From Mycolicibacterium monacense (GTDB lineage: Bacteria; Actinomycetota; Actinomycetes; Mycobacteriales; Mycobacteriaceae): DNA of 64,000 nucleotides. Below, one piece after another: positions 1 to 64,000 of this stretch. The position numbers were made by a program, and so were the translations under genes. The stretch is from contig NZ_AP022617.1 in assembly GCF_010731575.1 (NCBI RefSeq), positions 1,116,001-1,180,000 on the forward strand, read 5' to 3'. The notes below the pieces were generated by a model that did not search any database, was not told where the DNA came from, and was given only the letters and a program-made list of their open reading frames with translations. The first letter of the stretch is position 1; each line of letters opens with the position of its first letter.

Positions 1-208
1 GGTCGGCGATGTGGTCACTGTGCAGATGGGTCAGCAGTAGCGCCGACAACCCGTTCGCGGCGATCCCGGCGGCGGCCATGCGGAGCTGGACGCCGCGACC
101 GCAGTCGACGAGGAAGGCGTGACCGCCCGCGCGCACCAGCGTCGACGGGCCGGCCCGCCGCGCGTCGGGGACGGGACTTCCGGTTCCGAGCAGGGTCACT
201 TCGATCAT
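1..208 (-). CDS. RNase Z-like metallo-beta-lactamase-fold hydrolase, 3'-truncated by window edge
   Basis: The N-terminal 69 residues of a metallo-beta-lactamase-fold protein are present; the rest lies left of the window. The start [15 protein letters not shown] is typical of RNase Z and related arylsulfatase-like hydrolases, and the partial metal-binding motif [10 protein letters not shown] is seen at the truncated end, where the HxHxDH histidines and aspartate bind two zinc ions. RNase Z trims the 3' end of tRNA precursors. The neighbouring CBS gene is divergent, as with Rv2407 and Rv2406c in M. tuberculosis, which supports an RNase Z assignment. A generic MBL hydrolase cannot be excluded from this fragment. 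Confidence 0.75.
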
Positions 209-318
209 GGCCTCATAGGTACCTTGCGCCGCGGCGGGCGTCAGGCGATTGGCTATTCCGCTTCCGGGGAAGACGGCCTAGCCTGGTGTGAGCCGTATCA
301 CAGAAGGCGGAGGCGGCG

Positions 319-747
319 ATGCGAATAGCGGACGTGCTGCGCAGCAAGGGCTCAGCGGTGGCGACCATCACCGAGACCACCACGGTGACCGGGCTTCTGG
401 CCGAACTCGCCACCCACAACATCGGCGCGATGGTCGTCGTCGGCCAGGACGGCGTCGTCGGCATGGTCTCCGAACGCGATGTGGTGCGCCGGCTGCACGA
501 ACGCGGCGCGGAGCTGCTGCGGTGCCCGGTCTCGGAGATCATGACGAGCGTGCTGGTGACGTGTACACCGGCCGATCCCGTCGACGATCTGTCGGCGTTG
601 ATGACCAACAACCGCGTCCGCCACGTGCCGGTGCTCGACAACGGCCGGCTGGCCGGGATCGTGAGCATCGGCGACGTGGTGAAGAACCGGATGGAGCAGT
701 TGCAGACCGAACAGGAGCAGCTGCAGGCCTACATCACCCGGGGATGA
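319..747 (+). CDS. CBS-domain pair protein (Rv2406c-like)
   Basis: This 142-residue protein consists of two CBS domains and little else. The first covers roughly residues 10-65 (GQDGVVGMVSERDVVRRL) and the second roughly residues 75-130 (NGRLAGIVSIGDVVKNRM), each ending in the usual G-x-(V/I)-(S/T)-x-x-D-V pattern. Such stand-alone Bateman modules usually bind adenosyl nucleotides and sense energy state; no partner is identifiable here. A strong ribosome binding site (GGCGGAGG) lies just before the ATG. Its last 14 bases overlap the 3' end of the convergent monooxygenase gene. The function in the cell is unknown; the family assignment is secure. Confidence 0.9.
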   Translation: MRIADVLRSKGSAVATITETTTVTGLLAELATHNIGAMVVVGQDGVVGMVSERDVVRRLHERGAELLRCPVSEIMTSVLVTCTPADPVDDLSALMTNNRVRHVPVLDNGRLAGIVSIGDVVKNRMEQLQTEQEQLQAYITRG

Positions 748-2146
748 GTTCCTCGGCCGGGTCGGGCACCGTGTCGAGCAGGGTGTTGTCGCCGAAGGCT
801 CCGCGGTAGGCCGCCGCCGGGTGGCTGTCGGGCAGCCGGTCGCCGCGCCCCAGCAGCTTGTGCCGCAGTGTCCCTGACTTGTCGGTGGCGATCAGGCCCC
901 GCTCGCGCAGCGTCGGGAACAGCCGGTCGGCGACTTCGGTGAACGTGCCCGGCACGGTGGCGTGATAGACGTTGATGCCGTCGACGCCGGCCTCCCGCCA
1001 CTCCTCCAAGCGATCCGCAATTTCCTCGGCGGTGCCGACGACGCGGTTGGCGCCCTCGAGCACCCAGGCCAGATCGCGGATGGTCGGCTCGCTGTGGCCG
1101 GACGATTCGGCGGCCCACCGGGCGAACCCCTGCACGCCGGTGAACTCGCCGAGCTCACTCAACGGCGTGTCCAGTGGGAACCGGCCTGCGTCGACCCCGG
1201 CGTCGCCGAGCGCATGCAGCGCAACGCCTTCGAGGTCGAGGTATCGCTTGATCTCGTCGCTGCGGCGGACCGCCTCGCGGTGGGTGTCACCGATGACGAA
1301 CGACAGCCCCTGGGCGAAGGTGATGGCGCCGGGGTCGCGGCCGTTGGCGGCGGCCAGCGCCCGGGTTTCCGATGTCAGGGCATGCGCCGCAGCGGGATTC
1401 GGGCTGCTGATGTAGACGCCTTCGGCGTTGCGGGCGGAGAACAGCTGTCCGGCCGGGGAGGCGCCGGCCTGGAACAGCACCGGTGTGCGCTGCGGTGACG
1501 GGGACGTGAAGTGCGGGCCCTCGACCCGGTAGCGCGGTCCGACGTGGTTGATGCGGTGGATCTTGGCCGGATCGGAGTGCACACCGCGGACCTTGTCCTG
1601 GACCAGCGCATCCTCGTCCCACGATCCCTCCCACAGCTTGTAGACCACGTCGAGGTACTCATAGGCCCATTCGTAGCGTTCGTCGTGGGCCAGCGTGCCG
1701 TCGTGGCCGAAGCTGCGGAACATGTTCTGGTTGAAGCTGGTGACGATGTTCCATCCGAGCCGGCCGTCGGTGTAGTGGTCGAGCGAGGACATCCGCCGCG
1801 CGAAGTTGAACGGATGGTCCTGCACGATGGAGCTGGTGAACACGATGCCGAGCGTGTCCGTCACCGTGGCCAGCGCCGAGGCCAGCACCGACGGATCGTT
1901 GACCGGCACCTGGATCCCGCCCTCGACGGCCTTGCGCCAGTTGCCGTTCCACGGTGCCCGCAGGCCGAACACGTCGGCGAAGAACAGCAGGTCGTAGCCG
2001 GCCTTCTCGACGGTGGCGGCCAGCGACGTCCAGTGCCGCAGCGAGTTGAACTCGTGGTTGTGTGCCTCCGGCGCGCGCCACAGCCCGTGCAGCACATGGG
2101 ATGCGGTGTTCATCACGAACGCGGAGAAGTACAGCGGCTTGCTCAC
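734..2146 (-). CDS. LLM-class flavin-dependent monooxygenase, NtaA/SnaA/DszA type
   Basis: The 470-residue product has the length and motifs of the NtaA/SnaA/DszA(SoxA) group of two-component FMNH2-dependent monooxygenases: an N-terminal YFSAFVMNTASHVLHGLW, the barrel segment DGRLGWNIVTSFN and the NDPSVLASALATVTDTLG region. These enzymes oxidise organosulfur or aminopolycarboxylate compounds with reduced flavin supplied by a separate reductase, which is not encoded here. The GTG start overlaps the stop of the metQ-like gene (GTGA), placing it last in the metN-metI-metQ operon. The natural inference is that the importer brings in an organosulfur compound that this enzyme and the divergent flavin enzymes attack. 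The exact substrate cannot be read from sequence. Confidence 0.85.
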   Translation of the reverse strand: MSKPLYFSAFVMNTASHVLHGLWRAPEAHNHEFNSLRHWTSLAATVEKAGYDLLFFADVFGLRAPWNGNWRKAVEGGIQVPVNDPSVLASALATVTDTLGIVFTSSIVQDHPFNFARRMSSLDHYTDGRLGWNIVTSFNQNMFRSFGHDGTLAHDERYEWAYEYLDVVYKLWEGSWDEDALVQDKVRGVHSDPAKIHRINHVGPRYRVEGPHFTSPSPQRTPVLFQAGASPAGQLFSARNAEGVYISSPNPAAAHALTSETRALAAANGRDPGAITFAQGLSFVIGDTHREAVRRSDEIKRYLDLEGVALHALGDAGVDAGRFPLDTPLSELGEFTGVQGFARWAAESSGHSEPTIRDLAWVLEGANRVVGTAEEIADRLEEWREAGVDGINVYHATVPGTFTEVADRLFPTLRERGLIATDKSGTLRHKLLGRGDRLPDSHPAAAYRGAFGDNTLLDTVPDPAEELIPG

Positions 2147-3045
2147 GAGATCGGCCCCAGCGTGTCGCGGATCAGCTTGTTGTCGGTGGTCTCCAGGAAC
2201 TCGGCGATCTTGGGATCCTGGAACGTGGCGATCAGCTTCTGCACGTTGGGGTCGTCGAGGTGTCTGTCGCTGACCACCAGACCGCCTTCGCTGCCCTTCG
2301 GGGCCGGGTGACGGGCCAGGATCTGGTCCTCGGTCAGGCCGGCCGCGTACACGTCGGAGATGTGCACGACGACGGCGTCGACGTCGGCGAGGCTGCGGGC
2401 GAGCTGGCCGATCGGCACCTGGATGAACCGGTAGTTCTTGGGATTCGACTCGATGTCACCGAGCTGCGGCAATCCGGCGACGGTGTCCTTGCCCGGCTTG
2501 AGGGTGATCTGGCCGGCCTCGGCGAGGTCGAGCAGTGCGATGGCCTGGCCCGCCGGATCGTCGCGCAGCGCGATCCTCGCACCGTCGGGCAGCTGGTTCC
2601 AGCTCCGGTACTTGTCGGAGTATGTCGCTTGGTCCCAGGTGAACGTCGGTGCGGCCAGGGTGAGTTCGAATCCGTTGGCGGCGATGGCGTCGTTGAGGAA
2701 CGGCTGGTGTTCGAAGAAGTTGCCCGCGACGTTGCCGGCGTCGACGGCGCGGTTGATCTCGATGAGGTTGTCGATCTGCACCGGTTCGATCGTGATGCCG
2801 TGGGACGGGGCGATGTTCTCGGCGATGTAGCCCAGCAGGTTCTCGGCGGCGATGTCGGTGCTCCACGTCGCGACCTTGAGGTTGGGGCCGAACGGCTTGT
2901 CCTGGTTCGACACGTTGGCGTACACGATGCCGCCGGTGACGGCGAGCACCGCGACGACGGCGCCGGCGATCCACGGCCACCGTTTGCGCTTCTTGATCTC
3001 GAGGTCGAGGCCGGGTCCGGCCGGCGAACTGGTCTGACTGGTCAT
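2143..3045 (-). CDS. MetQ/NlpA-family substrate-binding protein, TM-anchored
   Basis: This 300-residue protein belongs to the NlpA/MetQ family of periplasmic binding proteins (LKVATWSTDIAAENLLGYIAENIAPSHGITIEPVQIDN is written here only by position, residues about 55-95). Instead of a lipobox it has a basic stretch (IKKRKRWPW) followed by one membrane segment at about residues 20-43, so it is probably held in the membrane as a signal anchor. The chosen ATG follows GAAAGGA; the open frame extends further upstream but that part is antisense-like filler over metI. It lies 11 bases after metI and overlaps the monooxygenase gene. The ligand may be methionine or another sulfur compound; the monooxygenase neighbours favour the latter. 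Confidence 0.85.
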   Translation of the reverse strand: MTSQTSSPAGPGLDLEIKKRKRWPWIAGAVVAVLAVTGGIVYANVSNQDKPFGPNLKVATWSTDIAAENLLGYIAENIAPSHGITIEPVQIDNLIEINRAVDAGNVAGNFFEHQPFLNDAIAANGFELTLAAPTFTWDQATYSDKYRSWNQLPDGARIALRDDPAGQAIALLDLAEAGQITLKPGKDTVAGLPQLGDIESNPKNYRFIQVPIGQLARSLADVDAVVVHISDVYAAGLTEDQILARHPAPKGSEGGLVVSDRHLDDPNVQKLIATFQDPKIAEFLETTDNKLIRDTLGPIS

Positions 3046-3056
3046 GGTGGTTCCTT

Positions 3057-3740
3057 TCAGCGGGTGAGGGCCTTGACGACACGGTCGCCGGTGAATTGCA
3101 CGATCTGGACCGTGATGATCAGCGACACAGCGGTGGCGATCATGATGTTGTCGTCGAATCGGTTGTAGCCGTAGGTGATTGCCAGGTTGCCCACGCCGCC
3201 CGCACCGATCGACCCAGCGATCGCCGAATACTCGATCATCGCGATGGTGTTGACGGTCAGCGCCCCGGCGAGACCGGGCAGCGCCTCCGAGAGCTGCACC
3301 GTCCGGATGACCTGCAGTGTCGATCCGCCGGAGACCAGTCCCATGTCGGCGACGTCGGTGCGGACCTCGCGCAGCGCGTTCTGCACGAGCCGGGCGAAGA
3401 ACGGCACGCCGGCGACCGTCATCGGCACGATCGCGGCCTGGATGCCGATCGTGGTGCCGACGATGAACCGGGTGACCGGGATGATCGCGGCCATCAGGAT
3501 CAGGAACGGCAGGGACCGCCCGATGTTGACGATGGTGTTGAGCACCGCGAACACCCGCGGGTTCGGATAGAGCCCGAATTCGGAGGTGTTGTGCAGGGTG
3601 ATGCCGACCGGGATGCCGATCGTCACCACCAGCGCCATCGTGATGCCGACCATGAGCCACGTCTCGCCGTAGGCGGGCAGCAGCAGGTCGGGGACGTTGG
3701 CCCAGGGGGTGTTGAAGTCCTCGGCGGCAAGGAGATTCAT
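3057..3740 (-). CDS. MetI-type ABC transporter permease
   Basis: This 227-residue membrane protein is a MetI-like permease with about five or six hydrophobic segments and the conserved cytoplasmic loop around residues 130-165 ([20 protein letters not shown] followed by [11 protein letters not shown]), which docks on the ATPase. Its start codon overlaps the stop of the ATPase gene (ATGA). With the adjacent MetN- and MetQ-like proteins it completes an importer of the methionine uptake family. Family assignment is clear; the transported compound is inferred only from neighbours. Confidence 0.9.
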
Positions 3741-4738
3741 GCCGCCGTCTTCCGTGCGGTGGCCGCTGTGGACGTCACGTGCAGACCGCGGGCGCTGAGA
3801 TGGTCGGCGAATCCGGGCGGTGCGGCCGGGGAGATGGCGAGGACCGCGCGGCCCACCGCCACACCGCGGATCGCCTCGACGCTGGCGCTGAGCACGTCGA
3901 CCTGGACGCCGGAGATTCCGGGCACCGACTGGATCGACGTCAGCCAGTCCAGGGGAACGTGGCGGGAGGCATGGGACACCTCCCAGACCTCGGCGTCGCC
4001 GCGCACCGGCACGCTGGGCCGCTCGGGCAGCAGCTCACGCGCCAGTGCCGAGGTCGGGTCCAGGATCACGTCGGTGACCGAACCGCTCTCGACGATGCGC
4101 CCGTCGTCGATGCGCGCGACCGAGTCGGCGATCTCGCGCACCACCTCCATCTCGTGGGTGATCAGGATGATCGACAGGCCGAAGTCCTCGCGCAGATGGC
4201 TGAGCAGCGCCAGGATGGACTTCGTGGTGGCGGGGTCGAGTCCGGAGGTCGCCTCGTCGGAGAGCAGGACCGACGGCCCCAGAGCCAGTGCTCGGGCGAT
4301 GCCCACCCGCTGCCGCTGGCCGCCCGACAGTTGTGCGGGATGGTACCCGCTGCGGTCGCGCAGCCCGACGCGGTCGAGGAGCTCGGTGACACGCCGGGAT
4401 ACGGAATCGTCGGTGGCACGCAGGTATTCGAGCGGTAACGCGACGTTCTGGGCCACCGTGCGCCGGCGCAGCAGCGGTGCGGTCTGGAAGATGACGCCGA
4501 TCTTGCGCCTGGCGGCGATCAGCGCGTCGCCCTCGAGCCGGGTGAAATCCGCATCGTCGACGCGGACCGAACCGCTGGTCGGCCGCTCGAGGAAGCTCAC
4601 GCACCGCGACAGGGTGCTCTTACCGGCGCCGCTGGGTCCGACGACGGCGAGGATCTCACCGGCGCCGACCGACAGCGAGATGTCGTCGAGCACGGTGCGG
4701 TCGCCGAACCGTTTGGTCAGGTTGTCGATCTCGATCAT
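3737..4738 (-). CDS. MetN-type ABC transporter ATPase with NIL domain
   Basis: The 333-residue product is an ABC ATPase. Visible motifs are Walker A (GPSGAGKST, about residues 37-45), the signature [15 protein letters not shown], Walker B ([13 protein letters not shown]) and the H-loop ITHEM. The C-terminal 75 residues form a NIL-like ligand-sensing domain as in MetN, which in MetN lets intracellular methionine inhibit transport. I chose the ATG giving [12 protein letters not shown]; an in-frame TTG 45 bases upstream is possible. A cysteine-rich short ORF ends in an ATGA overlap with this start, suggesting translational coupling and sulfur control. Confidence 0.9.
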
Positions 4739-4860
4739 GTGGGCTCGCTGAGGTGGTGAGGGCAGCCGACGCTGCGTGGACAACAGCAGCGAAACCTACG
4801 CAGGGCGGTGCACCCCGAACACCGTCTGGATCGCGGTGATCCGAATGCCGTTGCATTCAC
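4735..4860 (-). CDS. Cysteine-rich short ORF, possible cysteine-responsive attenuator for metNIQ
   Basis: A 41-codon frame starts at a GTG and its TGA overlaps the metN ATG (ATGA). It contains six cysteines, including the run RFRCCCPRS, with the others at RRCSGCT and VGC. Mycobacteria are known to place short cysteine-run ORFs before sulfur-assimilation operons, where ribosome stalling under cysteine shortage opens the downstream gene. The position and overlap here fit that model. Against it: I see no convincing -10 element right before the GTG, the peptide is longer than the other two examples in this window, and the start could be elsewhere. It could be a chance frame. Confidence 0.42.
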
Positions 4861-4910
4861 GGTGGTTTGAACCGTCGACACCGCCGGCCGCGACGACCAG
4901 GGTGCTTCCG

Positions 4911-5738
4911 GTGAGTGGATATCCCAGGTTCGGGGTGTGGGCCAACGTGCACGGCACGATGGCCGCGCTGAGCCACCCTGACGATCCGGTGAACGCGTCG
5001 TGGTCCCGGGTGCGCTGGTGGGTCCCGGATCTGGAGCGCTCCGGGATCGGCATGCTCGAACACGGCGACCGTTACGTCTACGGCGCCGAATGGCTGCGCA
5101 TCGTGCGGCGGCTGCTGGCGGGGGAGCGGACCACATTCCACGGCAAGTACTTTCACGTCGACGACTTCCACCTGCACCCCACCGGCACACACCGCACCCG
5201 GCCGCGCATCTATCTCGGCGGCGAGTCGGGGCCGGCACGGGACCTCGCGGCGGCCGAGGCCGACGTGCTCTTCCTCAACGGTCAGGCGCCCGAGGAGGCG
5301 GTCACGCTCCTCACCGACGTGCGGCGCAGGCCCAGGCACGGGCTGGACCCGATCCGGTTCGGGTTGGCGGCGTTCGTCGTGACCGCGCCGACACAGCGCG
5401 AAGCGGCCGAATTGCTGGACTACCACTGGGAACTCAACGCCCGCGACCGTGCCGGTGACGGTGACACCATCGACCGGTTCAGCCGCGACACCGACCCGGC
5501 CTCGGTCATGTGGCAGCGGTTGCGCGAACGTCCGCACATCGGCCCCAACGGCGGTACCGCGGCGGGGCTGGTCGGTGACTACGACACCGTCGCGCAGCGG
5601 ATCGTGGAGTGGCACCGACTCGGGATCGAGACGTTCATGCTCGCGTTCCAGCCGTTCGAGGCTGAGATGCAGCGGTTCGCCGCGGAGATCCTGCCGCGGG
5701 TGCAGGTGCTGTCGCAGCGGGCGGAGGTGGCGGTGTGA
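4911..5738 (+). CDS. LLM-class flavin monooxygenase with large internal deletion
   Basis: The protein starts like a normal luciferase-like monooxygenase (YPRFGVWANVHGTMAALSHP then DDPVNASWSRVR) and then jumps directly to WVPDLERSGIGMLEHGDRYVYGAEWL, which in this family lies about 115 residues further on. The remaining C-terminal part (IYLGGESGPARDLAAAEADV onward) is normal. The total is 275 residues where about 380-390 are usual. The missing part holds several strands and helices of the TIM barrel, including much of the flavin pocket, so activity is doubtful. The frame is intact and its stop overlaps the next gene (GTGA), so it may still serve translation of that gene. The GTG start after AGGGTG was chosen from the family N-terminus. 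Confidence 0.7.
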   Translation: MSGYPRFGVWANVHGTMAALSHPDDPVNASWSRVRWWVPDLERSGIGMLEHGDRYVYGAEWLRIVRRLLAGERTTFHGKYFHVDDFHLHPTGTHRTRPRIYLGGESGPARDLAAAEADVLFLNGQAPEEAVTLLTDVRRRPRHGLDPIRFGLAAFVVTAPTQREAAELLDYHWELNARDRAGDGDTIDRFSRDTDPASVMWQRLRERPHIGPNGGTAAGLVGDYDTVAQRIVEWHRLGIETFMLAFQPFEAEMQRFAAEILPRVQVLSQRAEVAV

Positions 5739-6850
5739 ACGGATCGCTGCGGTTCCACTGGTATCTGCCCACCCACGGTGACACCACCACGATCGCCGAC
5801 AACCGGGGCAGTGCGACGGCGCGGGCCGGGTCGCACCTCGAGCCGACCCTGCACAACCTCACCGCGCTGGGACGCGCGGCCGAGGACTTCGGCTTCGAGG
5901 CGGTGCTGACACCGACCGGGTCGCACTGCGAGGACTCCTGGATCGCCACCGCCGCGCTGGCCCAGCACACGCGGCGGCTGAAGTACCTGGTGGCGTTCCG
6001 GCCCGGTGTGCTGTCACCCACGTTGGCCGCGCAACAGGTCAGCACCTACCAGCGGTTCACCGGTGGCCGATTGGCGCTCAACGTGGTGACCGGTGGCGAC
6101 GACGACGAGATGCGCCGCTACGGCGACGGGATCGACAAGTCGGCGCGGTACCGGCGCACCGGGGAGTTCCTGCGGATCGTGCGGGGGATCTGGTCGGAGC
6201 CCGATTTCTCCTTTCACGGCGAGTTCTACGCCGTCGACCACGCCAGGACGGCGTATCCGCTCACCGAGGTGCCGACCGTCTACTTCGGCGGTTCGTCGCC
6301 GGAAGCCATCGAGGTCGCCGCCGAATACGCCGACGTGTACCTCACCTGGGGGGAACCGCCGGATCAGGTCGCCGAGAAGATCGACCGGGTGCGGGCCGCG
6401 GCCGCCCGGCACGGGCGCACGCTGCGGTACGGCGTGCGGTTGCACACCGTCGCGCGGCCCACCTCCGCACAGGCGTGGCAGCGGGCAGAAGACCTCATCG
6501 CGGGGCTGTCGGCCGACGAGGTCCGCCGGGCACACGAGCGCTACCTGGTCAGCGGATCCGAGGGGCAGCGGCGGATGGCGGCGCTGACCACCGGTGAACT
6601 CGTCGACGCGCGCAGCCTCGAGGTGTACCCGGGGCTGTGGGCCGGGCCGAGTCTGCTGCGCGACGGGGCGGGCACCGCGGCGACCGGCAGTTACGCCGAG
6701 GTGGCCGCGGTGTTCGGGGAGTACGCACGGCTCGGGATCAGCGAATTCGTGTTGTCGGGCTACCCGCAGGCCGAGGAGATCCGCCACGTCGGCGAGGGCG
6801 TGCTTCCGCTCCTGGCCGGCACTCCCGCCGAGGCGGTCCCCGCCGGCTGA
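5735..6850 (+). CDS. LLM-class flavin monooxygenase, alkanesulfonate monooxygenase (SsuD)-like
   Basis: The 371-residue protein is full length for the SsuD branch of FMNH2-dependent monooxygenases. Typical features are RFHWYLPTHGDTTTI at the N terminus, the ALAQHTRRLKYLVAFRPGVLSP barrel segment (about residues 75-96), FTGGRLALNVVTGGD and the loop EFYAVDHARTAYPL. SsuD releases sulfite from alkanesulfonates using reduced flavin. Its GTG start overlaps the stop of the truncated paralogue. Opposite the MetNIQ-like importer, it fits an organosulfur scavenging role; the sulfonate or sulfone used is unknown. No flavin reductase is encoded nearby. Confidence 0.87.
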   Translation: MNGSLRFHWYLPTHGDTTTIADNRGSATARAGSHLEPTLHNLTALGRAAEDFGFEAVLTPTGSHCEDSWIATAALAQHTRRLKYLVAFRPGVLSPTLAAQQVSTYQRFTGGRLALNVVTGGDDDEMRRYGDGIDKSARYRRTGEFLRIVRGIWSEPDFSFHGEFYAVDHARTAYPLTEVPTVYFGGSSPEAIEVAAEYADVYLTWGEPPDQVAEKIDRVRAAAARHGRTLRYGVRLHTVARPTSAQAWQRAEDLIAGLSADEVRRAHERYLVSGSEGQRRMAALTTGELVDARSLEVYPGLWAGPSLLRDGAGTAATGSYAEVAAVFGEYARLGISEFVLSGYPQAEEIRHVGEGVLPLLAGTPAEAVPAG

Positions 6851-6870
6851 GGATGTGCGATCGTGGGCGG

Positions 6871-7479
6871 ATGGCTGCCGTAGACGTCCGTCCCGGGCGT
6901 AGGTCGGATGTCCGGGAGTTGGCCGATGTGCTCGGGCGGGCGTTCCACGACGACCCGGTGATGAAGTGGATCCTGCCCGACGACGCGGACCGCGGGCGCG
7001 GTCTCACGCGCATGTTCGCCACCATGACCCGCCACCACTTCCTGCGCGGCGGCGGGGTGGAGGTGGCCGCGGCGGACGACGGCCTCGGCGCGGCGGCGCT
7101 GTGGGATCCGCCGGGCCGGTGGAAGCAGACACGGCTCGAGGAGTTCCTGATGATGCCGGCGTTCGTCCGCGCCTTCGGCAAGCGGGTGGCCATCGGCCAG
7201 CAGGTGGCCGACCTGATGAAGGAACACCACCCCGAGGAGCCGCACTGGTACCTGGCGATCATCGGCAGCGATCCGACCGTACGCGGGGCGGGTTTCGGAC
7301 AGGCGCTGATGCGCTCGCGGCTCGACCGCTGCGACGCCGAGTACGCGCCGGCCTATCTCGAGTCCAGCAACCCGGACAACATCGCGTACTACGAGCGGTT
7401 CGGATTCGAGGTCACCGGGGAGTTGAGGGTGCCGGATGGGGGCCCCTCGCTGTGGCCGATGTGGCGACAGCCACGGTGA
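6871..7479 (+). CDS. GNAT-family N-acetyltransferase
   Basis: The 202-residue product has the GNAT fold: an N-terminal VRPGRRSDVRELADVLGRAF, the acetyl-CoA binding region at about residues 130-150 (IGSDPTVRGAGFGQALM, containing the R-x-x-G-x-G/A pattern) and the C-terminal NPDNIAYYERFGFEVTGEL. GNAT proteins move an acetyl group from acetyl-CoA to amines or proteins; no substrate can be named. An in-frame ATG 18 bases upstream is an equally possible start; neither has an ideal ribosome binding site. The gene follows the monooxygenase by about 20 bases and ends at an inverted-repeat terminator. Confidence 0.85.
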   Translation: MAAVDVRPGRRSDVRELADVLGRAFHDDPVMKWILPDDADRGRGLTRMFATMTRHHFLRGGGVEVAAADDGLGAAALWDPPGRWKQTRLEEFLMMPAFVRAFGKRVAIGQQVADLMKEHHPEEPHWYLAIIGSDPTVRGAGFGQALMRSRLDRCDAEYAPAYLESSNPDNIAYYERFGFEVTGELRVPDGGPSLWPMWRQPR

Positions 7480-7531
7480 GACTGCGGTGAGATCACGGAT
7501 TCGCGGTGAAGCGTGATCTGGCAGCAGTCTC
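7478..7531. terminator. Nested inverted repeat between convergent genes, likely bidirectional terminator
   Basis: Two perfect 8-base stems are nested: GAGACTGC (7478-7485) pairs with GCAGTCTC (7524-7531), and AGATCACG (7490-7497) pairs with CGTGATCT (7512-7519), separated by 4-base internal loops and a 14-base apical loop. It sits exactly between the converging acetyltransferase and small membrane protein genes. There is no T-run, which is common for mycobacterial terminators. Confidence 0.6.
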
Positions 7532-7551
7532 GGCGCACGGGCGGGGCGCCG

Positions 7552-7758
7552 TCACGGTAGGTGCATGAGCTGTCCGGCCAGGCCGAACAGCCGACTTCCC
7601 AGTCGGAGCACCGGAATGCCCAAGGGCAGCAACAGGACTGTCACGCACAGGATCAGGCCGACGAGCCACACCAGCACAGCGACGACGCCGAGCACCACAC
7701 CGAGCACGGCCGAGACGATTCCCAGCACCACGTTGAGCAACCCGTTCAACACTCGCAT
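7552..7758 (-). CDS. Small membrane protein, paralogue of upstream neighbour
   Basis: The 68-residue protein is almost entirely hydrophobic, with one or two membrane segments (VVLGVVAVLVWLVGLILCVT and the following LLLPLGIPVLRLG). A good ribosome binding site (GGGAGG) precedes the ATG. It shares the pattern MRVL-x-GLL, V-x-LCxTxxLLPLG(I/V)P and a final AQLML/H-LP with the gene just upstream, so the two look like a tandem duplication. No function is recognised. It is the last of three small minus-strand genes. Confidence 0.75.
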   Translation of the reverse strand: MRVLNGLLNVVLGIVSAVLGVVLGVVAVLVWLVGLILCVTVLLLPLGIPVLRLGSRLFGLAGQLMHLP

Positions 7759-7770
7759 GTCGGCCTCCCA

Positions 7771-8055
7771 TCACTTCGAAACCATTCGCGACAAGCGTTT
7801 GCGCTGTCCGCGCACCGCCTTACGTGCGTCACGGCTCGTCTTGTCGGTGGTCTTCGCCAGTTCCTTGACCGGATGCGCCAGCGGGCGCGGCAACATCAGC
7901 TGCGCCGCGCGCGTCACCAGACGTCGGGCGAGAGCGAGGAGAGGGACACCGAGCGGGAGCAGGATCGCGGTGAGGCACAGGGCTACGCCGACGAGGCCGA
8001 CGACGCCGCCGAGGATCCACAGCAGTGCTCCGAGAAGACCCCGCAGTACTCGCAT
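7771..8055 (-). CDS. Small membrane protein with basic C-terminal tail
   Basis: The 94-residue product has a hydrophobic first half (LLGALLWILGGVVGLVGVAL, then LTAILLPLGVPLLALARRL) and a strongly basic tail (about residues 65-94) with many K and R, probably on the cytoplasmic face. A clear GGAAGGAG precedes the chosen ATG; the open frame continues upstream but without protein-like sequence. The first half is homologous to the next gene, 12 bases downstream. Function unknown; membrane location inferred. Confidence 0.75.
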   Translation of the reverse strand: MRVLRGLLGALLWILGGVVGLVGVALCLTAILLPLGVPLLALARRLVTRAAQLMLPRPLAHPVKELAKTTDKTSRDARKAVRGQRKRLSRMVSK

Positions 8056-8107
8056 CGCGACGCTCCTTCCCTGACCCGCCTGCGCCGGTCGGCGGCAGGC
8101 GAGGGGA

Positions 8108-8263
8108 TTACGGCATCGGACCGGGTCGGCAGTAAGCGCACAGTCCCGGATGCATGGTGGGGTAGCCGCAGGCGAAGCAGATGGCCGGGACGCCTGTCGG
8201 CCATTCCGCCGAGGAGGCCGTGGTGAGCTGTGCCGAGTCGAGGCCGACACCCAGTCCGTTCAT
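8108..8263 (-). CDS. 51-residue putative zinc-ribbon protein
   Basis: Direct translation gives a 51-residue protein with two CxxC knuckles close together, CFACGYPTMHPGLCAYC, a pattern that normally holds one zinc ion. The ATG is preceded by AGGAAGGACGAGCA, one of the best ribosome binding sites in the window, which together with the paired knuckles argues that the frame is real. Residues 1-28 carry no recognisable domain. It lies 52 bases upstream of the small membrane protein pair and shares a probable promoter with them. Function is unknown; a rubredoxin-like or nucleic-acid-binding role is conceivable. Confidence 0.65.
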   Translation of the reverse strand: MNGLGVGLDSAQLTTASSAEWPTGVPAICFACGYPTMHPGLCAYCRPGPMP

Positions 8264-8288
8264 TGCTCGTCCTTCCTGATGAACGGAC

Positions 8289-8312
8289 TACCCGCGCGGA
8301 AAAAAATTAACC
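8289..8312 (-). promoter_or_regulatory. Candidate SigF-type promoter for the three small genes
   Basis: On the minus strand GGTT (8312-8309) is followed by a T-run and then GGGTA (8293-8289), resembling the mycobacterial SigF consensus GTTT-N15-17-GGGTA. The spacer is 14-15 bases depending on how the -35 is counted, so slightly short. It lies about 25 bases upstream of the zinc-ribbon ATG in the only AT-rich patch of the area. Confidence 0.4.
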
Positions 8313-8326
8313 GTGCCGTCGAATAC

Positions 8327-8938
8327 TCAGCTCCAGGAGTACTCGGCGCGCAGCCGGGCGGCGACGGCCTCGAAGCGTGCGCGGTCGAGGATCGCCCCCT
8401 CGCGGCGGATGCCCTCCTCGGGGACATCGAGCACCCGGTCGAGGCGCACCCAGCTGACCCGGCCGTCGTAGTCCCAGCTGCCGGCGCCGATCGCGACCCA
8501 GTTCGGATCGTCCCCGCGGTGGTCCTGGCTGGACAGCATCAGGCCGAGCAGGGTGCGGCGGTCGCGGCCCACGACGAGCACGGGACGGTCCTTGCCGCGG
8601 GTCGGGTCGTCCTCGTAGACCACCCACGTCCACACGATCTCACCGGGATCGGCCCGGCCGTCGAGGTCGGGTGCGTAGACGATCTTGCGGGCCCGGTGGG
8701 CGGTCGGGACGCTGTTGCTCGTCACCGGCCGCCCCGCGGCGATGGCGGGCTGGGGCGGGCTGGAGGCACCCGCGAGCGAGAGGCCGACCCCCAGGCCGAT
8801 CTTGAGGCCCTGCTGGATGCCCTGCTGCACGGTGCGCGGGCGGTTCTCGGACTGTTGTAGCTGGCGGATCACCTTCGGCGCCTCCTGGAACACCAGTTTC
8901 TCCGCCAACCGCTGAAACGTCTTCCATTGCGACGCCAT
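8327..8938 (-). CDS. PemK/MazF-fold protein (Rv2405-like)
   Basis: The roughly 200-residue protein has a helical, positively charged N-terminal part (about residues 1-65) and a C-terminal PemK/MazF-like domain beginning near [20 protein letters not shown], followed by RPVLVVGRD, the family's characteristic strand. No antitoxin gene is adjacent, and the domain order matches the conserved mycobacterial Rv2405 rather than a plasmid toxin, so a classical toxin role is doubtful. The start is uncertain between ATG codons at 8938 and 8950; neither has a clear ribosome binding site. It is divergent from lepA. Confidence 0.8.
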
Positions 8939-8972
8939 GTTTTCGAGCATAGGTCAGGAAGGGCGGGCGCGA

Positions 8973-10892
<1,920 letters not shown>

Positions 10893-10935
10893 CCCGAACG
10901 GTCGCACCGGCCGCGTCCGCGTGCTAGAGAAAGGC

Positions 10936-11661
10936 ATGCGCACACCACGCCTGGCCGCGATGCTGGCCGGCGCGTGTCTGCTCTCGGCCGGTTGCACGGC
11001 CACGGTCGACGGGGTGGCCGTCGACCCGGCCCCGGCAGCCACCCACTCGGCGGCGCGCGCGCTCGAGCCGGTACTGCCGACCACCGAGGAACTCTCCGAC
11101 GCCCTGGACATCGCCCCGACCGGCCTCATGGGCCAGCTCGTCGAGGGCGGCGCCGACACCCTGCTGCGCGGCGTCGACCGGTCCCAGGCGACGCCGGTGG
11201 AATGTGTCAGCACGACCTACCGGCTCCAGCAGGCCGTCTACGGCGCGAGCTCGGTGCGGTCGGTCGCCAGCAGATCGTGGGCGGCGGGCAGTGTCGACGG
11301 CCCGGCGCTGAGCGGGTTCTTCGGTGTGGTGCAACTCGGCTCCACCGAGGAGGCGGCGGCGTTCTTCGCCACCGCCGCCGACGACTGGGCTCGGTGCGAC
11401 GGCGAGACGGTCGTACTGGACCGGGGCGGCCCGGGTGCGGGTGAACAGAGCAGCATCGCCGACGTGACGGTCGACGATCGGGTGGTCTCGGCGGTGGTGG
11501 TCCACGGGGCGGGCAGCGGGACACCGATCCAGCGTGCGCTGGGCGTGGCGGGCGACGCGATCGTCGACGTGGAGATCTCCGACATCGCCGGTGCGAGGAC
11601 CGGCGGCGCGGACGGTGCGGTCGACGTCGCGCAGATCATGCTCGGCAAACTGACCGGCTGA
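10936..11661 (+). CDS. LppR-like lipoprotein with sensor domain
   Basis: The 241-residue product begins with a lipoprotein signal (MRTPRLAAMLAGACLLSAGC), with the lipobox LSAGC placing the mature cysteine near residue 20. The mature part resembles the PknH-type extracellular sensor domain found in many mycobacterial lipoproteins. AGAAAGG precedes the chosen ATG; the frame is open five codons further. Position next to lepA matches lppR (Rv2403c) in M. tuberculosis. A second lipoprotein of related type follows 18 bases later, so the two probably form an operon. No ligand is known. Confidence 0.8.
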   Translation: MRTPRLAAMLAGACLLSAGCTATVDGVAVDPAPAATHSAARALEPVLPTTEELSDALDIAPTGLMGQLVEGGADTLLRGVDRSQATPVECVSTTYRLQQAVYGASSVRSVASRSWAAGSVDGPALSGFFGVVQLGSTEEAAAFFATAADDWARCDGETVVLDRGGPGAGEQSSIADVTVDDRVVSAVVVHGAGSGTPIQRALGVAGDAIVDVEISDIAGARTGGADGAVDVAQIMLGKLTG

Positions 11662-11679
11662 CAGCAGACGGAGACAGTG

Positions 11680-12375
11680 ATGGGCCGGATCTGGGCGGTC
11701 GCAATAGGTGTGGTGGCGCTGACGGCCGGATGCGCGGACACCGTGTCCGGCAACGCCGTGCGGCCCGCGAACATCGTGCCGGTCGGTGTGCCGCCGCTGT
11801 CGGAGACACATGTCGCGGACGTACTGCTGTCCATCGGGGAGCTCAACGGCATCGTGGGCTCCACCCGGATGACCGTCACCAGCGACTCCGCGGAGATGAC
11901 CGACCACTCCGGTGACGTGTCGGACCCGGGGTGTCTCGGGGCGATCTACGGCGCCGAGGCACCCGTCTACGCCGACAGCGGATGGACCGTGATGCGCGAT
12001 CAGGTGGCCCGCGAACCCGACGAGGGCAACCAGCACTGGGTCGAGCAGACCGCGGTGCTCTACCCCTCGGACAAGGAGGCGCAGGACTTCGTCGACGCCT
12101 CCCGCACGACGTGGCAGGACTGCGCGAGCGCCGCGCTGACCGTCGACGACGGGGTGGTGCGCTCGGTGTGGGACATGGCGTCGGTGATCAACGACGGATC
12201 TCTGCTGACGCAGGTGTCGGTGCAGCGCGACGCCGACGGATGGGGATGTCAGCACGCGCTGTCGGCGGTGTCGAATCTGACCGTCGAGGCCTGGGCGTGC
12301 GCCTTCGGCCCGGGTGGCGAGGCTGCGACGATCGCCACCGAGATGGCGGCCAACGCCGCGGAGGCGGTCCGCTAG
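11680..12375 (+). CDS. Lipoprotein with PknH-like extracellular domain
   Basis: The 231-residue lipoprotein has a signal sequence ending in the lipobox LTAGC (cysteine near residue 18) and a PknH C-terminal-like domain (LSIGELNGIVGSTRM, then HWVEQTAVLYPSDKEAQDFV). Mature-domain cysteines at DPGCLG, WQDCAS, GWGCQH and WACAFG could form two disulfides, as in the PknH sensor domain. GGAG lies 6 bases before the ATG; a GTG one codon earlier is also possible. It appears to be a paralogue of the preceding gene and sits on the outer face of the membrane. Function unknown. Confidence 0.8.
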   Translation: MGRIWAVAIGVVALTAGCADTVSGNAVRPANIVPVGVPPLSETHVADVLLSIGELNGIVGSTRMTVTSDSAEMTDHSGDVSDPGCLGAIYGAEAPVYADSGWTVMRDQVAREPDEGNQHWVEQTAVLYPSDKEAQDFVDASRTTWQDCASAALTVDDGVVRSVWDMASVINDGSLLTQVSVQRDADGWGCQHALSAVSNLTVEAWACAFGPGGEAATIATEMAANAAEAVR

Positions 12376-12452
12376 GCACGGCCATCACCAACGCTGCAAC
12401 GGTGTCCAGCGATCGTGAACGCCGCTCGCCTCACCGGCGTCGACGGCCGACA

Positions 12453-13433
12453 ATGGCGCACGTGCTGCCCGTCCTCGACCTCACCGACGCCGACACCGAC
12501 CCGGCGGGTTTCCGCGCCCGGTTGCGGGAGGCCGCCCACGACGCCGGGTTCTTCTACCTCGTCGGGCACGGTGTGCCGGTCGAGGGCTTCGAGCGGGTGC
12601 TGCGCCTGGCGCGTGACTTCTTCACCCAACCGCCGGAGCGAAAGAACGAGATCAGCCAACTGCTCAGCCCGCAGTTCCGCGGATACTCCCGGCTCGGTGG
12701 GGAACTGACCAACGGCACCGTGGACTGGCGCGAGCAGATCGACATCGGACCGGAGCGCGACGTCATCGAGGGCGCCGAAGGCTACTGGCGGCTGCAGGGG
12801 CCGAACCTGTGGCCGGCGCAGCCGCCGGGATTCCGTGCCGCATTCGAAGAGTGGGGGGCCGCGCTGTCGGAGGTGGGTGTGCGGCTGCTGCGGCACTGGG
12901 CGGTGTCGCTCGGTGCGGCCGAGGACACCTTCGACGCAGCCTTCGCCGACCGGCCCGCCACGTTGATGAAGGTGGTGCGCTATCCCGGCACGACCCAGAC
13001 GGCGCAGGGTGTGGGCGCGCACAAGGACTCCGGGGTGTTGACGCTGCTGCTCGTCGAACCGGGATCGGTCGGGCTGCAGGTCGAGTCGGGCCCCGACGAG
13101 TGGATCGACGTACCGCCCCTTCCCGGAGCCTTCATCGTCAACATCGGGGAACTGCTGGAGGTGGCGACGGGTGGGTACCTGCGTGCCACCCGCCACCGTG
13201 TGCTCGCCCCGCCACCCGGCACGGACCGCATCTCGATCCCGTTCTTCCTCAACCCGGCCCTCGACGCGCTGATCCCCATCCTGCCGTTGCCTCCGGAGCT
13301 GGCTGTGCGCTCGCGGGGGGTGGAAACCGACCCGGACAACCCGATCTTCAACACTTACGGGGAGAACGCGTGGAAGTCGCGCACCCGGGCGCATCCCGAC
13401 GTCGCCGAACTGCATCACGGCATCACCCGGTGA
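12453..13433 (+). CDS. 2-oxoglutarate/Fe(II) oxygenase, isopenicillin N synthase family
   Basis: The 326-residue protein has the DIOX_N region at residues 1-110 (AHDAGFFYLVGHGVPVEGF) and a double-stranded beta-helix core with the iron-binding HxD in GVGAHKDSGVLTLL, the distal histidine in RATRHRVLAPPP and the cosubstrate-binding R-x-S in DRISIPFF. Such enzymes use iron, oxygen and usually 2-oxoglutarate to hydroxylate or desaturate small molecules. The substrate is unknown. The LysR gene 59 bases downstream and the sulfur-related genes beyond it suggest, but do not prove, a link to sulfur compound use. The ATG start gives the family N-terminus MAHVLPVLDL. Confidence 0.88.
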   Translation: MAHVLPVLDLTDADTDPAGFRARLREAAHDAGFFYLVGHGVPVEGFERVLRLARDFFTQPPERKNEISQLLSPQFRGYSRLGGELTNGTVDWREQIDIGPERDVIEGAEGYWRLQGPNLWPAQPPGFRAAFEEWGAALSEVGVRLLRHWAVSLGAAEDTFDAAFADRPATLMKVVRYPGTTQTAQGVGAHKDSGVLTLLLVEPGSVGLQVESGPDEWIDVPPLPGAFIVNIGELLEVATGGYLRATRHRVLAPPPGTDRISIPFFLNPALDALIPILPLPPELAVRSRGVETDPDNPIFNTYGENAWKSRTRAHPDVAELHHGITR

Positions 13434-13492
13434 TTGCGTCGGCCTGATCGCAATGCTGTCGGCGCCTCGCGGTGCCGCCGTACGGTCACAAC

Positions 13493-14443
13493 GTGTTCGA
13501 TGTCCGCCGGCTCGTGGTGTTGCGCGAAGTGGTGCGCTGCGGCTCGCTCAGCGCGGCGGCGGTGTCGTTGAACTACACCACGTCCGCGGTCTCCCAGCAG
13601 ATCACGGCGCTGGAACGGGATGTCGGCGCCAAACTGCTCGAGCGGGGTCCGTCCGGTACCCGTGTCACCGCGGCGGGCACCCGGCTGCTCGAACACACCG
13701 ACGTGATCCTGGGCGCCGTCACCGCTGCCGAACAGGATTTGGCACGGGCGGCATCGGCGGTGCCCGACACGCTGCGCGTCGCCTCGTTCAGCAGCGCCGC
13801 CGCGACGATCCTGCCGCGGGTGATCACCCGGCTCCGGCATGAATATCCCACCACCGGAATCGAATTGGTGACCGCCGATCCGGACGACGGGGTGGCGCTG
13901 CTGGGCGCCGACGGTGCGGACGCGGCCATGGTCACCGAGGTGCCCGGCGAGCCGCCGGAATTCCGGGGGGTGTACACCGTGCCCGTCTACGACGACGAGT
14001 TCTTCGTGGTGCTGCCCCGTGACCATCGATTCGCCGCTGCGGTGGAGGTGCCCTTCGAGGCGCTGGCCGCCGAGCGGTGGGTGGTGAGCACCGCGACGGG
14101 CACCTGCCCCGACACCCGGGTGTTCCACACCGCCTGCCGGCGTGCGGGTTTCGATCCGCAGGTGACCTTCCGCGCCGACGACTACGGCACGGTGCAGGGG
14201 ATGGTCGCCGCCGGCATGGGTGTCTCACTCGTCCCGTCGCTGGCCGCGTGGGCAGCGCGCGGCGACGTCGCGGTGCGCCGGCTCACTCACCGGCCGGTGC
14301 GCCGGGTCGCCGTGGCGACCGCCGCGGAGCCCGCCGCGGCCTCGGCGCTGGCGCGGTTGGTGTCGCTCATGGCGGACACCGGCGCGCGACTGCGGGCCCG
14401 CGGTGTATTCAGTGTTCCTGCAAGCCCTTCCAGCGTCGCTTGA
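13493..14443 (+). CDS. LysR-family transcriptional regulator
   Basis: The product (about 316 residues) has a LysR winged helix-turn-helix at residues 1-60 (LVVLREVVRCGSLSAAAVSL then TTSAVSQQITALERDVGAKLLER) and a periplasmic-binding-protein-like effector domain after about residue 90. The GTG giving VFDVRRLVVLREV is preferred because LysR proteins start at the recognition helix bundle; a GTG seven codons upstream is possible. It lies directly before the SfnB-type flavin enzyme and may control it, or the preceding oxygenase. The effector is unknown. Confidence 0.88.
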   Translation: MFDVRRLVVLREVVRCGSLSAAAVSLNYTTSAVSQQITALERDVGAKLLERGPSGTRVTAAGTRLLEHTDVILGAVTAAEQDLARAASAVPDTLRVASFSSAAATILPRVITRLRHEYPTTGIELVTADPDDGVALLGADGADAAMVTEVPGEPPEFRGVYTVPVYDDEFFVVLPRDHRFAAAVEVPFEALAAERWVVSTATGTCPDTRVFHTACRRAGFDPQVTFRADDYGTVQGMVAAGMGVSLVPSLAAWAARGDVAVRRLTHRPVRRVAVATAAEPAAASALARLVSLMADTGARLRARGVFSVPASPSSVA

Positions 14444-14515
14444 ACCGTCTTCCGCCGCACCGGAGTCACCCCTACCGTCGCACTGAACGGCCATCGACGA
14501 AAGGACCCACCCCCG

Positions 14516-15751
14516 ATGACCATCACGCCCGAGACCACCGCCCCGACCCTGGTGTCGGTGGACCAGACCCTCGCGGTCGCCCGCCGTGTCGCGGCCGAGA
14601 TCGCCGTCGGTGCCGTCGACCGCGAAGTCCGCGGAGTCTGGCCCGAGGCGGAACTGCGCCGCGTCGCCGAGAGCGGTCTGCTCGGCATCATCGTGCCCGA
14701 ACGGTTCGGCGGACCCGATCTGCCCCGCTCGACGGCGGTCGAGGTGCTGCGCATCCTGTCCGAGGCGGATTCGGCGGTCGGACAGTTGTTGCTGGCGCAC
14801 TTCGTCCTCAACGCCGCCATCGGCGGGCTCGGTGACACGGAACCGGCCCCGACGATCTACCGCGACGTTGTGGCCGGAGCCCAACTGGGCAATGCCACCG
14901 TCGAGCGCGGTACCCGGCTCAGCGTCGACCGGCTGACCACGGTGACCCGCCGGCCAGGCGGTGGCTGGGTGCTCGACGGGACGAAGTACTACGCCACCGG
15001 AACGCTCGGCGCGAGCTGGATCGCCGTCGCGGCCCGGATCGCGGACACCGAACCAGCGCACGGCGCAACGGTTTTCGTGCGTCCCACCGATCCCGGTGTC
15101 ACCTTGAACCTGGACCGCTGGTCGTCGTTCGGCCAGCGTGGCACCGCCAGCGGCGAGGTGGTGTTCGACCGGGTGGCCGTCGACGATCCCTACGTGATCG
15201 ACGAAGGTCCCGATCCCGACCCGGTGACCTCCCCGCCGTCGGTGCTCGGCGCCTTCGACCAGGCGCTGCACGCGGCGGTCGACATCGGGATCGCCCGCGC
15301 GGCCCTGACGGACGGCGCACGCTTCGTCACCACCAAGAGCCGGCCGTGGTTCGAGGCCGGTGTCGACAGCGCCGCCGACGAACCGCACGTCGTACGCCGG
15401 TTCGGTGAGCTGACCGCGCGGCTCTACGCCCTCGAGGCACTGCTCGCCGCCGGGACGGCCCGCATCGACGAGGCGCTGACCGAACCGGAGCTGACCCGTG
15501 AATCCGCCGCGGCGGCCTCACTGCAGGTGGCTGCGGCCAAGGCGCTCGCCCAGGAGTTCGCCGTCGAGATCGCCAGCGGCGTCTTCGAACTCGCCGGCGC
15601 CTCGGCCACCGACCGCGGGTACGCGCTGGACCGGCACTGGCGCAACGTGCGGGTGCACTCGCTGCACGATCCGGCCCGCTGGAAGTACGTCCACCTCGGC
15701 AACCACACCCTGCGCGGCACGCTTCCCCCGCGCCTCGGTGTCCTGCTCTGA
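14516..15751 (+). CDS. SfnB-type acyl-CoA dehydrogenase-like flavin oxidoreductase (sulfur acquisition)
   Basis: The 411-residue protein has the acyl-CoA dehydrogenase fold: an N-terminal helical domain (VWPEAELRRVAESGLLGIIV, PERFGGPDLPRSTAVEVL), a beta domain (GGGWVLDGTKYYATGTLGA, RGTASGEVVFDRVAVDD) and a C-terminal helical domain ending in RHWRNVRVHSLHDPARWKY. This combination, especially the RNxRxHSLHDP end, is typical of the DszC/SfnB group of flavin monooxygenases that help use sulfones and thiophenes, rather than fatty-acid dehydrogenases. GAAAGGA lies about 10 bases before the ATG. The substrate here is unknown. Confidence 0.82.
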   Translation: MTITPETTAPTLVSVDQTLAVARRVAAEIAVGAVDREVRGVWPEAELRRVAESGLLGIIVPERFGGPDLPRSTAVEVLRILSEADSAVGQLLLAHFVLNAAIGGLGDTEPAPTIYRDVVAGAQLGNATVERGTRLSVDRLTTVTRRPGGGWVLDGTKYYATGTLGASWIAVAARIADTEPAHGATVFVRPTDPGVTLNLDRWSSFGQRGTASGEVVFDRVAVDDPYVIDEGPDPDPVTSPPSVLGAFDQALHAAVDIGIARAALTDGARFVTTKSRPWFEAGVDSAADEPHVVRRFGELTARLYALEALLAAGTARIDEALTEPELTRESAAAASLQVAAAKALAQEFAVEIASGVFELAGASATDRGYALDRHWRNVRVHSLHDPARWKYVHLGNHTLRGTLPPRLGVLL

Positions 15752-15779
15752 CTTCGTCCGCCGCACAGGAGATCTCATC

Positions 15780-16835
15780 ATGACCGACCACGAAGACCCA
15801 CGGTTCTACCTGACCGGCAGCATCAACGTCCCCGGCGTCGAGGACGCGTTCCGGCTCGTCGGCGCACATCTGCAGCCGGGCGTCACCCGGGTCCCCGACG
15901 GCGAACCGGGGGACCGCGCGAACTGGGTGCTCACGCAGGCCGGCCACTTCCTGGACAACCCGACGCTCGACATCGTCGACGGCCGGGCCCGGATCCGCCC
16001 CGGGGTGAGCGTCGAGTTCCCGGCGGTGGACTACCACTCGGTGGCGGCCGAGTCGTACGCGTTGTTCCGTGCTGCGCGCGATCGTGGTGTGCTCGCGCCT
16101 GATTCGCGCTTCCTGGTGTCGATTCCGACACCGTTCAACGCGGTGAATTCCTTCGCCGAGTTCGACTCCCGCGTGGAGATCGCCTTCGCATACGAACAGC
16201 GGCTGCGGGAGAGCGTCGAGGCCGTCCAGGAGGCGGTCCCGCCGCGGGATCTGGCGATCCAGTGGGACCTGCCGACCGAACTGGCCACCGTGGAGGGGTG
16301 GTTCGACAACCCGTACGGCGGGCTCGAACCCATCTTCGCGGCCACCGCGCGGCTCGCGCACTGGGTGCACGAGGACGCCGAGCTCACGTTCCACCTGTGC
16401 TACGGCGACTCCAAGTTCGGCGCCTCGCCGTTCATGGGTGATCCACCGGACGAGGAGGCGGCCGCCCGCGGGGGACGCCACGTCCTGCCGCGGGACGCCC
16501 GCGCGATCGTCACGCTCGCCAACGGACTCTCGCGCCACGTGCAGCGGCGGATCGACGCCATTCAGGCGGCGACCGTGGCGGCATGGACCAGGCGCGCACA
16601 CTGGCAGCCGTTGGCCGATCTCGCGCTCGAACCGGGCACCGAGATCTATCTGGGCCTCGTGCACGCCGAGGACGGCGCCGACGGGGCACGGGCGCGCAGT
16701 GCGCTGGCGCGTGAATTCCTGCCCGAGTTCGGGCTTTCCACCGAGTGCGGGTTGGGGCGGCATTCCGCCGAACAACTCGCCGCGGTGCTGGCCGCCTGGC
16801 AGAACCTCACGACGCGGGAATTCGTCCCCGCCTGA
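15780..16835 (+). CDS. MetE-like (UROD/MetE superfamily) protein
   Basis: The 351-residue protein is not a full methionine synthase but carries the zinc-ligand pattern of the MetE/UROD-like barrel: HLCYGDSKFG at about residues 203-212 (His and Cys of H-x-C) and a late cysteine in STECGLGRHSAEQL near residue 322. In MetE these residues hold the zinc that activates the thiol accepting a methyl group. AGGAGA precedes the ATG. It begins 28 bases after the SfnB-type gene and is followed by a convergent thiol methyltransferase-like gene, so a role in transferring methyl groups to or from sulfur compounds is a reasonable inference. The substrate and methyl donor are unknown. Confidence 0.68.
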   Translation: MTDHEDPRFYLTGSINVPGVEDAFRLVGAHLQPGVTRVPDGEPGDRANWVLTQAGHFLDNPTLDIVDGRARIRPGVSVEFPAVDYHSVAAESYALFRAARDRGVLAPDSRFLVSIPTPFNAVNSFAEFDSRVEIAFAYEQRLRESVEAVQEAVPPRDLAIQWDLPTELATVEGWFDNPYGGLEPIFAATARLAHWVHEDAELTFHLCYGDSKFGASPFMGDPPDEEAAARGGRHVLPRDARAIVTLANGLSRHVQRRIDAIQAATVAAWTRRAHWQPLADLALEPGTEIYLGLVHAEDGADGARARSALAREFLPEFGLSTECGLGRHSAEQLAAVLAAWQNLTTREFVPA

Positions 16836-16851
16836 GCGCCGGCGGCGGCCG

Positions 16852-17625
16852 CTAGCCCGCTGCGCCGGAGGGAGTGGTCGGCGCGTGCCGGTGGTGGTCG
16901 CGGTGCAGGCCGGGTACGAGCATCGGGACGCGACGACGGTAGTCGCGGTACTCGTCGCCCATCGCCTCGGTGAGGTCGTGCTCCTCGAAGCGCAGCGCGA
17001 CCAGGATGTAGCCCGTGGTGGCGATGGCGAAGAGCAGATGTCCCGCCGACATGGTCGGCGTGGCCCAGAACGCGACGATGAACCCGAGCATGATCGGGTG
17101 GCGCACCACCCGGTACAGCAGCAGCGTCTGGAACTTCAGCCCGGTGTACGGCTCACCCCGCCAGCCCAGGTACACCTGTCGCAGCCCGAACAGGTCGAAG
17201 TGGTTGATCATGAACGTCGACGCCAGCACCGTCGCCCACCCGGCCCAGAACGCGACCCACAGCGCGAACCGCCCCGGCGCCCACGAGACGTCCCACACCG
17301 TCTGCGGCATGGTGCGCCACTGCCAGAACAGCAGCAGCAGCAGCAGACTCGCGATCAGGACGTACGTGCTGCGCTCGACGACCGGCGGGACCCACCGCGT
17401 CCACCGGCGTTTGAACGCCGGACGGGCCATGACGCTGTGCTGTACGGCGAACAACCCGAGCAGCACCAGGTTGACCACGACCGCTTCACCGATCGATGCG
17501 TCCACGCCGTGGTCGACGGTTCGCGGCACGGCGAAGTCGCCGACGAAGCCGATCGCGTACAAGAACGCGGCGAGGAAGATGACATAGCTGACGATGCCGT
17601 ACACGGCGGCGAGGATCCGACTCAT
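16852..17625 (-). CDS. mddA: MddA-like membrane methyltransferase (methanethiol S-methyltransferase family)
   Basis: The 257-residue integral membrane protein (about five or six segments) belongs to the isoprenylcysteine-carboxyl-methyltransferase-like fold; LYRVVRHPIMLGFIVAFWA and the C-terminal RFEEHDLTEAMGDEYRDYRR form the typical S-adenosylmethionine site. The sequence closely follows the MddA group, which methylates methanethiol to dimethyl sulfide and has a recognised M. tuberculosis member, Rv3238c. GGGAG stands 6 bases before the chosen ATG; a GTG lies one codon upstream. It converges on the MetE-like gene with only 16 bases between. Activity on methanethiol is inferred from family. 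Confidence 0.72.
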   Translation of the reverse strand: MSRILAAVYGIVSYVIFLAAFLYAIGFVGDFAVPRTVDHGVDASIGEAVVVNLVLLGLFAVQHSVMARPAFKRRWTRWVPPVVERSTYVLIASLLLLLLFWQWRTMPQTVWDVSWAPGRFALWVAFWAGWATVLASTFMINHFDLFGLRQVYLGWRGEPYTGLKFQTLLLYRVVRHPIMLGFIVAFWATPTMSAGHLLFAIATTGYILVALRFEEHDLTEAMGDEYRDYRRRVPMLVPGLHRDHHRHAPTTPSGAAG

Positions 17626-17849
17626 CACGCACTCCCGGGGTATGCAGTCCGCGACGGCGTGACCGGCGCCCAGACGGCAACACCCTCGTGCCCGGAGGTG
17701 CTGTCGGGGAGGGGATGTCGCGCTTCGCTCCGGCCGGTGCGGGTGACTCCGCGATACCGGCGAGGGGCGAGATCACGTCTCGTGGCGGCCGTTGTGGCCA
17801 CACGTCAACGGTAGACCGCCCGGTGACGGTCCGAAAGCCCGAGCTGCGG

Positions 17850-18110
17850 CTATCCCGTTGGCACCCGACGGGCGCCGCGGATCAGCTCACCCCAGGCGGC
17901 GAACGCCTCGGCGTGTTCGGCCGACGACGATCCGGCGGCCAGCGCCACCAACCCGCCGGCGACCCGGCCGATGCCGAGGCCGGTCTGCTTCACCACGGTG
18001 ACCAGTTCGTCGAACGCCTGACGTTCGGTGCAGCCGCGCAATCCCACCAGGATGCCGATCGCGATGTCGATGACCCGGCGCGACGTCACGTCCGTGATCC
18101 GGTTGTCCAT
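17850..18110 (-). CDS. Stand-alone ANTAR-domain protein
   Basis: The 86-residue protein is essentially one ANTAR domain: RVIDIAIGILVGLRGCTERQ followed by AFDELVTVVKQTGLGIGRVA, with the Ala/Ile and hydrophobic spacing of the three-helix RNA-binding fold at residues 11-60. ANTAR proteins bind paired hexaloop RNA hairpins and prevent termination; here there is no GAF or receiver domain to sense a signal. The canonical tryptophan or serine positions are not all conserved, so RNA binding is uncertain. GGGGGAAG precedes the ATG. I did not find obvious dual-hairpin targets next to it. Confidence 0.7.
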   Translation of the reverse strand: MDNRITDVTSRRVIDIAIGILVGLRGCTERQAFDELVTVVKQTGLGIGRVAGGLVALAAGSSSAEHAEAFAAWGELIRGARRVPTG

Positions 18111-18206
18111 ACTTCCCCCTCACTGACAACACCATCGTGATGAGTCGGTGCTGCGTCTGGCAAGACATGGATACACCGTGATCCTGACTTCCCGCTGAAC
18201 GTCTCC

Positions 18207-20228
18207 TTACGACGGCGCGTTGGCCGGGACGAAGACCCCCGAGCTGTCGGCTTCCTCCTCGGCGCGGATGACGTGCACGACCGCGTTGATCAAGGCCAGG
18301 TGGGTGAACGCCTGCGGGAAGTTGCCCAGATGGCGGCCGGTGCGGGGTTCGATTTCCTCGGCGTAGAGGTGCAGCGGACTGGCGAACGACAACAACCGTT
18401 CACACAGGTGCTTGGCACGGCTGATCTCACCGATCTCCACGAGCGCCGACACCAGCCAGAACGAGCAGATCGTGAACGTGCCCTCCTCGCCGGCCAACCC
18501 GTCGTCGGTCTCCTCGACGCGGTAGCGCAGGACCAGACCCTCCTCGGTCAGCTCGTCGGCGATCGCCAGCACCGTGGCCCGCACCCGCGGGTCGTCCGGC
18601 GGCAGGAACCGGACCAGCGGCACCAGCAGCAGGGAGGCGTCCAGCGCGTCGTCGCCGTAACGCTGGGTGAACACGCCCCGCGAGTCGACGCCGTTGGCGA
18701 GGATGTCGGCCTTGATCTGCTCGGCGATGGTGCGCCACTCCTGGGCGTAGCTCTTCTCGCCCTCGAGTTCGGCGAGCTTCGCGCCACGGTCGAGCGCCAC
18801 CCAGCACATCACCTTCGAACTGGTGAAGTGCTGCGGTTCGCCGCGGACCTCCCAGATGCCGCGGTCGGGTTCCTTCCAGTGCTTGATGGCCTCCTCGACC
18901 TGGTGCTTGAGCACCGGCCACAACGCCTCGGGGATCTGCTCACGCGACTTGGTGTGCAGGTAGACCGAATCGAGCATGGTGCCCCAGATGTCGTGCTGCA
19001 TCTGGTTGTAGGCACCGTTGCCGATCCGCACCGGGCGGGCGCCGTCGTACCCCGACAGGTGGTGCAGTTCCTCCTCGACCAGGCTGCGCTCACCCCCGAC
19101 GCCGTACATCACCTGCAGCGGGTGGCGCTCCCCGTTGTTGGCGCCGGACACGTCGGCGATGAACGCGAAGAAGTCGTCGGCCTCGCGGTCCAGGCCCAGC
19201 GTGTAGAGACCCCACAGTGCGAACGTCGAATCCCGCACCCACGCGTAGCGGTAGTCCCAATTGCGTTCGCCCTGAGGTGTTTCCGGCAACGACGTGGTGC
19301 TCGCGGCCAACAGCGCGCCGGTCGGGGAGTAGGTCAGGCCCTTGAGTGTGAGCGCGCTGCGCTGCAGGTACGCCCGCCACGGGTGGTCGGGGAAGTCGCC
19401 GACGTTGATCCACTGCCGCCACGCCTCGCTGGTCTGCCACATCTTGTCGGCGGCCTCTTCGTAGTTCTGCGGCGCCGGATGCTTCGACCAGGACAGCGCC
19501 ACGAAGACGTTGTCGCCCTCCTTGAGCCGGGTGCGGGCCCTGGCCTCGCGGCCCTCCAACCCGATCCGCAGGTTCGTGGTGAGCCGCAGCGTCGGATGGG
19601 AGTCGGCGTTGCGGTTGGCGCGCGCGATCGCCTCACCGTAGGCCGGGCCGGAGTACTCCCACTCGGCGCTCACCCGGTGGTAGTCGAACGACGGCTCACA
19701 GTTCATCACCAGCTCGACGGTGCCACTGACACACCGCACGGTGCGCAACAGGATGTGCTCGGCATCCCAGTCCATCGGCGTGCGCCGGTGGGTGCGCGAC
19801 CGCGCCTCGAGGTCGTGCCAGGGACCCATCACCAGGGTGTCGCGCACGATCAGCCAGCCGGTGTGGGTCTGCCACGTGGTCTCGAGGATCAGGCTGCCCG
19901 GCAGGTAACGCCGCGCCGCGGGCACCGTCACGCCGTACGGGCCGAGCCGGAAGTGACCTGCACCGCGGTCGAGGATCGCGCCGAACACGCTCGGCGAATC
20001 CGGGCGGGGCACGCACAGCCACTCGACGGAGCCGGCCGAGGAGATCAGGCACGTGTTCTCGCAGTCGGACAGGAAGCCGTAGTCGGCGATGGGCGGGAAC
20101 GGGTTCCGCAGCCCACCGGTCGGCGCGTAGGGGACCGGCGCCGTCACCGTCAACGGAGTGTCGGGCAGATAGGCCGGCTGCCCGATCGTCGCGGCTCCGT
20201 CGGTGGGCTCGGTGTGTTCCAGAACCAT
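18207..20228 (-). CDS. GH15-family trehalase (Rv2402-like)
   Basis: The 673-residue protein is a glucoamylase-fold glycoside hydrolase. It opens with NPFPPIADYGFLSDCENTCL and SAGSVEWLCVPRPDSPSVFG, and the catalytic (alpha/alpha)6 part includes GERNWDYRYAWVRDSTFALW (residues about 345-365) and LYAEEIEPRTGRHLGNFPQA, where a catalytic glutamate is expected. It is close to the mycobacterial GH15 enzyme shown to hydrolyse trehalose to two glucoses. Trehalose is abundant in mycobacteria and recycles from mycolate metabolism. I chose ATG giving MVLEHTEPTDGA, which matches the M. tuberculosis N-terminus; two ATGs 9 and 12 bases upstream are possible. Confidence 0.9.
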   Translation of the reverse strand: MVLEHTEPTDGAATIGQPAYLPDTPLTVTAPVPYAPTGGLRNPFPPIADYGFLSDCENTCLISSAGSVEWLCVPRPDSPSVFGAILDRGAGHFRLGPYGVTVPAARRYLPGSLILETTWQTHTGWLIVRDTLVMGPWHDLEARSRTHRRTPMDWDAEHILLRTVRCVSGTVELVMNCEPSFDYHRVSAEWEYSGPAYGEAIARANRNADSHPTLRLTTNLRIGLEGREARARTRLKEGDNVFVALSWSKHPAPQNYEEAADKMWQTSEAWRQWINVGDFPDHPWRAYLQRSALTLKGLTYSPTGALLAASTTSLPETPQGERNWDYRYAWVRDSTFALWGLYTLGLDREADDFFAFIADVSGANNGERHPLQVMYGVGGERSLVEEELHHLSGYDGARPVRIGNGAYNQMQHDIWGTMLDSVYLHTKSREQIPEALWPVLKHQVEEAIKHWKEPDRGIWEVRGEPQHFTSSKVMCWVALDRGAKLAELEGEKSYAQEWRTIAEQIKADILANGVDSRGVFTQRYGDDALDASLLLVPLVRFLPPDDPRVRATVLAIADELTEEGLVLRYRVEETDDGLAGEEGTFTICSFWLVSALVEIGEISRAKHLCERLLSFASPLHLYAEEIEPRTGRHLGNFPQAFTHLALINAVVHVIRAEEEADSSGVFVPANAPS

Positions 20229-20351
20229 GCCCGCCATCATCGACTGCCGACGTGCTCGGCGTCTACTCAAACCCCATGTCCGGCCGTTGCTGAGCGGTGA
20301 CAGCGCCGACGGCCCGCCGTCGCGGACCGGGCCATCGCATAGTCTGGCCCG

Positions 20352-20546
20352 GTGGACGCATTCCTCAGCTGGTGGGACGGCGTCGAGTTGTGGCTGACCG
20401 GTCTCGGATTCGTCGCACAGACGGCGGTGGTGATGCCGGTGGCGTTGCTGCTGGCCTATGGGCTGGCCGTGCTCCTCGACGGTGCGCTGGCAGCCGGTGT
20501 CCGGGTGCTGCGGCGCGCCCGCCACGACGGGCAGGAACCGTCATGA
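20352..20546 (+). CDS. Small single-pass membrane protein (Rv2401A-like)
   Basis: The 64-residue protein has one long hydrophobic segment (about residues 17-45, FVAQTAVVMPVALLLAYGLA onward) and a basic, hydrophilic C-terminus (VRVLRRARHDGQEPS). It starts at GTG and its stop overlaps the next micro-gene (ATGA). A small membrane protein is conserved at this position in M. tuberculosis (Rv2401A). Function unknown. Confidence 0.7.
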   Translation: MDAFLSWWDGVELWLTGLGFVAQTAVVMPVALLLAYGLAVLLDGALAAGVRVLRRARHDGQEPS

Positions 20547-20629
20547 CCGGGATGCCGCGCTCGCGGGTGACCCTGATCCTGGTCGTCCTCATCCTGCTGG
20601 TCATCGTCGCCTGGCTGATGACTCGCTGA
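20543..20629 (+). CDS. 28-residue single-pass membrane micro-protein
   Basis: Direct translation gives MTGMPRSRV followed by a hydrophobic stretch (TLILVVLILLVIVAWLM) and TR. The ATG overlaps the stop of the preceding membrane protein gene by ATGA, so it would be translationally coupled. A 17-residue run without a polar residue flanked by Arg on both sides is what a minimal transmembrane protein looks like. It may partner with the 64-residue protein. Function unknown. Confidence 0.6.
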   Translation: MTGMPRSRVTLILVVLILLVIVAWLMTR

Positions 20630-20661
20630 CCGCTCGTGGTGAGACACCCCGGCGGCTCTGT

Positions 20662-20675
20662 TATTCTTCGCGCCA
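20662..20675 (+). promoter_or_regulatory. -10 element and start of leaderless transcript for subI-cysTWA
   Basis: TATTCT (20662-20667) fits the mycobacterial TANNNT -10 element. Seven bases later comes the ATG of the cysteine-run ORF, so the transcript would start at that ATG and be leaderless, the arrangement known for these attenuator ORFs. Confidence 0.65.
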
Positions 20676-20767
20676 TGCATCCGGCGTCCGGCAATAGCGA
20701 GTGCCACATCTTGGCGCTCATTGCCGTGGGTTCGTGCGCGGTTGCTGACGTTCACTGTTGTTGCTGA
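20675..20767 (+). CDS. Leaderless polycysteine attenuator ORF upstream of subI
   Basis: A 30-codon ORF begins at ATG 20675 exactly at the predicted transcript start and ends VADVHCCC followed by TGA; it has two further cysteines (SECHI, VGSCAV). Such leaderless ORFs ending in cysteine runs are an established class in mycobacteria that sense cysteinyl-tRNA supply: stalling at the cysteines relieves repression of downstream sulfur genes. Subunit subI follows 121 bases later. A possible switch is visible: CCTTCTCGTCGTC (20815-20827) can pair partly with GACGATCGAAAGG (20870-20882), which holds the subI ribosome binding site. The function is inferred from this class and position. Confidence 0.75.
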   Translation: MHPASGNSECHILALIAVGSCAVADVHCCC

Positions 20768-20888
20768 AACCCCCCGTCCGCGGTTGGGCTTCGGCGACGG
20801 CACTTTTCGTGCTGCCTTCTCGTCGTCACCAGTGTCCGCTTGACGGGGTCCGTCCTGCATTCCACGGAAGACGATCGAAAGGCCATCG

Positions 20889-21926
20889 ATGCTCAGCTCA
20901 GTCAAGACCTTCAAGCGCTGGCGGGTCGCCGCGGCGCTCGCCGCCACCGCGTCACTTCTGGCCGGGTGCGGTGGCGGCGCCAGCGACGTCGCGGGCTCCG
21001 ACGGTGGCTCCAACGCCGAGACCACCCTGACCCTGGTCGCCTACGCGGTGCCCGAACCCGGGTGGTCCAAGGTCATCCCGGCGTTCGCGGCCACCGAGGA
21101 GGGTAAGGGGGTCGGCGTGACCGCATCCTACGGCGCCTCCGGCGATCAGTCTCGCGGCGTCGACTCGGGTAAACCCGCCGACGTGGTGAACTTCTCGGTC
21201 GAACCCGACATCACCCGCCTGGTGAAGTCCGGCAAGGTCAGCGAGGACTGGAACAAGAACGCCACCAAGGGGATTCCGTTCGGTTCGGTGGTGAGCCTGA
21301 TGGTCCGCCCGGGCAACCCGAAGAACATCCGCGACTGGGACGACCTGCTCAAGCCGGGCGTCGAGGTCATCACCCCCAGCCCGCTCAGCTCGGGTTCGGC
21401 CAAGTGGAACCTGCTCGCCCCGTACGCGGTGAAGAGCGACGGGGGCAAGAACCCGCAGGCCGGTCTCGACTACGTCAACCAGCTGGTCAGCGAGCACATC
21501 AAGCTGCGGCCCGGCTCCGGGCGCGAGGCCACCGACGTCTTCCTGCAGGGCAGCGGCGACGTACTGCTGGCATATGAGAACGAGGCGATCAACTCGCGCC
21601 GCCTCGGCCACGAGTTCGACTACTTCAACCCCCCGCAGACCTTCAAGATCGAGAACCCGGTCGCGGTGGTCAACTCCAGCCGGCATCTCGAGCAGGCGAC
21701 GGCGTTCGTGAACTTCCAGTACACGCCCGAGGCGCAGAAGCTGTGGGCCGAGGCCGGGTTCCGCCCGGTCGACCCGGCGGTCGCCGCGGAGTTCGCCGAC
21801 CAGTTCCCGGCGCCGCAGAAGCTGTGGACCATCGCCGACCTGGGTGGCTGGCAGAAGGTGGACAGCGAGCTGTTCAACAAGGACTCCGGTTCGATCACCA
21901 AGATCTACACCCAGGCGACTGGATGA
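20889..21926 (+). CDS. subI: Sulfate-binding lipoprotein SubI
   Basis: The 345-residue lipoprotein has a signal sequence with lipobox LLAGC (cysteine near residue 27) and the sulfate/thiosulfate-binding protein fold: TLTLVAYAVPEPGWSKVIPA, TASYGASGDQSRGVDSGKPADV, SGSAKWNLLAPYA and a C-terminal GSITKIYTQATG. It captures sulfate outside the membrane and hands it to CysT/CysW. GAAAGG stands 6 bases before the ATG. The stop overlaps cysT (ATGA). Expression is probably cysteine-controlled through the upstream short ORF. Confidence 0.95.
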   Translation: MLSSVKTFKRWRVAAALAATASLLAGCGGGASDVAGSDGGSNAETTLTLVAYAVPEPGWSKVIPAFAATEEGKGVGVTASYGASGDQSRGVDSGKPADVVNFSVEPDITRLVKSGKVSEDWNKNATKGIPFGSVVSLMVRPGNPKNIRDWDDLLKPGVEVITPSPLSSGSAKWNLLAPYAVKSDGGKNPQAGLDYVNQLVSEHIKLRPGSGREATDVFLQGSGDVLLAYENEAINSRRLGHEFDYFNPPQTFKIENPVAVVNSSRHLEQATAFVNFQYTPEAQKLWAEAGFRPVDPAVAAEFADQFPAPQKLWTIADLGGWQKVDSELFNKDSGSITKIYTQATG

Positions 21927-22768
21927 TCACTGCCGTCGACGGTGACAACGGCCGGGCGCCGGGCGGATTCGCCCGGCGTCGCGGTACCGCGTCCCTTCGG
22001 GTCGGCGTCGCGACCATCTGGCTCAGCGTCATCGTGCTGCTGCCGCTGGCCGCGATCCTCTGGCAGTCCGTGGGCGGCGGGTGGGAGGCGTTCTACCGCG
22101 CCGTGACCGGCAATGCCGCACTCGAGTCGTTCCGGGTCACCCTGACCATCTCGGTCGGGGTGACGATCGTCAACGCCTTCTTCGGCCTGCTGGTGGCCTG
22201 GGTGCTCACCCGCGACGACTTTCCGGGCCGACGGCTGGTGGACGCCGTCATCGACCTGCCCTTCGCGCTGCCCACGATCGTCGCCAGCTTGGTCATGCTG
22301 GCGCTCTACGGACCGGCGAGCCCGGTCCAGCTGCACCTGCAGCACACCAAGTGGGGTGTGGGAATCGCGCTGCTGTTCGTCACGCTGCCGTTCGTGGTGC
22401 GCTCGGTGCAGCCGGTGCTGCTCGAACTGGACCGGGAGGTCGAAGAGGCGGCCGCCTCGCTGGGCGCCAACAACTGGACCATCCTGACCAGGATCATCCT
22501 GCCCGCACTGCTCCCGTCGCTGCTGTCCGGCGCCGGGCTGGCGTTCTCCCGCGCCATCGGCGAGTTCGGCTCGGTGGTGCTCATCGGTGGCGCGGTGCCG
22601 GGGGAGACCGAGGTGTCCTCGCAGTGGATCCGCACGCTGATCGAGAACGACGACCGCACCGGTGCGGCCGCCATCTCGATCGTGCTGCTGGCGATCTCGT
22701 TCGTCGTGCTGTTGATCCTGCGCGCGCTCGGCGCGCGGGCGGCCAAACGGGAACAGATGGCGGGGTGA
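21923..22768 (+). CDS. cysT: Sulfate ABC transporter permease CysT
   Basis: The 281-residue permease has about six membrane segments and the binding-protein-dependent transport loop VEEAAASLGANNWTILTRIILP (residues about 170-192, motif EAA---G---------I-LP). The ATG gives MITAVDGDNG and overlaps the subI stop; the open frame extends upstream in another frame relative to subI but that is filler. It forms the membrane channel with CysW. Confidence 0.95.
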   Translation: MITAVDGDNGRAPGGFARRRGTASLRVGVATIWLSVIVLLPLAAILWQSVGGGWEAFYRAVTGNAALESFRVTLTISVGVTIVNAFFGLLVAWVLTRDDFPGRRLVDAVIDLPFALPTIVASLVMLALYGPASPVQLHLQHTKWGVGIALLFVTLPFVVRSVQPVLLELDREVEEAAASLGANNWTILTRIILPALLPSLLSGAGLAFSRAIGEFGSVVLIGGAVPGETEVSSQWIRTLIENDDRTGAAAISIVLLAISFVVLLILRALGARAAKREQMAG

Positions 22769-22775
22769 TCGAGCA

Positions 22776-23597
22776 ATGCTGTTGTCGCCGGTGACGCGCC
22801 GGGTACTGCGCTTCGTCGCGCTGGCCTACATCCTGGTGCTGGTCGTCGTGCCGGTGGGGCTGATCCTGTGGCGGACCTTCTCACCCGGCATCGGCGCGTT
22901 CGTCGCATCGATCGGGACCCCCGCGGCCATCAGCGCGCTGCAGTTGTCGCTGCTCGTCGTGGCGATCGTCGTCCCGCTCAACGTGCTGTTCGGGGTTCCG
23001 ACCGCGCTGGTGTTGGCGCGCAACAAGTTCCGCGGTAAGAGCGCGCTCCAGGCGGTGATCGACCTGCCGTTCGCGGTGTCGCCGGTGGTCGTGGGTGTCG
23101 CGCTGATCCTGCTGTGGGGGTCGGCCGGGGTGTTCGGATTCGTCGAGAACAACCTCGGCTTCAAGATCATCTTCGGGCTGCCCGGCATCGTGCTCGCGAG
23201 CATCTTCGTCACCGTGCCGTTCGTCATCCGCGAGGTCGAACCGGTGCTGCACGAGATCGGCACCGACCAGGAGGAAGCCGCCTCGACCCTGGGCTCGCAG
23301 TGGTGGCAGACCTTCTGGCGGATCACGCTGCCGTCGATCCGCTGGGGTCTCACGTATGGCGTGGTCCTCACCATCGCCCGCACACTGGGGGAGTACGGCG
23401 CGGTCATCATGGTGTCGTCGAACCTGCCGGGCACCTCGCAGACCCTGACGCTGCTGGTGTCCGACCGTTACAACCGGGGTGCCGAATACGGTGCCTACGC
23501 TGTGTCGACACTGCTCATGGGGGTCGCGGTGATCGTCCTGGTGGTCCAGGTGGTACTCGACGCCCGTCGGGGCCGACAGGAGAGCAGAGGGTCATGA
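22776..23597 (+). CDS. cysW: Sulfate ABC transporter permease CysW
   Basis: The 273-residue permease shows six hydrophobic segments and the EAA loop [20 protein letters not shown] followed by LPSIRWGL (about residues 163-190), plus [20 protein letters not shown] near the C terminus, a typical CysW stretch. It starts 7 bases after cysT and overlaps cysA by ATGA. Confidence 0.95.
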
Positions 23598-24625
23598 CAG
23601 ACGCGATCATCGTGCGCGGCGCCAACAAGCACTACGGCGACTTCGCGGCGCTGGACAACATCGACTTCGAGGTTCCGGCCGGTTCGCTCACCGCACTGCT
23701 CGGTCCCAGCGGTTCGGGCAAGTCGACGTTGCTGCGGGCGATCGCCGGCCTCGACCAGCCCGACACCGGCACCATCACGATCAACGGGCGCGACGTCACC
23801 GCGGTACCGCCCCAGCGCCGCGGCATCGGCTTCGTCTTCCAGCATTACGCGGCGTTCAAGCACCTCTCGGTGCGCGAGAACGTCGCGTTCGGGTTGAAGA
23901 TCCGCAAGCGGCCCAAGGCGGAGATCAAGGAGAAGGTCGACAACCTGCTCGAGGTCGTCGGGTTGGCCGGCTTCCAGAACCGCTACCCCAATCAGCTCTC
24001 CGGCGGGCAGCGGCAGCGGATGGCGCTGGCCCGCGCGCTGGCGGTCGATCCGCAGGTGCTGCTGCTCGACGAGCCGTTCGGCGCGCTCGACGCGAAGGTG
24101 CGCGAGGATCTGCGGGCCTGGCTGCGCCGCCTGCACGACGAAGTCCACGTCACCACCGTGCTGGTCACCCACGACCAGGCCGAGGCGCTCGACGTCGCCG
24201 ACCGCATCGCGGTGCTCAACAAGGGCCGGATCGAACAGGTCGGTTCACCGACCGAGGTGTACGACACCCCGGCCAACGCGTTCGTGATGTCGTTCCTGGG
24301 CGCGGTGTCGTCGCTCAACGGCACGCTCGTGCGCCCGCACGACATCCGGGTCGGCCGCAATCCGGAACTGCCGATCTACGAGAGCGAGTCGATCCAGGCC
24401 ACCGGCGTGGTCAAGGCCGTCATCGACCGAATCGTGGTGCTGGGCTTCGAGGTTCGCCTCGAGCTGACCAATGCGGCGACGCATGCGCCGTTCACCGCGC
24501 AGATCACCCGCGGTGACGCGGAGGCGCTCGGGCTGCGCGAAGGGGAGACGGTCTACGTGCGGGCCACGCGCGTGCCGGAGATCCCCGGGGACACCGAGGC
24601 GCCGAAGGCGGCCGTGCTGCGCTGA
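23594..24625 (+). CDS. cysA: Sulfate ABC transporter ATPase CysA
   Basis: The 343-residue ATPase has Walker [10 protein letters not shown] (about residues 37-45), Q-loop FQHYAAF, signature [15 protein letters not shown], Walker [13 protein letters not shown] and H-loop VTHDQ. A C-terminal TOBE-like domain (residues about 240-343, with [17 protein letters not shown]) follows, as in CysA/MalK-type ATPases. It energises sulfate import by SubI-CysTW. It is the last gene of the operon; the next gene converges 13 bases away. Confidence 0.95.
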
Positions 24626-24638
24626 CCCGACTGTACGG

Positions 24639-25637
24639 CTACGCCGCCTCACTGGGCAGCAGCCGGTGGAGAAGGTCGGTCAGGGTCAACAGGCCGCGAC
24701 CGGAGGGGCCGTCCACGATGACCAGGTGGCTTCGCGTCTCCCGCATGGTGCGCAGTGCTTCGTACACCGGGGTGCTCTCCGGCAGGCTGAGCACCGGGCG
24801 CATCAACGTGCGCGCCGAACCCGAGGACGACAGGCTGTCGCGGACGTGCACGACGCCCACGGTGTCGGATCCGTCGCGCACCAACAATCGCAGATGCCCG
24901 GTCGCGTGTGCGGTCTGTTGGATTTCCTCCGGCGTCGCATCGGCTTGCACGTCGCTGTACGCGCCGTCCCGCCGGGCCACCTGTCCCACGCTCAGCGCCT
25001 CCAGTTCCAGCGCGCTGGTCAGATTCGCGTAATAGCGCTCGTCGAGGGTGCCCACCGTCGCCGAGTGTTCGACGAGCTGACGCAGCGCATCCGGATCCTG
25101 CGCATCGGCCAGTTCGTCGACCGGGGTGACCCCGACCCGGCGCAGGCACCAGTTGGCGGCGTGGTTGAGGCCACGCAGCAGTGGGCGCGTGAGGAACATG
25201 AACCCTCGCATCGGCAGAGCCAGCAAGGTGGCCGACCGTTCAGGATGGGCGATGGCCCACGATTTCGGCGCCATCTCGCCGATCACCAGGTGCAGGAACG
25301 TGACGATCGCCAGCGCCAGGACGAACCCGCTTGCGTCGGCCGCCCACGACGGTGCGCCGAGGCCAGCCAGCCATGGCGTGATCGCATGGTGCACAGCCGG
25401 TTTGGTGACGGCGCCCAACAGCAGCGTGCATGCCGTTATGCCCAGCTGGGCGCCGGCGAGCAGCAACGACAGTTCACCGGCGCTGCGCAGTGCGGCGCGC
25501 GCCGCCGCGCTGGCGGCGGCCGCATCCTCGAGCCGGCTGCGGCGTGCGGCGATCAACGCGAACTCCACGGCGACGAAGAACGCGCTGAGGCTGATGAGCC
25601 CGACGGTGATCGCCACGACCGCCCACGGGCTATTCAT
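24639..25637 (-). CDS. CNNM/HlyC-CorC family membrane protein, short form
   Basis: The 332-residue protein has an N-terminal CNNM (DUF21) transmembrane domain (residues about 1-190, including FFVAVEFALIAARRSRLEDA and LGITACTLLLGAVTKPAV, IGEMAPKSWAIAHPERSA) and a C-terminal CBS pair (about residues 210-330). Unlike its upstream paralogue it lacks the final transporter-associated CorC/HlyC domain. Family members are linked to magnesium or cobalt movement. The ATG lies inside the end of the upstream paralogue (8-base overlap), so they are co-translated. Confidence 0.85.
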   Translation of the reverse strand: MNSPWAVVAITVGLISLSAFFVAVEFALIAARRSRLEDAAAASAAARAALRSAGELSLLLAGAQLGITACTLLLGAVTKPAVHHAITPWLAGLGAPSWAADASGFVLALAIVTFLHLVIGEMAPKSWAIAHPERSATLLALPMRGFMFLTRPLLRGLNHAANWCLRRVGVTPVDELADAQDPDALRQLVEHSATVGTLDERYYANLTSALELEALSVGQVARRDGAYSDVQADATPEEIQQTAHATGHLRLLVRDGSDTVGVVHVRDSLSSSGSARTLMRPVLSLPESTPVYEALRTMRETRSHLVIVDGPSGRGLLTLTDLLHRLLPSEAA

Positions 25638-27006
25638 CGTCGCCCCCCTCCGTGCGGGTGTCGACGGTGACCAACACACGCGACGGTACCCGCCGGTCGA
25701 CGGCCCGCACCTCCGCGACGATCTGCCGCGCCGGCGCAGGGCCGTCGTTGAGCAGATCCGCATTGTCGCTGGGCAATTCGATGACGACGGTGTCCCCGGC
25801 GTCGGGTAGGCCGGCCGCGTGTGCGATGACCATGCCCGCGACCGTTTCGTAGTCGCCTTCCGGCAGCGTCAGCCCGAGGGTGCGTTCGGCCTCGTCGAGT
25901 GGTAGATCGCCGGCGAGCAGCCAGCCGCCGTCCCGGGCGACGATGTCCGCCGTCGATTCGGTGTCGTGTTCGTCGTCGATCTCGCCGACGAGTTCCTCGG
26001 CCAGATCCTCGACGGTGACGATTCCGGCGAACCCGCCGTATTCGTCGATGACGATCGCCATCTCGTCACCGGTCTGAGCCAATTCGCGCACCACGTTTGG
26101 CAGCGGGAGCGTCTCCGGGACGACCACGGCCGGGCGGCAGCGCGCACGGGCGGTGCCGCTTGTGGACTGGGTAGAGGGGCCGAGCAGGTCGTGTAGGTCG
26201 ATCACGCCGATGACGTCGTCAGGGCCGGAACCGGTGACGGGATAGCGGGTGTGCCCGCGGGCCATGCGCTCCAGCACATCCGGCACGGCTTCGTCGGCGC
26301 GGACCACGTCGACGCGCGAACGCGGGATCATCGCGTGTTCGGCGGTGCTGGTGGGGAAGTCGAGGATACGGTCCAGCAGGGCGGAGAGTTCCCGCGGGAT
26401 CTCCCCGGCATCGCGGGAAGCGGCGACGATGTGTTCGAGGTCCCGCGGCGTCGCCGAATGCTCGACGTCATGCACCGGTTCGATGCGCAGAAGCCGCAGC
26501 AGCATGTTCGACGACTGGTCGAACAGCCAGATGAGCCAGCCGAACAGCTTGAGATAGATCGTTGTCGACAACGCCAGCCAGCGGGCCAGCGGCTCGGGGC
26601 GGGCGATCGCCAGGTTCTTCGGGAAGAGTTCTCCGAAGACCATCTGCACGACCGTCGAGACCGCGATTGCGACGAGACCGCCGATGCCGACAGCCACCGC
26701 GGTCGGGATCCCGGCACCGCCGAGCAGTGTTTCCAGACCGCGCCCGATCAGCGGTTCGGCGACGTATCCGACCAGCAGTCCCGTGACCGTGATGCCCAAT
26801 TGGGCACCCGACAGCATGAACGAAGTGCGGCGGGTGACGGTCAGCGCGCGGGCGGCTGCGTGGTCGCCCGCCTCAGCGCGGGCCTTGAGCCGTGACCGGT
26901 CCACCGCCATGTAGGCGAATTCCTGCGCGACGAAGTATCCGGTCAACGCTGTGATCGCCAAGACGACGAGAAAACCTACGAGAATTCCGACGACGGCGGT
27001 CAACAT
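25630..27006 (-). CDS. CNNM/HlyC-CorC family membrane protein, full-length form
   Basis: The 458-residue protein has the CNNM transmembrane domain (residues about 1-200, with [55 protein letters not shown]), a CBS pair (about 215-340; [50 protein letters not shown]) and a C-terminal CorC/HlyC domain ([20 protein letters not shown]). Related proteins transport or regulate magnesium. AAGGCGG precedes the ATG. The paired arrangement with a shorter paralogue resembles Rv1842c-Rv1841c, suggesting a heteromeric complex. Confidence 0.88.
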
Positions 27007-27188
27007 GTGACCGCCTTGGGTCTGAGAGGGGGCATCGAGTCCTTGCTCGGTAGGTGGGCGGATAGTCCGTCGGCACCCAGAGTACCGACGCTGGGAGAGT
27101 GCTGTGAGTGTGCCGTCACGGCGCCGACTGTGTACACACGGTGGTGCTTTCGCGGGATTCCCGCCGTGGAGGCACACTCGACGCGGGG

Positions 27189-27893
27189 TCAGGCCGCGGC
27201 GCGTGTCTCCGTCACGTCGTCGAAGCGGTCGAGCACCGTCGCCGCCACCAGGTTGTGCGACCCCAGCGGCTCGGCCATCGAAATACCCTCGCGCGCAGCG
27301 TAATCCGCAACGCGATCGGTGATGCGGCCGTGGGCGAGGAACCACGGCACGATCACGAGCCGACGGGCGCCCGAATCCCGCAGCGCGGCGGCGGTGCCGG
27401 CCAGGTCGGCGTGCGGGCCGGTGGCGAAGGCGACCTTCGTACCCGCCCACCGGGTGCCGTCCGCCAGCGCGGGCGCGACGGTCGAGGTCCTGGCGTTGGC
27501 CGATGGATTCGAGGACCCGACGGCCACGACCATCACACCGAGTTCGTCGTCGTAGGGGCAGACCCCCGCCTCGGTCAGTCGAAGGCGCGCCACCGACAGC
27601 AGTGCGGGATCCTCACCGAGCACCGGGGCGGTCCGCACCGGGGCGCCGACGGTGTCGATCACGGCCGGGATGTCGACGCGGGCGTGGTAGGCATCGGCCA
27701 GCAGGAACGGTACGACGGTGGCGTTGCCGGTCTCCGAGAGCACGTCGTGCAGGCTCGGGGCGCACTTCTCGAGGAACGCCGCCCGCACGTCGAGCCACGG
27801 TCGCAGCCGCCGGATCCGGCCGGCCACCGCATGCGTGACCGCCGCCGACCGCGGGTCGACGCTGCCGTGCGCGGTCAGGATCAACGTGCTCAA
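27189..27893 (-). CDS. CbiX/SirB-type sirohydrochlorin ferrochelatase
   Basis: The roughly 234-residue protein has two CbiX-like halves. The first contains LILTAHGSVDPRSAAVTHAV with the metal-binding histidine in AHGS and the second active-site histidine in FLLADAYHARVDIP; the second half contains VVAVGSSNPSANA and IVPWFLAHGRITDRV. It is expected to insert iron into sirohydrochlorin to make siroheme, the cofactor of the sulfite reductase encoded upstream in the same operon. The start is probably the TTG in a TTGA overlap with cysH; an ATG at 27911 is the alternative. Confidence 0.85.
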   Translation of the reverse strand: MSTLILTAHGSVDPRSAAVTHAVAGRIRRLRPWLDVRAAFLEKCAPSLHDVLSETGNATVVPFLLADAYHARVDIPAVIDTVGAPVRTAPVLGEDPALLSVARLRLTEAGVCPYDDELGVMVVAVGSSNPSANARTSTVAPALADGTRWAGTKVAFATGPHADLAGTAAALRDSGARRLVIVPWFLAHGRITDRVADYAAREGISMAEPLGSHNLVAATVLDRFDDVTETRAAA

Positions 27894-28597
27894 GACTGGT
27901 GCAGCCCGCATTCGATCTTGTTCAGGCCCTGCCAGCGCCCGCTGCGCGGATCGGCGCCCTCGATCGGCTTGGCCGTGCACGGTGCGCAACCGATCGACGG
28001 GTAACCCTCGTCGACCAGCGGGTTGACCAGCACGCCGTTGGCGGCGATGTAGGCCTGCATGTCGTCGTCCGACCATGCCGCGATCGGGTTGATCTTGACC
28101 AGGCCGAACGCCCTGTCCCAGCTGATCAGCGGTGCGTTGGCCCGGGTGGGGGCCTCGACGCGGCGGATGCCGGTGACCCAGGCCGAATAACCGCTCAGCG
28201 CCTTGGTCAGCGGTTCGACCTTGCGCAGACGGCAGCACTCGTTCGGCTCGCGGGCGAACAGGTCCTTGCCGAGCAGCGCCTCCTGTTCGGCGACGGTCCG
28301 CTCGGGGGTGACGTTGACGACGTTCACGTCGTACACCGCCTGCACCGCATCGCGGGTGCCGATGGTCTCCGCGAAGTGGTAGCCGGTGTCGAGGAACAGC
28401 ACGTCCACACCGGGCCGGACCTTCGCCGCCATGTCGACCAGCACCGCGTCCTGCATGTTCGACGCCACCACGTAGTTGCCGGAGAAGTTCTCGTCGGTCC
28501 AGCGCAGCAGGTCGATCGCCGACGCGTTCGGGCCGAGTTCGGCCGCGCCGCGCTCCGCCAGTTGCTGCAGGTCGATATCCGACATCACATCCGTCAC
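27890..28597 (-). CDS. cysH: Adenylylsulfate (APS) reductase CysH
   Basis: The 235-residue enzyme reduces APS to sulfite with thioredoxin. It has the phosphoadenosine phosphosulfate reductase fold (VLFLDTGYHFAETIGTRD) and the cysteine pairs NECCRLRKVEPL and IGCAPCT that hold the 4Fe-4S cluster, marking it as an APS rather than PAPS reductase. The catalytic cysteine is in the C-terminal KIECGLHQS. The GTG start overlaps the sirA stop (GTGA), so it is the second gene in the sirA-cysH-chelatase operon. Confidence 0.95.
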   Translation of the reverse strand: MTDVMSDIDLQQLAERGAAELGPNASAIDLLRWTDENFSGNYVVASNMQDAVLVDMAAKVRPGVDVLFLDTGYHFAETIGTRDAVQAVYDVNVVNVTPERTVAEQEALLGKDLFAREPNECCRLRKVEPLTKALSGYSAWVTGIRRVEAPTRANAPLISWDRAFGLVKINPIAAWSDDDMQAYIAANGVLVNPLVDEGYPSIGCAPCTAKPIEGADPRSGRWQGLNKIECGLHQS

Positions 28598-30276
28598 CGC
28601 AAGTCCGCCTCGTCTGCTCGTAGGGCCCACGTTGCGAAACGCTCGCCGTCCTCGCGTTGTTTCACGAAGTTGCGAACCACCCGCTCGATGTAGTCGCCGA
28701 GTTCGGTCGCGAGCACCTTGTGCTGGCGCAGCTTGCGGCCGAAACCGCTGTCCAGCCCGAGGCTGCCGCCCAGGTGGACCTGGAAGCCCTCTTCGGGGCC
28801 GTCCCCGTCGTCCACCATCTGGCCCTTGAACCCGATGTCGGCGACCTGGATACGGGCGCACGAGTTCGGGCAGCCGTTGATGTTGATCGTCACCGGCACG
28901 TCGAGCTGGGCGTTGATGTCCTCGAGGCGCTTCTCGAGCTCGGGCACCAGCACCTGCGAGCGGCTCCTGGTCTCGGCGAAGCTGAGCTTGCAGAACTCGA
29001 TTCCCGTGCACGCCATCAGGTTTCGCCGCCAGTGCGACGGGGTCGACGGCAGGCCCAACGCGTCCAGCCCGGCCCGCAGCTCGTCGAGCTTCTCATCGGG
29101 CACGTCCAGCACGATCAGCTTCTGGTACGGCGTGAACCGGATCCGGTCGCTGCCCGCGGCCTCGGCCAGGTCGGCGACCTTGCTCAAGATGGTCCCCGAG
29201 ACGCGGCCGGCGATGGGGGCGACGCCGACGGCGTTGAGACCGTTCTTGAGCTTCTGCACCCCCACGTGGTCGATCGGACGGGTCACGGGGTCGGGCGCGG
29301 GTCCATCGATGAGCGGGCGCTTGAGGTACTCCGTCTCGAGAACCTGGCGGAATTTCTCTACGCCCCAGTCCTTGATCAGGAACTTCAGCCGGGCCTTGGA
29401 GCGCAGGCGCCGGTATCCGTAGTCGCGGAAGACGCTGACGACGCCCTCCCAGACGTCGGGCACCTCATCGAGCGGAACCCAGGCCCCGACGCGCTGGCCC
29501 AGCATCGGGTTGGTGGACAGCCCGCCGCCGACCCACAGGTCGAAGCCGGGGCCGTGCTCGGGATGCACCACACCGATGAACGCGACGTCGTTGACCTCGT
29601 GCACGACGTCCTGCAGACCGGAGATCGCGGTCTTGAACTTGCGCGGCAGGTTGGAGTACTCCGGCTTGCCGATGTAGCGCTTGACGATCTCGTCGACCGC
29701 GGGCGTGCCGTCGATCACCTCGTCGAGGGACTCACCGGCCAGCGGCGAACCGAGCACGACGCGGGGGCAGTCGCCGCACGCCTCTGTGGTCTGCAACCCC
29801 ACCTCGTCGAGCCGGCGCCAGATCTCCGGCATGTTCCTGACGTCGATCCAGTGGTACTGGACGTTCTGCCGGTCGGAGATGTCGGCGGTGTCCCTGGCGA
29901 ACTCGGTGGAGATCTCACCGAGGGTGCGCAGCGCCTTCGCGGTCAGCGCACCGCCGTCGCTGCGGACCCGCAGCATGAAGTACTCGTCTTCGAGCATGTC
30001 GGTGTTCTCGTCACCGGTCCACGTGCCGTCGAAGCCGGGCTTGCGTTGGGTGTAGAGGCCCCACCAGCGGAAGCGGCCGCGCAGGTCGCCCTTGTCGATC
30101 GTGTCGAAGCCGCCGGGGGCGTAGATGTTCTCGATCCGCTCCCGCACGTTGAGCGGGTTGTCGTCCTTCTTGGACTGTTCGTTGGCGTTGAGCGGCTCGC
30201 GGTATCCCAGTGCCCACTGTCCTTCGCCGCGCGGACGCTTCACGGGCTTGGCGGGGCGGGTCGGGGTCTCGGTCAT
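28594..30276 (-). CDS. sirA: Ferredoxin-dependent sulfite reductase (SirA/NirA)
   Basis: The 560-residue enzyme reduces sulfite to sulfide using siroheme and a 4Fe-4S cluster. The cluster cysteines are in ACTGIEFCKLSFAETR (C-x5-C) and NGCPNSCARIQ (C-x3-C); the two ferredoxin-like half domains and FTPYQKLIVLDVPDE are also seen. It was once called NirA in mycobacteria but acts on sulfite. The ATG follows AAGGAG, which lies in the 3' arm of a hairpin (30284-30301), and a cysteine-run ORF lies upstream; together these suggest cysteine-responsive control. Confidence 0.95.
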   Translation of the reverse strand: MTETPTRPAKPVKRPRGEGQWALGYREPLNANEQSKKDDNPLNVRERIENIYAPGGFDTIDKGDLRGRFRWWGLYTQRKPGFDGTWTGDENTDMLEDEYFMLRVRSDGGALTAKALRTLGEISTEFARDTADISDRQNVQYHWIDVRNMPEIWRRLDEVGLQTTEACGDCPRVVLGSPLAGESLDEVIDGTPAVDEIVKRYIGKPEYSNLPRKFKTAISGLQDVVHEVNDVAFIGVVHPEHGPGFDLWVGGGLSTNPMLGQRVGAWVPLDEVPDVWEGVVSVFRDYGYRRLRSKARLKFLIKDWGVEKFRQVLETEYLKRPLIDGPAPDPVTRPIDHVGVQKLKNGLNAVGVAPIAGRVSGTILSKVADLAEAAGSDRIRFTPYQKLIVLDVPDEKLDELRAGLDALGLPSTPSHWRRNLMACTGIEFCKLSFAETRSRSQVLVPELEKRLEDINAQLDVPVTININGCPNSCARIQVADIGFKGQMVDDGDGPEEGFQVHLGGSLGLDSGFGRKLRQHKVLATELGDYIERVVRNFVKQREDGERFATWALRADEADLR

Positions 30277-30283
30277 GGGGTCT

Positions 30284-30301
30284 GGCTCCTTGCTGGGAGC
30301 C
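30284..30301 (-). promoter_or_regulatory. Hairpin that buries the sirA ribosome binding site
   Basis: On the minus strand GGCTCCCAGCAAGGAGCC forms a perfect 6-base stem (GGCTCC with GGAGCC) and 6-base loop. The 3' arm contains GGAG of the sirA Shine-Dalgarno sequence, 8 bases before the ATG. Combined with the polycysteine ORF upstream, it is a likely switch that keeps sirA off until translation through the leader opens it. Confidence 0.55.
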
Positions 30302-30400
30302 GGCGTTGGGACCGCGCTGAATCACCGGGGGGCTGTCCGGCGGCGCAGATCCGGCGGCCAGCTGTACGTGCGGGGTGGGCTGGGTCCTAGATCAGGCGCG

Positions 30401-30454
30401 TCAAGGCAGACAACAAGAAGTACAAACGCGCTTGAAGTCCACATGCCGACGCAC
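30401..30454 (-). CDS. Polycysteine attenuator ORF upstream of sirA
   Basis: A 17-codon ORF starting with GTG encodes MRRHVDFKRVCTSCCLP. Three cysteines in a CTSCC cluster just before the stop match the leaderless cysteine-responsive short ORFs described upstream of sulfite-reductase and other sulfur genes in mycobacteria. It ends 124 bases before sirA. A second GTG immediately upstream could also be the start. I do not see a clear TANNNT -10 right before it, so the exact transcript start is open. Confidence 0.72.
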   Translation of the reverse strand: MRRHVDFKRVCTSCCLP

Positions 30455-30633
30455 CACCAGCGAGATGCGGGTGTTGAGGGCCGGCGCGGCAGTCACCCGG
30501 CCATTGTGCCACGAACTGCCGCACCTGCCCTAACCGGGCCATATTTGCGCTCGCGGTGAGCAAAAGTCGCCCCAGGCCCCGCGGATCGGCCGCGGGATTA
30601 CGCCATCTGACGTCGCGCTGGGACGATGGAGAG

Positions 30634-31812
30634 GTGAGCCTCCGAACCGCCCCCGTACGCGCGCCGGAACTGGCCGCCACCGCGGGTCGGCCGTTCGGCC
30701 TCTACATCCACGTCCCGTTCTGCGCGACCCGCTGCGGCTACTGCGACTTCAACACCTACACCCCCGCGGAGGCGGGCGGCGCCAACCCCGAGGGCTGGCT
30801 GGTCGCGATGCGCCAAGAGTTGGCGCTCGCGGCCCGGACGTTGGGGACGCCGCCGCCGGTGCGGACCGTCTTCGTCGGCGGTGGCACCCCGTCGCTGCTG
30901 GGCGGTGCGGGCCTGACCGCGGTGCTGGCCGCGGTGCGCGAGCACTTCGAACTGGCGCCCGGCGCCGAGGTCACCACTGAGGCCAACCCGGAGTCGTCGG
31001 GACCCGAACTGTTCGACGCGCTGCTGGCCGCCGGCTACACCCGCGTCTCGCTCGGTATGCAGTCGACGGCCCGCCATGTCCTCAAGGTGCTCGACCGGTT
31101 GCATTCCCCCGGCCGCGCGGTGGCCGCCGCCGGAGAGGCGCGCGCAGCCGGCTTCGGGCACGTCAACCTCGACCTGATCTACGGCACGCCGGGGGAGACT
31201 GACGACGACCTGCGCCGGTCCGCCGACGCCGCGATCGGGGCGGGGGTCGACCACGTGTCGGCCTACGCGCTGGTGGTCGAGGACGGGACGGCCCTGGCCC
31301 GCCGGGTGCGGCGCGGTGAGGTGACCGCCCCCGACGACGACGTGCTGGCGGCGCGGTACGAACTGCTCGATGCGCGGCTGGGCGAGGCCGGGTTCGACTG
31401 GTACGAGGTGTCGAACTGGGCCAGGTTCGGCGGCGAGTGCCGCCACAACCTCGGCTACTGGGCCGGCGGCGAATGGTGGGGGGTCGGGCCGGGGGCGCAC
31501 GGCTTCCTGGGCGACACCCGGTGGTGGAACGTCAGGCATCCCAACGCCTATGCCACCGCGCTGGGCGACGGGGCACTGCCCGTCTCCGATTTCGAGGTGC
31601 TCGACCCGGCCGCGCGGCACACCGAGGACGTGATGCTGCGGGTGCGGCTGCGCAGCGGGCTGCCGCTGGACATGCTCACCGCCGACGAGCGGAGTCGCGT
31701 CGGCACCGTGGTGGCCGACGGCCTCGCGGTGGTCGACGGGGCGGCGCTGGTCCTCACCGACCGTGGCCGCCTGCTCGCCGACGGTGTGGTGCGCACGCTG
31801 CTCGCCGACTGA
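30634..31812 (+). CDS. hemW: Radical SAM heme chaperone HemW
   Basis: The 392-residue protein has the radical SAM motif CATRCGYCDF (CxxxCxxC, about residues 30-37) after YIHVPFC, then GGGTPSLL, TEANPESSGPELFDALLAAG and the HemW region ECRHNLGYWAGGEWWGVGPGA. Close homologues were long called HemN, but this length and the HNxxYW motif mark HemW, a heme-transfer chaperone. GTG at 30634 gives the mycobacterial N-terminus SLRTAPV; the frame is open further upstream. It precedes the PKS by 54 bases on the same strand. Confidence 0.92.
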   Translation: MSLRTAPVRAPELAATAGRPFGLYIHVPFCATRCGYCDFNTYTPAEAGGANPEGWLVAMRQELALAARTLGTPPPVRTVFVGGGTPSLLGGAGLTAVLAAVREHFELAPGAEVTTEANPESSGPELFDALLAAGYTRVSLGMQSTARHVLKVLDRLHSPGRAVAAAGEARAAGFGHVNLDLIYGTPGETDDDLRRSADAAIGAGVDHVSAYALVVEDGTALARRVRRGEVTAPDDDVLAARYELLDARLGEAGFDWYEVSNWARFGGECRHNLGYWAGGEWWGVGPGAHGFLGDTRWWNVRHPNAYATALGDGALPVSDFEVLDPAARHTEDVMLRVRLRSGLPLDMLTADERSRVGTVVADGLAVVDGAALVLTDRGRLLADGVVRTLLAD

Positions 31813-31866
31813 ATCCGACCGGAGGTGGTCGCCCCGGATCGGCGCGGCTGTGCCATCATTGCCCGC

Positions 31867-34800
31867 ATGTCGAGGGACTTAGGCAAGGCTAACCAATTGG
31901 CACCCGGCCTCCCCGAACCCGTCGCGATCGTCGGCATCGGCTGCCGGCTGGCCGGCGACATCGCGACCCCCGCGGACTTCTGGACGTTCCTGCTAGACGG
32001 GGGCAGTCGCGTGCGCGAGGTGCCCGCGGACCGCTGGGAGCCCTATCTGCGGCGCGACCCCCGCAACGCCGCGGTGCTGCGCGAGACGACGCCGTGGGGC
32101 ACCTTCCTCGACGACCTGGCCGGTTTCGACGCCGAATTCTTCGGTGTCTCACCGCGTGAAGCCGAACTGATGGATCCGCAGCAGCGACTGGCGCTCGAAG
32201 TCTCCTGGGAGGCACTCGAACACGCCGGGATTCCGCCGCGCTCGCTGGCCGGCAGCGACACCGCGGTGCTGATGGGCGTGAACTCCGACGACTACGGCAA
32301 GCTCATCATGGAGGACCTGCCGGGGATCGAGGCGTGGACCGGGATCGGCACGTCGCTGTGCGGTATCGCCAACCGCGTCTCGCACCTGCTCGATCTGCGC
32401 GGCCCCAGCGTCGCACTCGATGCGGCGTGCGCGGCCTCGCTGGTGGCCGTGCACCAGGCGTGCCAACTGCTGCGGACGGGGGAGACGTCGCTGGCGCTCG
32501 CCGGCGGTGTCAGCGCACTGATCGGGCCCGGTCTGACCCGGGTCCTCGACCAGGCGGGGGCGACCGCGCCCGACGGCCGGTGCAAGAGCTTCGACGCCGA
32601 CGCCGACGGCTACGGCCGCGGTGAGGGCGCCGCGGTCGTGGTGCTCAAGCGGTTGGCCGACGCCGTGCGGGACGGTGACCGGGTGATCGCCGTCGTCCGC
32701 GGTGGGGCGGTGGCCCAGGACGGACGCACGGTCGGCATCATGTCGCCCAACGGCGCCGCCCAGGAGGACCTGTTTCGGCGCACCTGTGCGACCTCCGGAA
32801 TCGACCCGGCGACAGTCGGATTCGTCGAGGCGCACGGGACCGGCACGCCGACCGGCGATCCGGTCGAACTCGACGCGCTCGCCGCCGTGTACGGGGCGCG
32901 GCGGGCCGACGGTGAACCGTGCCGCGTCGGATCGGTCAAACCCAACACCGGTCACCTCGAGGGCGGGGCCGGGGTGGTGGGGTTGATCAAGGCGGCGATG
33001 GCGCTGCAGCACGAGGCGATCCCCCCGACCGCCGGTGTCCGCACACTCACCCCGGCCGTGGACTGGGCGTCGAATGGACTGCGGGTTCCGACCCGGGTCG
33101 AGGCGTGGCCGCGTCGCGACGATGTCGCGCGCCGGGCCGCGGTGTGCAGCTACGGCTACGGCGGCACCATCGCCCATGTCCTGCTGGAAGAGGCGCCGGT
33201 CGCCGTACGCCCGGAGGCGGAGACGGACGCCGAACCCGTGGCCGTCCCGCTGTCGGGGCGGTCGTCCGCGCGCCTGATCCGCCACGCCGCCGCTCTCGCC
33301 GATCACCTTCGGCGGCGACCACATTCGGTGGGAGAGGTGGCCGCGACCCTGTGGGCGCGGCGCTCCCACGAACCGGTGCGCGCCGCGGTGATCGCACACG
33401 ACGGCGCCGACCTGGTGACCGGGCTCGACGCGCTCGCCGACGACCGCCCGACACCGTCGGTTCTCACCGGCAACGTACTCGCGGGTGCGGCCGACGGTGC
33501 GGTGTGGGTGTTCTCCGGACACGGATCGCACTGGCCCGGCATGGGTCGCGAACTGCTCTCGCACGAACCGGCTTTCGCGACGGTCATCGACGCGGTGGAA
33601 CCGGTGTTCGCCGACGAACTCGGGTTCTCGGCGCGTGCCGCGCTGCACAGCGGTGACCTCGGCGGAACCGATCGCGTGCAGGCGCTGACGTTCGCGATGC
33701 AGGTCGGCCTGGCCGCGGTGCTGCGCGAGCGCGGTCTGCATCCGGCCGCGGTGATCGGCCACTCCGTCGGTGAGGTGGCCGCCAACGTGGTCGCCGGTGT
33801 CTTCGACCTCGCCCACGGGGCCGCGGTGGCCTGCTACCGCGCACGGGGCTTCCGATCGGTGGCCGGCGCGGGGGCGATGGCCCTGGTCCGTCTTCCCTTC
33901 GCCGAGGCCGACCGGCGCCTGGGCGACCGCACCGATGTGGTGGCGGCGATCAGCGCCTCACCGGAGTCGACGGTCATCTCGGGCACCGTCGAAGCGGTCG
34001 AGGAGGTGTCGGCGCGCTGGACCGACGAGGGGATGACGGTGCGCCGGGTGAACACCGACGTGGCGTTCCACAGCCCGGCGATGGACGGATTGACCGCCGA
34101 ACTCGCCCGTCTCACAGCAGGTCTGGCGCCGACGAAGTCCGCCGGCGTGCCGCTGTACTCCACCGCGCTGCCCGACCCCCGGTCGACCGCACCACGCGAC
34201 CCCGGCTACTGGGTGGCCAACCTGCGTGGCCGGGTGCGCTTCGCCGAAGCCGTGACCGCCGCGGCCGAGGACGGACACCGGCTGTTCCTCGAGGTGTCGG
34301 CGCATCCGGTGGTCGCGCACTCCATCGCGGAGACGCTGGCGCACCACGCGATCGACGACCACGCGGTCGTGCCGGTGCTGCGGCGCGAACAGCCCGAGCT
34401 GCCTGCCGTCGCCGCCGCCGTCGGAGCGCTGTACTGCCACGGCGCACCGGTCGCGCACCGGGTCGAGACCGAAAAACCCTGGGCCGCAGATCTTCCCGGA
34501 ACGCAGTGGGTGCACCGGCGACACTGGCGCACGCCCGCCGCGCCCCCTGGCGGTCGCGGTGTGCACGAGCCGGATTCGCACACCCTGCTCGGCGGCCCGA
34601 TGGAGGTGACCGGGGCGGTGCCCGCACGGGTGTGGCAGACACGGCTGGACTTGTCGACGCGGCCCTACCCGGGCGACCACCCGGTGCAGGGCACCGAGAT
34701 CGTGCCCGCCGCCGTCCTGCTGAACACGTTCCTCGCCGCCGCCGGAACGGATCTGGCCGACGTGCGGTTGCGCACACCCGTGCCGCCGGGACGCGCGCGC

Positions 34801-36981
34801 GACATCCAGGTGGTGTCGCAGGACCGCTCGCTGGCCCTGGCGTCCCGGGTGGTCGACGACGGCGAGGACGCCGACGGTGGCTGGTTGACCCACTGCACCG
34901 CGCTGGCCGCGCCGGGTGGGGAACCCGCGCTGACCGTGCTCGACGAGGACGAGATCCGCGCGCGGTGTCCGGAGGTGTTGCCGTCGACTCATGTCGTGGA
35001 CACGTTGGAGACCCTCGGCGTGGCCGCGATGGGATTCGGTTGGCAGGTGCTCGACCTGCACCGCGGTGACGGTGAGCTCTTCGCGCGTGTCGCGGCCGAT
35101 GTCGACGGATCGACGCCGGCGACGTGGGCGGGACTGCTCGACGCCGCGACCTCGGCGGCCTCGACGATCTTCGACGGTCCGCCGCGACTGCGCATGCCCG
35201 CCCGGATCGAACGGGTGCACGTCCACGACAAACCACCTGCCGTCGCGCTGCTGCACGTACGCCGCCGCGATGCGGGCACCGTCACCGACGTGGTACTCGC
35301 CGAGGAGTCCGGTGCGGTCTCGGTGTCCTTGACCGGCATGGCATTCGAGGAGCTCGAGAATCCCAGCGGCCGCGACACGGCGCGGCTGTTGCACCACGTC
35401 GCGTGGCAACCGGTCGCATGGCCGGACGCCGACCTGCCTGCCGAGGTGGTGCTCGTCGGCGGGGACGCCGCTACGCGGGCCTTCGTCACCCGCGACCTCG
35501 ACGAGGCCGGTGTGCCGCACCGATCTGTCGGTCACGCAACGGAACTCGGCGCGCTCCCGAGCGGGTCGGTGGTGCTCGTGCTGCCGCGCGCCGACGAGAC
35601 ACCGCAGACGTCGGCCGAACTCGTGCTCAGCACGGTGCAGCATCTCGACGCGTCCGGTGCTCGAACCAGGTTGTGGGTGCTGACCTCCGACGTGCACGAA
35701 GGCGTCAACCCGGCGCACGCCCCGCTGTGGGGAATGGCGCGGGTGGCGGCGGCCGAACATCCACACCTGTGGGGCGGCGTGCTCGACATCACCGGGGACC
35801 GGTTGCCGGTGCGGGCGCTCGGCGCGCTGCACGGGCACGGTGTGGTGGTGGTGCGCGACGGCGTCGCGTACGCGGCGCGGTTGGCCCACGCCGGACCGGG
35901 GGAGGCGGCGCCGCTGCAGTGCTCGCCGGGCGGTACCTACCTGATCACCGGCGGCACCGGCGTGCTGGGGCTGCGGCTGGCGCAGCGCCTGGCCGACCTG
36001 GGGGCGCGGCGTCTGGTGCTGGTGTCGCGGTCTGGCATTCCCGAGCGCAGCGCATGGCGCGACCACAGCGACCGGGAAGTGGTCGCCGTGGTCTCCGCCC
36101 TCGAACAGCGGGGGGTGTCGGTGAAGGTGGCGGCCGTCGACGTCGGCGCACCCGGAGCGGCCACCGCGCTGCGGTCGGCGCTGGTCGACCTGCCGCCGGT
36201 GCGCGGAGTCATTCACGCCGCGGGCGTGGAAGCCGGTGCGCTGCTGGCCACGACGACCGCGGACGATCTCGACGCGGCGATGCGGCCGAAGGTCGCCGGG
36301 CTCAACACGCTGCACGAGCTGTTCCCGCCCGGCGAGCTGGATTGGATGGTGCTGTTCTCGTCGTGCGGCTATCTGGCGGGCTTCCCCGGCCAGGGTGCCT
36401 ACGCCTGCGGCAACGCCTACCTCGACGCCTTCGCCCGCCACCGCCGCCGCCTCGGCGACCGGACCACCAGCGTCGCGTGGACGGCGTGGCGGGGTATGGG
36501 CATGGGCTCGGCCTCCGGATTCGTCGCCGCCCAGCTCGACGCGCTCGGGATGGGCACGGTGGGACTCGACGACGCGATGCGGGCGCTGGACTCGGCGATG
36601 CGCGACGACGACCCCAACGTGGTGGTGTTGCCGGTGCTGCCGTCGGCGGCATCGGTGCCGATCCTCGCCGACGTCGCGCCCACCGAATCCGCGGAGCCGG
36701 TCGCGGACCGCGGTGACGAGGACGTCGCGGAGTGGGCGGCTCGCCAGGTGCTCACCGCGGTCTCCTCCGAACTCGGTTGCGCCGCAGATGATGTCGACCT
36801 ACGGCTGCCGTTGGTGGAGATCGGTGTCGACTCCATCATGACCGTCGCCCTGCGGCGCCGGCTGGAGAAGCAGACCGGGCTGTCGCTGCCGCCGACTCTG
36901 CTGTGGGAGTACCCGACCGCCGCGGCGGTGACCGACCGAATCACCGAACTGCTGATGGCCGAGGACTCTTCAGCCGCGTAA
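31867..36981 (+). CDS. Iterative type I polyketide synthase, 6-methylsalicylic acid synthase type
   Basis: The roughly 1704-residue protein has the domain order KS-AT-TH/DH-KR-ACP of 6-methylsalicylic acid synthases and the usual length of that class. KS: DAACAASLVAVH (Cys near 186), EAHGTGTPTGDP, NTGHLEGGAG. AT: GHSVGEVAAN (Ser near 632) with the FH motif of malonyl-specific domains in VAFHSPAMD. TH/DH: GDHPVQGTEIVPAAVLLNTF (His near 937) and WAGLLDAATSAASTIF, both close to the thioester-hydrolase domain of MSAS. KR: LITGGTGVLGLRLAQRLADL. ACP: EIGVDSIMTVALRRR (Ser near 1654). It should build an aromatic C8 acid from acetate and malonate units and release it as free acid. An IdeR box lies at its 5' end and mbtA-H downstream. 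TTG at 31897 is an alternative start. Confidence 0.85.
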   Translation: MSRDLGKANQLAPGLPEPVAIVGIGCRLAGDIATPADFWTFLLDGGSRVREVPADRWEPYLRRDPRNAAVLRETTPWGTFLDDLAGFDAEFFGVSPREAELMDPQQRLALEVSWEALEHAGIPPRSLAGSDTAVLMGVNSDDYGKLIMEDLPGIEAWTGIGTSLCGIANRVSHLLDLRGPSVALDAACAASLVAVHQACQLLRTGETSLALAGGVSALIGPGLTRVLDQAGATAPDGRCKSFDADADGYGRGEGAAVVVLKRLADAVRDGDRVIAVVRGGAVAQDGRTVGIMSPNGAAQEDLFRRTCATSGIDPATVGFVEAHGTGTPTGDPVELDALAAVYGARRADGEPCRVGSVKPNTGHLEGGAGVVGLIKAAMALQHEAIPPTAGVRTLTPAVDWASNGLRVPTRVEAWPRRDDVARRAAVCSYGYGGTIAHVLLEEAPVAVRPEAETDAEPVAVPLSGRSSARLIRHAAALADHLRRRPHSVGEVAATLWARRSHEPVRAAVIAHDGADLVTGLDALADDRPTPSVLTGNVLAGAADGAVWVFSGHGSHWPGMGRELLSHEPAFATVIDAVEPVFADELGFSARAALHSGDLGGTDRVQALTFAMQVGLAAVLRERGLHPAAVIGHSVGEVAANVVAGVFDLAHGAAVACYRARGFRSVAGAGAMALVRLPFAEADRRLGDRTDVVAAISASPESTVISGTVEAVEEVSARWTDEGMTVRRVNTDVAFHSPAMDGLTAELARLTAGLAPTKSAGVPLYSTALPDPRSTAPRDPGYWVANLRGRVRFAEAVTAAAEDGHRLFLEVSAHPVVAHSIAETLAHHAIDDHAVVPVLRREQPELPAVAAAVGALYCHGAPVAHRVETEKPWAADLPGTQWVHRRHWRTPAAPPGGRGVHEPDSHTLLGGPMEVTGAVPARVWQTRLDLSTRPYPGDHPVQGTEIVPAAVLLNTFLAAAGTDLADVRLRTPVPPGRARDIQVVSQDRSLALASRVVDDGEDADGGWLTHCTALAAPGGEPALTVLDEDEIRARCPEVLPSTHVVDTLETLGVAAMGFGWQVLDLHRGDGELFARVAADVDGSTPATWAGLLDAATSAASTIFDGPPRLRMPARIERVHVHDKPPAVALLHVRRRDAGTVTDVVLAEESGAVSVSLTGMAFEELENPSGRDTARLLHHVAWQPVAWPDADLPAEVVLVGGDAATRAFVTRDLDEAGVPHRSVGHATELGALPSGSVVLVLPRADETPQTSAELVLSTVQHLDASGARTRLWVLTSDVHEGVNPAHAPLWGMARVAAAEHPHLWGGVLDITGDRLPVRALGALHGHGVVVVRDGVAYAARLAHAGPGEAAPLQCSPGGTYLITGGTGVLGLRLAQRLADLGARRLVLVSRSGIPERSAWRDHSDREVVAVVSALEQRGVSVKVAAVDVGAPGAATALRSALVDLPPVRGVIHAAGVEAGALLATTTADDLDAAMRPKVAGLNTLHELFPPGELDWMVLFSSCGYLAGFPGQGAYACGNAYLDAFARHRRRLGDRTTSVAWTAWRGMGMGSASGFVAAQLDALGMGTVGLDDAMRALDSAMRDDDPNVVVLPVLPSAASVPILADVAPTESAEPVADRGDEDVAEWAARQVLTAVSSELGCAADDVDLRLPLVEIGVDSIMTVALRRRLEKQTGLSLPPTLLWEYPTAAAVTDRITELLMAEDSSAA
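31878..31896. promoter_or_regulatory. IdeR iron box at the 5' end of the PKS gene
   Basis: TTAGGCAAGGCTAACCAAT matches 15 of 19 positions of the mycobacterial IdeR consensus TTAGGTTAGSCTAACCTAA, including the complete core TTAGG and GGCTAACC. It lies 11 bases inside the frame that begins at ATG 31867. If the transcript starts at that ATG (CATCAT seven bases upstream is a weak -10), the box would cover +12 to +30; otherwise translation starts at TTG 31897 just after the box. Confidence 0.75.
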
Positions 36982-37251
36982 TAAGCAGGGTTGTTCGTCC
37001 GGGTTCGGGTGGCCACTCGTTATGGCGGCCCACAGATCCACGGAAGGACAACCTGCAGGCGTCAATCGAAGTGAGCGTCAAAGCGACGCCGCACCACGCT
37101 GTCTGTCGGAATCGCATTAACTTTCAGAGGATTTCAGTTCGGCTAAACGTATGGCTGTGGTGGTGTTCCCTTGAGTCAGCGGCTGTGCAGCAAGGGCCTC
37201 ACCCGTCGCGATGTCATGCGGTGCGGGTGCGGTGGCGACGATCTGCGGCGC
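36982..37251. other. Intergenic stretch between PKS and HNH gene
   Basis: A 270-base gap with no credible ORF, terminator or operator that I can identify; base composition is less GC-rich than the flanks between about 37080 and 37160. It lies between the convergent 3' ends of the PKS and the HNH endonuclease gene. Confidence 0.5.
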
Positions 37252-38895
37252 TCAAGCCGCCCGATTTTGCGGGGGTGCGGGGCCGCCGGGTTCACCGGCG
37301 CTGTCGGCGGATCGGATCGGCGAGCCCGGCTCCACGGGCCGCGTCTCGTTGACGTCGGCTGGTGAAGTGGTGGCATCTTCCGCGCAGGGAGCCTGGCGGG
37401 TTTCGCCGGCCACCGGTGCAGCGGTCTTCGCGGGGCGGGTCTCGTCTGCCTCCCCGGCCGCGCGGTTGTTCGGCTCGGTGTCGCCAATGTTTTTAGTGTC
37501 AGCCGGTTCCGCCGATGCGCCGGGCAGGTCGGGATCGCCGGGCGGGGTGAGGAGGCGTTCGGGCCGGTGGTGGTAGTTGATGCGGGCCTGGCCGGTGTCC
37601 AGTTGTGGTGGCGGGATCCATTCGACTTCGTGTTGGTCGTTCATGCGGGTGGTCCAGCCGTCGTTGGTGCCGACGCTGCGGTTGTCGGGTCCGCACGCGA
37701 GCCCGAGTTCATCGACGTTGGTGTTGCCGCCGTCGATCCAGTCGGCGTCGACGTGGTGGGCTTGGCAGCCGTAGGCACCGATGGTGCAGCCGGGTTTGGT
37801 GCAGCCACCATCGCGGGCGATGAGCATGATGCGCTGGGCCGGGGAAGCGATCCTTTTTGTGCGGAACAGATTTAGCGCCGATCCGGTCGCGCGGTCGAAT
37901 ACCGCCAGGTAGTGGTTGGCATGCCCGGCCATCCGGATCACATCTTTGATGGGGATGACGGTGCCGCCGCCGGTGGTGCCCACCCCGGCACGCGACTCCA
38001 AATCCTGCAGGGTCGTGCGGACGATGATTGAGACCGGTAGTCCGTTGAGCTGTCCGAGGTCACCGCTCATCAACGCGATGCGCCCGATCGCGAGCATCGC
38101 GTCGTGTTGGCGCTGGGCCAGGCTGCGGTAATCGTTGTCGATCTGGGCCTGTGACGGTGTCCCGGAGGTGCAGGGCTCAGGATCGTCGGGATTGCACATC
38201 CCCGGGGCGGCGTACTTGGCGAAGAGCACCTCCCACACCGCCCACGCCTCCGGGGTCATCGTCGCACGCAGATCCACCATTCCATCAGGGCGCTGTTTGT
38301 ACTTGGTGACCCCGCGTTTGCGGGCGCGTTCGGTGTCATCGGGTTCGGGACCGTCCTGGTCGAGCAGAAACAGCGTGAGGTCCGCGGCCTCTTTGAGTTC
38401 CTTGGGACCCACCCCGGCCGCGGTGCGCACCAGGGTGATCTCGAACTGCTCCCGGGTGGCGGTATCCACCCATGCGGGCAGTTTGTCGACCGCTTTACGG
38501 ATGACCTCCACGTGTTCACCGGTGACGCACCCGAGCGATTGGGCTGCCGCGGTGGCCGGTAGCAGTGGTGGCAGCGACGGACCGGTCATCGCCTGGCGCG
38601 GCGCCAACAGGCTGGCCTCGGTGAGGCGTCGGTGGGCTTCGCTGCCTGAGATCCGCCACCGGACCGTGAGCACCTCTTTCCAGGATTTGGCGCCCAACTG
38701 CTGCGGGGTGGACTCGGCTTGCAGGCGCGCCAGCAGGCGATGGTTCATCGTGGGTAGCTGACACCCCAGGGTTTCGAGGTCGTCGAGGGCGGCCAGCAGG
38801 TTGGGCTGATCCAGGAGGTCGACATCACAGGCGGCCACCGCGTCGAAGGCGGCACGCAGCGCCGTCACCGCGTCCTGGAGTTCGTTGCCCAACAT
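37252..38895 (-). CDS. 13E12-family HNH endonuclease (DUF222)
   Basis: The 547-residue protein has an N-terminal DUF222 domain (residues about 5-330; HRLLARLQAESTPQQLGAKS, HRRLTEASLLAPRQ) and a C-terminal HNH nuclease motif: CTKPGCTIGAYGCQAHHVDA, then NTNVDELGLACGPDNRS, with paired cysteines for zinc and the His-Asn catalytic set (about residues 390-435). The last 110 residues are a low-complexity Pro/Ala/Glu tail. Members form the 13E12 repeat family scattered in mycobacterial genomes, sometimes LexA-controlled. ATG 38895 with a TATGTT -10 six bases away suggests a leaderless transcript; ATG 38910 is the alternative. It sits where mbtI/mbtJ would be expected. Confidence 0.88.
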   Translation of the reverse strand: MLGNELQDAVTALRAAFDAVAACDVDLLDQPNLLAALDDLETLGCQLPTMNHRLLARLQAESTPQQLGAKSWKEVLTVRWRISGSEAHRRLTEASLLAPRQAMTGPSLPPLLPATAAAQSLGCVTGEHVEVIRKAVDKLPAWVDTATREQFEITLVRTAAGVGPKELKEAADLTLFLLDQDGPEPDDTERARKRGVTKYKQRPDGMVDLRATMTPEAWAVWEVLFAKYAAPGMCNPDDPEPCTSGTPSQAQIDNDYRSLAQRQHDAMLAIGRIALMSGDLGQLNGLPVSIIVRTTLQDLESRAGVGTTGGGTVIPIKDVIRMAGHANHYLAVFDRATGSALNLFRTKRIASPAQRIMLIARDGGCTKPGCTIGAYGCQAHHVDADWIDGGNTNVDELGLACGPDNRSVGTNDGWTTRMNDQHEVEWIPPPQLDTGQARINYHHRPERLLTPPGDPDLPGASAEPADTKNIGDTEPNNRAAGEADETRPAKTAAPVAGETRQAPCAEDATTSPADVNETRPVEPGSPIRSADSAGEPGGPAPPQNRAA

Positions 38896-38898
38896 ACG

Positions 38899-38914
38899 TC
38901 GAACATACATTCGA
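38899..38914. promoter_or_regulatory. LexA SOS box over the HNH gene promoter
   Basis: TCGAACATACATTCGA matches the mycobacterial SOS box TCGAAC-N4-GTTCGA at 11 of 12 fixed positions. On the minus strand it overlaps the TATGTT -10 element and lies 4 bases upstream of the ATG, so LexA binding would block transcription. Confidence 0.7.
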
Positions 38915-39256
38915 CCACGGACAAACCGAGATGTGCTGGTCAGCGGCAGGTGGTGTCACGATTCCGGCTACCGGATGCGTCTTGTGGGTGTACCGGGACG
39001 CGCTCCGACGCGGTGGACGAGATTCTCATCCTCGGAGCCGGCATCGCGGCAACCCTGGGCCTCGTGAACCAATAAAGCGGTACGACACCGCCGAGGACAC
39101 CATTGCGGACATCGCGGAGAGCATCACCGTAGGTGCTCGCCTTCCTGGCCGAGCGGGATCGGCAATGCGCCGACGTTGCATCACCCCTCTGTGTCAGACC
39201 GATGGGCCAGACTTCGGCGCATGGGCAAGAGCAACCGCCCCGGGCGATGCTCGTTG

Positions 39257-39279
39257 CCGGACGCCGCCACGGCGTCCGG
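39257..39279. repeat. Perfect inverted repeat (stem-loop)
   Basis: CCGGACGCCG (39257-39266) and CGGCGTCCGG (39270-39279) form a 10-base perfect stem with a CCA loop. No T-run follows, and no intact gene ends here, so it may be a leftover terminator of a lost gene. Confidence 0.5.
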
Positions 39280-39285
39280 GGACAA

Positions 39286-39594
39286 ATGCGTACCAAGGCG
39301 TTCAGGCTGCCCTTCCTCGTCGCCTACGGAGCTCGCATCGGTGAGCGGCTCGCCGCCGCCAGTTCGTCGGCCACCGCCGAAATGCAGGGCGACGAACGGC
39401 TGCTGCCCGTGTTGGCGGCCCGCAACCGCGCCGCGGACGAGGCTTTCGCCCGCCTGTTTCCGACGGCTGTCGGAACCCCGCTGGTCGCCTAAGACTCCGT
39501 CGGCACGGACGCCGGTCGCGCGGCGGCGGACACGGCCGTGCTGGACGTCCGCGACGCGATCGCGAGTTGGGTGCCAGCGAAATCTAATGGTTGA
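39286..39594 (+). pseudogene. Remnant of a DUF2786-like protein gene with in-frame stop
   Basis: Residues MRTKAFRLPFLVAYGARIGE followed by RLLPVLAARNRAADEAFARL look like the C-terminal half of DUF2786-type proteins. The frame stops at TAA (39490-39492), but reading through it continues with DAGRAAADTAVLDVRDAIAS, which also fits the end of that family. So this is a 5'-truncated gene with a premature stop. The upstream frame (39133-39285) has no matching sequence. The family match is from memory and is moderate. Confidence 0.5.
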
Positions 39595-39777
39595 GGTGAT
39601 GACGTCCCACGAACCGAATGCCATCCTCGGGGAATGGCGCGCACTTGGCTGACCGCCGTCACAGATTCAGGCGTCGACCACCGAGTTCTTCACCCCTGAT
39701 CATGAGCGGAGCCCCGGCCGGCATCCCGTTCCAGCCCCTGCGCGCGCGTCCACGTGACGCATCGTGCCGACACGACA

Positions 39778-39906
39778 TCAGCCGTCGACGTGCACAGGTG
39801 GTTCGGCGAAATTCGGATCCGCTGGCGGCCAGGTGCCGTCGGGCTGGACGGGTCCGTCGCATCTGCCGAGAGTGGGGCCTCTGTACAGGCAGCCGGCGGC
39901 GGCCAT
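39778..39906 (-). pseudogene. Remnant of a CDGP-type mycobacterial secreted protein
   Basis: A 42-codon frame contains GCLYRGPTLGRCDGPVQPDG then TWPPADPNFAEPPVHVDG. The CDGP motif and an ending in HVDG/HIDG are found in small mycobacterial secreted proteins, but the signal peptide and the middle section with further cysteines are missing. I read it as a deleted remnant rather than a working gene. Confidence 0.4.
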
Positions 39907-39985
39907 CCTGCCGTCATGAATCTCGTTGCGGCTGCCGGAGAACCGAACCTCCCGGGTGGCACCGCCCTGCTGCGCTACGAGGCTC

Positions 39986-41635
39986 TCACCCGCTCAGCTG
40001 CTCGACGAGCTTCTTCTTGTCGACCTTGCCGACCGCGGTCAGCGGCAGCGACGGCATCGCAGCCAGCACGTCGGGCCGGGCGTGAGTGGACGCCCCGCGT
40101 TCGTCGAGGAATGCGTTGAGTTCGGCGAGCGTGAGCTGCTTGCCGCGGAACACCACTGCGGCGCAGATCTTCTCACCGAGATAGTCGTCGGGTAGCGCGA
40201 CGGCGGCCGCCGCATAGATCGCGGGGTGGGTCAGCAGATGGTCCTCGAGGTCGGTCGCCGAAACCGTCTCACCGCCGCGGTGGATGACGTCCTTGATCCG
40301 GCCGGTCACCTCGACGTTGCCGGCCAGCGGGCCGTCGGCGAAGATCCGCACCCGGTCCCCGGTGCGGTAGAAGCCGTCCGGGCTGAAGCACCGGGCGTTG
40401 GCCTCGTCGGCCCGGTAGTACCCGTTGAGTGTGTTGGGACCGCGCACCAGCAGTTCGCCCTCTTCGCCCGGTGCGACCTCGACACCGGACTCGTCGACCA
40501 CCCGCATCTCGTCGTGCGGGGAGACCGGCCTGCCCTGGGTGTGCACCACGACGTCGAGCGGATCTCCCGGCCGCGTGAAATTCAGCATGCCCTCGGCCAT
40601 TCCGAAGATCTGGGACAGCCCGGGGGTCAGGAGATCGAGGATGAACCGCGCCTCCTCCGGGCTCATCCGCGAACCGCCCACCTGCACCAGGCGCAGCGAC
40701 GTCGGCAGCACCGGTTCCCAGTCGCACGCCTGCGCCCACAGCTTGCCCAGCGCGTTGACCAGCCCGGTGACGGTCACCTGGTGTTTGTCGATGAGCGCGA
40801 ACGCCTCCTCCGGGCTGGGATCGGCGGTGAACACCGTCGTCGCCCCCACGGTCATTGCCCCCAGCATGCCGGGGCACGCCAACGGGAAGTTGTGGCCGGC
40901 CGGCAACGCCACCAGGTAGACGTCGTCGGGGGTGAAGTGGCACGCCTGCGCGCTCGACACCGCGGTGTAGACGTAGTCGTCGTGGGTGCGGGGGATCAGC
41001 TTGGGCAGTCCGGTCGTTCCGCCGGAGACCAGCAGCAGGGCAGGCAGCGAGGTGTCGACGGGTCCGATCTCCGGTGCCACGCCGCCGCTGTCGATCAGTG
41101 CCGCCCACGATAGGAACGGTCCCGGGTCACCGTCGACGAGCACGTGCCGCAGCGTGGGCCGGTCCGCCACCAACTGGGCGGCCATCTCGCGGTAGTCGAA
41201 GCCGCCGACCTCGTCGGGCACGATCAGCGCCACCGCGCCGCTGACGTCGGCGAAGTGTCCCAGCTCGGCGGTGCGGTGGCCGGGCAGGCACATCACCGGC
41301 ACCGCGCCCGCCCGCAGCAGACCGAAGAACGCGACGGCGAAACGCACGGAGTTGGGTAGTTGCAGCAGCACCCGGTCACCAGGACGGATCCCGAGTCCGG
41401 CCAGCGCCGCGGCGACGGTGTCGGCGCGCGCGGTCAGCTCCGCGAACGTGAGGGATCCGTCGACGTCGACGACGGCCGGGTGATCGGGCCGTCGGTGTGC
41501 CGCGTCGAGGAGAAGGGACTCGAGGGGCCGCCCGGTCCAGTACCCGGCCCGCCGGTACTGCTCGGCGCGGTCTTCGGGGAATGGGACGAAGCCATCGGTC
41601 AGGTCGCTGTGCACATGCTGGAATCCGGTGCTCAT
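39986..41635 (-). CDS. mbtA: Aryl acid adenylating enzyme MbtA
   Basis: The 549-residue enzyme activates an aryl acid as acyl-AMP and loads it on the aryl carrier domain of MbtB. Motifs: LLLVSGGTTGLPKLIPRTHD (A3), ALPAGHNFPLACPGMLGA (aryl-binding loop, as in DhbE/EntE), FGMAEGMLNFTR (A5), YRTGDRVRIF (A7) and the final GKVDKKKL (A10 lysine). It is a stand-alone A domain without carrier. The known substrate in M. tuberculosis is salicylate; here 6-methylsalicylate from the PKS is a likely alternative. It is divergent from mbtB across tandem IdeR boxes. Confidence 0.93.
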   Translation of the reverse strand: MSTGFQHVHSDLTDGFVPFPEDRAEQYRRAGYWTGRPLESLLLDAAHRRPDHPAVVDVDGSLTFAELTARADTVAAALAGLGIRPGDRVLLQLPNSVRFAVAFFGLLRAGAVPVMCLPGHRTAELGHFADVSGAVALIVPDEVGGFDYREMAAQLVADRPTLRHVLVDGDPGPFLSWAALIDSGGVAPEIGPVDTSLPALLLVSGGTTGLPKLIPRTHDDYVYTAVSSAQACHFTPDDVYLVALPAGHNFPLACPGMLGAMTVGATTVFTADPSPEEAFALIDKHQVTVTGLVNALGKLWAQACDWEPVLPTSLRLVQVGGSRMSPEEARFILDLLTPGLSQIFGMAEGMLNFTRPGDPLDVVVHTQGRPVSPHDEMRVVDESGVEVAPGEEGELLVRGPNTLNGYYRADEANARCFSPDGFYRTGDRVRIFADGPLAGNVEVTGRIKDVIHRGGETVSATDLEDHLLTHPAIYAAAAVALPDDYLGEKICAAVVFRGKQLTLAELNAFLDERGASTHARPDVLAAMPSLPLTAVGKVDKKKLVEQLSG

Positions 41636-41680
41636 CGCGCGTAGAGGCCCCTCGAGGTAGGAGTGTTCGACTCCCTGAAT

Positions 41681-41699
41681 ATAGGATAGCCTTCCTGAA
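41681..41699. promoter_or_regulatory. IdeR iron box 1 in the mbtA/mbtB region
   Basis: ATAGGATAGCCTTCCTGAA matches the 19-base IdeR consensus at 13 positions, best in the left half (TAGG and TAGCCT). Paired with the next box it probably lets iron-loaded IdeR repress both mbtA and mbtB. Confidence 0.55.
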
Positions 41700-41700
41700 G

Positions 41701-41719
41701 TTAGGGCAGCCTACGTTGA
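41701..41719. promoter_or_regulatory. IdeR iron box 2 in the mbtA/mbtB region
   Basis: TTAGGGCAGCCTACGTTGA matches the IdeR consensus at 13 of 19 positions, with the full left arm TTAGG and the centre AGCCTA. It follows box 1 after one base and lies 15 bases before the mbtB start codon. Confidence 0.6.
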
Positions 41720-41733
41720 CTTGGAGGAACACG

Positions 41734-44700
41734 GTGGAGGCCGTTGTGACCAGTTCGCAGACTGTACGGGCCGAGGTTGCCGAACTTCTGGGAATCGAGG
41801 AGTCCGCACTCGATCCGGATGCCGACCTGATCGCCTCGGGCCTGGACTCCATCCGCATGATGTCGCTGTCGGGACGCTGGCGGAAACAGGGCATCGACGT
41901 GCGGTTCGCGGCGATGGCGGCGAACCCCACCGTGGCCGCCTGGACCCGGCTCGTCGGTGAACGCACCGCGGAAAGCCCCGGTGCGGCAACGCAATCGGGT
42001 GACACTGCGGCGAGCGCCGGAGATCCCGACGCGCCGTTCCCGCTGGCGCCGATCCAGCACGCGCTGTGGGTGGGCCGCAACGAGCTCACCGAACTCGGCG
42101 GCGTGGCCGCCCACCTCTACGTCGAATTCGACGGTGCGGGGGTGGATCCCGAGCGCCTCCGTACCGCGGCCGCCGCGCTCGCCGCGCGCCACCCCATGCT
42201 GCGCGTCGACATCCTCGGCGACGGCATGCAGCGCATCAGCGACCGCGATCTGCCCGTCAAGGTGACCGACCTTCGACACCTCGACGTCGCCGACGCCGAA
42301 CAACAGCTCGAGGTCATCCGCCACGCCAAATCACACCAACTGCTCGAGGGCGAGGTGCTGGAGCTGGCACTGACCCTGTTGCCCGACGGGCGCACCCGTC
42401 TGCACGTCGACCTCGACATGCAGGCCGCCGACGCCGTGAGCTACCGCAATTTCATGGCCGACCTCGCCGCGCTCTACCGCGGCGCGCAGCTGCCCGAGTT
42501 GCAGTACACCTATCGCCAATACCGCAGCGCGTTCACCGCCACGCCCGCGCCGACCGTCGACGAGGACCGCCGGTGGTGGACCGAGCGCATCCCGGATCTC
42601 CCCGAACCGCCCGCGCTGCCGCTGGTTCCGCGTGCCGAACAGCGTGACCCGCGCCGCGGCACCCGACGCTGGCACTTCCTCGACACCGACATCCGTGACC
42701 GGCTCTTCGCCGCCGCCCGCGCGCGCGGCATCACACCGGCGATGGCGTTCGCCGCGAGCTACGCCGGCACGCTCGCCCGGTGGTCGACCAGCCGCCACTT
42801 CCTGCTCAACCTGCCGATGTTCGGCCGCGAGCCGTTCCACCCGGACGTCGACAAACTCGTCGGCGACTTCACCTCGTCACTGATGCTCGACGTCGACTTC
42901 ACCGAGGCGCACACCCCGGCGCAGCGGGCGCGGGTGATGCAGGAGGCGCTGCACACCTCCGCGGAACACGCGACCTACTCGGGTCTGTCGGTGCTGCGCG
43001 ATCTGAGCCGCCATCACGGTTCGCCCTCGCTGGCGCCGTTCGTGTTCACCAGCGCGCTCGGCCTGGGCGATCTGTTCGCCGGTGACGTCACCGACCAGTT
43101 CGGCACCCCGGTCTGGCACATCTCCCAGGGCCCGCAGGTGCTGCTCGACGCGCAGGTGACGCCGTTCGACGGGGGACTGCTGGTCAACTGGGACGTCCGC
43201 GAGGACGCGTTCCGGCCCGGCGTCATCGACGCGATGTTCGCCTACCAACTCGCCGAACTCGAACGGCTCGCCGCCGACGACGCGGCCTGGGACGCCGCCG
43301 ATCCGCCCGCGGTGCCACCCGCGCAACGCGCGGTCCGCGACGCGGTGAACGACACCGGCGCCCGGCGCAGCGACGACGCGCTGCACGACGGGTTCTTCCG
43401 CACCGCCGCACACACACCCGACGCCACCGCGGTGATCGGCTCGACCGGCACCCTCACCTATGCCGAACTGCGCGAACGGGTGCTGGCGGTCACCGGTGCG
43501 CTTCAGGTGGCGGGCATCAAGCCGGGGGACACCGTCGCGGTGATGGGCCCCAAGTGCGCCGATCAGGTCACCGCGCTGCTGGCCATCCACGCCGCAGGCG
43601 CGGTGTACGTACCGATCGGCGCCGATCAACCCGCCGACCGTGCGGACAGCATCCTGCAGACCGCAGGCGTGCGGATGGCGCTGGCGTGCGGGGACGAACC
43701 CCCGACCTTCCTGCCCGCACTGACCATCGCCGAGGCGGTCCGGGTCGGATCGCGGGTGCACGATGTCACCCCCGCCACGGTCGAGCCCGACCGGGTCGCC
43801 TACGTGCTGTTCACGTCCGGCTCCACCGGCGCCCCCAAGGGCGTCGAGGTCACCCACGCCGCGGCGATGAACACCCTCGAATTCATCAACGACCACTTCG
43901 GGATCGGGCCTTCCGACCGGAGCCTCGCGTTGTCCACGCTCGAAGGTGATCTGTCCGTACTCGACGTCTTCGGGATGCTGCGCGCCGGCGGGTCACTGGT
44001 TGTCGTGGACGAAGCGCAGCGCCGCGACCCCGACAGCTGGGCACGGTTGATCGCCGAGCACTCGGTGACGGTGTTGCACTGGATGCCCGGCTGGCTTGAG
44101 ATGCTGCTCGAGGTGGGCGGTGCGCTGCCGTCGGTGCGGGTGGTGCCCACCGGCGGCGACTGGGTGCGCACCGAGATGGTTCGCGAACTGCGCAGGGCCG
44201 CAACGGGTGTGCGGTTCGCCGGCCTCGGCGGCGCGACGGAGACCGCGATCCACAACACCATCTGCGAACCCGGTGAGCTGCCGCGGGAGTGGTCCGCCGT
44301 CCCGTTCGGCCGTCCGCTGCCCAACAACGCCTGCCGTGTCGTCGCCGCCGACGGTGCCGACTGCCCGGACTGGGTGCCCGGAGAACTGTGGGTCGGCGGA
44401 CGCGGCATCGCCCGCGGGTACCGGGGTAGGCCCGACCTGACCGCCGAACGGTTCGTCGTCCACGACGGCCGGACCTGGTACCGCACCGGCGATCTCGTCC
44501 GTTACCTGCCCGACGGTCAGATCGACTTCGTCGGTCGCGCCGACCACCGCGTCAAGATCAGCGGATACCGCATCGAACTCGGCGAGGTGGAGGCTGCACT
44601 GCGCCGCATCGCCGTCGTCGAGGCCGCCGTGGCCGCGGTGCTGACGGCCCCCGGTGACGGCCGCGGCGAGCAGCTGGCCGCCATCGTGCGGGCATCGTCG

Positions 44701-45237
44701 CCCGCGGTGACGGTCGACGAGCTGACCCGCCGTATGGCCGAACTCGTTCCGCCACACATGGTTCCGAGCCACATCGCGCTGGTCGAGGCGGTCCCGTTCA
44801 CGGTCGGCGGCAAGATCGACCGCAGGGCGGTCACCGCGGAGCTGACCCGCAGCATGGCCGAACGAGCGAACGCTCAGGCGCCGACGTACCGGGCGCCGTC
44901 GACGGCGCTCGAGCGGGCGCTGGCCGACATCGTGGCCACCGTGCTGGACCGCGACAGCGTCGGCGCCGACGACGACTTCTTCGAACTCGGCGGCGATTCG
45001 GTGCTGGCCACCCAGGCGGTGGCGCGGATCCGCGAGTGGCTCGACTCCCCGGGGGTGATGGTCACCGACATCTTCGCCGCACGCAGGGTCGGTGCGCTGG
45101 CCCGGCGGCTGGTCGACCACGAGTCCGGCAGCGACCGCCTCGAAGGCGTCGCCGAGCTCTACCTCGAAGTCGCGGACATGAACTCCGCCGATGTGGCGTC
45201 GGCCCTGCACTCGACGTCCGCGCAGGCGTCGCGATGA
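41734..45237 (+). CDS. mbtB: Mycobactin NRPS MbtB: aryl carrier, cyclization, adenylation, carrier
   Basis: The 1167-residue enzyme contains an aryl carrier domain (SGLDSIRMMSL, Ser near 38), a cyclization domain (about 90-500; motif DLDMQAAD near 230 in place of HHxxxD), an adenylation domain (about 545-1010; FTSGSTGAPKGVEVTH near 690) and a carrier domain (ELGGDSVLATQ, Ser near 1089). It joins the aryl acid to serine or threonine and closes the oxazoline ring. It ends soon after the carrier domain, so the C-terminal thioesterase of M. tuberculosis MbtB is absent; a separate thioesterase gene follows. GGAGG precedes the GTG start. Iron control is expected from the boxes upstream. Confidence 0.93.
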   Translation: MEAVVTSSQTVRAEVAELLGIEESALDPDADLIASGLDSIRMMSLSGRWRKQGIDVRFAAMAANPTVAAWTRLVGERTAESPGAATQSGDTAASAGDPDAPFPLAPIQHALWVGRNELTELGGVAAHLYVEFDGAGVDPERLRTAAAALAARHPMLRVDILGDGMQRISDRDLPVKVTDLRHLDVADAEQQLEVIRHAKSHQLLEGEVLELALTLLPDGRTRLHVDLDMQAADAVSYRNFMADLAALYRGAQLPELQYTYRQYRSAFTATPAPTVDEDRRWWTERIPDLPEPPALPLVPRAEQRDPRRGTRRWHFLDTDIRDRLFAAARARGITPAMAFAASYAGTLARWSTSRHFLLNLPMFGREPFHPDVDKLVGDFTSSLMLDVDFTEAHTPAQRARVMQEALHTSAEHATYSGLSVLRDLSRHHGSPSLAPFVFTSALGLGDLFAGDVTDQFGTPVWHISQGPQVLLDAQVTPFDGGLLVNWDVREDAFRPGVIDAMFAYQLAELERLAADDAAWDAADPPAVPPAQRAVRDAVNDTGARRSDDALHDGFFRTAAHTPDATAVIGSTGTLTYAELRERVLAVTGALQVAGIKPGDTVAVMGPKCADQVTALLAIHAAGAVYVPIGADQPADRADSILQTAGVRMALACGDEPPTFLPALTIAEAVRVGSRVHDVTPATVEPDRVAYVLFTSGSTGAPKGVEVTHAAAMNTLEFINDHFGIGPSDRSLALSTLEGDLSVLDVFGMLRAGGSLVVVDEAQRRDPDSWARLIAEHSVTVLHWMPGWLEMLLEVGGALPSVRVVPTGGDWVRTEMVRELRRAATGVRFAGLGGATETAIHNTICEPGELPREWSAVPFGRPLPNNACRVVAADGADCPDWVPGELWVGGRGIARGYRGRPDLTAERFVVHDGRTWYRTGDLVRYLPDGQIDFVGRADHRVKISGYRIELGEVEAALRRIAVVEAAVAAVLTAPGDGRGEQLAAIVRASSPAVTVDELTRRMAELVPPHMVPSHIALVEAVPFTVGGKIDRRAVTAELTRSMAERANAQAPTYRAPSTALERALADIVATVLDRDSVGADDDFFELGGDSVLATQAVARIREWLDSPGVMVTDIFAARRVGALARRLVDHESGSDRLEGVAELYLEVADMNSADVASALHSTSAQASR

Positions 45238-45967
45238 CGGCCCGGCAACTCGAGTTCGCGCCCTGGGTCAAACACTTCCCGGCGTCCGGTGGTGCGACGG
45301 CGGTCGTGTTCCCGCACGCCGGCGGCGCCGCCGCGGCATACCGCGCGCTGGCGAAGTCGTTGTCCGGCAACGGAATCGACACCCACATCGTGCAGTATCC
45401 GCAGCGGGCCGACCGCTTGCGGCATCCCGCGGCGGACAGCATCGGTGCGCTCGCGGCCCAGTTGTTCGAGGCCGGGCCGTGGGACCGCCTCGGCCCGCTC
45501 GACCTGTTCGGCCACTGCATGGGCGCGGTGGTGGCGTTCGAGTTCGCCCGGGTCGCCGAACGCAACGGTGTCACGGTGCGCACGCTGTGGGCGTCGGCGG
45601 GCCAGGCCCCGTCGACCGTCGCCGAGGCCGCGCCGCTGCCGAGCACCGACCGTGACGTCCTGGCCGACATGGTCGACCTCGGCGGCACCGACCCCCGGCT
45701 GCTAGAGGACGAGGACTTCGTCGAACTCCTCGTGACGGCGGTGCGGGCCGACTACCGCGCGCTGAGCGGATACGCCTGCGGGCGTGACGTGCAGATCCGC
45801 GCCGACATCCACGCATTGCGCGGTGACCGCGACCACCGGATCAGCCGGGAGTGGTCGCAGCGCTGGGCCTCCCACACCGCGGGCCGGTTCACATTGTCGA
45901 CGTTCCAGGGCGGCCACTTCTACCTCGACGAGCATCTCGACGAGGTGGCTGCGCTGGTGGGCGGCGG

Positions 45968-45971
<4 letters not shown>
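45234..45971 (+). CDS. mbtT: Type II thioesterase (MbtT-like)
   Basis: The 245-residue alpha/beta hydrolase has VVFPHAGGAAAAYRALAKSL near residue 22, the nucleophile motif GHCMGAVVAFEF (Ser replaced by Cys: GHCMG, near residue 90) and the catalytic His in FQGGHFYLDEH. Type II thioesterases remove wrong acyl groups from carrier domains. The usual motif is GxSxG; here the central residue reads C in G-H-C-M-G, which is seen in several NRPS-associated thioesterases. Its ATG overlaps the mbtB stop. It replaces the TE domain that is fused to MbtB in M. tuberculosis. Confidence 0.85.
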
Positions 45972-47295
<1,324 letters not shown>

Positions 47296-47299
<4 letters not shown>

Positions 47300-50232
47300 C
47301 GCGGCCGAACCGGTGGCCCGACGGGCGGATCCCGGTGCTGCTGAGCGCACATGCCGGCGATCTCGTCGCCGAGGATGCCCGCGCCGTGCTCGGATACCTC
47401 GACCACGACCCCGCGGCCTCGGTCGCCGACGTGGCCGGGCACCTGCTCACCACTCGCCGCGTGCGGCGGCACCGGACGGTCGTGCGGGCCGGTGACCGCG
47501 ACGAACTGGCCGACGGGCTGCGGGCGGTCGCCGAGGGCGCCGAGCATCCCCTCGTCGCCTGCAGCGCCGAGGGTTCCCCGTCGCGCATCGCGTTCGTCTT
47601 CCCCGGGCAGGGCACCCAGTGGCCGTCGATGGGGACGCAGGCCTATGAGGAGTTGCCGCAGTACCGGGCCGCGGCGGACGCGTGCGCCGAGGCGTTCACC
47701 GCGGCGGGCGCCGCCTCGCCGATGCGTTACCTGACCACACCCGGCACCGCGGAAGAATTCTCGGAAGCCGAGATCGAGGGCGCGCAGTTCACCCACGCCG
47801 TCGCGCTCGCGCACGTCTGGCGGTCCTACGGAGTGCTTCCCGACATCACCGTCGGCCACAGTCTCGGCGAGATCGGCGCCGCCTATCTCGCCGGCGCCAT
47901 CACCCTGGCCGACGCGGTGGCGGTGGTGATCGCCCGCGCCGAGGTGGTGGATCGACTGTCCGGCGACCACGCCGTCGCCGTTCTGGGTGTGGATCCCGAA
48001 ACCGCACAACAGGTCATCGCGGCCACGCCGGGCTGGCTCGAGCTGTCGGTGGTCAACGCCGCGACCTCGGTGGCGGTCTCCGGCGACCGGCGCGCGGTAT
48101 CGGCCGCGGTCGCGCTGGTCCGTGAGCAGGGCCGGTTCGCCCGCGAGATCACCGTGGGCTTCCCGGTGCACACCAGCATCCTCGAACCCCTGCGTGACGA
48201 TTTCGTGAAGCAGTTGCCGCAGGCCGTATTCGCCGACACCCCGGTGCAGTTCATCGGGGGTGCCACCGGTGACGTGGTGCCCGCGGGCGCCATGTTCGGC
48301 GACTACTGGTATGCCAACCTGCGCACCATGGTGCGCTTCGACCACGCTTTCGAGTCCGCGCGGCGTTGTGGGGCAACGACATTCGTCGAGCTGTCCGCGC
48401 ATCCGCAGCTGCTGTTCGCGATGGGCGATCTGCTCGGCGACACCACCGCCACCCTCGTCGGATCGGGCAGACGAGACACACCGATCACCGAGGCGCTGTC
48501 GGACAACCTCGCGGTTGCGGCCATATCGGATCCCGGCCACGGATGGCGCGACGCCGTCGAACCCACCGCGCACCGGTTGCGGGGTTTCCCCAACGCACCG
48601 ATGCGCGCCACGCCGCTGTGGGCGCAACCCGAACCGCTCTCCGAGACCGCGGACATCACCGTGGCGCAGGAGGTGTGGCAACCGATCGACGACGTCACAC
48701 CGTCGGCTCACACCGCACCCGTCACGGTGACGGTATTGGAACTCGGGGCGACCGGCCCGTTCGGTGAGCGGTTGCGGACGGCCGTCGACGCTCATCCCGG
48801 CATGGCGCTCGGCACCCCGGACACCGCGGACGTGATGGTCGTCGTCGCACCGCAACCCGGCGGCGCCGACGCGAAGACCGCGGTCACGACGGTCACTGAC
48901 CTGGTGGGCTCCGGGGCGCTGCGGTACCCGGCTTCGGCGGGCCCACGGTGCCGGGACATCTGGCTGGTCACCGCAGGCGCGGAACGGGTGCGGACCGGGG
49001 AGCCGCAGGCACTGTCGGCCGCCGCGATCGCCGCGATGCACCGCAGCCTCGGGCTCGAGAACCCGGAACTCGGCTTCCACCACCTGGACCTGCCGGCCGA
49101 CCCGACGATCGACACCGCGGTCGTCGACACGCTGCTGACCGGAGCCGGCGAACGCGCGATCCGGGGCGGGGACGGTCCGGTGCTGTACCGACGCACCGTG
49201 GCCGACGCCCCCGTCGCCCCCGCATGGTCGCTGGACTCCGGGATCCTCGACGAGGTGGTGATCACCGGTGGTGCCGGCCGGATCGGCCTGCACTACGCGC
49301 GCCACCTCGCCGAGCGGGGTGCGCGGCGCATCGTCCTGCTCAGCCGCCGCGCCGTCGATCCGGCGGTGCTCGCGGAACTCACCGCAGCCCGCGGCACCGA
49401 AGTGGTGTCGGTGCCGTGCGACCTCACCGACCGCGAGAGCATCCGCACCGCAACGGACTTCGCCGGCATCGGTGCGTCACTGGTGATCCACGCCGCGGGT
49501 GCGGCGACCTTCGCCAGCGGCGACCGACTCGATGCGGCGGCCGCGGTGAACACGTTGGGCGCCAAGGTCACCGGCCTCGCACACCTCGCCGACCTGTGGC
49601 CGCTGCACCCCGATGCCCGGATCGTCCTGTGCTCATCGGTGTCCGGGCTGTGGGGCGGCCACGGCCACGCGGTGTACTCGGCAGCCAACCGGATGCTCGA
49701 CGCGATGGCCGGACGGTTGCGCGCGGACGGCCACCGCTGCGTATCCGTCCGGTGGGGGCTGTGGCGATCCGACAGTGGCGAAGGCATCGTCGGCGCCGCC
49801 GAGACCGCCCGCATCGAACGGTCCGGTCTGCGGCCGATGGCCCCGCTGCCCGCGATCGAGGCCAGCCTCTGCGACCACACCGTCGACCCCCTGGTGTTCT
49901 CCGCCGACCCGCATCGCATGCAGATGTTCTCCGCCGCCACCGAACCCGTACGCGACCCGCAGACAGCCGAAACCACCGCGGCGCCGGTGGACACCGCCGA
50001 CGCGGTCCGCGCGGAACTGGCCGCCGTCCTCAAGATCACCGACCCCGGTGGGATCGACCTCGACGCCTCCCTGTTCGACCTCGGGGTCGATTCCCTGCTC
50101 GCCCTCGACCTCCGCAAGAGATTCCGACGCGTCCTCGGCCGGACGGTTCCGCTCGCCACGTTGCTGGGCGGAGTCACCGGCGCTGAACTGGTCGCCGAGC
50201 TCGACGAGAAAGTGGAAATCCCGCGTGACTGA
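47296..50232 (+). CDS. mbtD: Mycobactin polyketide synthase MbtD: acyltransferase, ketoreductase, carrier
   Basis: The 978-residue protein has an acyltransferase (FPGQGTQWPSMG near residue 95, GHSLGEIGAAY with Ser near 190), a ketoreductase (VVITGGAGRIGLHYARHLAE near 656, VLCSSVSGLWGGHGHAVYSA) and an acyl carrier (DLGVDSLLALDLRKRF, Ser near 932). It supplies malonate and reduces the keto group made with MbtC. The GTG start overlaps the mbtC stop, and its end overlaps the mbtE start by 8 bases. Confidence 0.92.
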
Positions 50233-53200
50233 CACCACCGAGCTGACTGGTGTGGATGACACCGCCCGACTGGAACTGCTGCGCCGCAGGCTCACCGAGC
50301 GCGGGTTGTCGTCGCAGCACCCCAGAGGAACCGAACCCTCGACCCGTGAACTGTCCGAGGGGCAGCAGCGGATGTGGTTCGTCCAGGCCGCCGACCCGTC
50401 CGGCGCGCTGCTGAACGTCTGCGTGTCCTACCGCATCCGCGGCGCCGTCGACCTCGCCGCGTTGCGCGGCGCCCTCGACGCCGTCGCGCGCAGACATCCC
50501 GTCCTGCGAACCACCTACGCCGCCGACGACACCGGCGCACCGCGCCCGACCGTGCACGCCGACCTGCGTCCCGCCTGGGCCGAACACGACCTGACCGGTC
50601 TGGCCAACCAGTCCGAGCAGGCGCAGCGGCTCCGCCTCGAGGTCCTCGCCCAGCGTGAGTTCGCCGCGCCGTTCGACCTGTCCACCGACGCACCGTTGCG
50701 GATCACCATGGTGCACACCGGGAGCGACGAGTACGTCATGCTGCTGGTCGCCCACCACATCGCCTGGGACGACGGCTCGTGGGAGGTCTTCTTCGGCGAT
50801 CTCACCCGTGCCTACGCCGGCGAGGACCTGGGGGAGGAGCTGGAGCCCCACGTGCCTGCGGTTCCCCGCGACGCGGCGGACGACCTCGCCTACTGGCGGC
50901 GGGTGATGGCCGATCCGCCCGAGCCACTGGAACTTCCCGGCCCGACCGGCTCGGCGGTGCCGACCGGTTGGCGGTCCGCGCGGACCGGTGTCGCGCTCGA
51001 CGCCGACACCGCCCGGCGGGTCGTCGACCTGGCCCGCGAGACCGGATGCACGCCGTATGCGGTGCTGCTCGCGGTGTTCGGCACCTTGATCCACCGCTAC
51101 ACCCACGCCGACGACTTCCTCGTCGCCACCCCGGTGCTCAACCGCGGTACCGGCACGGAGGACCGGATCGGCTACTACGGCAACACCGTCGCGATGCGGC
51201 TGCGACCGACCACGTCGATGTCGTTCCGCGACATGCTGATCCAGACCCGCGACACCGCGCTCGGCGCCTTCGCGCACCAGGGCGTCAACGTCGACCAGGT
51301 GGTCCGCGAACTCAACCCGGACCGTCGGCACGGCACCGAGCGGATGACCAGGGTCAGCTTCGGCTTCCGGGGGCCCGACCGGTTCGGATTCGCCCCGGCC
51401 GGCGTCCACTGCGAGCGCGCCGACCTGCGTAGCCACCTCACCCAGCTGCCGCTGGGTGTGATGGTCGAGTTCGATGCGGAGCCCTCGGGTGGGGGTGCCG
51501 TGGTCGAGGTCGAGCACCTGGTGGAGATCATCGAACCCGCACTGGCCCAACAGCTTCTCGACCATTTCGTCGTACTGCTCGGCAGCGCCCTCGACCGGCC
51601 GGACACCACGCTGGCGCGGTTGGCGCTGATGAGCGCCGCCGACGCCGCGTGGCTGCACGACGTCGCCCGCGGTGACCACTTCGACACCCCGCCCCGCACA
51701 CTGCCCGACCTGATCGCCGCCCAGGCCGCGACCACACCGGACGAGATCGCGGTGGCCTACGAGGGCCGCCACTACACCTACCGGGAGATCAACGAACAGG
51801 CCAACCGCGTCGCGCACTGGCTGATCGGCCAGGGCATCGGGGCCGAGGACCGCGTGGCGGTGCTCCTCGACAAATCTCCCGAGTTGATCGTCACCGCGCT
51901 GGGCGTGGCGAAGGCCGGTGCGGTGTACGTACCGGTCGACCCCACCTACCCGGAGGACCGGCTGGCGTTCATCCTCGGTGACTGCGACGCGAAACTCGTC
52001 CTGCGGGAACCGGTCAGCGGACTCGACGGGACACCCGCCCACGACCCGACCGACGCCGACCGGGTACGGCCGCTGCTACCCGACAACACCGCCTATCTGA
52101 TCTACACCTCCGGCACCACCGGGCTGCCCAAGGGCGTTCCCGTATCCCACCGCCCGGTCGCGGAGTACTTCGTCTGGTTCAAGGCCGACTACCAGGTCGA
52201 CGCCAAGGACCGGCTGCTGCAGGTCGCCTCGCCGAGCTTCGACGTGTCGATCGCCGAGATCTTCGGCATGCTCGCCTGCGGCGCGAGGATCGTCATCCAC
52301 CGCCCGGGCGGGCTCAACGACATCGGCTATCTCACCGAGCTGCTCCGCGACGAGCGCATCACCGCAATGCATTTCGTGCCGTCGCTGCTCGGTCTGTTCC
52401 TGTCGCTGCCCGGGGTCAACCAGTGGCGCACCCTGCAGCGGGTGCCGATCGGCGGTGAGCCACTGCCCGGTGAGGTGGCCGACAAATTCCACGCCACCTT
52501 CGATGCGCTGCTACACAACTTCTACGGCCCCACCGAGACGGTGATCAACGCCAGCCGCTACAAGGTGGAGGGCAAACAGGGCACCCGCATCGTGCCGATC
52601 GGCCGTCCCAAGATCAACACCCAGATGCACCTGCTCGACGATGCGCTGCAGCCGGTGCCCGTCGGCGTCATCGGCGAGATCTACATCGGCGGAACGCATG
52701 TGGCGCACGGCTACCACCGCAGGCCGGGCCTGACCGCCGAACGCTTCGTCGCCGACCCGTTCACCCCCGGTGGCCGGCTCTACCGGTCGGGCGATCTGGC
52801 CCGCCGCAACGCCGACGGGGACATCGAATTCGTCGGACGCGCCGACGAACAGGTCAAGATCCGCGGATTCCGCATCGAACTCGGTGACGTGGCGGCCGCC
52901 ATCTCCGTCGACCCGAGTGTCGGACAGGCCGTCGTGATGGTCAGCGAGCTGCCGAACCTGGGCAAGAGCCTGGTCGGTTACCTGACCCCGGTGAGCGGTG
53001 AGGACCGCGACTCGGTGGCCGTCGACCGCATCCGTGCGCGGGTGGCCGCGGCGCTGCCCGAGTACATGGTGCCCGCGGCGTACGTCGTGCTCGACGAGGT
53101 CCCGATCACCACCCACGGCAAGATCGACCGCGCCGCGCTGCCCGCACCGGAGCTCACCTCGACCGTCGACTTCCGTGAACCCGGGACCGACACCGAACGC

Positions 53201-55462
53201 GAGATGGCCCGGCTGTTCGGCGAACTGCTCGGCCGCAGCGCGAACATCGGCGCCGACGATTCGTTCTTCGACCTCGGCGGGCACTCGCTGCTCGCCACCA
53301 AACTCGTTGCCGCCGTCCGCACCTCATGCGGGGTCGACATCGGCGTCCAGGAGGTCTTCGAACTGGCCACGGTGGCGCAGCTCGCCGGGCACGTCGACGC
53401 CCTGCGCGCGGGCGGGGGCGGGCCGGCACGACCACGGCTGATGCCGCTGCACCTCGACGGGCCCGCACCGCTGTCGTCGTCGCAGCTGCGGTCCTGGTTC
53501 GCCTACCGCGTCGACGGGCCCAGCGTGGTCAACAACATCCCGTTCGCCGCGCGGCTGCGGGGCCCGTGCGACGTCGACGCCCTGGTCACCGCGATCGGTG
53601 ACGTGGTCAACCGTCACGAGATCCTGCGCACCGTGTACCGCGAAATCGACGGGGTGCCGCACCAGGTCGTGCTGCCACCGGAGCCGGTGACCGTGCGCCG
53701 CGCCCACGGCGACGGTGAGGAGTGGCTGCGCGCCGAACTCGACCGCGAACGCGCCCACGTCTTCGACCTCGAGCAGGACCGGCCGATCCGCCCCGCCGTG
53801 CTGCGCGTGCCCGACGGTGTCGTGCTGTCGGTGGTGATGCACCACATCGCCGGTGACCACTGGTCGGCGACGGTACTGTTCGCCGATCTGCTGACCGCCT
53901 ACCGGGCGCGCGCCGCGGGTGAAGCTCCCGCGTGGGCACCGCTTCCCCTGCAGTACGCCGACTTCGGCGCCTGGCAGTCGGCGCTTCTCGCCGACGACGC
54001 CGGCATCGCCGGACCGCAGCGCGACTACTGGACCCGACAGCTGGCGGGCCTGCCGGAGGAGACCGGGCTGCGACCCGACTTCGCGCGGCCGCCGGTGCCC
54101 AGCGGACGGGCCGGGGCGGTCGAATTCCACATCGACGGGGCGACCCGCGACAAGCTCACGGCGCTGTGCCGCGAACTCGGCGTCACCGAGTTCATGCTGC
54201 TGCAGGCGGCGGTGGCCGTGGTGTTGCACAAGGCGGGCGGCGGTCCCGACGTTCCGCTGGGCACCCCGGTGGCCGGCCGGTCCGAACCCGAACTCGACCA
54301 GCTGGTCGGGTTCTTCATCAACATCCTGGTGCTGCGCAACGACCTTCGGGGCAACCCCACGCTACGCGAGGTGTGCCGTCGCGCCCGCGAGATGGCGCTG
54401 GAGGCCTACGCCCACCAGGATCTGCCGTTCGACCAGGTGGTCGACGCGGTCAGCCCGGTGCGCACCCTGGCGCGCAACCCGCTGTTCAGCGTCGTGGTGC
54501 ACGTGCGCGAACAGCTGCCCGAGGACCGGGTGATCGCCCATGGCCCCGACGGCGACACGACCGTCACGGTGCTCGAGCCGACGTTCGACGCCGCGCACGC
54601 GGACCTGTCGCTGAACTTCTTCGCCTCCGAAAGGGGGGTGGACGGCGGCTTCTCGAGCGGATACCGGGGCCACGTCATCTACCGCCCGGAGCTCTACAGC
54701 CGCGAGACCGCACAGCGGTTCGTCGGCTGGCTGGGCCGTGTGGTGACGGCGTTCGCCGACCAGCCGGACCTCACGCTGCGAGATCTCGAGATCGGTGCGC
54801 CCGGGGAGCAGCGGCGCATCCTCGAACAGTGGGGCGGCGGAGGCGTATTCGTGCTCGACGAGACGCTGCGGCCGGTGCCCGTCGGGGTGGTCGGCGACGT
54901 CTACACCGCGGGCGGCCCGCTGGCCGCCGCGCACTGGGGCGAAGCCGCGCTGACCGCGACGCGGTTCGTCGCCCACCCCTACGGTGCGGATGCCGGTGGG
55001 CGGCTGCACCGTACGGGTGATCAGGCCCGCTGGAGCGCCGACGGCGTCCTCGAACTGGTCGGCGCGGAGGGCCTCGCCGCCGAACCGGCGGTGCGGGCGG
55101 CCGGTCACACCGCGGAACCACCTGCGACCGACACCGAACGGGCGCTGGCCACCCTGCTCGCCGACGTGCTCGACGTCGAGGTCACCAGGCGACACGACGA
55201 CTTCTTCAGCCTCGGCGGGGACAGCATCCTCGCCGTGCAGCTGGCCGCCCGCGCCCGCGACGCGGGCCTTCGGCTGACCGCTCGGATGGTGTTCGAACAA
55301 CCCACGCTGTACGACCTCGCCGCCGCCGTCGACGCCGCGGCGGACGTGTCCGGACCCGCGGGGGACACCGCCCACGCACCGATGAGCGCCTCGGGCCTGT
55401 CCGCGGACGAACTCGCGGCGCTGACGGCGTCGTGGAACGCGTCGCAGGAGGACACGCCGTGA
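50225..55462 (+). CDS. mbtE: Mycobactin NRPS MbtE with vestigial second adenylation domain
   Basis: The 1745-residue enzyme reads: condensation (about 35-450, VAHHIAWDDGSW near 178), adenylation (about 480-985, IYTSGTTGLPKGVPVSH near 628, YRSGDLARR), carrier (DLGGHSLLATKLV, Ser near 1020), a second condensation domain (about 1070-1500, VMHHIAGDHWSA near 1206), then a short adenylation remnant (about 1540-1620, including TRFVAHPYGADAGGRLHRTG) and a final carrier (SLGGDSILAVQLAA, Ser near 1665). MbtE normally adds a lysine-derived unit. The remnant keeps only the A7-like GRLHRTGDQARW and cannot adenylate. The GTG start is set by the C-domain N-terminus. Confidence 0.9.
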   Translation: MTDTTELTGVDDTARLELLRRRLTERGLSSQHPRGTEPSTRELSEGQQRMWFVQAADPSGALLNVCVSYRIRGAVDLAALRGALDAVARRHPVLRTTYAADDTGAPRPTVHADLRPAWAEHDLTGLANQSEQAQRLRLEVLAQREFAAPFDLSTDAPLRITMVHTGSDEYVMLLVAHHIAWDDGSWEVFFGDLTRAYAGEDLGEELEPHVPAVPRDAADDLAYWRRVMADPPEPLELPGPTGSAVPTGWRSARTGVALDADTARRVVDLARETGCTPYAVLLAVFGTLIHRYTHADDFLVATPVLNRGTGTEDRIGYYGNTVAMRLRPTTSMSFRDMLIQTRDTALGAFAHQGVNVDQVVRELNPDRRHGTERMTRVSFGFRGPDRFGFAPAGVHCERADLRSHLTQLPLGVMVEFDAEPSGGGAVVEVEHLVEIIEPALAQQLLDHFVVLLGSALDRPDTTLARLALMSAADAAWLHDVARGDHFDTPPRTLPDLIAAQAATTPDEIAVAYEGRHYTYREINEQANRVAHWLIGQGIGAEDRVAVLLDKSPELIVTALGVAKAGAVYVPVDPTYPEDRLAFILGDCDAKLVLREPVSGLDGTPAHDPTDADRVRPLLPDNTAYLIYTSGTTGLPKGVPVSHRPVAEYFVWFKADYQVDAKDRLLQVASPSFDVSIAEIFGMLACGARIVIHRPGGLNDIGYLTELLRDERITAMHFVPSLLGLFLSLPGVNQWRTLQRVPIGGEPLPGEVADKFHATFDALLHNFYGPTETVINASRYKVEGKQGTRIVPIGRPKINTQMHLLDDALQPVPVGVIGEIYIGGTHVAHGYHRRPGLTAERFVADPFTPGGRLYRSGDLARRNADGDIEFVGRADEQVKIRGFRIELGDVAAAISVDPSVGQAVVMVSELPNLGKSLVGYLTPVSGEDRDSVAVDRIRARVAAALPEYMVPAAYVVLDEVPITTHGKIDRAALPAPELTSTVDFREPGTDTEREMARLFGELLGRSANIGADDSFFDLGGHSLLATKLVAAVRTSCGVDIGVQEVFELATVAQLAGHVDALRAGGGGPARPRLMPLHLDGPAPLSSSQLRSWFAYRVDGPSVVNNIPFAARLRGPCDVDALVTAIGDVVNRHEILRTVYREIDGVPHQVVLPPEPVTVRRAHGDGEEWLRAELDRERAHVFDLEQDRPIRPAVLRVPDGVVLSVVMHHIAGDHWSATVLFADLLTAYRARAAGEAPAWAPLPLQYADFGAWQSALLADDAGIAGPQRDYWTRQLAGLPEETGLRPDFARPPVPSGRAGAVEFHIDGATRDKLTALCRELGVTEFMLLQAAVAVVLHKAGGGPDVPLGTPVAGRSEPELDQLVGFFINILVLRNDLRGNPTLREVCRRAREMALEAYAHQDLPFDQVVDAVSPVRTLARNPLFSVVVHVREQLPEDRVIAHGPDGDTTVTVLEPTFDAAHADLSLNFFASERGVDGGFSSGYRGHVIYRPELYSRETAQRFVGWLGRVVTAFADQPDLTLRDLEIGAPGEQRRILEQWGGGGVFVLDETLRPVPVGVVGDVYTAGGPLAAAHWGEAALTATRFVAHPYGADAGGRLHRTGDQARWSADGVLELVGAEGLAAEPAVRAAGHTAEPPATDTERALATLLADVLDVEVTRRHDDFFSLGGDSILAVQLAARARDAGLRLTARMVFEQPTLYDLAAAVDAAADVSGPAGDTAHAPMSASGLSADELAALTASWNASQEDTP

Positions 55463-58400
55463 CGCGGACCCAGGCCGCTGCCAACGCGATCGAGGACGTG
55501 ATGGCGCTGAGCCCGCTGCAGCAGGGGTTGTACTCGATGACGATGCTCGCGGACTCCGAGCACGCCGACGGCGATCCCCGTCCGGATCCCTACGTGATCG
55601 CGATGGCCGCCGACGTCACCGGGACGCTGGACACCGCGCTGCTGCGTGACTGCGCGACGGCGCTGCTGACGCGGCATCCGAACCTGCGGGCCGGCTTCTT
55701 CCGCGGTGACCTGCCCCGTCCGGTCCAGGTCGTCCCCGCCCGCGTCGACCTGCCCTGGCAGCATGTGCGCGCCCGGACCGCCGAGGAGGCGGCCGAACTC
55801 GAGCACCGTGAGCGACGGCGCCCCTTCGACCTCGAACGGGGGCCTGCGATCCGGTTTCTGCTCATCGAATTGCCGGGTCCTGCTTGGCGATTGGTGATCG
55901 TCGCGCACCACATCGTGATCGACGGCTGGTCGCTTCCGCTGTTCGTCGGCGAACTGCTGACGCTCTACCGCGCCGGCGGGGATCCGGGTGCGCTTGGCGA
56001 CCCGCCGCGGCCCTACCGTGACTACATCGGCTGGCTGGCCGGTCGTGACCAGGCGGCGAGTCGGGCGCTGTGGACCGAGCACCTCGCCGGCATCGACGCT
56101 CCGACGCTGCTCACCCCGGCGCTGTCCGCCGTCGAACCCGCCGCCGGGCTGCCGCGGCGCACCGAGGTCGCACTGGACGCCGGCGCCAGCCGACGGCTCA
56201 CCGAGACGGCCCGCTCGCGGGGCGTGACCGTCAACACGCTGGTGCAGATGGCCTGGGCGGCAATGCTGTCGGTGTTCACCGACCGCCGTGACGTGACGTT
56301 CGGGATGACGGTGTCGGGACGCCCGGGTGAACTCGCGGGCGTCGAGACGATGGTCGGCCTGTTCATCAACACCGTTCCGCTGCGGGTGCGACTCGATCCG
56401 GTGGACACCGTTGGCAGTCAATGCCTTTCATTACAGCGCACCGCCGCCGCGCTGCGCGAGCACAGCTACCTCGCCCACTCCGAGCTGCGGGCGCTGGCCG
56501 GGGTGGGGGAGATGTTCGACTCGCTGCTGGTCTACGAGAACTTCCCACCGGGCGGGCTGGTCGGCGGCGACCACCGCTTCGAAGCCGCCGGCGCCACCTT
56601 CATCCCCGCGGCCCTCGAGAGCCTGTCGCACTTCCCGGTCACCATCGCCGCCCACATGGCCGACGAGCGGTTGACCGTATTGGTGGAGACCCTCGACGGC
56701 GCCCTGGGCGCGCTGACCCCGCACGACGTCGGGCAGGGCCTGCTCGACACGGTCGAGCGGCTGATCGCCCTCTGGGACCGGCCACTTCGCGACGTGCGCA
56801 TCCTGTTCGGCGACGACCCTGCGGTGCCGGCTGTCACGGAACCGCCGCCGCGGACCGGGGTGCACTGCGCGTTCACCGAGGCGGCGCGCCGCACCCCGGA
56901 TGCGGTCGCGCTCAGCTGGGACGGCGGCACGCTCACCTACCGCGAGGTCGACGCGGCCGCCGACCGGCTGGCCGCCGGCCTGACCGCACGCGGTGTCGGC
57001 GCCGAAACGCCGGTCGCCGTGAGGCTCTCGCGCGGACCCGATTACGTGATCGCGATGCTCGCCGTCCTCAAGGCGGGCGGCATGATCGTGCCGCTCGATC
57101 CCGGCATGGCCGGGGAGCGGATCGAGGAGATCCTGCGCCAGACCGCGGCGCCCGTCGTCGTCGACGCGCTGTCGGCCGGCGTCGGTGCACCCGACGGGGC
57201 GTGGGCACCGGCGACCGTCGCCCCGGGGCAGGCCGCCTATGCGGTGTTCACCTCCGGCACCACCGGCATCCCCAAGGGAGTGGTCGGCACCCACGACGCG
57301 GTGCTCGCCTACGCAGACGACCACGCCCGGCACGTCCTACGGCCGGCGGCGACACGGCTGGGCCGTCCGCTCCGGATCGCGCACGCCTGGTCGTTCACCT
57401 TCGACGCAGCGTGGCAGCCGCTCGTCGCGTTGTTCGAGGGGCATTCGGTGCACATCATCGGCGACGCGGTCCAGCGCGATGCCGAAGCGCTGGTCGACAC
57501 CATCGACCGGTATGACATCGACATGATCGACACCACCCCGTCGATGTTCGCTCAGCTCAAGGCTTTCGGGTTGATGTCGCGGGTGCCGCTGGCGGTGCTG
57601 GCACTCGGTGGCGAAGCCGTGGGCTCCGGCACGTGGCGGTTCATCCGCGAGGAGTGCGCGCGCACCTCGATGACGGCCTTCAACTGTTACGGCCCCACCG
57701 AGACCACCGTGGAGGCCGTCGTCGCCGCCATCGCGGAACACCCCCAGCCGGTGATCGGATCGCCGACCCGCCACGCCCGCGCCTACGTGCTCGACGCCTG
57801 GCTGCGTCCGTTGCCCGACGGCGTCGCGGGGGAGCTCTACCTGTCCGGCGCCCAACTGGCCCGCGGCTATCTGGACCGGGCCTCCGAGACGGCAGGCCGG
57901 TTCGTCGCCGACCCGTTCCTGGCCGGGAACCGGATGTACCGCACCGGCGACGTGGTGCGCCGTGACGCCACCGGCGCCCTGCAGTACCTGGGCCGCAGCG
58001 ACGATCAGGTCAAGATCCGCGGCTTCCGGGTCGAACCCGGCGAGGTGTGCGCGGTGCTGCAGACCCATCCCGCCGTGCGGGCCGCCCATGTCGCCGTGCG
58101 CCGCCACGGCGCCGGGCCCCGATTGACGGCCTATGCGGCCACCGGAGGCACCGACGTCGCCGTCGCCGAACTGCGCCACATGCTCAGCACGCGGCTGCCG
58201 CGCTATCTGGTACCGCACCACATCGCGGTGCTCGACGAACTGCCGCTGACCGCGCACGGCAAGATCGACGACGCCACGCTCGCCACGTACGACGCCGCCG
58301 CGGCCGGGCCGGCGGCCGCCCCCGAGACGCCCACCGAGGCCGCCCTGGCCGAGGCGGTCGCCGAACTGCTGGGCACCACCGCGGTGGACGTGAACGCGGA

Positions 58401-59841
58401 TCTGCTCTCGCTGGGAATGGACAGCATCGTGGCACTCTCGGTGGTGCAGGCCGCGCGCCGCCGCGGTGTCGCGCTGCGGGCCCGACTCATGCTCGAGTGC
58501 GGTTCGATCCGCGAACTCGCCACGGCCGTCGACGCCGAGGCCGGTACCGAATCCTCCTCGCAGGCAACCGAAGCGGCCTCGTCGGACCCGATCCCGGTGC
58601 TGCCCAACGTGCACTGGCTCTACGAGTACGGCCACCCGCGCCGGCTGGCGCAGACCGAGGCGATCCCGCTGCCCGACGGCATCACCGCCGACGCGCTGCG
58701 CACCGTGCTGCGCACCGTCCTCGACGGCCACGAGGTGCTGCGCACCCGGTTCGACCGCACCGCCATGACGCTGGTGCCGCAGGCGGAGACGCCCGCCGAC
58801 GAGCTGCTGTCGGAAGTCGCGGTGAGCGGTGACCTCGCCGACGCGGTCGCCGAACACACCGAAACCGCGGTGCAGAGGCTGGATCCGGAACGTGGCCGGC
58901 TGTGGTCGGCGCTGTGGCTGCGCCCGGCGCACGGCCCGGGGGTGCTCGTGGTGACCGCGCACGTGTTGGCGATCGATCCGGCGTCGTGGCGGGTCGTCAT
59001 CGGTGAACTCGACACCGCCTGGCACGCGCTGAGGGCAGGGCGCACACCCACACCCACGCGCGAACACACCACCTACCGGCAGTGGTCGGCGCGCGTGCGC
59101 GAGCGGGCCCACCGGCTCGACACGGCCGACTTCTGGGCCGCGCAGCTCGACGGCGCCGACCCGGAACTCGGGGCGCGCCGAGTGCGCCCGGAAGCCGACC
59201 GCGCCCGCGATCTCGAGGTCAGCGTCGCCATCACCGAACCCGATCTCACCGCCCGGCTGATCGCCTCCGCGCAGGCCATGCCGACGCTGTTGACCCTGGC
59301 GGCGGCGCGCACCGTCACCGCCTGGCGACGGCGCCGCGGTCAACCCACACCGCCGCCGCTGCTGGCGCTGGAGACCCACGGCCGCGCCGACAGCGCGGTG
59401 AGCGCCGACGCCGACACCGGCGACACCGTCGGACTGTTCAGCGCGATCTACCCCGTACGGGTCGATCCCGATGCCGGGCCGGTCGAGATCCCCGGTGAGG
59501 GAATCGATTTCGGTCTGCTGCGATACCTGCGGGCCGACACCGCGGAACGGCTCTGCGCCTACCGGCAACCGCAGCTGCTGCTGAACTACCTGGGCCGCGC
59601 CGACGTGGGCGGCGCCGGGACGTTCAACGTCGACAAGGGTCTGCTGCGCGCGGTGTCGGTGCTACCGGAACCGGAACTGGCCGTCCGGCACGAGGTGACC
59701 GTGATGGCCGCGATCCTTCCCCAGGGTGACGCGCCCGTCCTGGCCACCCAGTGGCGGACGCTGCCCGAGGTGCTCTCCGCCGACGACGTCGCGGTCCTGC
59801 AGACCCTGTGGCAGGACGCGCTGCAGGAGGTTGCCCGATGA
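55459..59841 (+). CDS. mbtF: Mycobactin NRPS MbtF, terminal module with epimerase-like end domain
   Basis: The 1460-residue enzyme has a condensation domain (about 15-440, VAHHIVIDGWSLPL near 150), an adenylation domain (about 470-960, FTSGTTGIPKGVVGTH near 597, YRTGDVVRRD), a carrier domain (SLGMDSIVALSVV, Ser near 988) and a C-terminal condensation/epimerization-like domain (about 1050-1457) with AHVLAIDPASW in place of HHxxxDG and QLLLNYLGRADVG near 1376, typical of epimerization-like ends. MbtF adds the last hydroxylysine, which cyclises to the caprolactam. GTGA overlap with mbtE. Confidence 0.92.
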   Translation: MTRTQAAANAIEDVMALSPLQQGLYSMTMLADSEHADGDPRPDPYVIAMAADVTGTLDTALLRDCATALLTRHPNLRAGFFRGDLPRPVQVVPARVDLPWQHVRARTAEEAAELEHRERRRPFDLERGPAIRFLLIELPGPAWRLVIVAHHIVIDGWSLPLFVGELLTLYRAGGDPGALGDPPRPYRDYIGWLAGRDQAASRALWTEHLAGIDAPTLLTPALSAVEPAAGLPRRTEVALDAGASRRLTETARSRGVTVNTLVQMAWAAMLSVFTDRRDVTFGMTVSGRPGELAGVETMVGLFINTVPLRVRLDPVDTVGSQCLSLQRTAAALREHSYLAHSELRALAGVGEMFDSLLVYENFPPGGLVGGDHRFEAAGATFIPAALESLSHFPVTIAAHMADERLTVLVETLDGALGALTPHDVGQGLLDTVERLIALWDRPLRDVRILFGDDPAVPAVTEPPPRTGVHCAFTEAARRTPDAVALSWDGGTLTYREVDAAADRLAAGLTARGVGAETPVAVRLSRGPDYVIAMLAVLKAGGMIVPLDPGMAGERIEEILRQTAAPVVVDALSAGVGAPDGAWAPATVAPGQAAYAVFTSGTTGIPKGVVGTHDAVLAYADDHARHVLRPAATRLGRPLRIAHAWSFTFDAAWQPLVALFEGHSVHIIGDAVQRDAEALVDTIDRYDIDMIDTTPSMFAQLKAFGLMSRVPLAVLALGGEAVGSGTWRFIREECARTSMTAFNCYGPTETTVEAVVAAIAEHPQPVIGSPTRHARAYVLDAWLRPLPDGVAGELYLSGAQLARGYLDRASETAGRFVADPFLAGNRMYRTGDVVRRDATGALQYLGRSDDQVKIRGFRVEPGEVCAVLQTHPAVRAAHVAVRRHGAGPRLTAYAATGGTDVAVAELRHMLSTRLPRYLVPHHIAVLDELPLTAHGKIDDATLATYDAAAAGPAAAPETPTEAALAEAVAELLGTTAVDVNADLLSLGMDSIVALSVVQAARRRGVALRARLMLECGSIRELATAVDAEAGTESSSQATEAASSDPIPVLPNVHWLYEYGHPRRLAQTEAIPLPDGITADALRTVLRTVLDGHEVLRTRFDRTAMTLVPQAETPADELLSEVAVSGDLADAVAEHTETAVQRLDPERGRLWSALWLRPAHGPGVLVVTAHVLAIDPASWRVVIGELDTAWHALRAGRTPTPTREHTTYRQWSARVRERAHRLDTADFWAAQLDGADPELGARRVRPEADRARDLEVSVAITEPDLTARLIASAQAMPTLLTLAAARTVTAWRRRRGQPTPPPLLALETHGRADSAVSADADTGDTVGLFSAIYPVRVDPDAGPVEIPGEGIDFGLLRYLRADTAERLCAYRQPQLLLNYLGRADVGGAGTFNVDKGLLRAVSVLPEPELAVRHEVTVMAAILPQGDAPVLATQWRTLPEVLSADDVAVLQTLWQDALQEVAR

Positions 59842-61130
59842 CCGCGACGCTGGCGGTGATCGGTGCCGGCCCGAAGGCCGTCGCCGTTGCCGCGAAGGCC
59901 GCCGAACTGCGCAACATGGGCGTCGACGCACCGGATGTGGTGGTCGTCGAACGCGCCGGGGTGGGCGCGAACTGGACCGCCGCAGGCGGCTGGACCGACG
60001 GGCAGCACCGGTTGGGGACCAGCCCGGAGAAGGACATCGGCTTCCCCTACCGCTCAGCGCTGCTGCCGCGGCGCAACGCCGAACTCGACGACCGGATGAC
60101 GCGGCACAGCTGGCAGGCCTACCTGGTGGCCACCTCGCAGTTCGCCGAGTGGATCGACCGCGGCAGGCCGGCGCCGAACCACCACCGATGGGCGGCCTAC
60201 CTGCGCTGGGTCGCCGACGCCATCGGGATGAACGTGGTGCACGGCGAAGTGGAACGCATCTCGGTCGGTGACCGCGGCTGGGAGCTGCGCACCCCCGAGT
60301 CGACCGTCGCCGCCGACGCGGTGATGATCACCGGACCCGGTCAGGCCGAACGGACACTGCTGCCGGGCCATCCGCGGGTGATGTCGATTGCCGACTTCTG
60401 GCGGCGCACCGCCGGGCACGAGCTGATCGTCGCCGAACGCGTGGCGATGATCGGCGGCGGCGAGACCGCCGCGTCGATGCTCAACGAGCTTTTCCGGCAC
60501 CGGGTTTCGACGATCACGGTGATCTCACCTCAGGTCACGCTGTTCACCCGGGGTGAGGGTTTCTTCGAGAACACGTTGTTCTCCGACCCCACCGGCTGGA
60601 CCAGTCTGACGCTCGCCGAACGCCGCGACGCCATGTTCCGCACCGACCGCGGCGTGTTCTCCGCCCGTGTGCAGGAGGCCCTGCTGGCCGACGACCGCAT
60701 CCGGCACCTGCGCGGGCGCGTCGCCCACGCGGTGCCCCGTGACGGGCGGATCCGGTTGACACTGCACACCGACCGGGCCGGGGAACGTGTGGAGACCGTG
60801 CACGGTTTCGACCTGGTGATCGACGGTCAGGGTGCCGACGCGTTGTGGTTCCTGCCGCTGCTCGGCCAGGATGCGCGCGATCTGCTCGAACTCGGCCTCG
60901 GCGGGCCACTGACCGGCGAGCTGCTGCAGGAGTCGATCGGCCACGATCTCGCGGTCGGTGGCGTGACCCCGAAGCTGTTCCTGCCCGGGCTCGCCGGTCT
61001 CAACCAGGGACCCGGATTTCCCAACCTCAGCTGCCTCGGCCTGATGTCCGATCGCATCCTCGGCGCGGACCTCGGGGCGAACGCAGCCATGACGAACAGG
61101 AGAAGCATTGAGCACCAACCCATTCGATGA
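59838..61130 (+). CDS. mbtG: Lysine N6-hydroxylase MbtG
   Basis: The 430-residue flavoprotein N-hydroxylates the lysine side chains that become the hydroxamate iron ligands. Visible are the FAD motif [15 protein letters not shown] at the N terminus, the NADPH motif [15 protein letters not shown] near residue 205 and the C-terminal [16 protein letters not shown] that closes the flavin site. The ATG overlaps the mbtF stop (ATGA), and its end overlaps mbtH by 23 bases. Confidence 0.93.
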
Positions 61131-61323
61131 CGAGAACGGCCGCTTCTACGTCCTGGTGAACGACGAGGAGCAGCACAGCCTGTGGCCGACGTTCGCCGAC
61201 GTGCCCGCGGGGTGGCGCGTGGTCTTCGGAGAGGCCACCCGCGCGGAGTGCCTGGCCTACGTCGAGCAGAACTGGACGGATCTGCGGCCCCGCAGCCTGC
61301 GTGAGGCGATGGCCTCGGAGTAG
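61108..61323 (+). CDS. mbtH: MbtH, adenylation-domain chaperone
   Basis: The 71-residue protein is the prototype of the MbtH-like family that binds NRPS adenylation domains and supports their folding and activity. It has the full signature [20 protein letters not shown] and [15 protein letters not shown]. It starts with TTG after AGGAGA inside the end of mbtG and is the last gene before a strong terminator. Confidence 0.95.
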
Positions 61324-61362
61324 CGCGCTGCGCCCATCTGCCGTGCGGTGATCGCCAACGAG

Positions 61363-61394
61363 ACCGGGTCCCCCTCGTGTGAGGGGGACCCGGT
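61363..61394. terminator. Strong intrinsic terminator after the mbt operon
   Basis: ACCGGGTCCCCCTC (61363-61376) pairs perfectly with GAGGGGGACCCGGT (61381-61394) around a GTGT loop and is followed by GTTTCGTT. The 14-base stem lies between the end of mbtH and the convergent secreted-protein gene, so it can stop transcription from both sides. Confidence 0.85.
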
Positions 61395-61407
61395 GTTTCG
61401 TTCGCTC

Positions 61408-62838
61408 CTACTCGGCAGCGGGCTTGGAGTCCGTGCCGCTGTTCGACTCCGACTTCGCCGGCGCCGAATCCTTGTCGTCCTTCGCAGGGGTCGACGCGGT
61501 CGACTCCTTCTCGTCGGTCGACTCCTTCTTCTCGGTCTTGCCGGCACCGCCGAAGGTCTTCTTCAGGGTGATGCGGGTGTCGTTGACCGCCTTGGCAACT
61601 CCGTCGCCGAACTCCTTGAGGGCGTTCGGGCGGGCGGTCGTCGTCTTCGCGGGGGTCTCCTCGGTGACCGGGGAGACGGCGGTGTCCTCGGTCACCGGGG
61701 CGACGACCTCGGTCTCGGGCTCGACTGCCGGTGTGCCGGCCTCGATCGCCACCGCTTTGTCGGTGCCCTCCGCGCCGGCGGCGGGAGTCTTGGCGTCGGC
61801 GCCGATGTCCAGGGTCACCGTCTCGCCGGCCGGAGCGACCTCGGTCGACGCCACCTTGGCGAGTGCCGGGGTCGCGGGCTTGAGCGCGTTCCCGATGATC
61901 CGGGGCAGGTCGACGGCGAAGTAGTCGACCGGGCCACCGTCACTGAACACCCCGGGGAAGGTCGAGCGGGTCGGGAACGGCGGCACGAAGCCGTTGAAGA
62001 ACGCGTTGGTCACGTACACCGGCAGCGAGGCCAGCCCGGTGAGTGCGGTCGCGGTGTCGCCGTCCTCGTAGGCCGCCCTGACCTCGTCGAGGATGACCGC
62101 ACTCTGCAGAACCGCCGTGAGCGCCGGTGCGAGCACGGCCTTGGTGATGCCGTTGATCCCGCCGCGGGTGAACAGGGCGTCGAGCACATCGCCGGCCTTT
62201 TCCGCGCCCAGGGCGTCGGCGATGTCACCCGGGATCCCGAGCGTCGGGATCAGCGGGACGAACGGCCGCTCCAGGAACTGCACCAGGAACCAGATGTTGA
62301 CCTCGCTGAAGGCCTCGACGAATTCACCGTTCTGCAGGTAGTTGACCGTGTTCTGCAGGATCGTGGGCAGGTTCTCCAACGCCGTCTGCAGAGCGGTGTT
62401 GGAGGCCGCGCTACCGGATTCGATGATCGGGCCGTACTGATCGACGACCCCCTTCAGAGCGGTCAGGGTGCCGATGGGGTCGGCCGCCGTCGATGCGAAC
62501 GTCTCCAGGAGCTCCGTGGCCAGCTCCGGGCTGCTCTGCAGGATCTGGCCCAGCGCGGGCAGCGTCACCGTCGACAGGTTCGTACCCAGCAACTCGAGGT
62601 TGGCCAGCGTCGCTTCGATGCTGTTACCGAACTGGGTGAAGGGGTCGACCACCGCCGACAGCTCGACCGCTCGCACCTGGATGTCGGGGAGCGTCGGCGT
62701 CACCGTCACCGGGGTAACGGCCATGGCGCCTGCGCCGACCACAGCCGCACCGGCGGCCAGGAACTTGTTGCGACGCGGCATCGAATGTGCGGACTCGGTT
62801 GTGTCCCAGCCGAATTCGTCGCGTAGTGCTGCTTGCAC
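61408..62838 (-). CDS. Large secreted protein of unknown function behind iron boxes
   Basis: The 476-residue protein starts at a GTG after GAGGAGA. After a 19-residue polar leader comes a signal-like segment (MPRRNKFLAAGAAVVGAGAM at about residues 20-39), so export is likely. Residues 55-310 are a mostly helical domain rich in small and aliphatic residues (NLELLGTNLSTVTLPALGQI, FFNGFVPPFPTRSTFPGVFS), similar in style to other mycobacterial exported proteins of unknown role. The last 150 residues are low complexity, with many T, A, E, K, D and S (PAKDDKDSAPAKSESNSGTD). I cannot name a family. Two IdeR boxes upstream suggest it is made under iron shortage, and its position next to mbtH supports that. 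Confidence 0.78.
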   Translation of the reverse strand: MQAALRDEFGWDTTESAHSMPRRNKFLAAGAAVVGAGAMAVTPVTVTPTLPDIQVRAVELSAVVDPFTQFGNSIEATLANLELLGTNLSTVTLPALGQILQSSPELATELLETFASTAADPIGTLTALKGVVDQYGPIIESGSAASNTALQTALENLPTILQNTVNYLQNGEFVEAFSEVNIWFLVQFLERPFVPLIPTLGIPGDIADALGAEKAGDVLDALFTRGGINGITKAVLAPALTAVLQSAVILDEVRAAYEDGDTATALTGLASLPVYVTNAFFNGFVPPFPTRSTFPGVFSDGGPVDYFAVDLPRIIGNALKPATPALAKVASTEVAPAGETVTLDIGADAKTPAAGAEGTDKAVAIEAGTPAVEPETEVVAPVTEDTAVSPVTEETPAKTTTARPNALKEFGDGVAKAVNDTRITLKKTFGGAGKTEKKESTDEKESTASTPAKDDKDSAPAKSESNSGTDSKPAAE

Positions 62839-62892
62839 GGGTTCTCCTCATGGAATTTTGCGTTTGATCGCCACTTGTGGCGAGGCCAAACG

Positions 62893-62911
62893 TTAGCTGA
62901 GCATTACCTAA
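62893..62911. promoter_or_regulatory. IdeR iron box A upstream of the secreted protein gene
   Basis: TTAGCTGAGCATTACCTAA matches 15 of 19 IdeR consensus positions, with a perfect right arm ACCTAA. It lies 55 bases upstream of the GTG start. Confidence 0.65.
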
Positions 62912-62917
62912 GTAGCA

Positions 62918-62936
62918 ATAGGTTCGCCTAACTTAA
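62918..62936. promoter_or_regulatory. IdeR iron box B upstream of the secreted protein gene
   Basis: ATAGGTTCGCCTAACTTAA matches 16 of 19 IdeR consensus positions, the best box in the window. It is six bases from box A; paired boxes of this kind usually give tight iron control. Confidence 0.75.
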
Positions 62937-63038
62937 CTTAGGGTGTCTTTACCCAACGTAAGCACTGGTGAGAGGACTGGCGGGGCGCTGAGAGGAAACT
63001 GAGGACCGGCCCACTGGGGGTGCGCCGGGGCGCGGCGA

Positions 63039-63353
63039 CTAGATCTGCTGGGAGTAGGGCACGTCCATGTCGTACAACCGGGCGTGCAGCACCGTGCGGT
63101 TCCGCAGCGCGGAACGCACCGCACGGTGCAGACCGTCCTCGAGATAGATGACGCCCTGCCAGCGGACCGCGTGGGGGAACAGGTCGCCGTAGAAGGTCGA
63201 ATCCTCGGAGAGCAACCGGTCCAGCGCCAGCACGGTCGTGGTCGTCACGATCTCGTCGAGCCGGATCTGGCGGGGCGGGATACGCGACCACTCGCGATAG
63301 CTGAGACCGTGCTCGGGATAAGGCTTCCCGTCGCGGACACCCTTGAAGATCAT
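63039..63353 (-). CDS. Conserved hypothetical protein (Rv2375-like)
   Basis: The 104-residue protein begins MIFKGVRDGKPYPEHGLSYR and ends VLHARLYDMDVPYSQQI. It has mixed alpha/beta character, no signal and no membrane segment. A gene of the same size and place (Rv2375) is conserved next to hrcA in M. tuberculosis. GAAGGCG precedes the ATG. Function unknown. Confidence 0.8.
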   Translation of the reverse strand: MIFKGVRDGKPYPEHGLSYREWSRIPPRQIRLDEIVTTTTVLALDRLLSEDSTFYGDLFPHAVRWQGVIYLEDGLHRAVRSALRNRTVLHARLYDMDVPYSQQI

Positions 63354-63463
63354 CAGCGCGCCTTCGGTTGCTCTGCCCCCCGGTTACGACGAAGGTTAGC
63401 CGAACTCGGTTGGTGGGTAGTACGCCTACCGCGCACGATGCGTAACACGGCTGCTGAGCACCG

Positions 63464-64000
<537 letters not shown>

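What the first reader, a model, noticed from the sequence alone, without database searches (positions are those of the whole stretch)
31867..41635. A 6-methylsalicylate-type PKS appears to replace the salicylate synthase MbtI in a mycobactin locus
Seen: a KS-AT-TH/DH-KR-ACP protein of about 1704 residues with MSAS-like TH motifs (GTEIVPAAVLLNTF, LDAATSAASTIF), a 15/19 IdeR box at its 5' end, and mbtA-mbtH downstream. No mbtI or mbtJ is present beside mbtA. Known: mycobactins from some species (for example mycobactin P of M. phlei) were described with a 6-methylsalicyl cap, and MSAS enzymes release the free acid, which is what MbtA needs. Inference: this organism makes a 6-methylsalicyl mycobactin, and the iron regulon has taken over a polyketide route to the cap in place of the chorismate route. 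A direct genetic basis for that chemotype at the mbt locus would be valuable.
Basis: partly seen in the sequence, partly recalled or inferred. Interest (0 to 1): 0.9.

Follow-up and report, generated by a model that had tools for sequence, protein, structure and literature searches.

The report
Polyketide synthase replaces mycobactin salicylate synthase
Many mycobacteria appear to start their iron-scavenging molecule mycobactin with a ring built by a polyketide synthase (probably 6-methylsalicylate) instead of the usual salicylate, and the gene for it sits in the siderophore cluster where the usual salicylate gene would be.

Summary
Confirmed and extended. ORF 31867-36981 (+) encodes a complete KS-AT-TH/DH-KR-ACP iterative PKS of the 6-methylsalicylate synthase (MSAS) type. 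It lies between hemN/hemW and mbtA, the place and orientation mbtI has in relatives. The complete own genome has no MbtI. Of 148 genus genomes 119 carry mbtA: all 119 have MbtI (67), this PKS (45, two broken) or both (7, one decayed); none of the 29 without mbtA has either. On an rpoB tree the trade-off recurs in 6-7 of 9 independent pairs and is never reversed. MbtA splits into two clades that match the starter gene exactly (70 against 43 rows), with one fixed difference (Asn294/Pro294). An IdeR-like box precedes the PKS in 56 of 57 loci of the window's layout. M. fortuitum-complex genomes keep mbtI directly upstream of the PKS. The 6-methylsalicyl cap is inferred; no product was measured. 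The methylated mycobactin chemotype is old (recalled, not read); I found no genetic account of it in the open-access searches made. Verdict: new variant of a known kind, probably the genetic basis of 6-methylsalicyl mycobactins.

The parts
31867..36981 (+). MSAS-type iterative PKS (KS-AT-TH/DH-KR-ACP), 1704 aa; proposed maker of 6-methylsalicylate for the mycobactin cap
31879..31897 (+). IdeR-like iron box TTAGGCAAGGCTAACCAAT, 16/19 to TWAGGTWAGSCTWACCTWA; lies just inside the ATG of a predicted leaderless transcript
31849..31859 (+). TGTGCCATCAT, conserved motif 7 nt before the ATG, read here as an extended -10 element (inference; the sigma-70 consensus scan found no site)
30556..31812 (+). 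hemN/hemW-like gene immediately upstream, same strand; syntenic anchor
28594..30276 (-). nirA/sirA-like reductase (best curated models are nitrite/sulfite reductases, below cut-off); syntenic anchor
37252..38910 (-). DUF222 protein gene between the PKS and mbtA; found in only some relatives
39986..41635 (-). mbtA, aryl-acid AMP ligase of the PKS-linked clade (Asn294, Ile343, Met350)
41740..45237 (+). mbtB-like NRPS (carrier, condensation, adenylation); start approximate
45036..45971 (+). thioesterase, possibly mbtT (name recalled); start approximate
45851..47299 (+). mbtC-like ketosynthase
47296..50232 (+). mbtD (NF037940 over cut-off)
50228..55462 (+). mbtE-like NRPS; start approximate
55432..59841 (+). 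mbtF-like NRPS
59751..61130 (+). mbtG-like lysine/ornithine monooxygenase; start approximate
61108..61323 (+). mbtH

Best explanation
Under iron limitation IdeR releases the PKS and mbt promoters. The PKS iteratively condenses one acetyl and three malonyl units, its KR reduces once, the chain cyclises and aromatises, and the TH/DH domain releases free 6-methylsalicylic acid. The cognate MbtA adenylates that acid and loads it on MbtB, so the mycobactin carries a 6-methylsalicyl cap. The PKS thus does the job of MbtI by another chemistry. Shown here: gene anatomy, intact catalytic residues, position, absence of MbtI, genus-wide trade-off, iron box, MbtA clade. Inferred: regulation by IdeR, exact product, release mechanism (from characterised MSAS enzymes, recalled), use by MbtA, and the final siderophore.
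For: Complete MSAS-type architecture; 12 catalytic positions intact and invariant among the rows that cover them (67 or 68 of 68 mycobacterial rows, 12 or 13 of 13 others). KS clade with other actinobacterial MSAS-type PKSs, including one from the polyketomycin producer Tue6028, against 10 other PKS rows. No MbtI in the genome and no isochorismate-lyase model passed. 119 of 119 mbtA-bearing genomes have MbtI or the PKS, 0 of 29 without mbtA have either. Independent-pairs test 6-7 against 0, with 2-3 ties. PKS and mbtA start within 12 kb of each other in 48 of 52 genomes (G014 18 kb; 3 on different contigs), in two layouts. Iron box with at most 5 mismatches in 56 of 57 loci of the window's layout, against a minimum of 6 in 2373 control windows. 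MbtA tree: one change of starter type, support 100; Asn294 70/70 rows against Pro294 43/43. Precedent: cahuitamycin C uses an unlinked 6-MSAS, and deletion of the MbtI homologue leaves only the 6-methylsalicyl product (PMC4757757, passages read).
Against: No metabolite data. 7 of 148 genomes have both genes, so replacement is not universal, and in 3 of 52 PKS genomes the gene is broken. The MbtA differences mark a single split on the MbtA tree, so they count as one event; the concentration of differing positions in 244-360 was noticed before it was tested and fails at a stricter conservation threshold (p 0.077). The salicylate-AMP ligase of PDB 5wm2 (taken to be CahJ by recall) keeps Pro at the site equivalent to 294, so Asn is not needed to use 6-methylsalicylate if that is CahJ. 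2 of 67 loci with long flanks (L046, L047) show no mbtA within about 8 kb. In 7 of 49 full-length genus matches the aligned stretch holds a stop codon, not examined. The protein passes none of the 25 NCBIfam models shown.
Confidence: 0.88

Rival explanations
1. The PKS supplies the mycobactin cap, but the acid is a different aromatic polyketide (for example orsellinate or a methyl-naphthoate).
For: Orsellinate and naphthoate synthases are close relatives of MSAS (PMC2636887 passages; PMC4256081 passages); my KS tree holds no product-proven orsellinate or naphthoate synthase and cannot separate products.
Against: The KR active-site residues are intact in 68 of 68 mycobacterial rows, whereas orsellinate needs no reduction (PMC2636887 passages). 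One relative in the same KS clade lies in the strain that makes polyketomycin, whose building block is 6-methylsalicylate. A naphthoyl cap is not a mycobactin I know of (recall).
Confidence: 0.06
2. The PKS makes a lipid or another metabolite unrelated to mycobactin; salicylate comes from another route or from outside.
For: Mycobacteria can use exogenous salicylate for mycobactin (PMC9505556 passages); an isochorismate synthase is present.
Against: Linked to mbtA in two layouts, iron box, exact genus-wide partition with mbtA, MSAS clade apart from other PKSs, no isochorismate-lyase model passed.
Confidence: 0.04
3. The organism makes mixed salicyl and 6-methylsalicyl mycobactins, with salicylate from an unrecognised enzyme.
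For: Genomes with both genes exist, and cahuitamycins are such a mixture.
Against: Neither MbtI nor an isochorismate lyase over its model cut-off was found in this genome.
Confidence: 0.02

Closest known systems
Mycobactin locus with MbtI (M. tuberculosis type)
   Same: MbtA-MbtH assembly line; mbtI and mbtA convergent where I saw both in one stretch, and in one MbtI-only genome (L144) hemN adjoins mbtI
   Different: starter made by a 1704-aa iterative PKS instead of by MbtI from chorismate; MbtA of another clade; the PKS is closely tied to mbtA (48 of 52 within 12 kb) while mbtI is within 5 kb of mbtA in 22 of 67 and within 20 kb in 53 of 67
Cahuitamycin pathway of Streptomyces gandocaensis (CahI, CahJ, cah MSAS)
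   Same: aryl-capped siderophore NRPS fed by a bacterial 6-MSAS through a salicylate-AMP ligase (PMC4757757, passages)
   Different: there the MSAS gene is unlinked and an MbtI homologue is also present; here it is inside the locus and mbtI is gone
Bacterial 6-MSAS of antibiotics (ChlB1 of chlorothricin; the polyketomycin enzyme of Tue6028)
   Same: for the Tue6028 enzyme: KS clade and TH/DH and KR residues; ChlB1 is a single 186-kDa protein making 6MSA (PMC12125101 passages; its sequence was not compared)
   Different: those acids enter antibiotics; the mycobacterial enzymes form their own clade (support 100) with an iron box or behind mbtA
6-Methylsalicyl mycobactins (mycobactin P of M. phlei and others)
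   Same: the proposed product chemotype
   Different: structures known from old chemistry (recalled, not read); no gene assigned in the papers I could search

Membership tests
Bacterial 6-methylsalicylate synthase (MSAS) | single-protein KS-AT-DH/TH-KR-ACP architecture of about 1700 aa | tested here: met
   (one of the two DH models just under its cut-off)
Bacterial 6-methylsalicylate synthase (MSAS) | intact catalytic residues incl. TH/DH His952 and Asp1106 and the KR Ser-Tyr-Asn | tested here: met
   68 of 68 mycobacterial and 13 of 13 other rows at these sites (roles of the residues recalled)
Bacterial 6-methylsalicylate synthase (MSAS) | phylogenetic grouping with MSAS-type PKSs, apart from lipid PKSs | tested here: met
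   SH-aLRT 99.7 on a quick tree of 41 chosen rows, long branches flagged; no fungal MSAS or sequence with proven product could be added
Bacterial 6-methylsalicylate synthase (MSAS) | makes and releases free 6-methylsalicylic acid | not testable with these tools
   needs enzyme assay or mass spectrometry
Salicylate synthase MbtI (TIGR03494) | chorismate-binding protein over the curated cut-off in the genome | tested here: not met
Mycobactin biosynthesis locus | MbtA plus MbtB-MbtH type genes together | tested here: met
   (MbtD and MbtH by model over cut-off, the rest by domains and order)
IdeR-regulated gene | iron box in the promoter region | tested here: met
IdeR-regulated gene | iron-dependent expression or IdeR binding | not testable with these tools
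   none
Mycobacterial lipid PKS (Pks2/Pks13) | passes the curated model | tested here: not met
   904.7 bits against a cut-off of 2400 and 777.4 against 2100

The most novel reading that the evidence does not exclude
Mycobactin loci of the genus come in two interchangeable types, MbtI with its MbtA clade and MSAS with its own MbtA clade. The MSAS-mbtA pair arose once and has since been swapped between species as a unit, so siderophore chemotype switches by locus exchange. The M. fortuitum complex, with both genes in tandem, would make both caps.
Probability: 0.65. Interest if true: 0.85.

Novelty: new variant of a known kind. Interest (0 to 1): 0.78.

Why it matters
It gives a gene-level explanation, testable by one deletion and one mass spectrum, for a chemotype difference among mycobactins known for decades (recalled), and turns it into a genome-predictable trait. 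It shows a non-homologous enzyme taking over the first step of a conserved siderophore pathway, with a distinct clade of the activating enzyme alongside. It implies that inhibitors of MbtI would not touch mycobactin synthesis in about three in ten sampled genomes (45 of 148 have the PKS and no MbtI, two of the 45 with a broken PKS).

Tried and rejected
Considered and rejected: lipid PKS (KS tree; curated models not passed); mbtI elsewhere in the genome; salicylate by a PchB-like lyase (the two CM_2 proteins pass chorismate-mutase models, not lyase ones). The IdeR box as chance (0 matches at that level in 100 shuffles; control windows), or as only a conserved leader peptide: it is out of frame with the ATG in 4 of the 44 loci that matched the leaderless-ATG pattern (L095, L103, L106, L120), and its TTA codon is 7 of 1733 leucine codons in my rough gene calls of the window.

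Led nowhere: no paper found that gives the gene behind methylated mycobactins (searches; open-access PMC only; judged from listings, and from passages of the papers named). Three papers hold both mycobactin and methylsalicyl; I read passages of two, not of PMC6262359. In one search, 20 of 41 papers were listed, none of the 20 with the word mycobactin; the other 21 were not seen. Snow's review was not held. M. phlei, M. thermoresistibile, M. aurum and M. fortuitum themselves are not among the 80 named loci (two short peptide patterns, 80 of 97 kept), so the chemotype-genotype test in the classical species could not be made. A plasmid search gave 4 weak hits.

Limits: genomes whose PKS match was not listed individually (the list is cut at weaker matches) were counted as lacking the orthologue. 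The Fisher p ignores relatedness; the independent-pairs test is the corrected one and rests on one gene and SH-aLRT support. The MbtA contrast is one event. The fragment L182 was dropped. 108 of the 119 mbtA-bearing genomes are in the rpoB tree; G002 and G144 (no mbtA) were fetched and dropped. The TH alignment used for the named scan holds 13 of the 20 PKS loci first fetched. The KS tree holds 16 chosen mycobacterial PKSs and 1 of the roughly 40%-identity class.
Full report
WHAT IS THERE. The finding's ORF is real. Frame 31825-36981 (+) is open for 1718 codons, and the ATG at 31867 gives 1704 residues. Pfam places KS, AT, a TH/DH region (PKS_DH_N over, PS-DH just under its cut-off), KR and ACP in order. 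Twelve catalytic positions of KS, AT, TH/DH, KR and ACP are intact here and invariant among the rows that cover them: 67 or 68 of 68 mycobacterial rows and 12 or 13 of 13 others. Downstream lie a DUF222 gene, mbtA on the other strand, and MbtB, thioesterase, MbtC, MbtD, MbtE, MbtF, MbtG and MbtH-like genes. Upstream, on the same strand, is a hemN/hemW-like gene, and beyond it a nirA/sirA-like gene.

NO MBTI. The window is part of a single 6.04-Mb contig, 100% complete. Three chorismate-binding proteins occur, and each passes a model of its own kind: anthranilate synthase, aminodeoxychorismate synthase and isochorismate synthase. None passes the salicylate synthase model. Two CM_2 proteins pass chorismate-mutase models; the lyase and CM-like models stay far below cut-off.

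TRADE-OFF ACROSS THE GENUS. In the same 148 genomes I searched the PKS, MbtI and MbtA. I counted an orthologue of the PKS at 60% identity or more: 52 of 148 (49 as one full-length match, 3 broken: G034, G020, G076). The next listed matches are at 47% or less; matches weaker than the cut list were not seen. MbtI passes the cut-off in 74 of 148. Both: 7; PKS only: 45; MbtI only: 67; neither: 29. MbtA occurs in 119 of 148, and by script these are exactly the 119 with PKS or MbtI. So each genome with the activating enzyme has at least one candidate maker of an aryl acid, and no genome without it has either. On an rpoB tree of 108 of these 119 genomes the PKS needs at least 13 changes and MbtI at least 11. 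Of 9 independent pairs on well-supported branches that differ in the PKS, the member with the PKS lacks MbtI in 6-7, the reverse holds in 0, and MbtI does not differ in 2-3 (sign test p 0.016-0.031). One MbtI-only genome (G042) branches with the window's genome and G095.

LINKAGE. PKS and mbtA start within 12 kb of each other in 48 of 52 genomes, 18 kb apart in G014 and on different contigs in 3. mbtI is within 5 kb of mbtA in 22 of 67 MbtI-only genomes, within 20 kb in 53, and on another contig in 10, so mbtI is often not directly beside mbtA.

LOCUS ANATOMY IN NAMED SPECIES. A scan with the TH-domain alignment gave 97 loci, of which 80 were kept: 67 from Mycobacteriaceae and 13 from Actinophytocola, Streptomyces, Amycolatopsis and Rhizohabitans. 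mbtA lies within the fetched stretch in 59 of 67 (6 of the other 8 are cut by a contig end; L046 and L047 are not), hemN in 58 of 67, and mbtI in 10 of 67, in each of these 10 between hemN and the PKS. Those ten include M. septicum, three M. peregrinum, M. porcinum, M. senegalense and M. setense. None of the 13 others shows mbtA, mbtI or hemN in its stretch at the thresholds used. There are two layouts: the window's, hemN -> PKS -> <- mbtA (57 loci, counted as all that are not tandem; not every one shows all genes), and mbtB <- -> mbtA -> PKS (10 loci, for example M. neoaurum, M. triplex, Mycolicibacter). In the MbtI-only stretches that hold both genes mbtI and mbtA are convergent (a set chosen partly because the genes were close), and in L144 the end of hemN adjoins mbtI, so the PKS occupies the place and orientation of mbtI. 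In G110 and G031 mbtI survives beside hemN while PKS and mbtA lie elsewhere. Of 20 named genomes searched whole, 6 have MbtI (M. septicum, M. peregrinum, M. triplex, M. porcinum, M. senegalense, M. setense) and 14 do not. Of 251 family-level genomes (own genus included) 12 outside the genus match the TH alignment, 2 of them strongly (E below 1e-50).

MBTA. MbtA rows split into two clades that match the starter gene exactly: 70 rows from PKS loci against 43 from MbtI-only loci (42 of 67 such genomes), one change, support 100. Position 294 is Asn in 70/70 and Pro in 43/43; 343 is Ile 69/70 against Val 43/43; 350 is Met 69/70 against Leu 43/43. Of positions conserved at 85% in both groups, 7 of 68 differ in the 244-360 stretch around the acid-binding region, and 3 of 179 elsewhere (Fisher p 0.005); at 95% it is 3 of 52 against 1 of 125 (p 0.077). 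The stretch was chosen after seeing the positions, so this is suggestive only. By alignment with solved homologues and the recalled adenylation-domain code, 294, 343 and 350 lie at or next to acyl-pocket positions. Because the two MbtA types split once, this is one event, not 113. Read with the rpoB result, it suggests that PKS and mbtA have moved together between species.

IRON CONTROL. A published consensus is TWAGGTWAGSCTWACCTWA (PMC9505556 passages). The window has three sites with 3 mismatches, 0.00 expected: one at the PKS start and two at 62893-62936. In the 150 nt before the KS domain, 56 of 57 loci of the window's layout have a site with 3-5 mismatches; the exception, L058, lacks the 5' end of the PKS, so it could not be judged. 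The 10 tandem loci (7-10 mismatches) and the 13 non-mycobacterial loci (7-10) have none, and 2373 control windows inside the PKS have a minimum of 6. In the 10 tandem loci a site with 4-5 mismatches lies in the 430 nt around the mbtA start (no size-matched control).

WHAT THE PKS IS. In a quick KS tree of 41 rows the 31 MSAS-type rows form one side of a branch (99.7) against 10 other PKS rows, nine from the own genome and one from a relative; the 16 mycobacterial ones are one clade (100). The program flagged long branches among the other rows. Among the relatives is the enzyme of Streptomyces sp. Tue6028, the polyketomycin strain (PMC5318452, start of abstract in a listing), next to a second ketosynthase gene and a deoxysugar gene. 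6-methylsalicylate is a building block of polyketomycin, and ChlB1 makes it from one acetyl- and three malonyl-CoA (PMC12125101 passages). Orsellinate and naphthoate synthases are near relatives, so the product is inferred and not read from the sequence.

PRECEDENT AND NOVELTY. In Streptomyces gandocaensis deletion of the MbtI homologue CahI leaves only cahuitamycin C, and an unlinked MSAS is the proposed source of its 6-methylsalicylate (PMC4757757 passages). [quoted passage not shown] whether they are these genes I could not tell. That mycobactins of some species are 6-methylsalicylated is recalled from older chemistry. Ten full-text searches of the open-access library, judged mostly from listings, showed no paper linking an MSAS gene to mycobactin; subscription journals are not covered, so this is not proof of novelty. 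Enzyme family and siderophore family are both known; the combination inside the mbt locus and its genus-wide alternation with MbtI are what appears new.

On re-reading the calls I corrected wording on linkage, added the stricter MbtA threshold, the broken copies, the unseen parts of lists and the KS-tree warnings.

Noticed in passing
window 31849-31910; upstream of the PKS in L044-L108, L120, L121: Conserved leaderless-type start (TGTGCCAnnAT, about 7 nt, ATG) whose first codons overlap the iron box. In 30 of 44 loci matching the pattern it opens a 17-32 codon ORF that stops at or near the PKS start (possible translational coupling); in 14 of 44, the window included, it is fused in frame to the PKS. 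24 of 68 rows did not match the pattern.
   Followed up: partly
window 62893-62936: Two adjacent IdeR-like sites (3 mismatches each) upstream of a 476-aa minus-strand ORF (61408-62838) without a Pfam match.
   Followed up: no
L182, L183 (genome G076): A 99% complete genome in which the PKS, mbtA and mbtI all look broken: a decayed mycobactin locus.
   Followed up: no
L176-L179 (G110, G031) and M. triplex (L071, G381): In G110 and G031 mbtI stands at its hemN-linked place without mbtA while mbtB/mbtA/PKS sit elsewhere; M. triplex also has mbtI outside its PKS locus. Looks like an acquired second-type cluster with the old starter gene left behind.
   Followed up: partly
genus sample, 29 of 148 genomes: Genomes without mbtA, PKS or MbtI, among them several of 5.7-6.5 Mb that are at least 99% complete; probably no mycobactin made.
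   Followed up: no
G292 (L192) and G262 (L193): MSAS-type PKSs in another genus of the same family, without a clear mbtA or hemN match in the 18 kb fetched.
   Followed up: no
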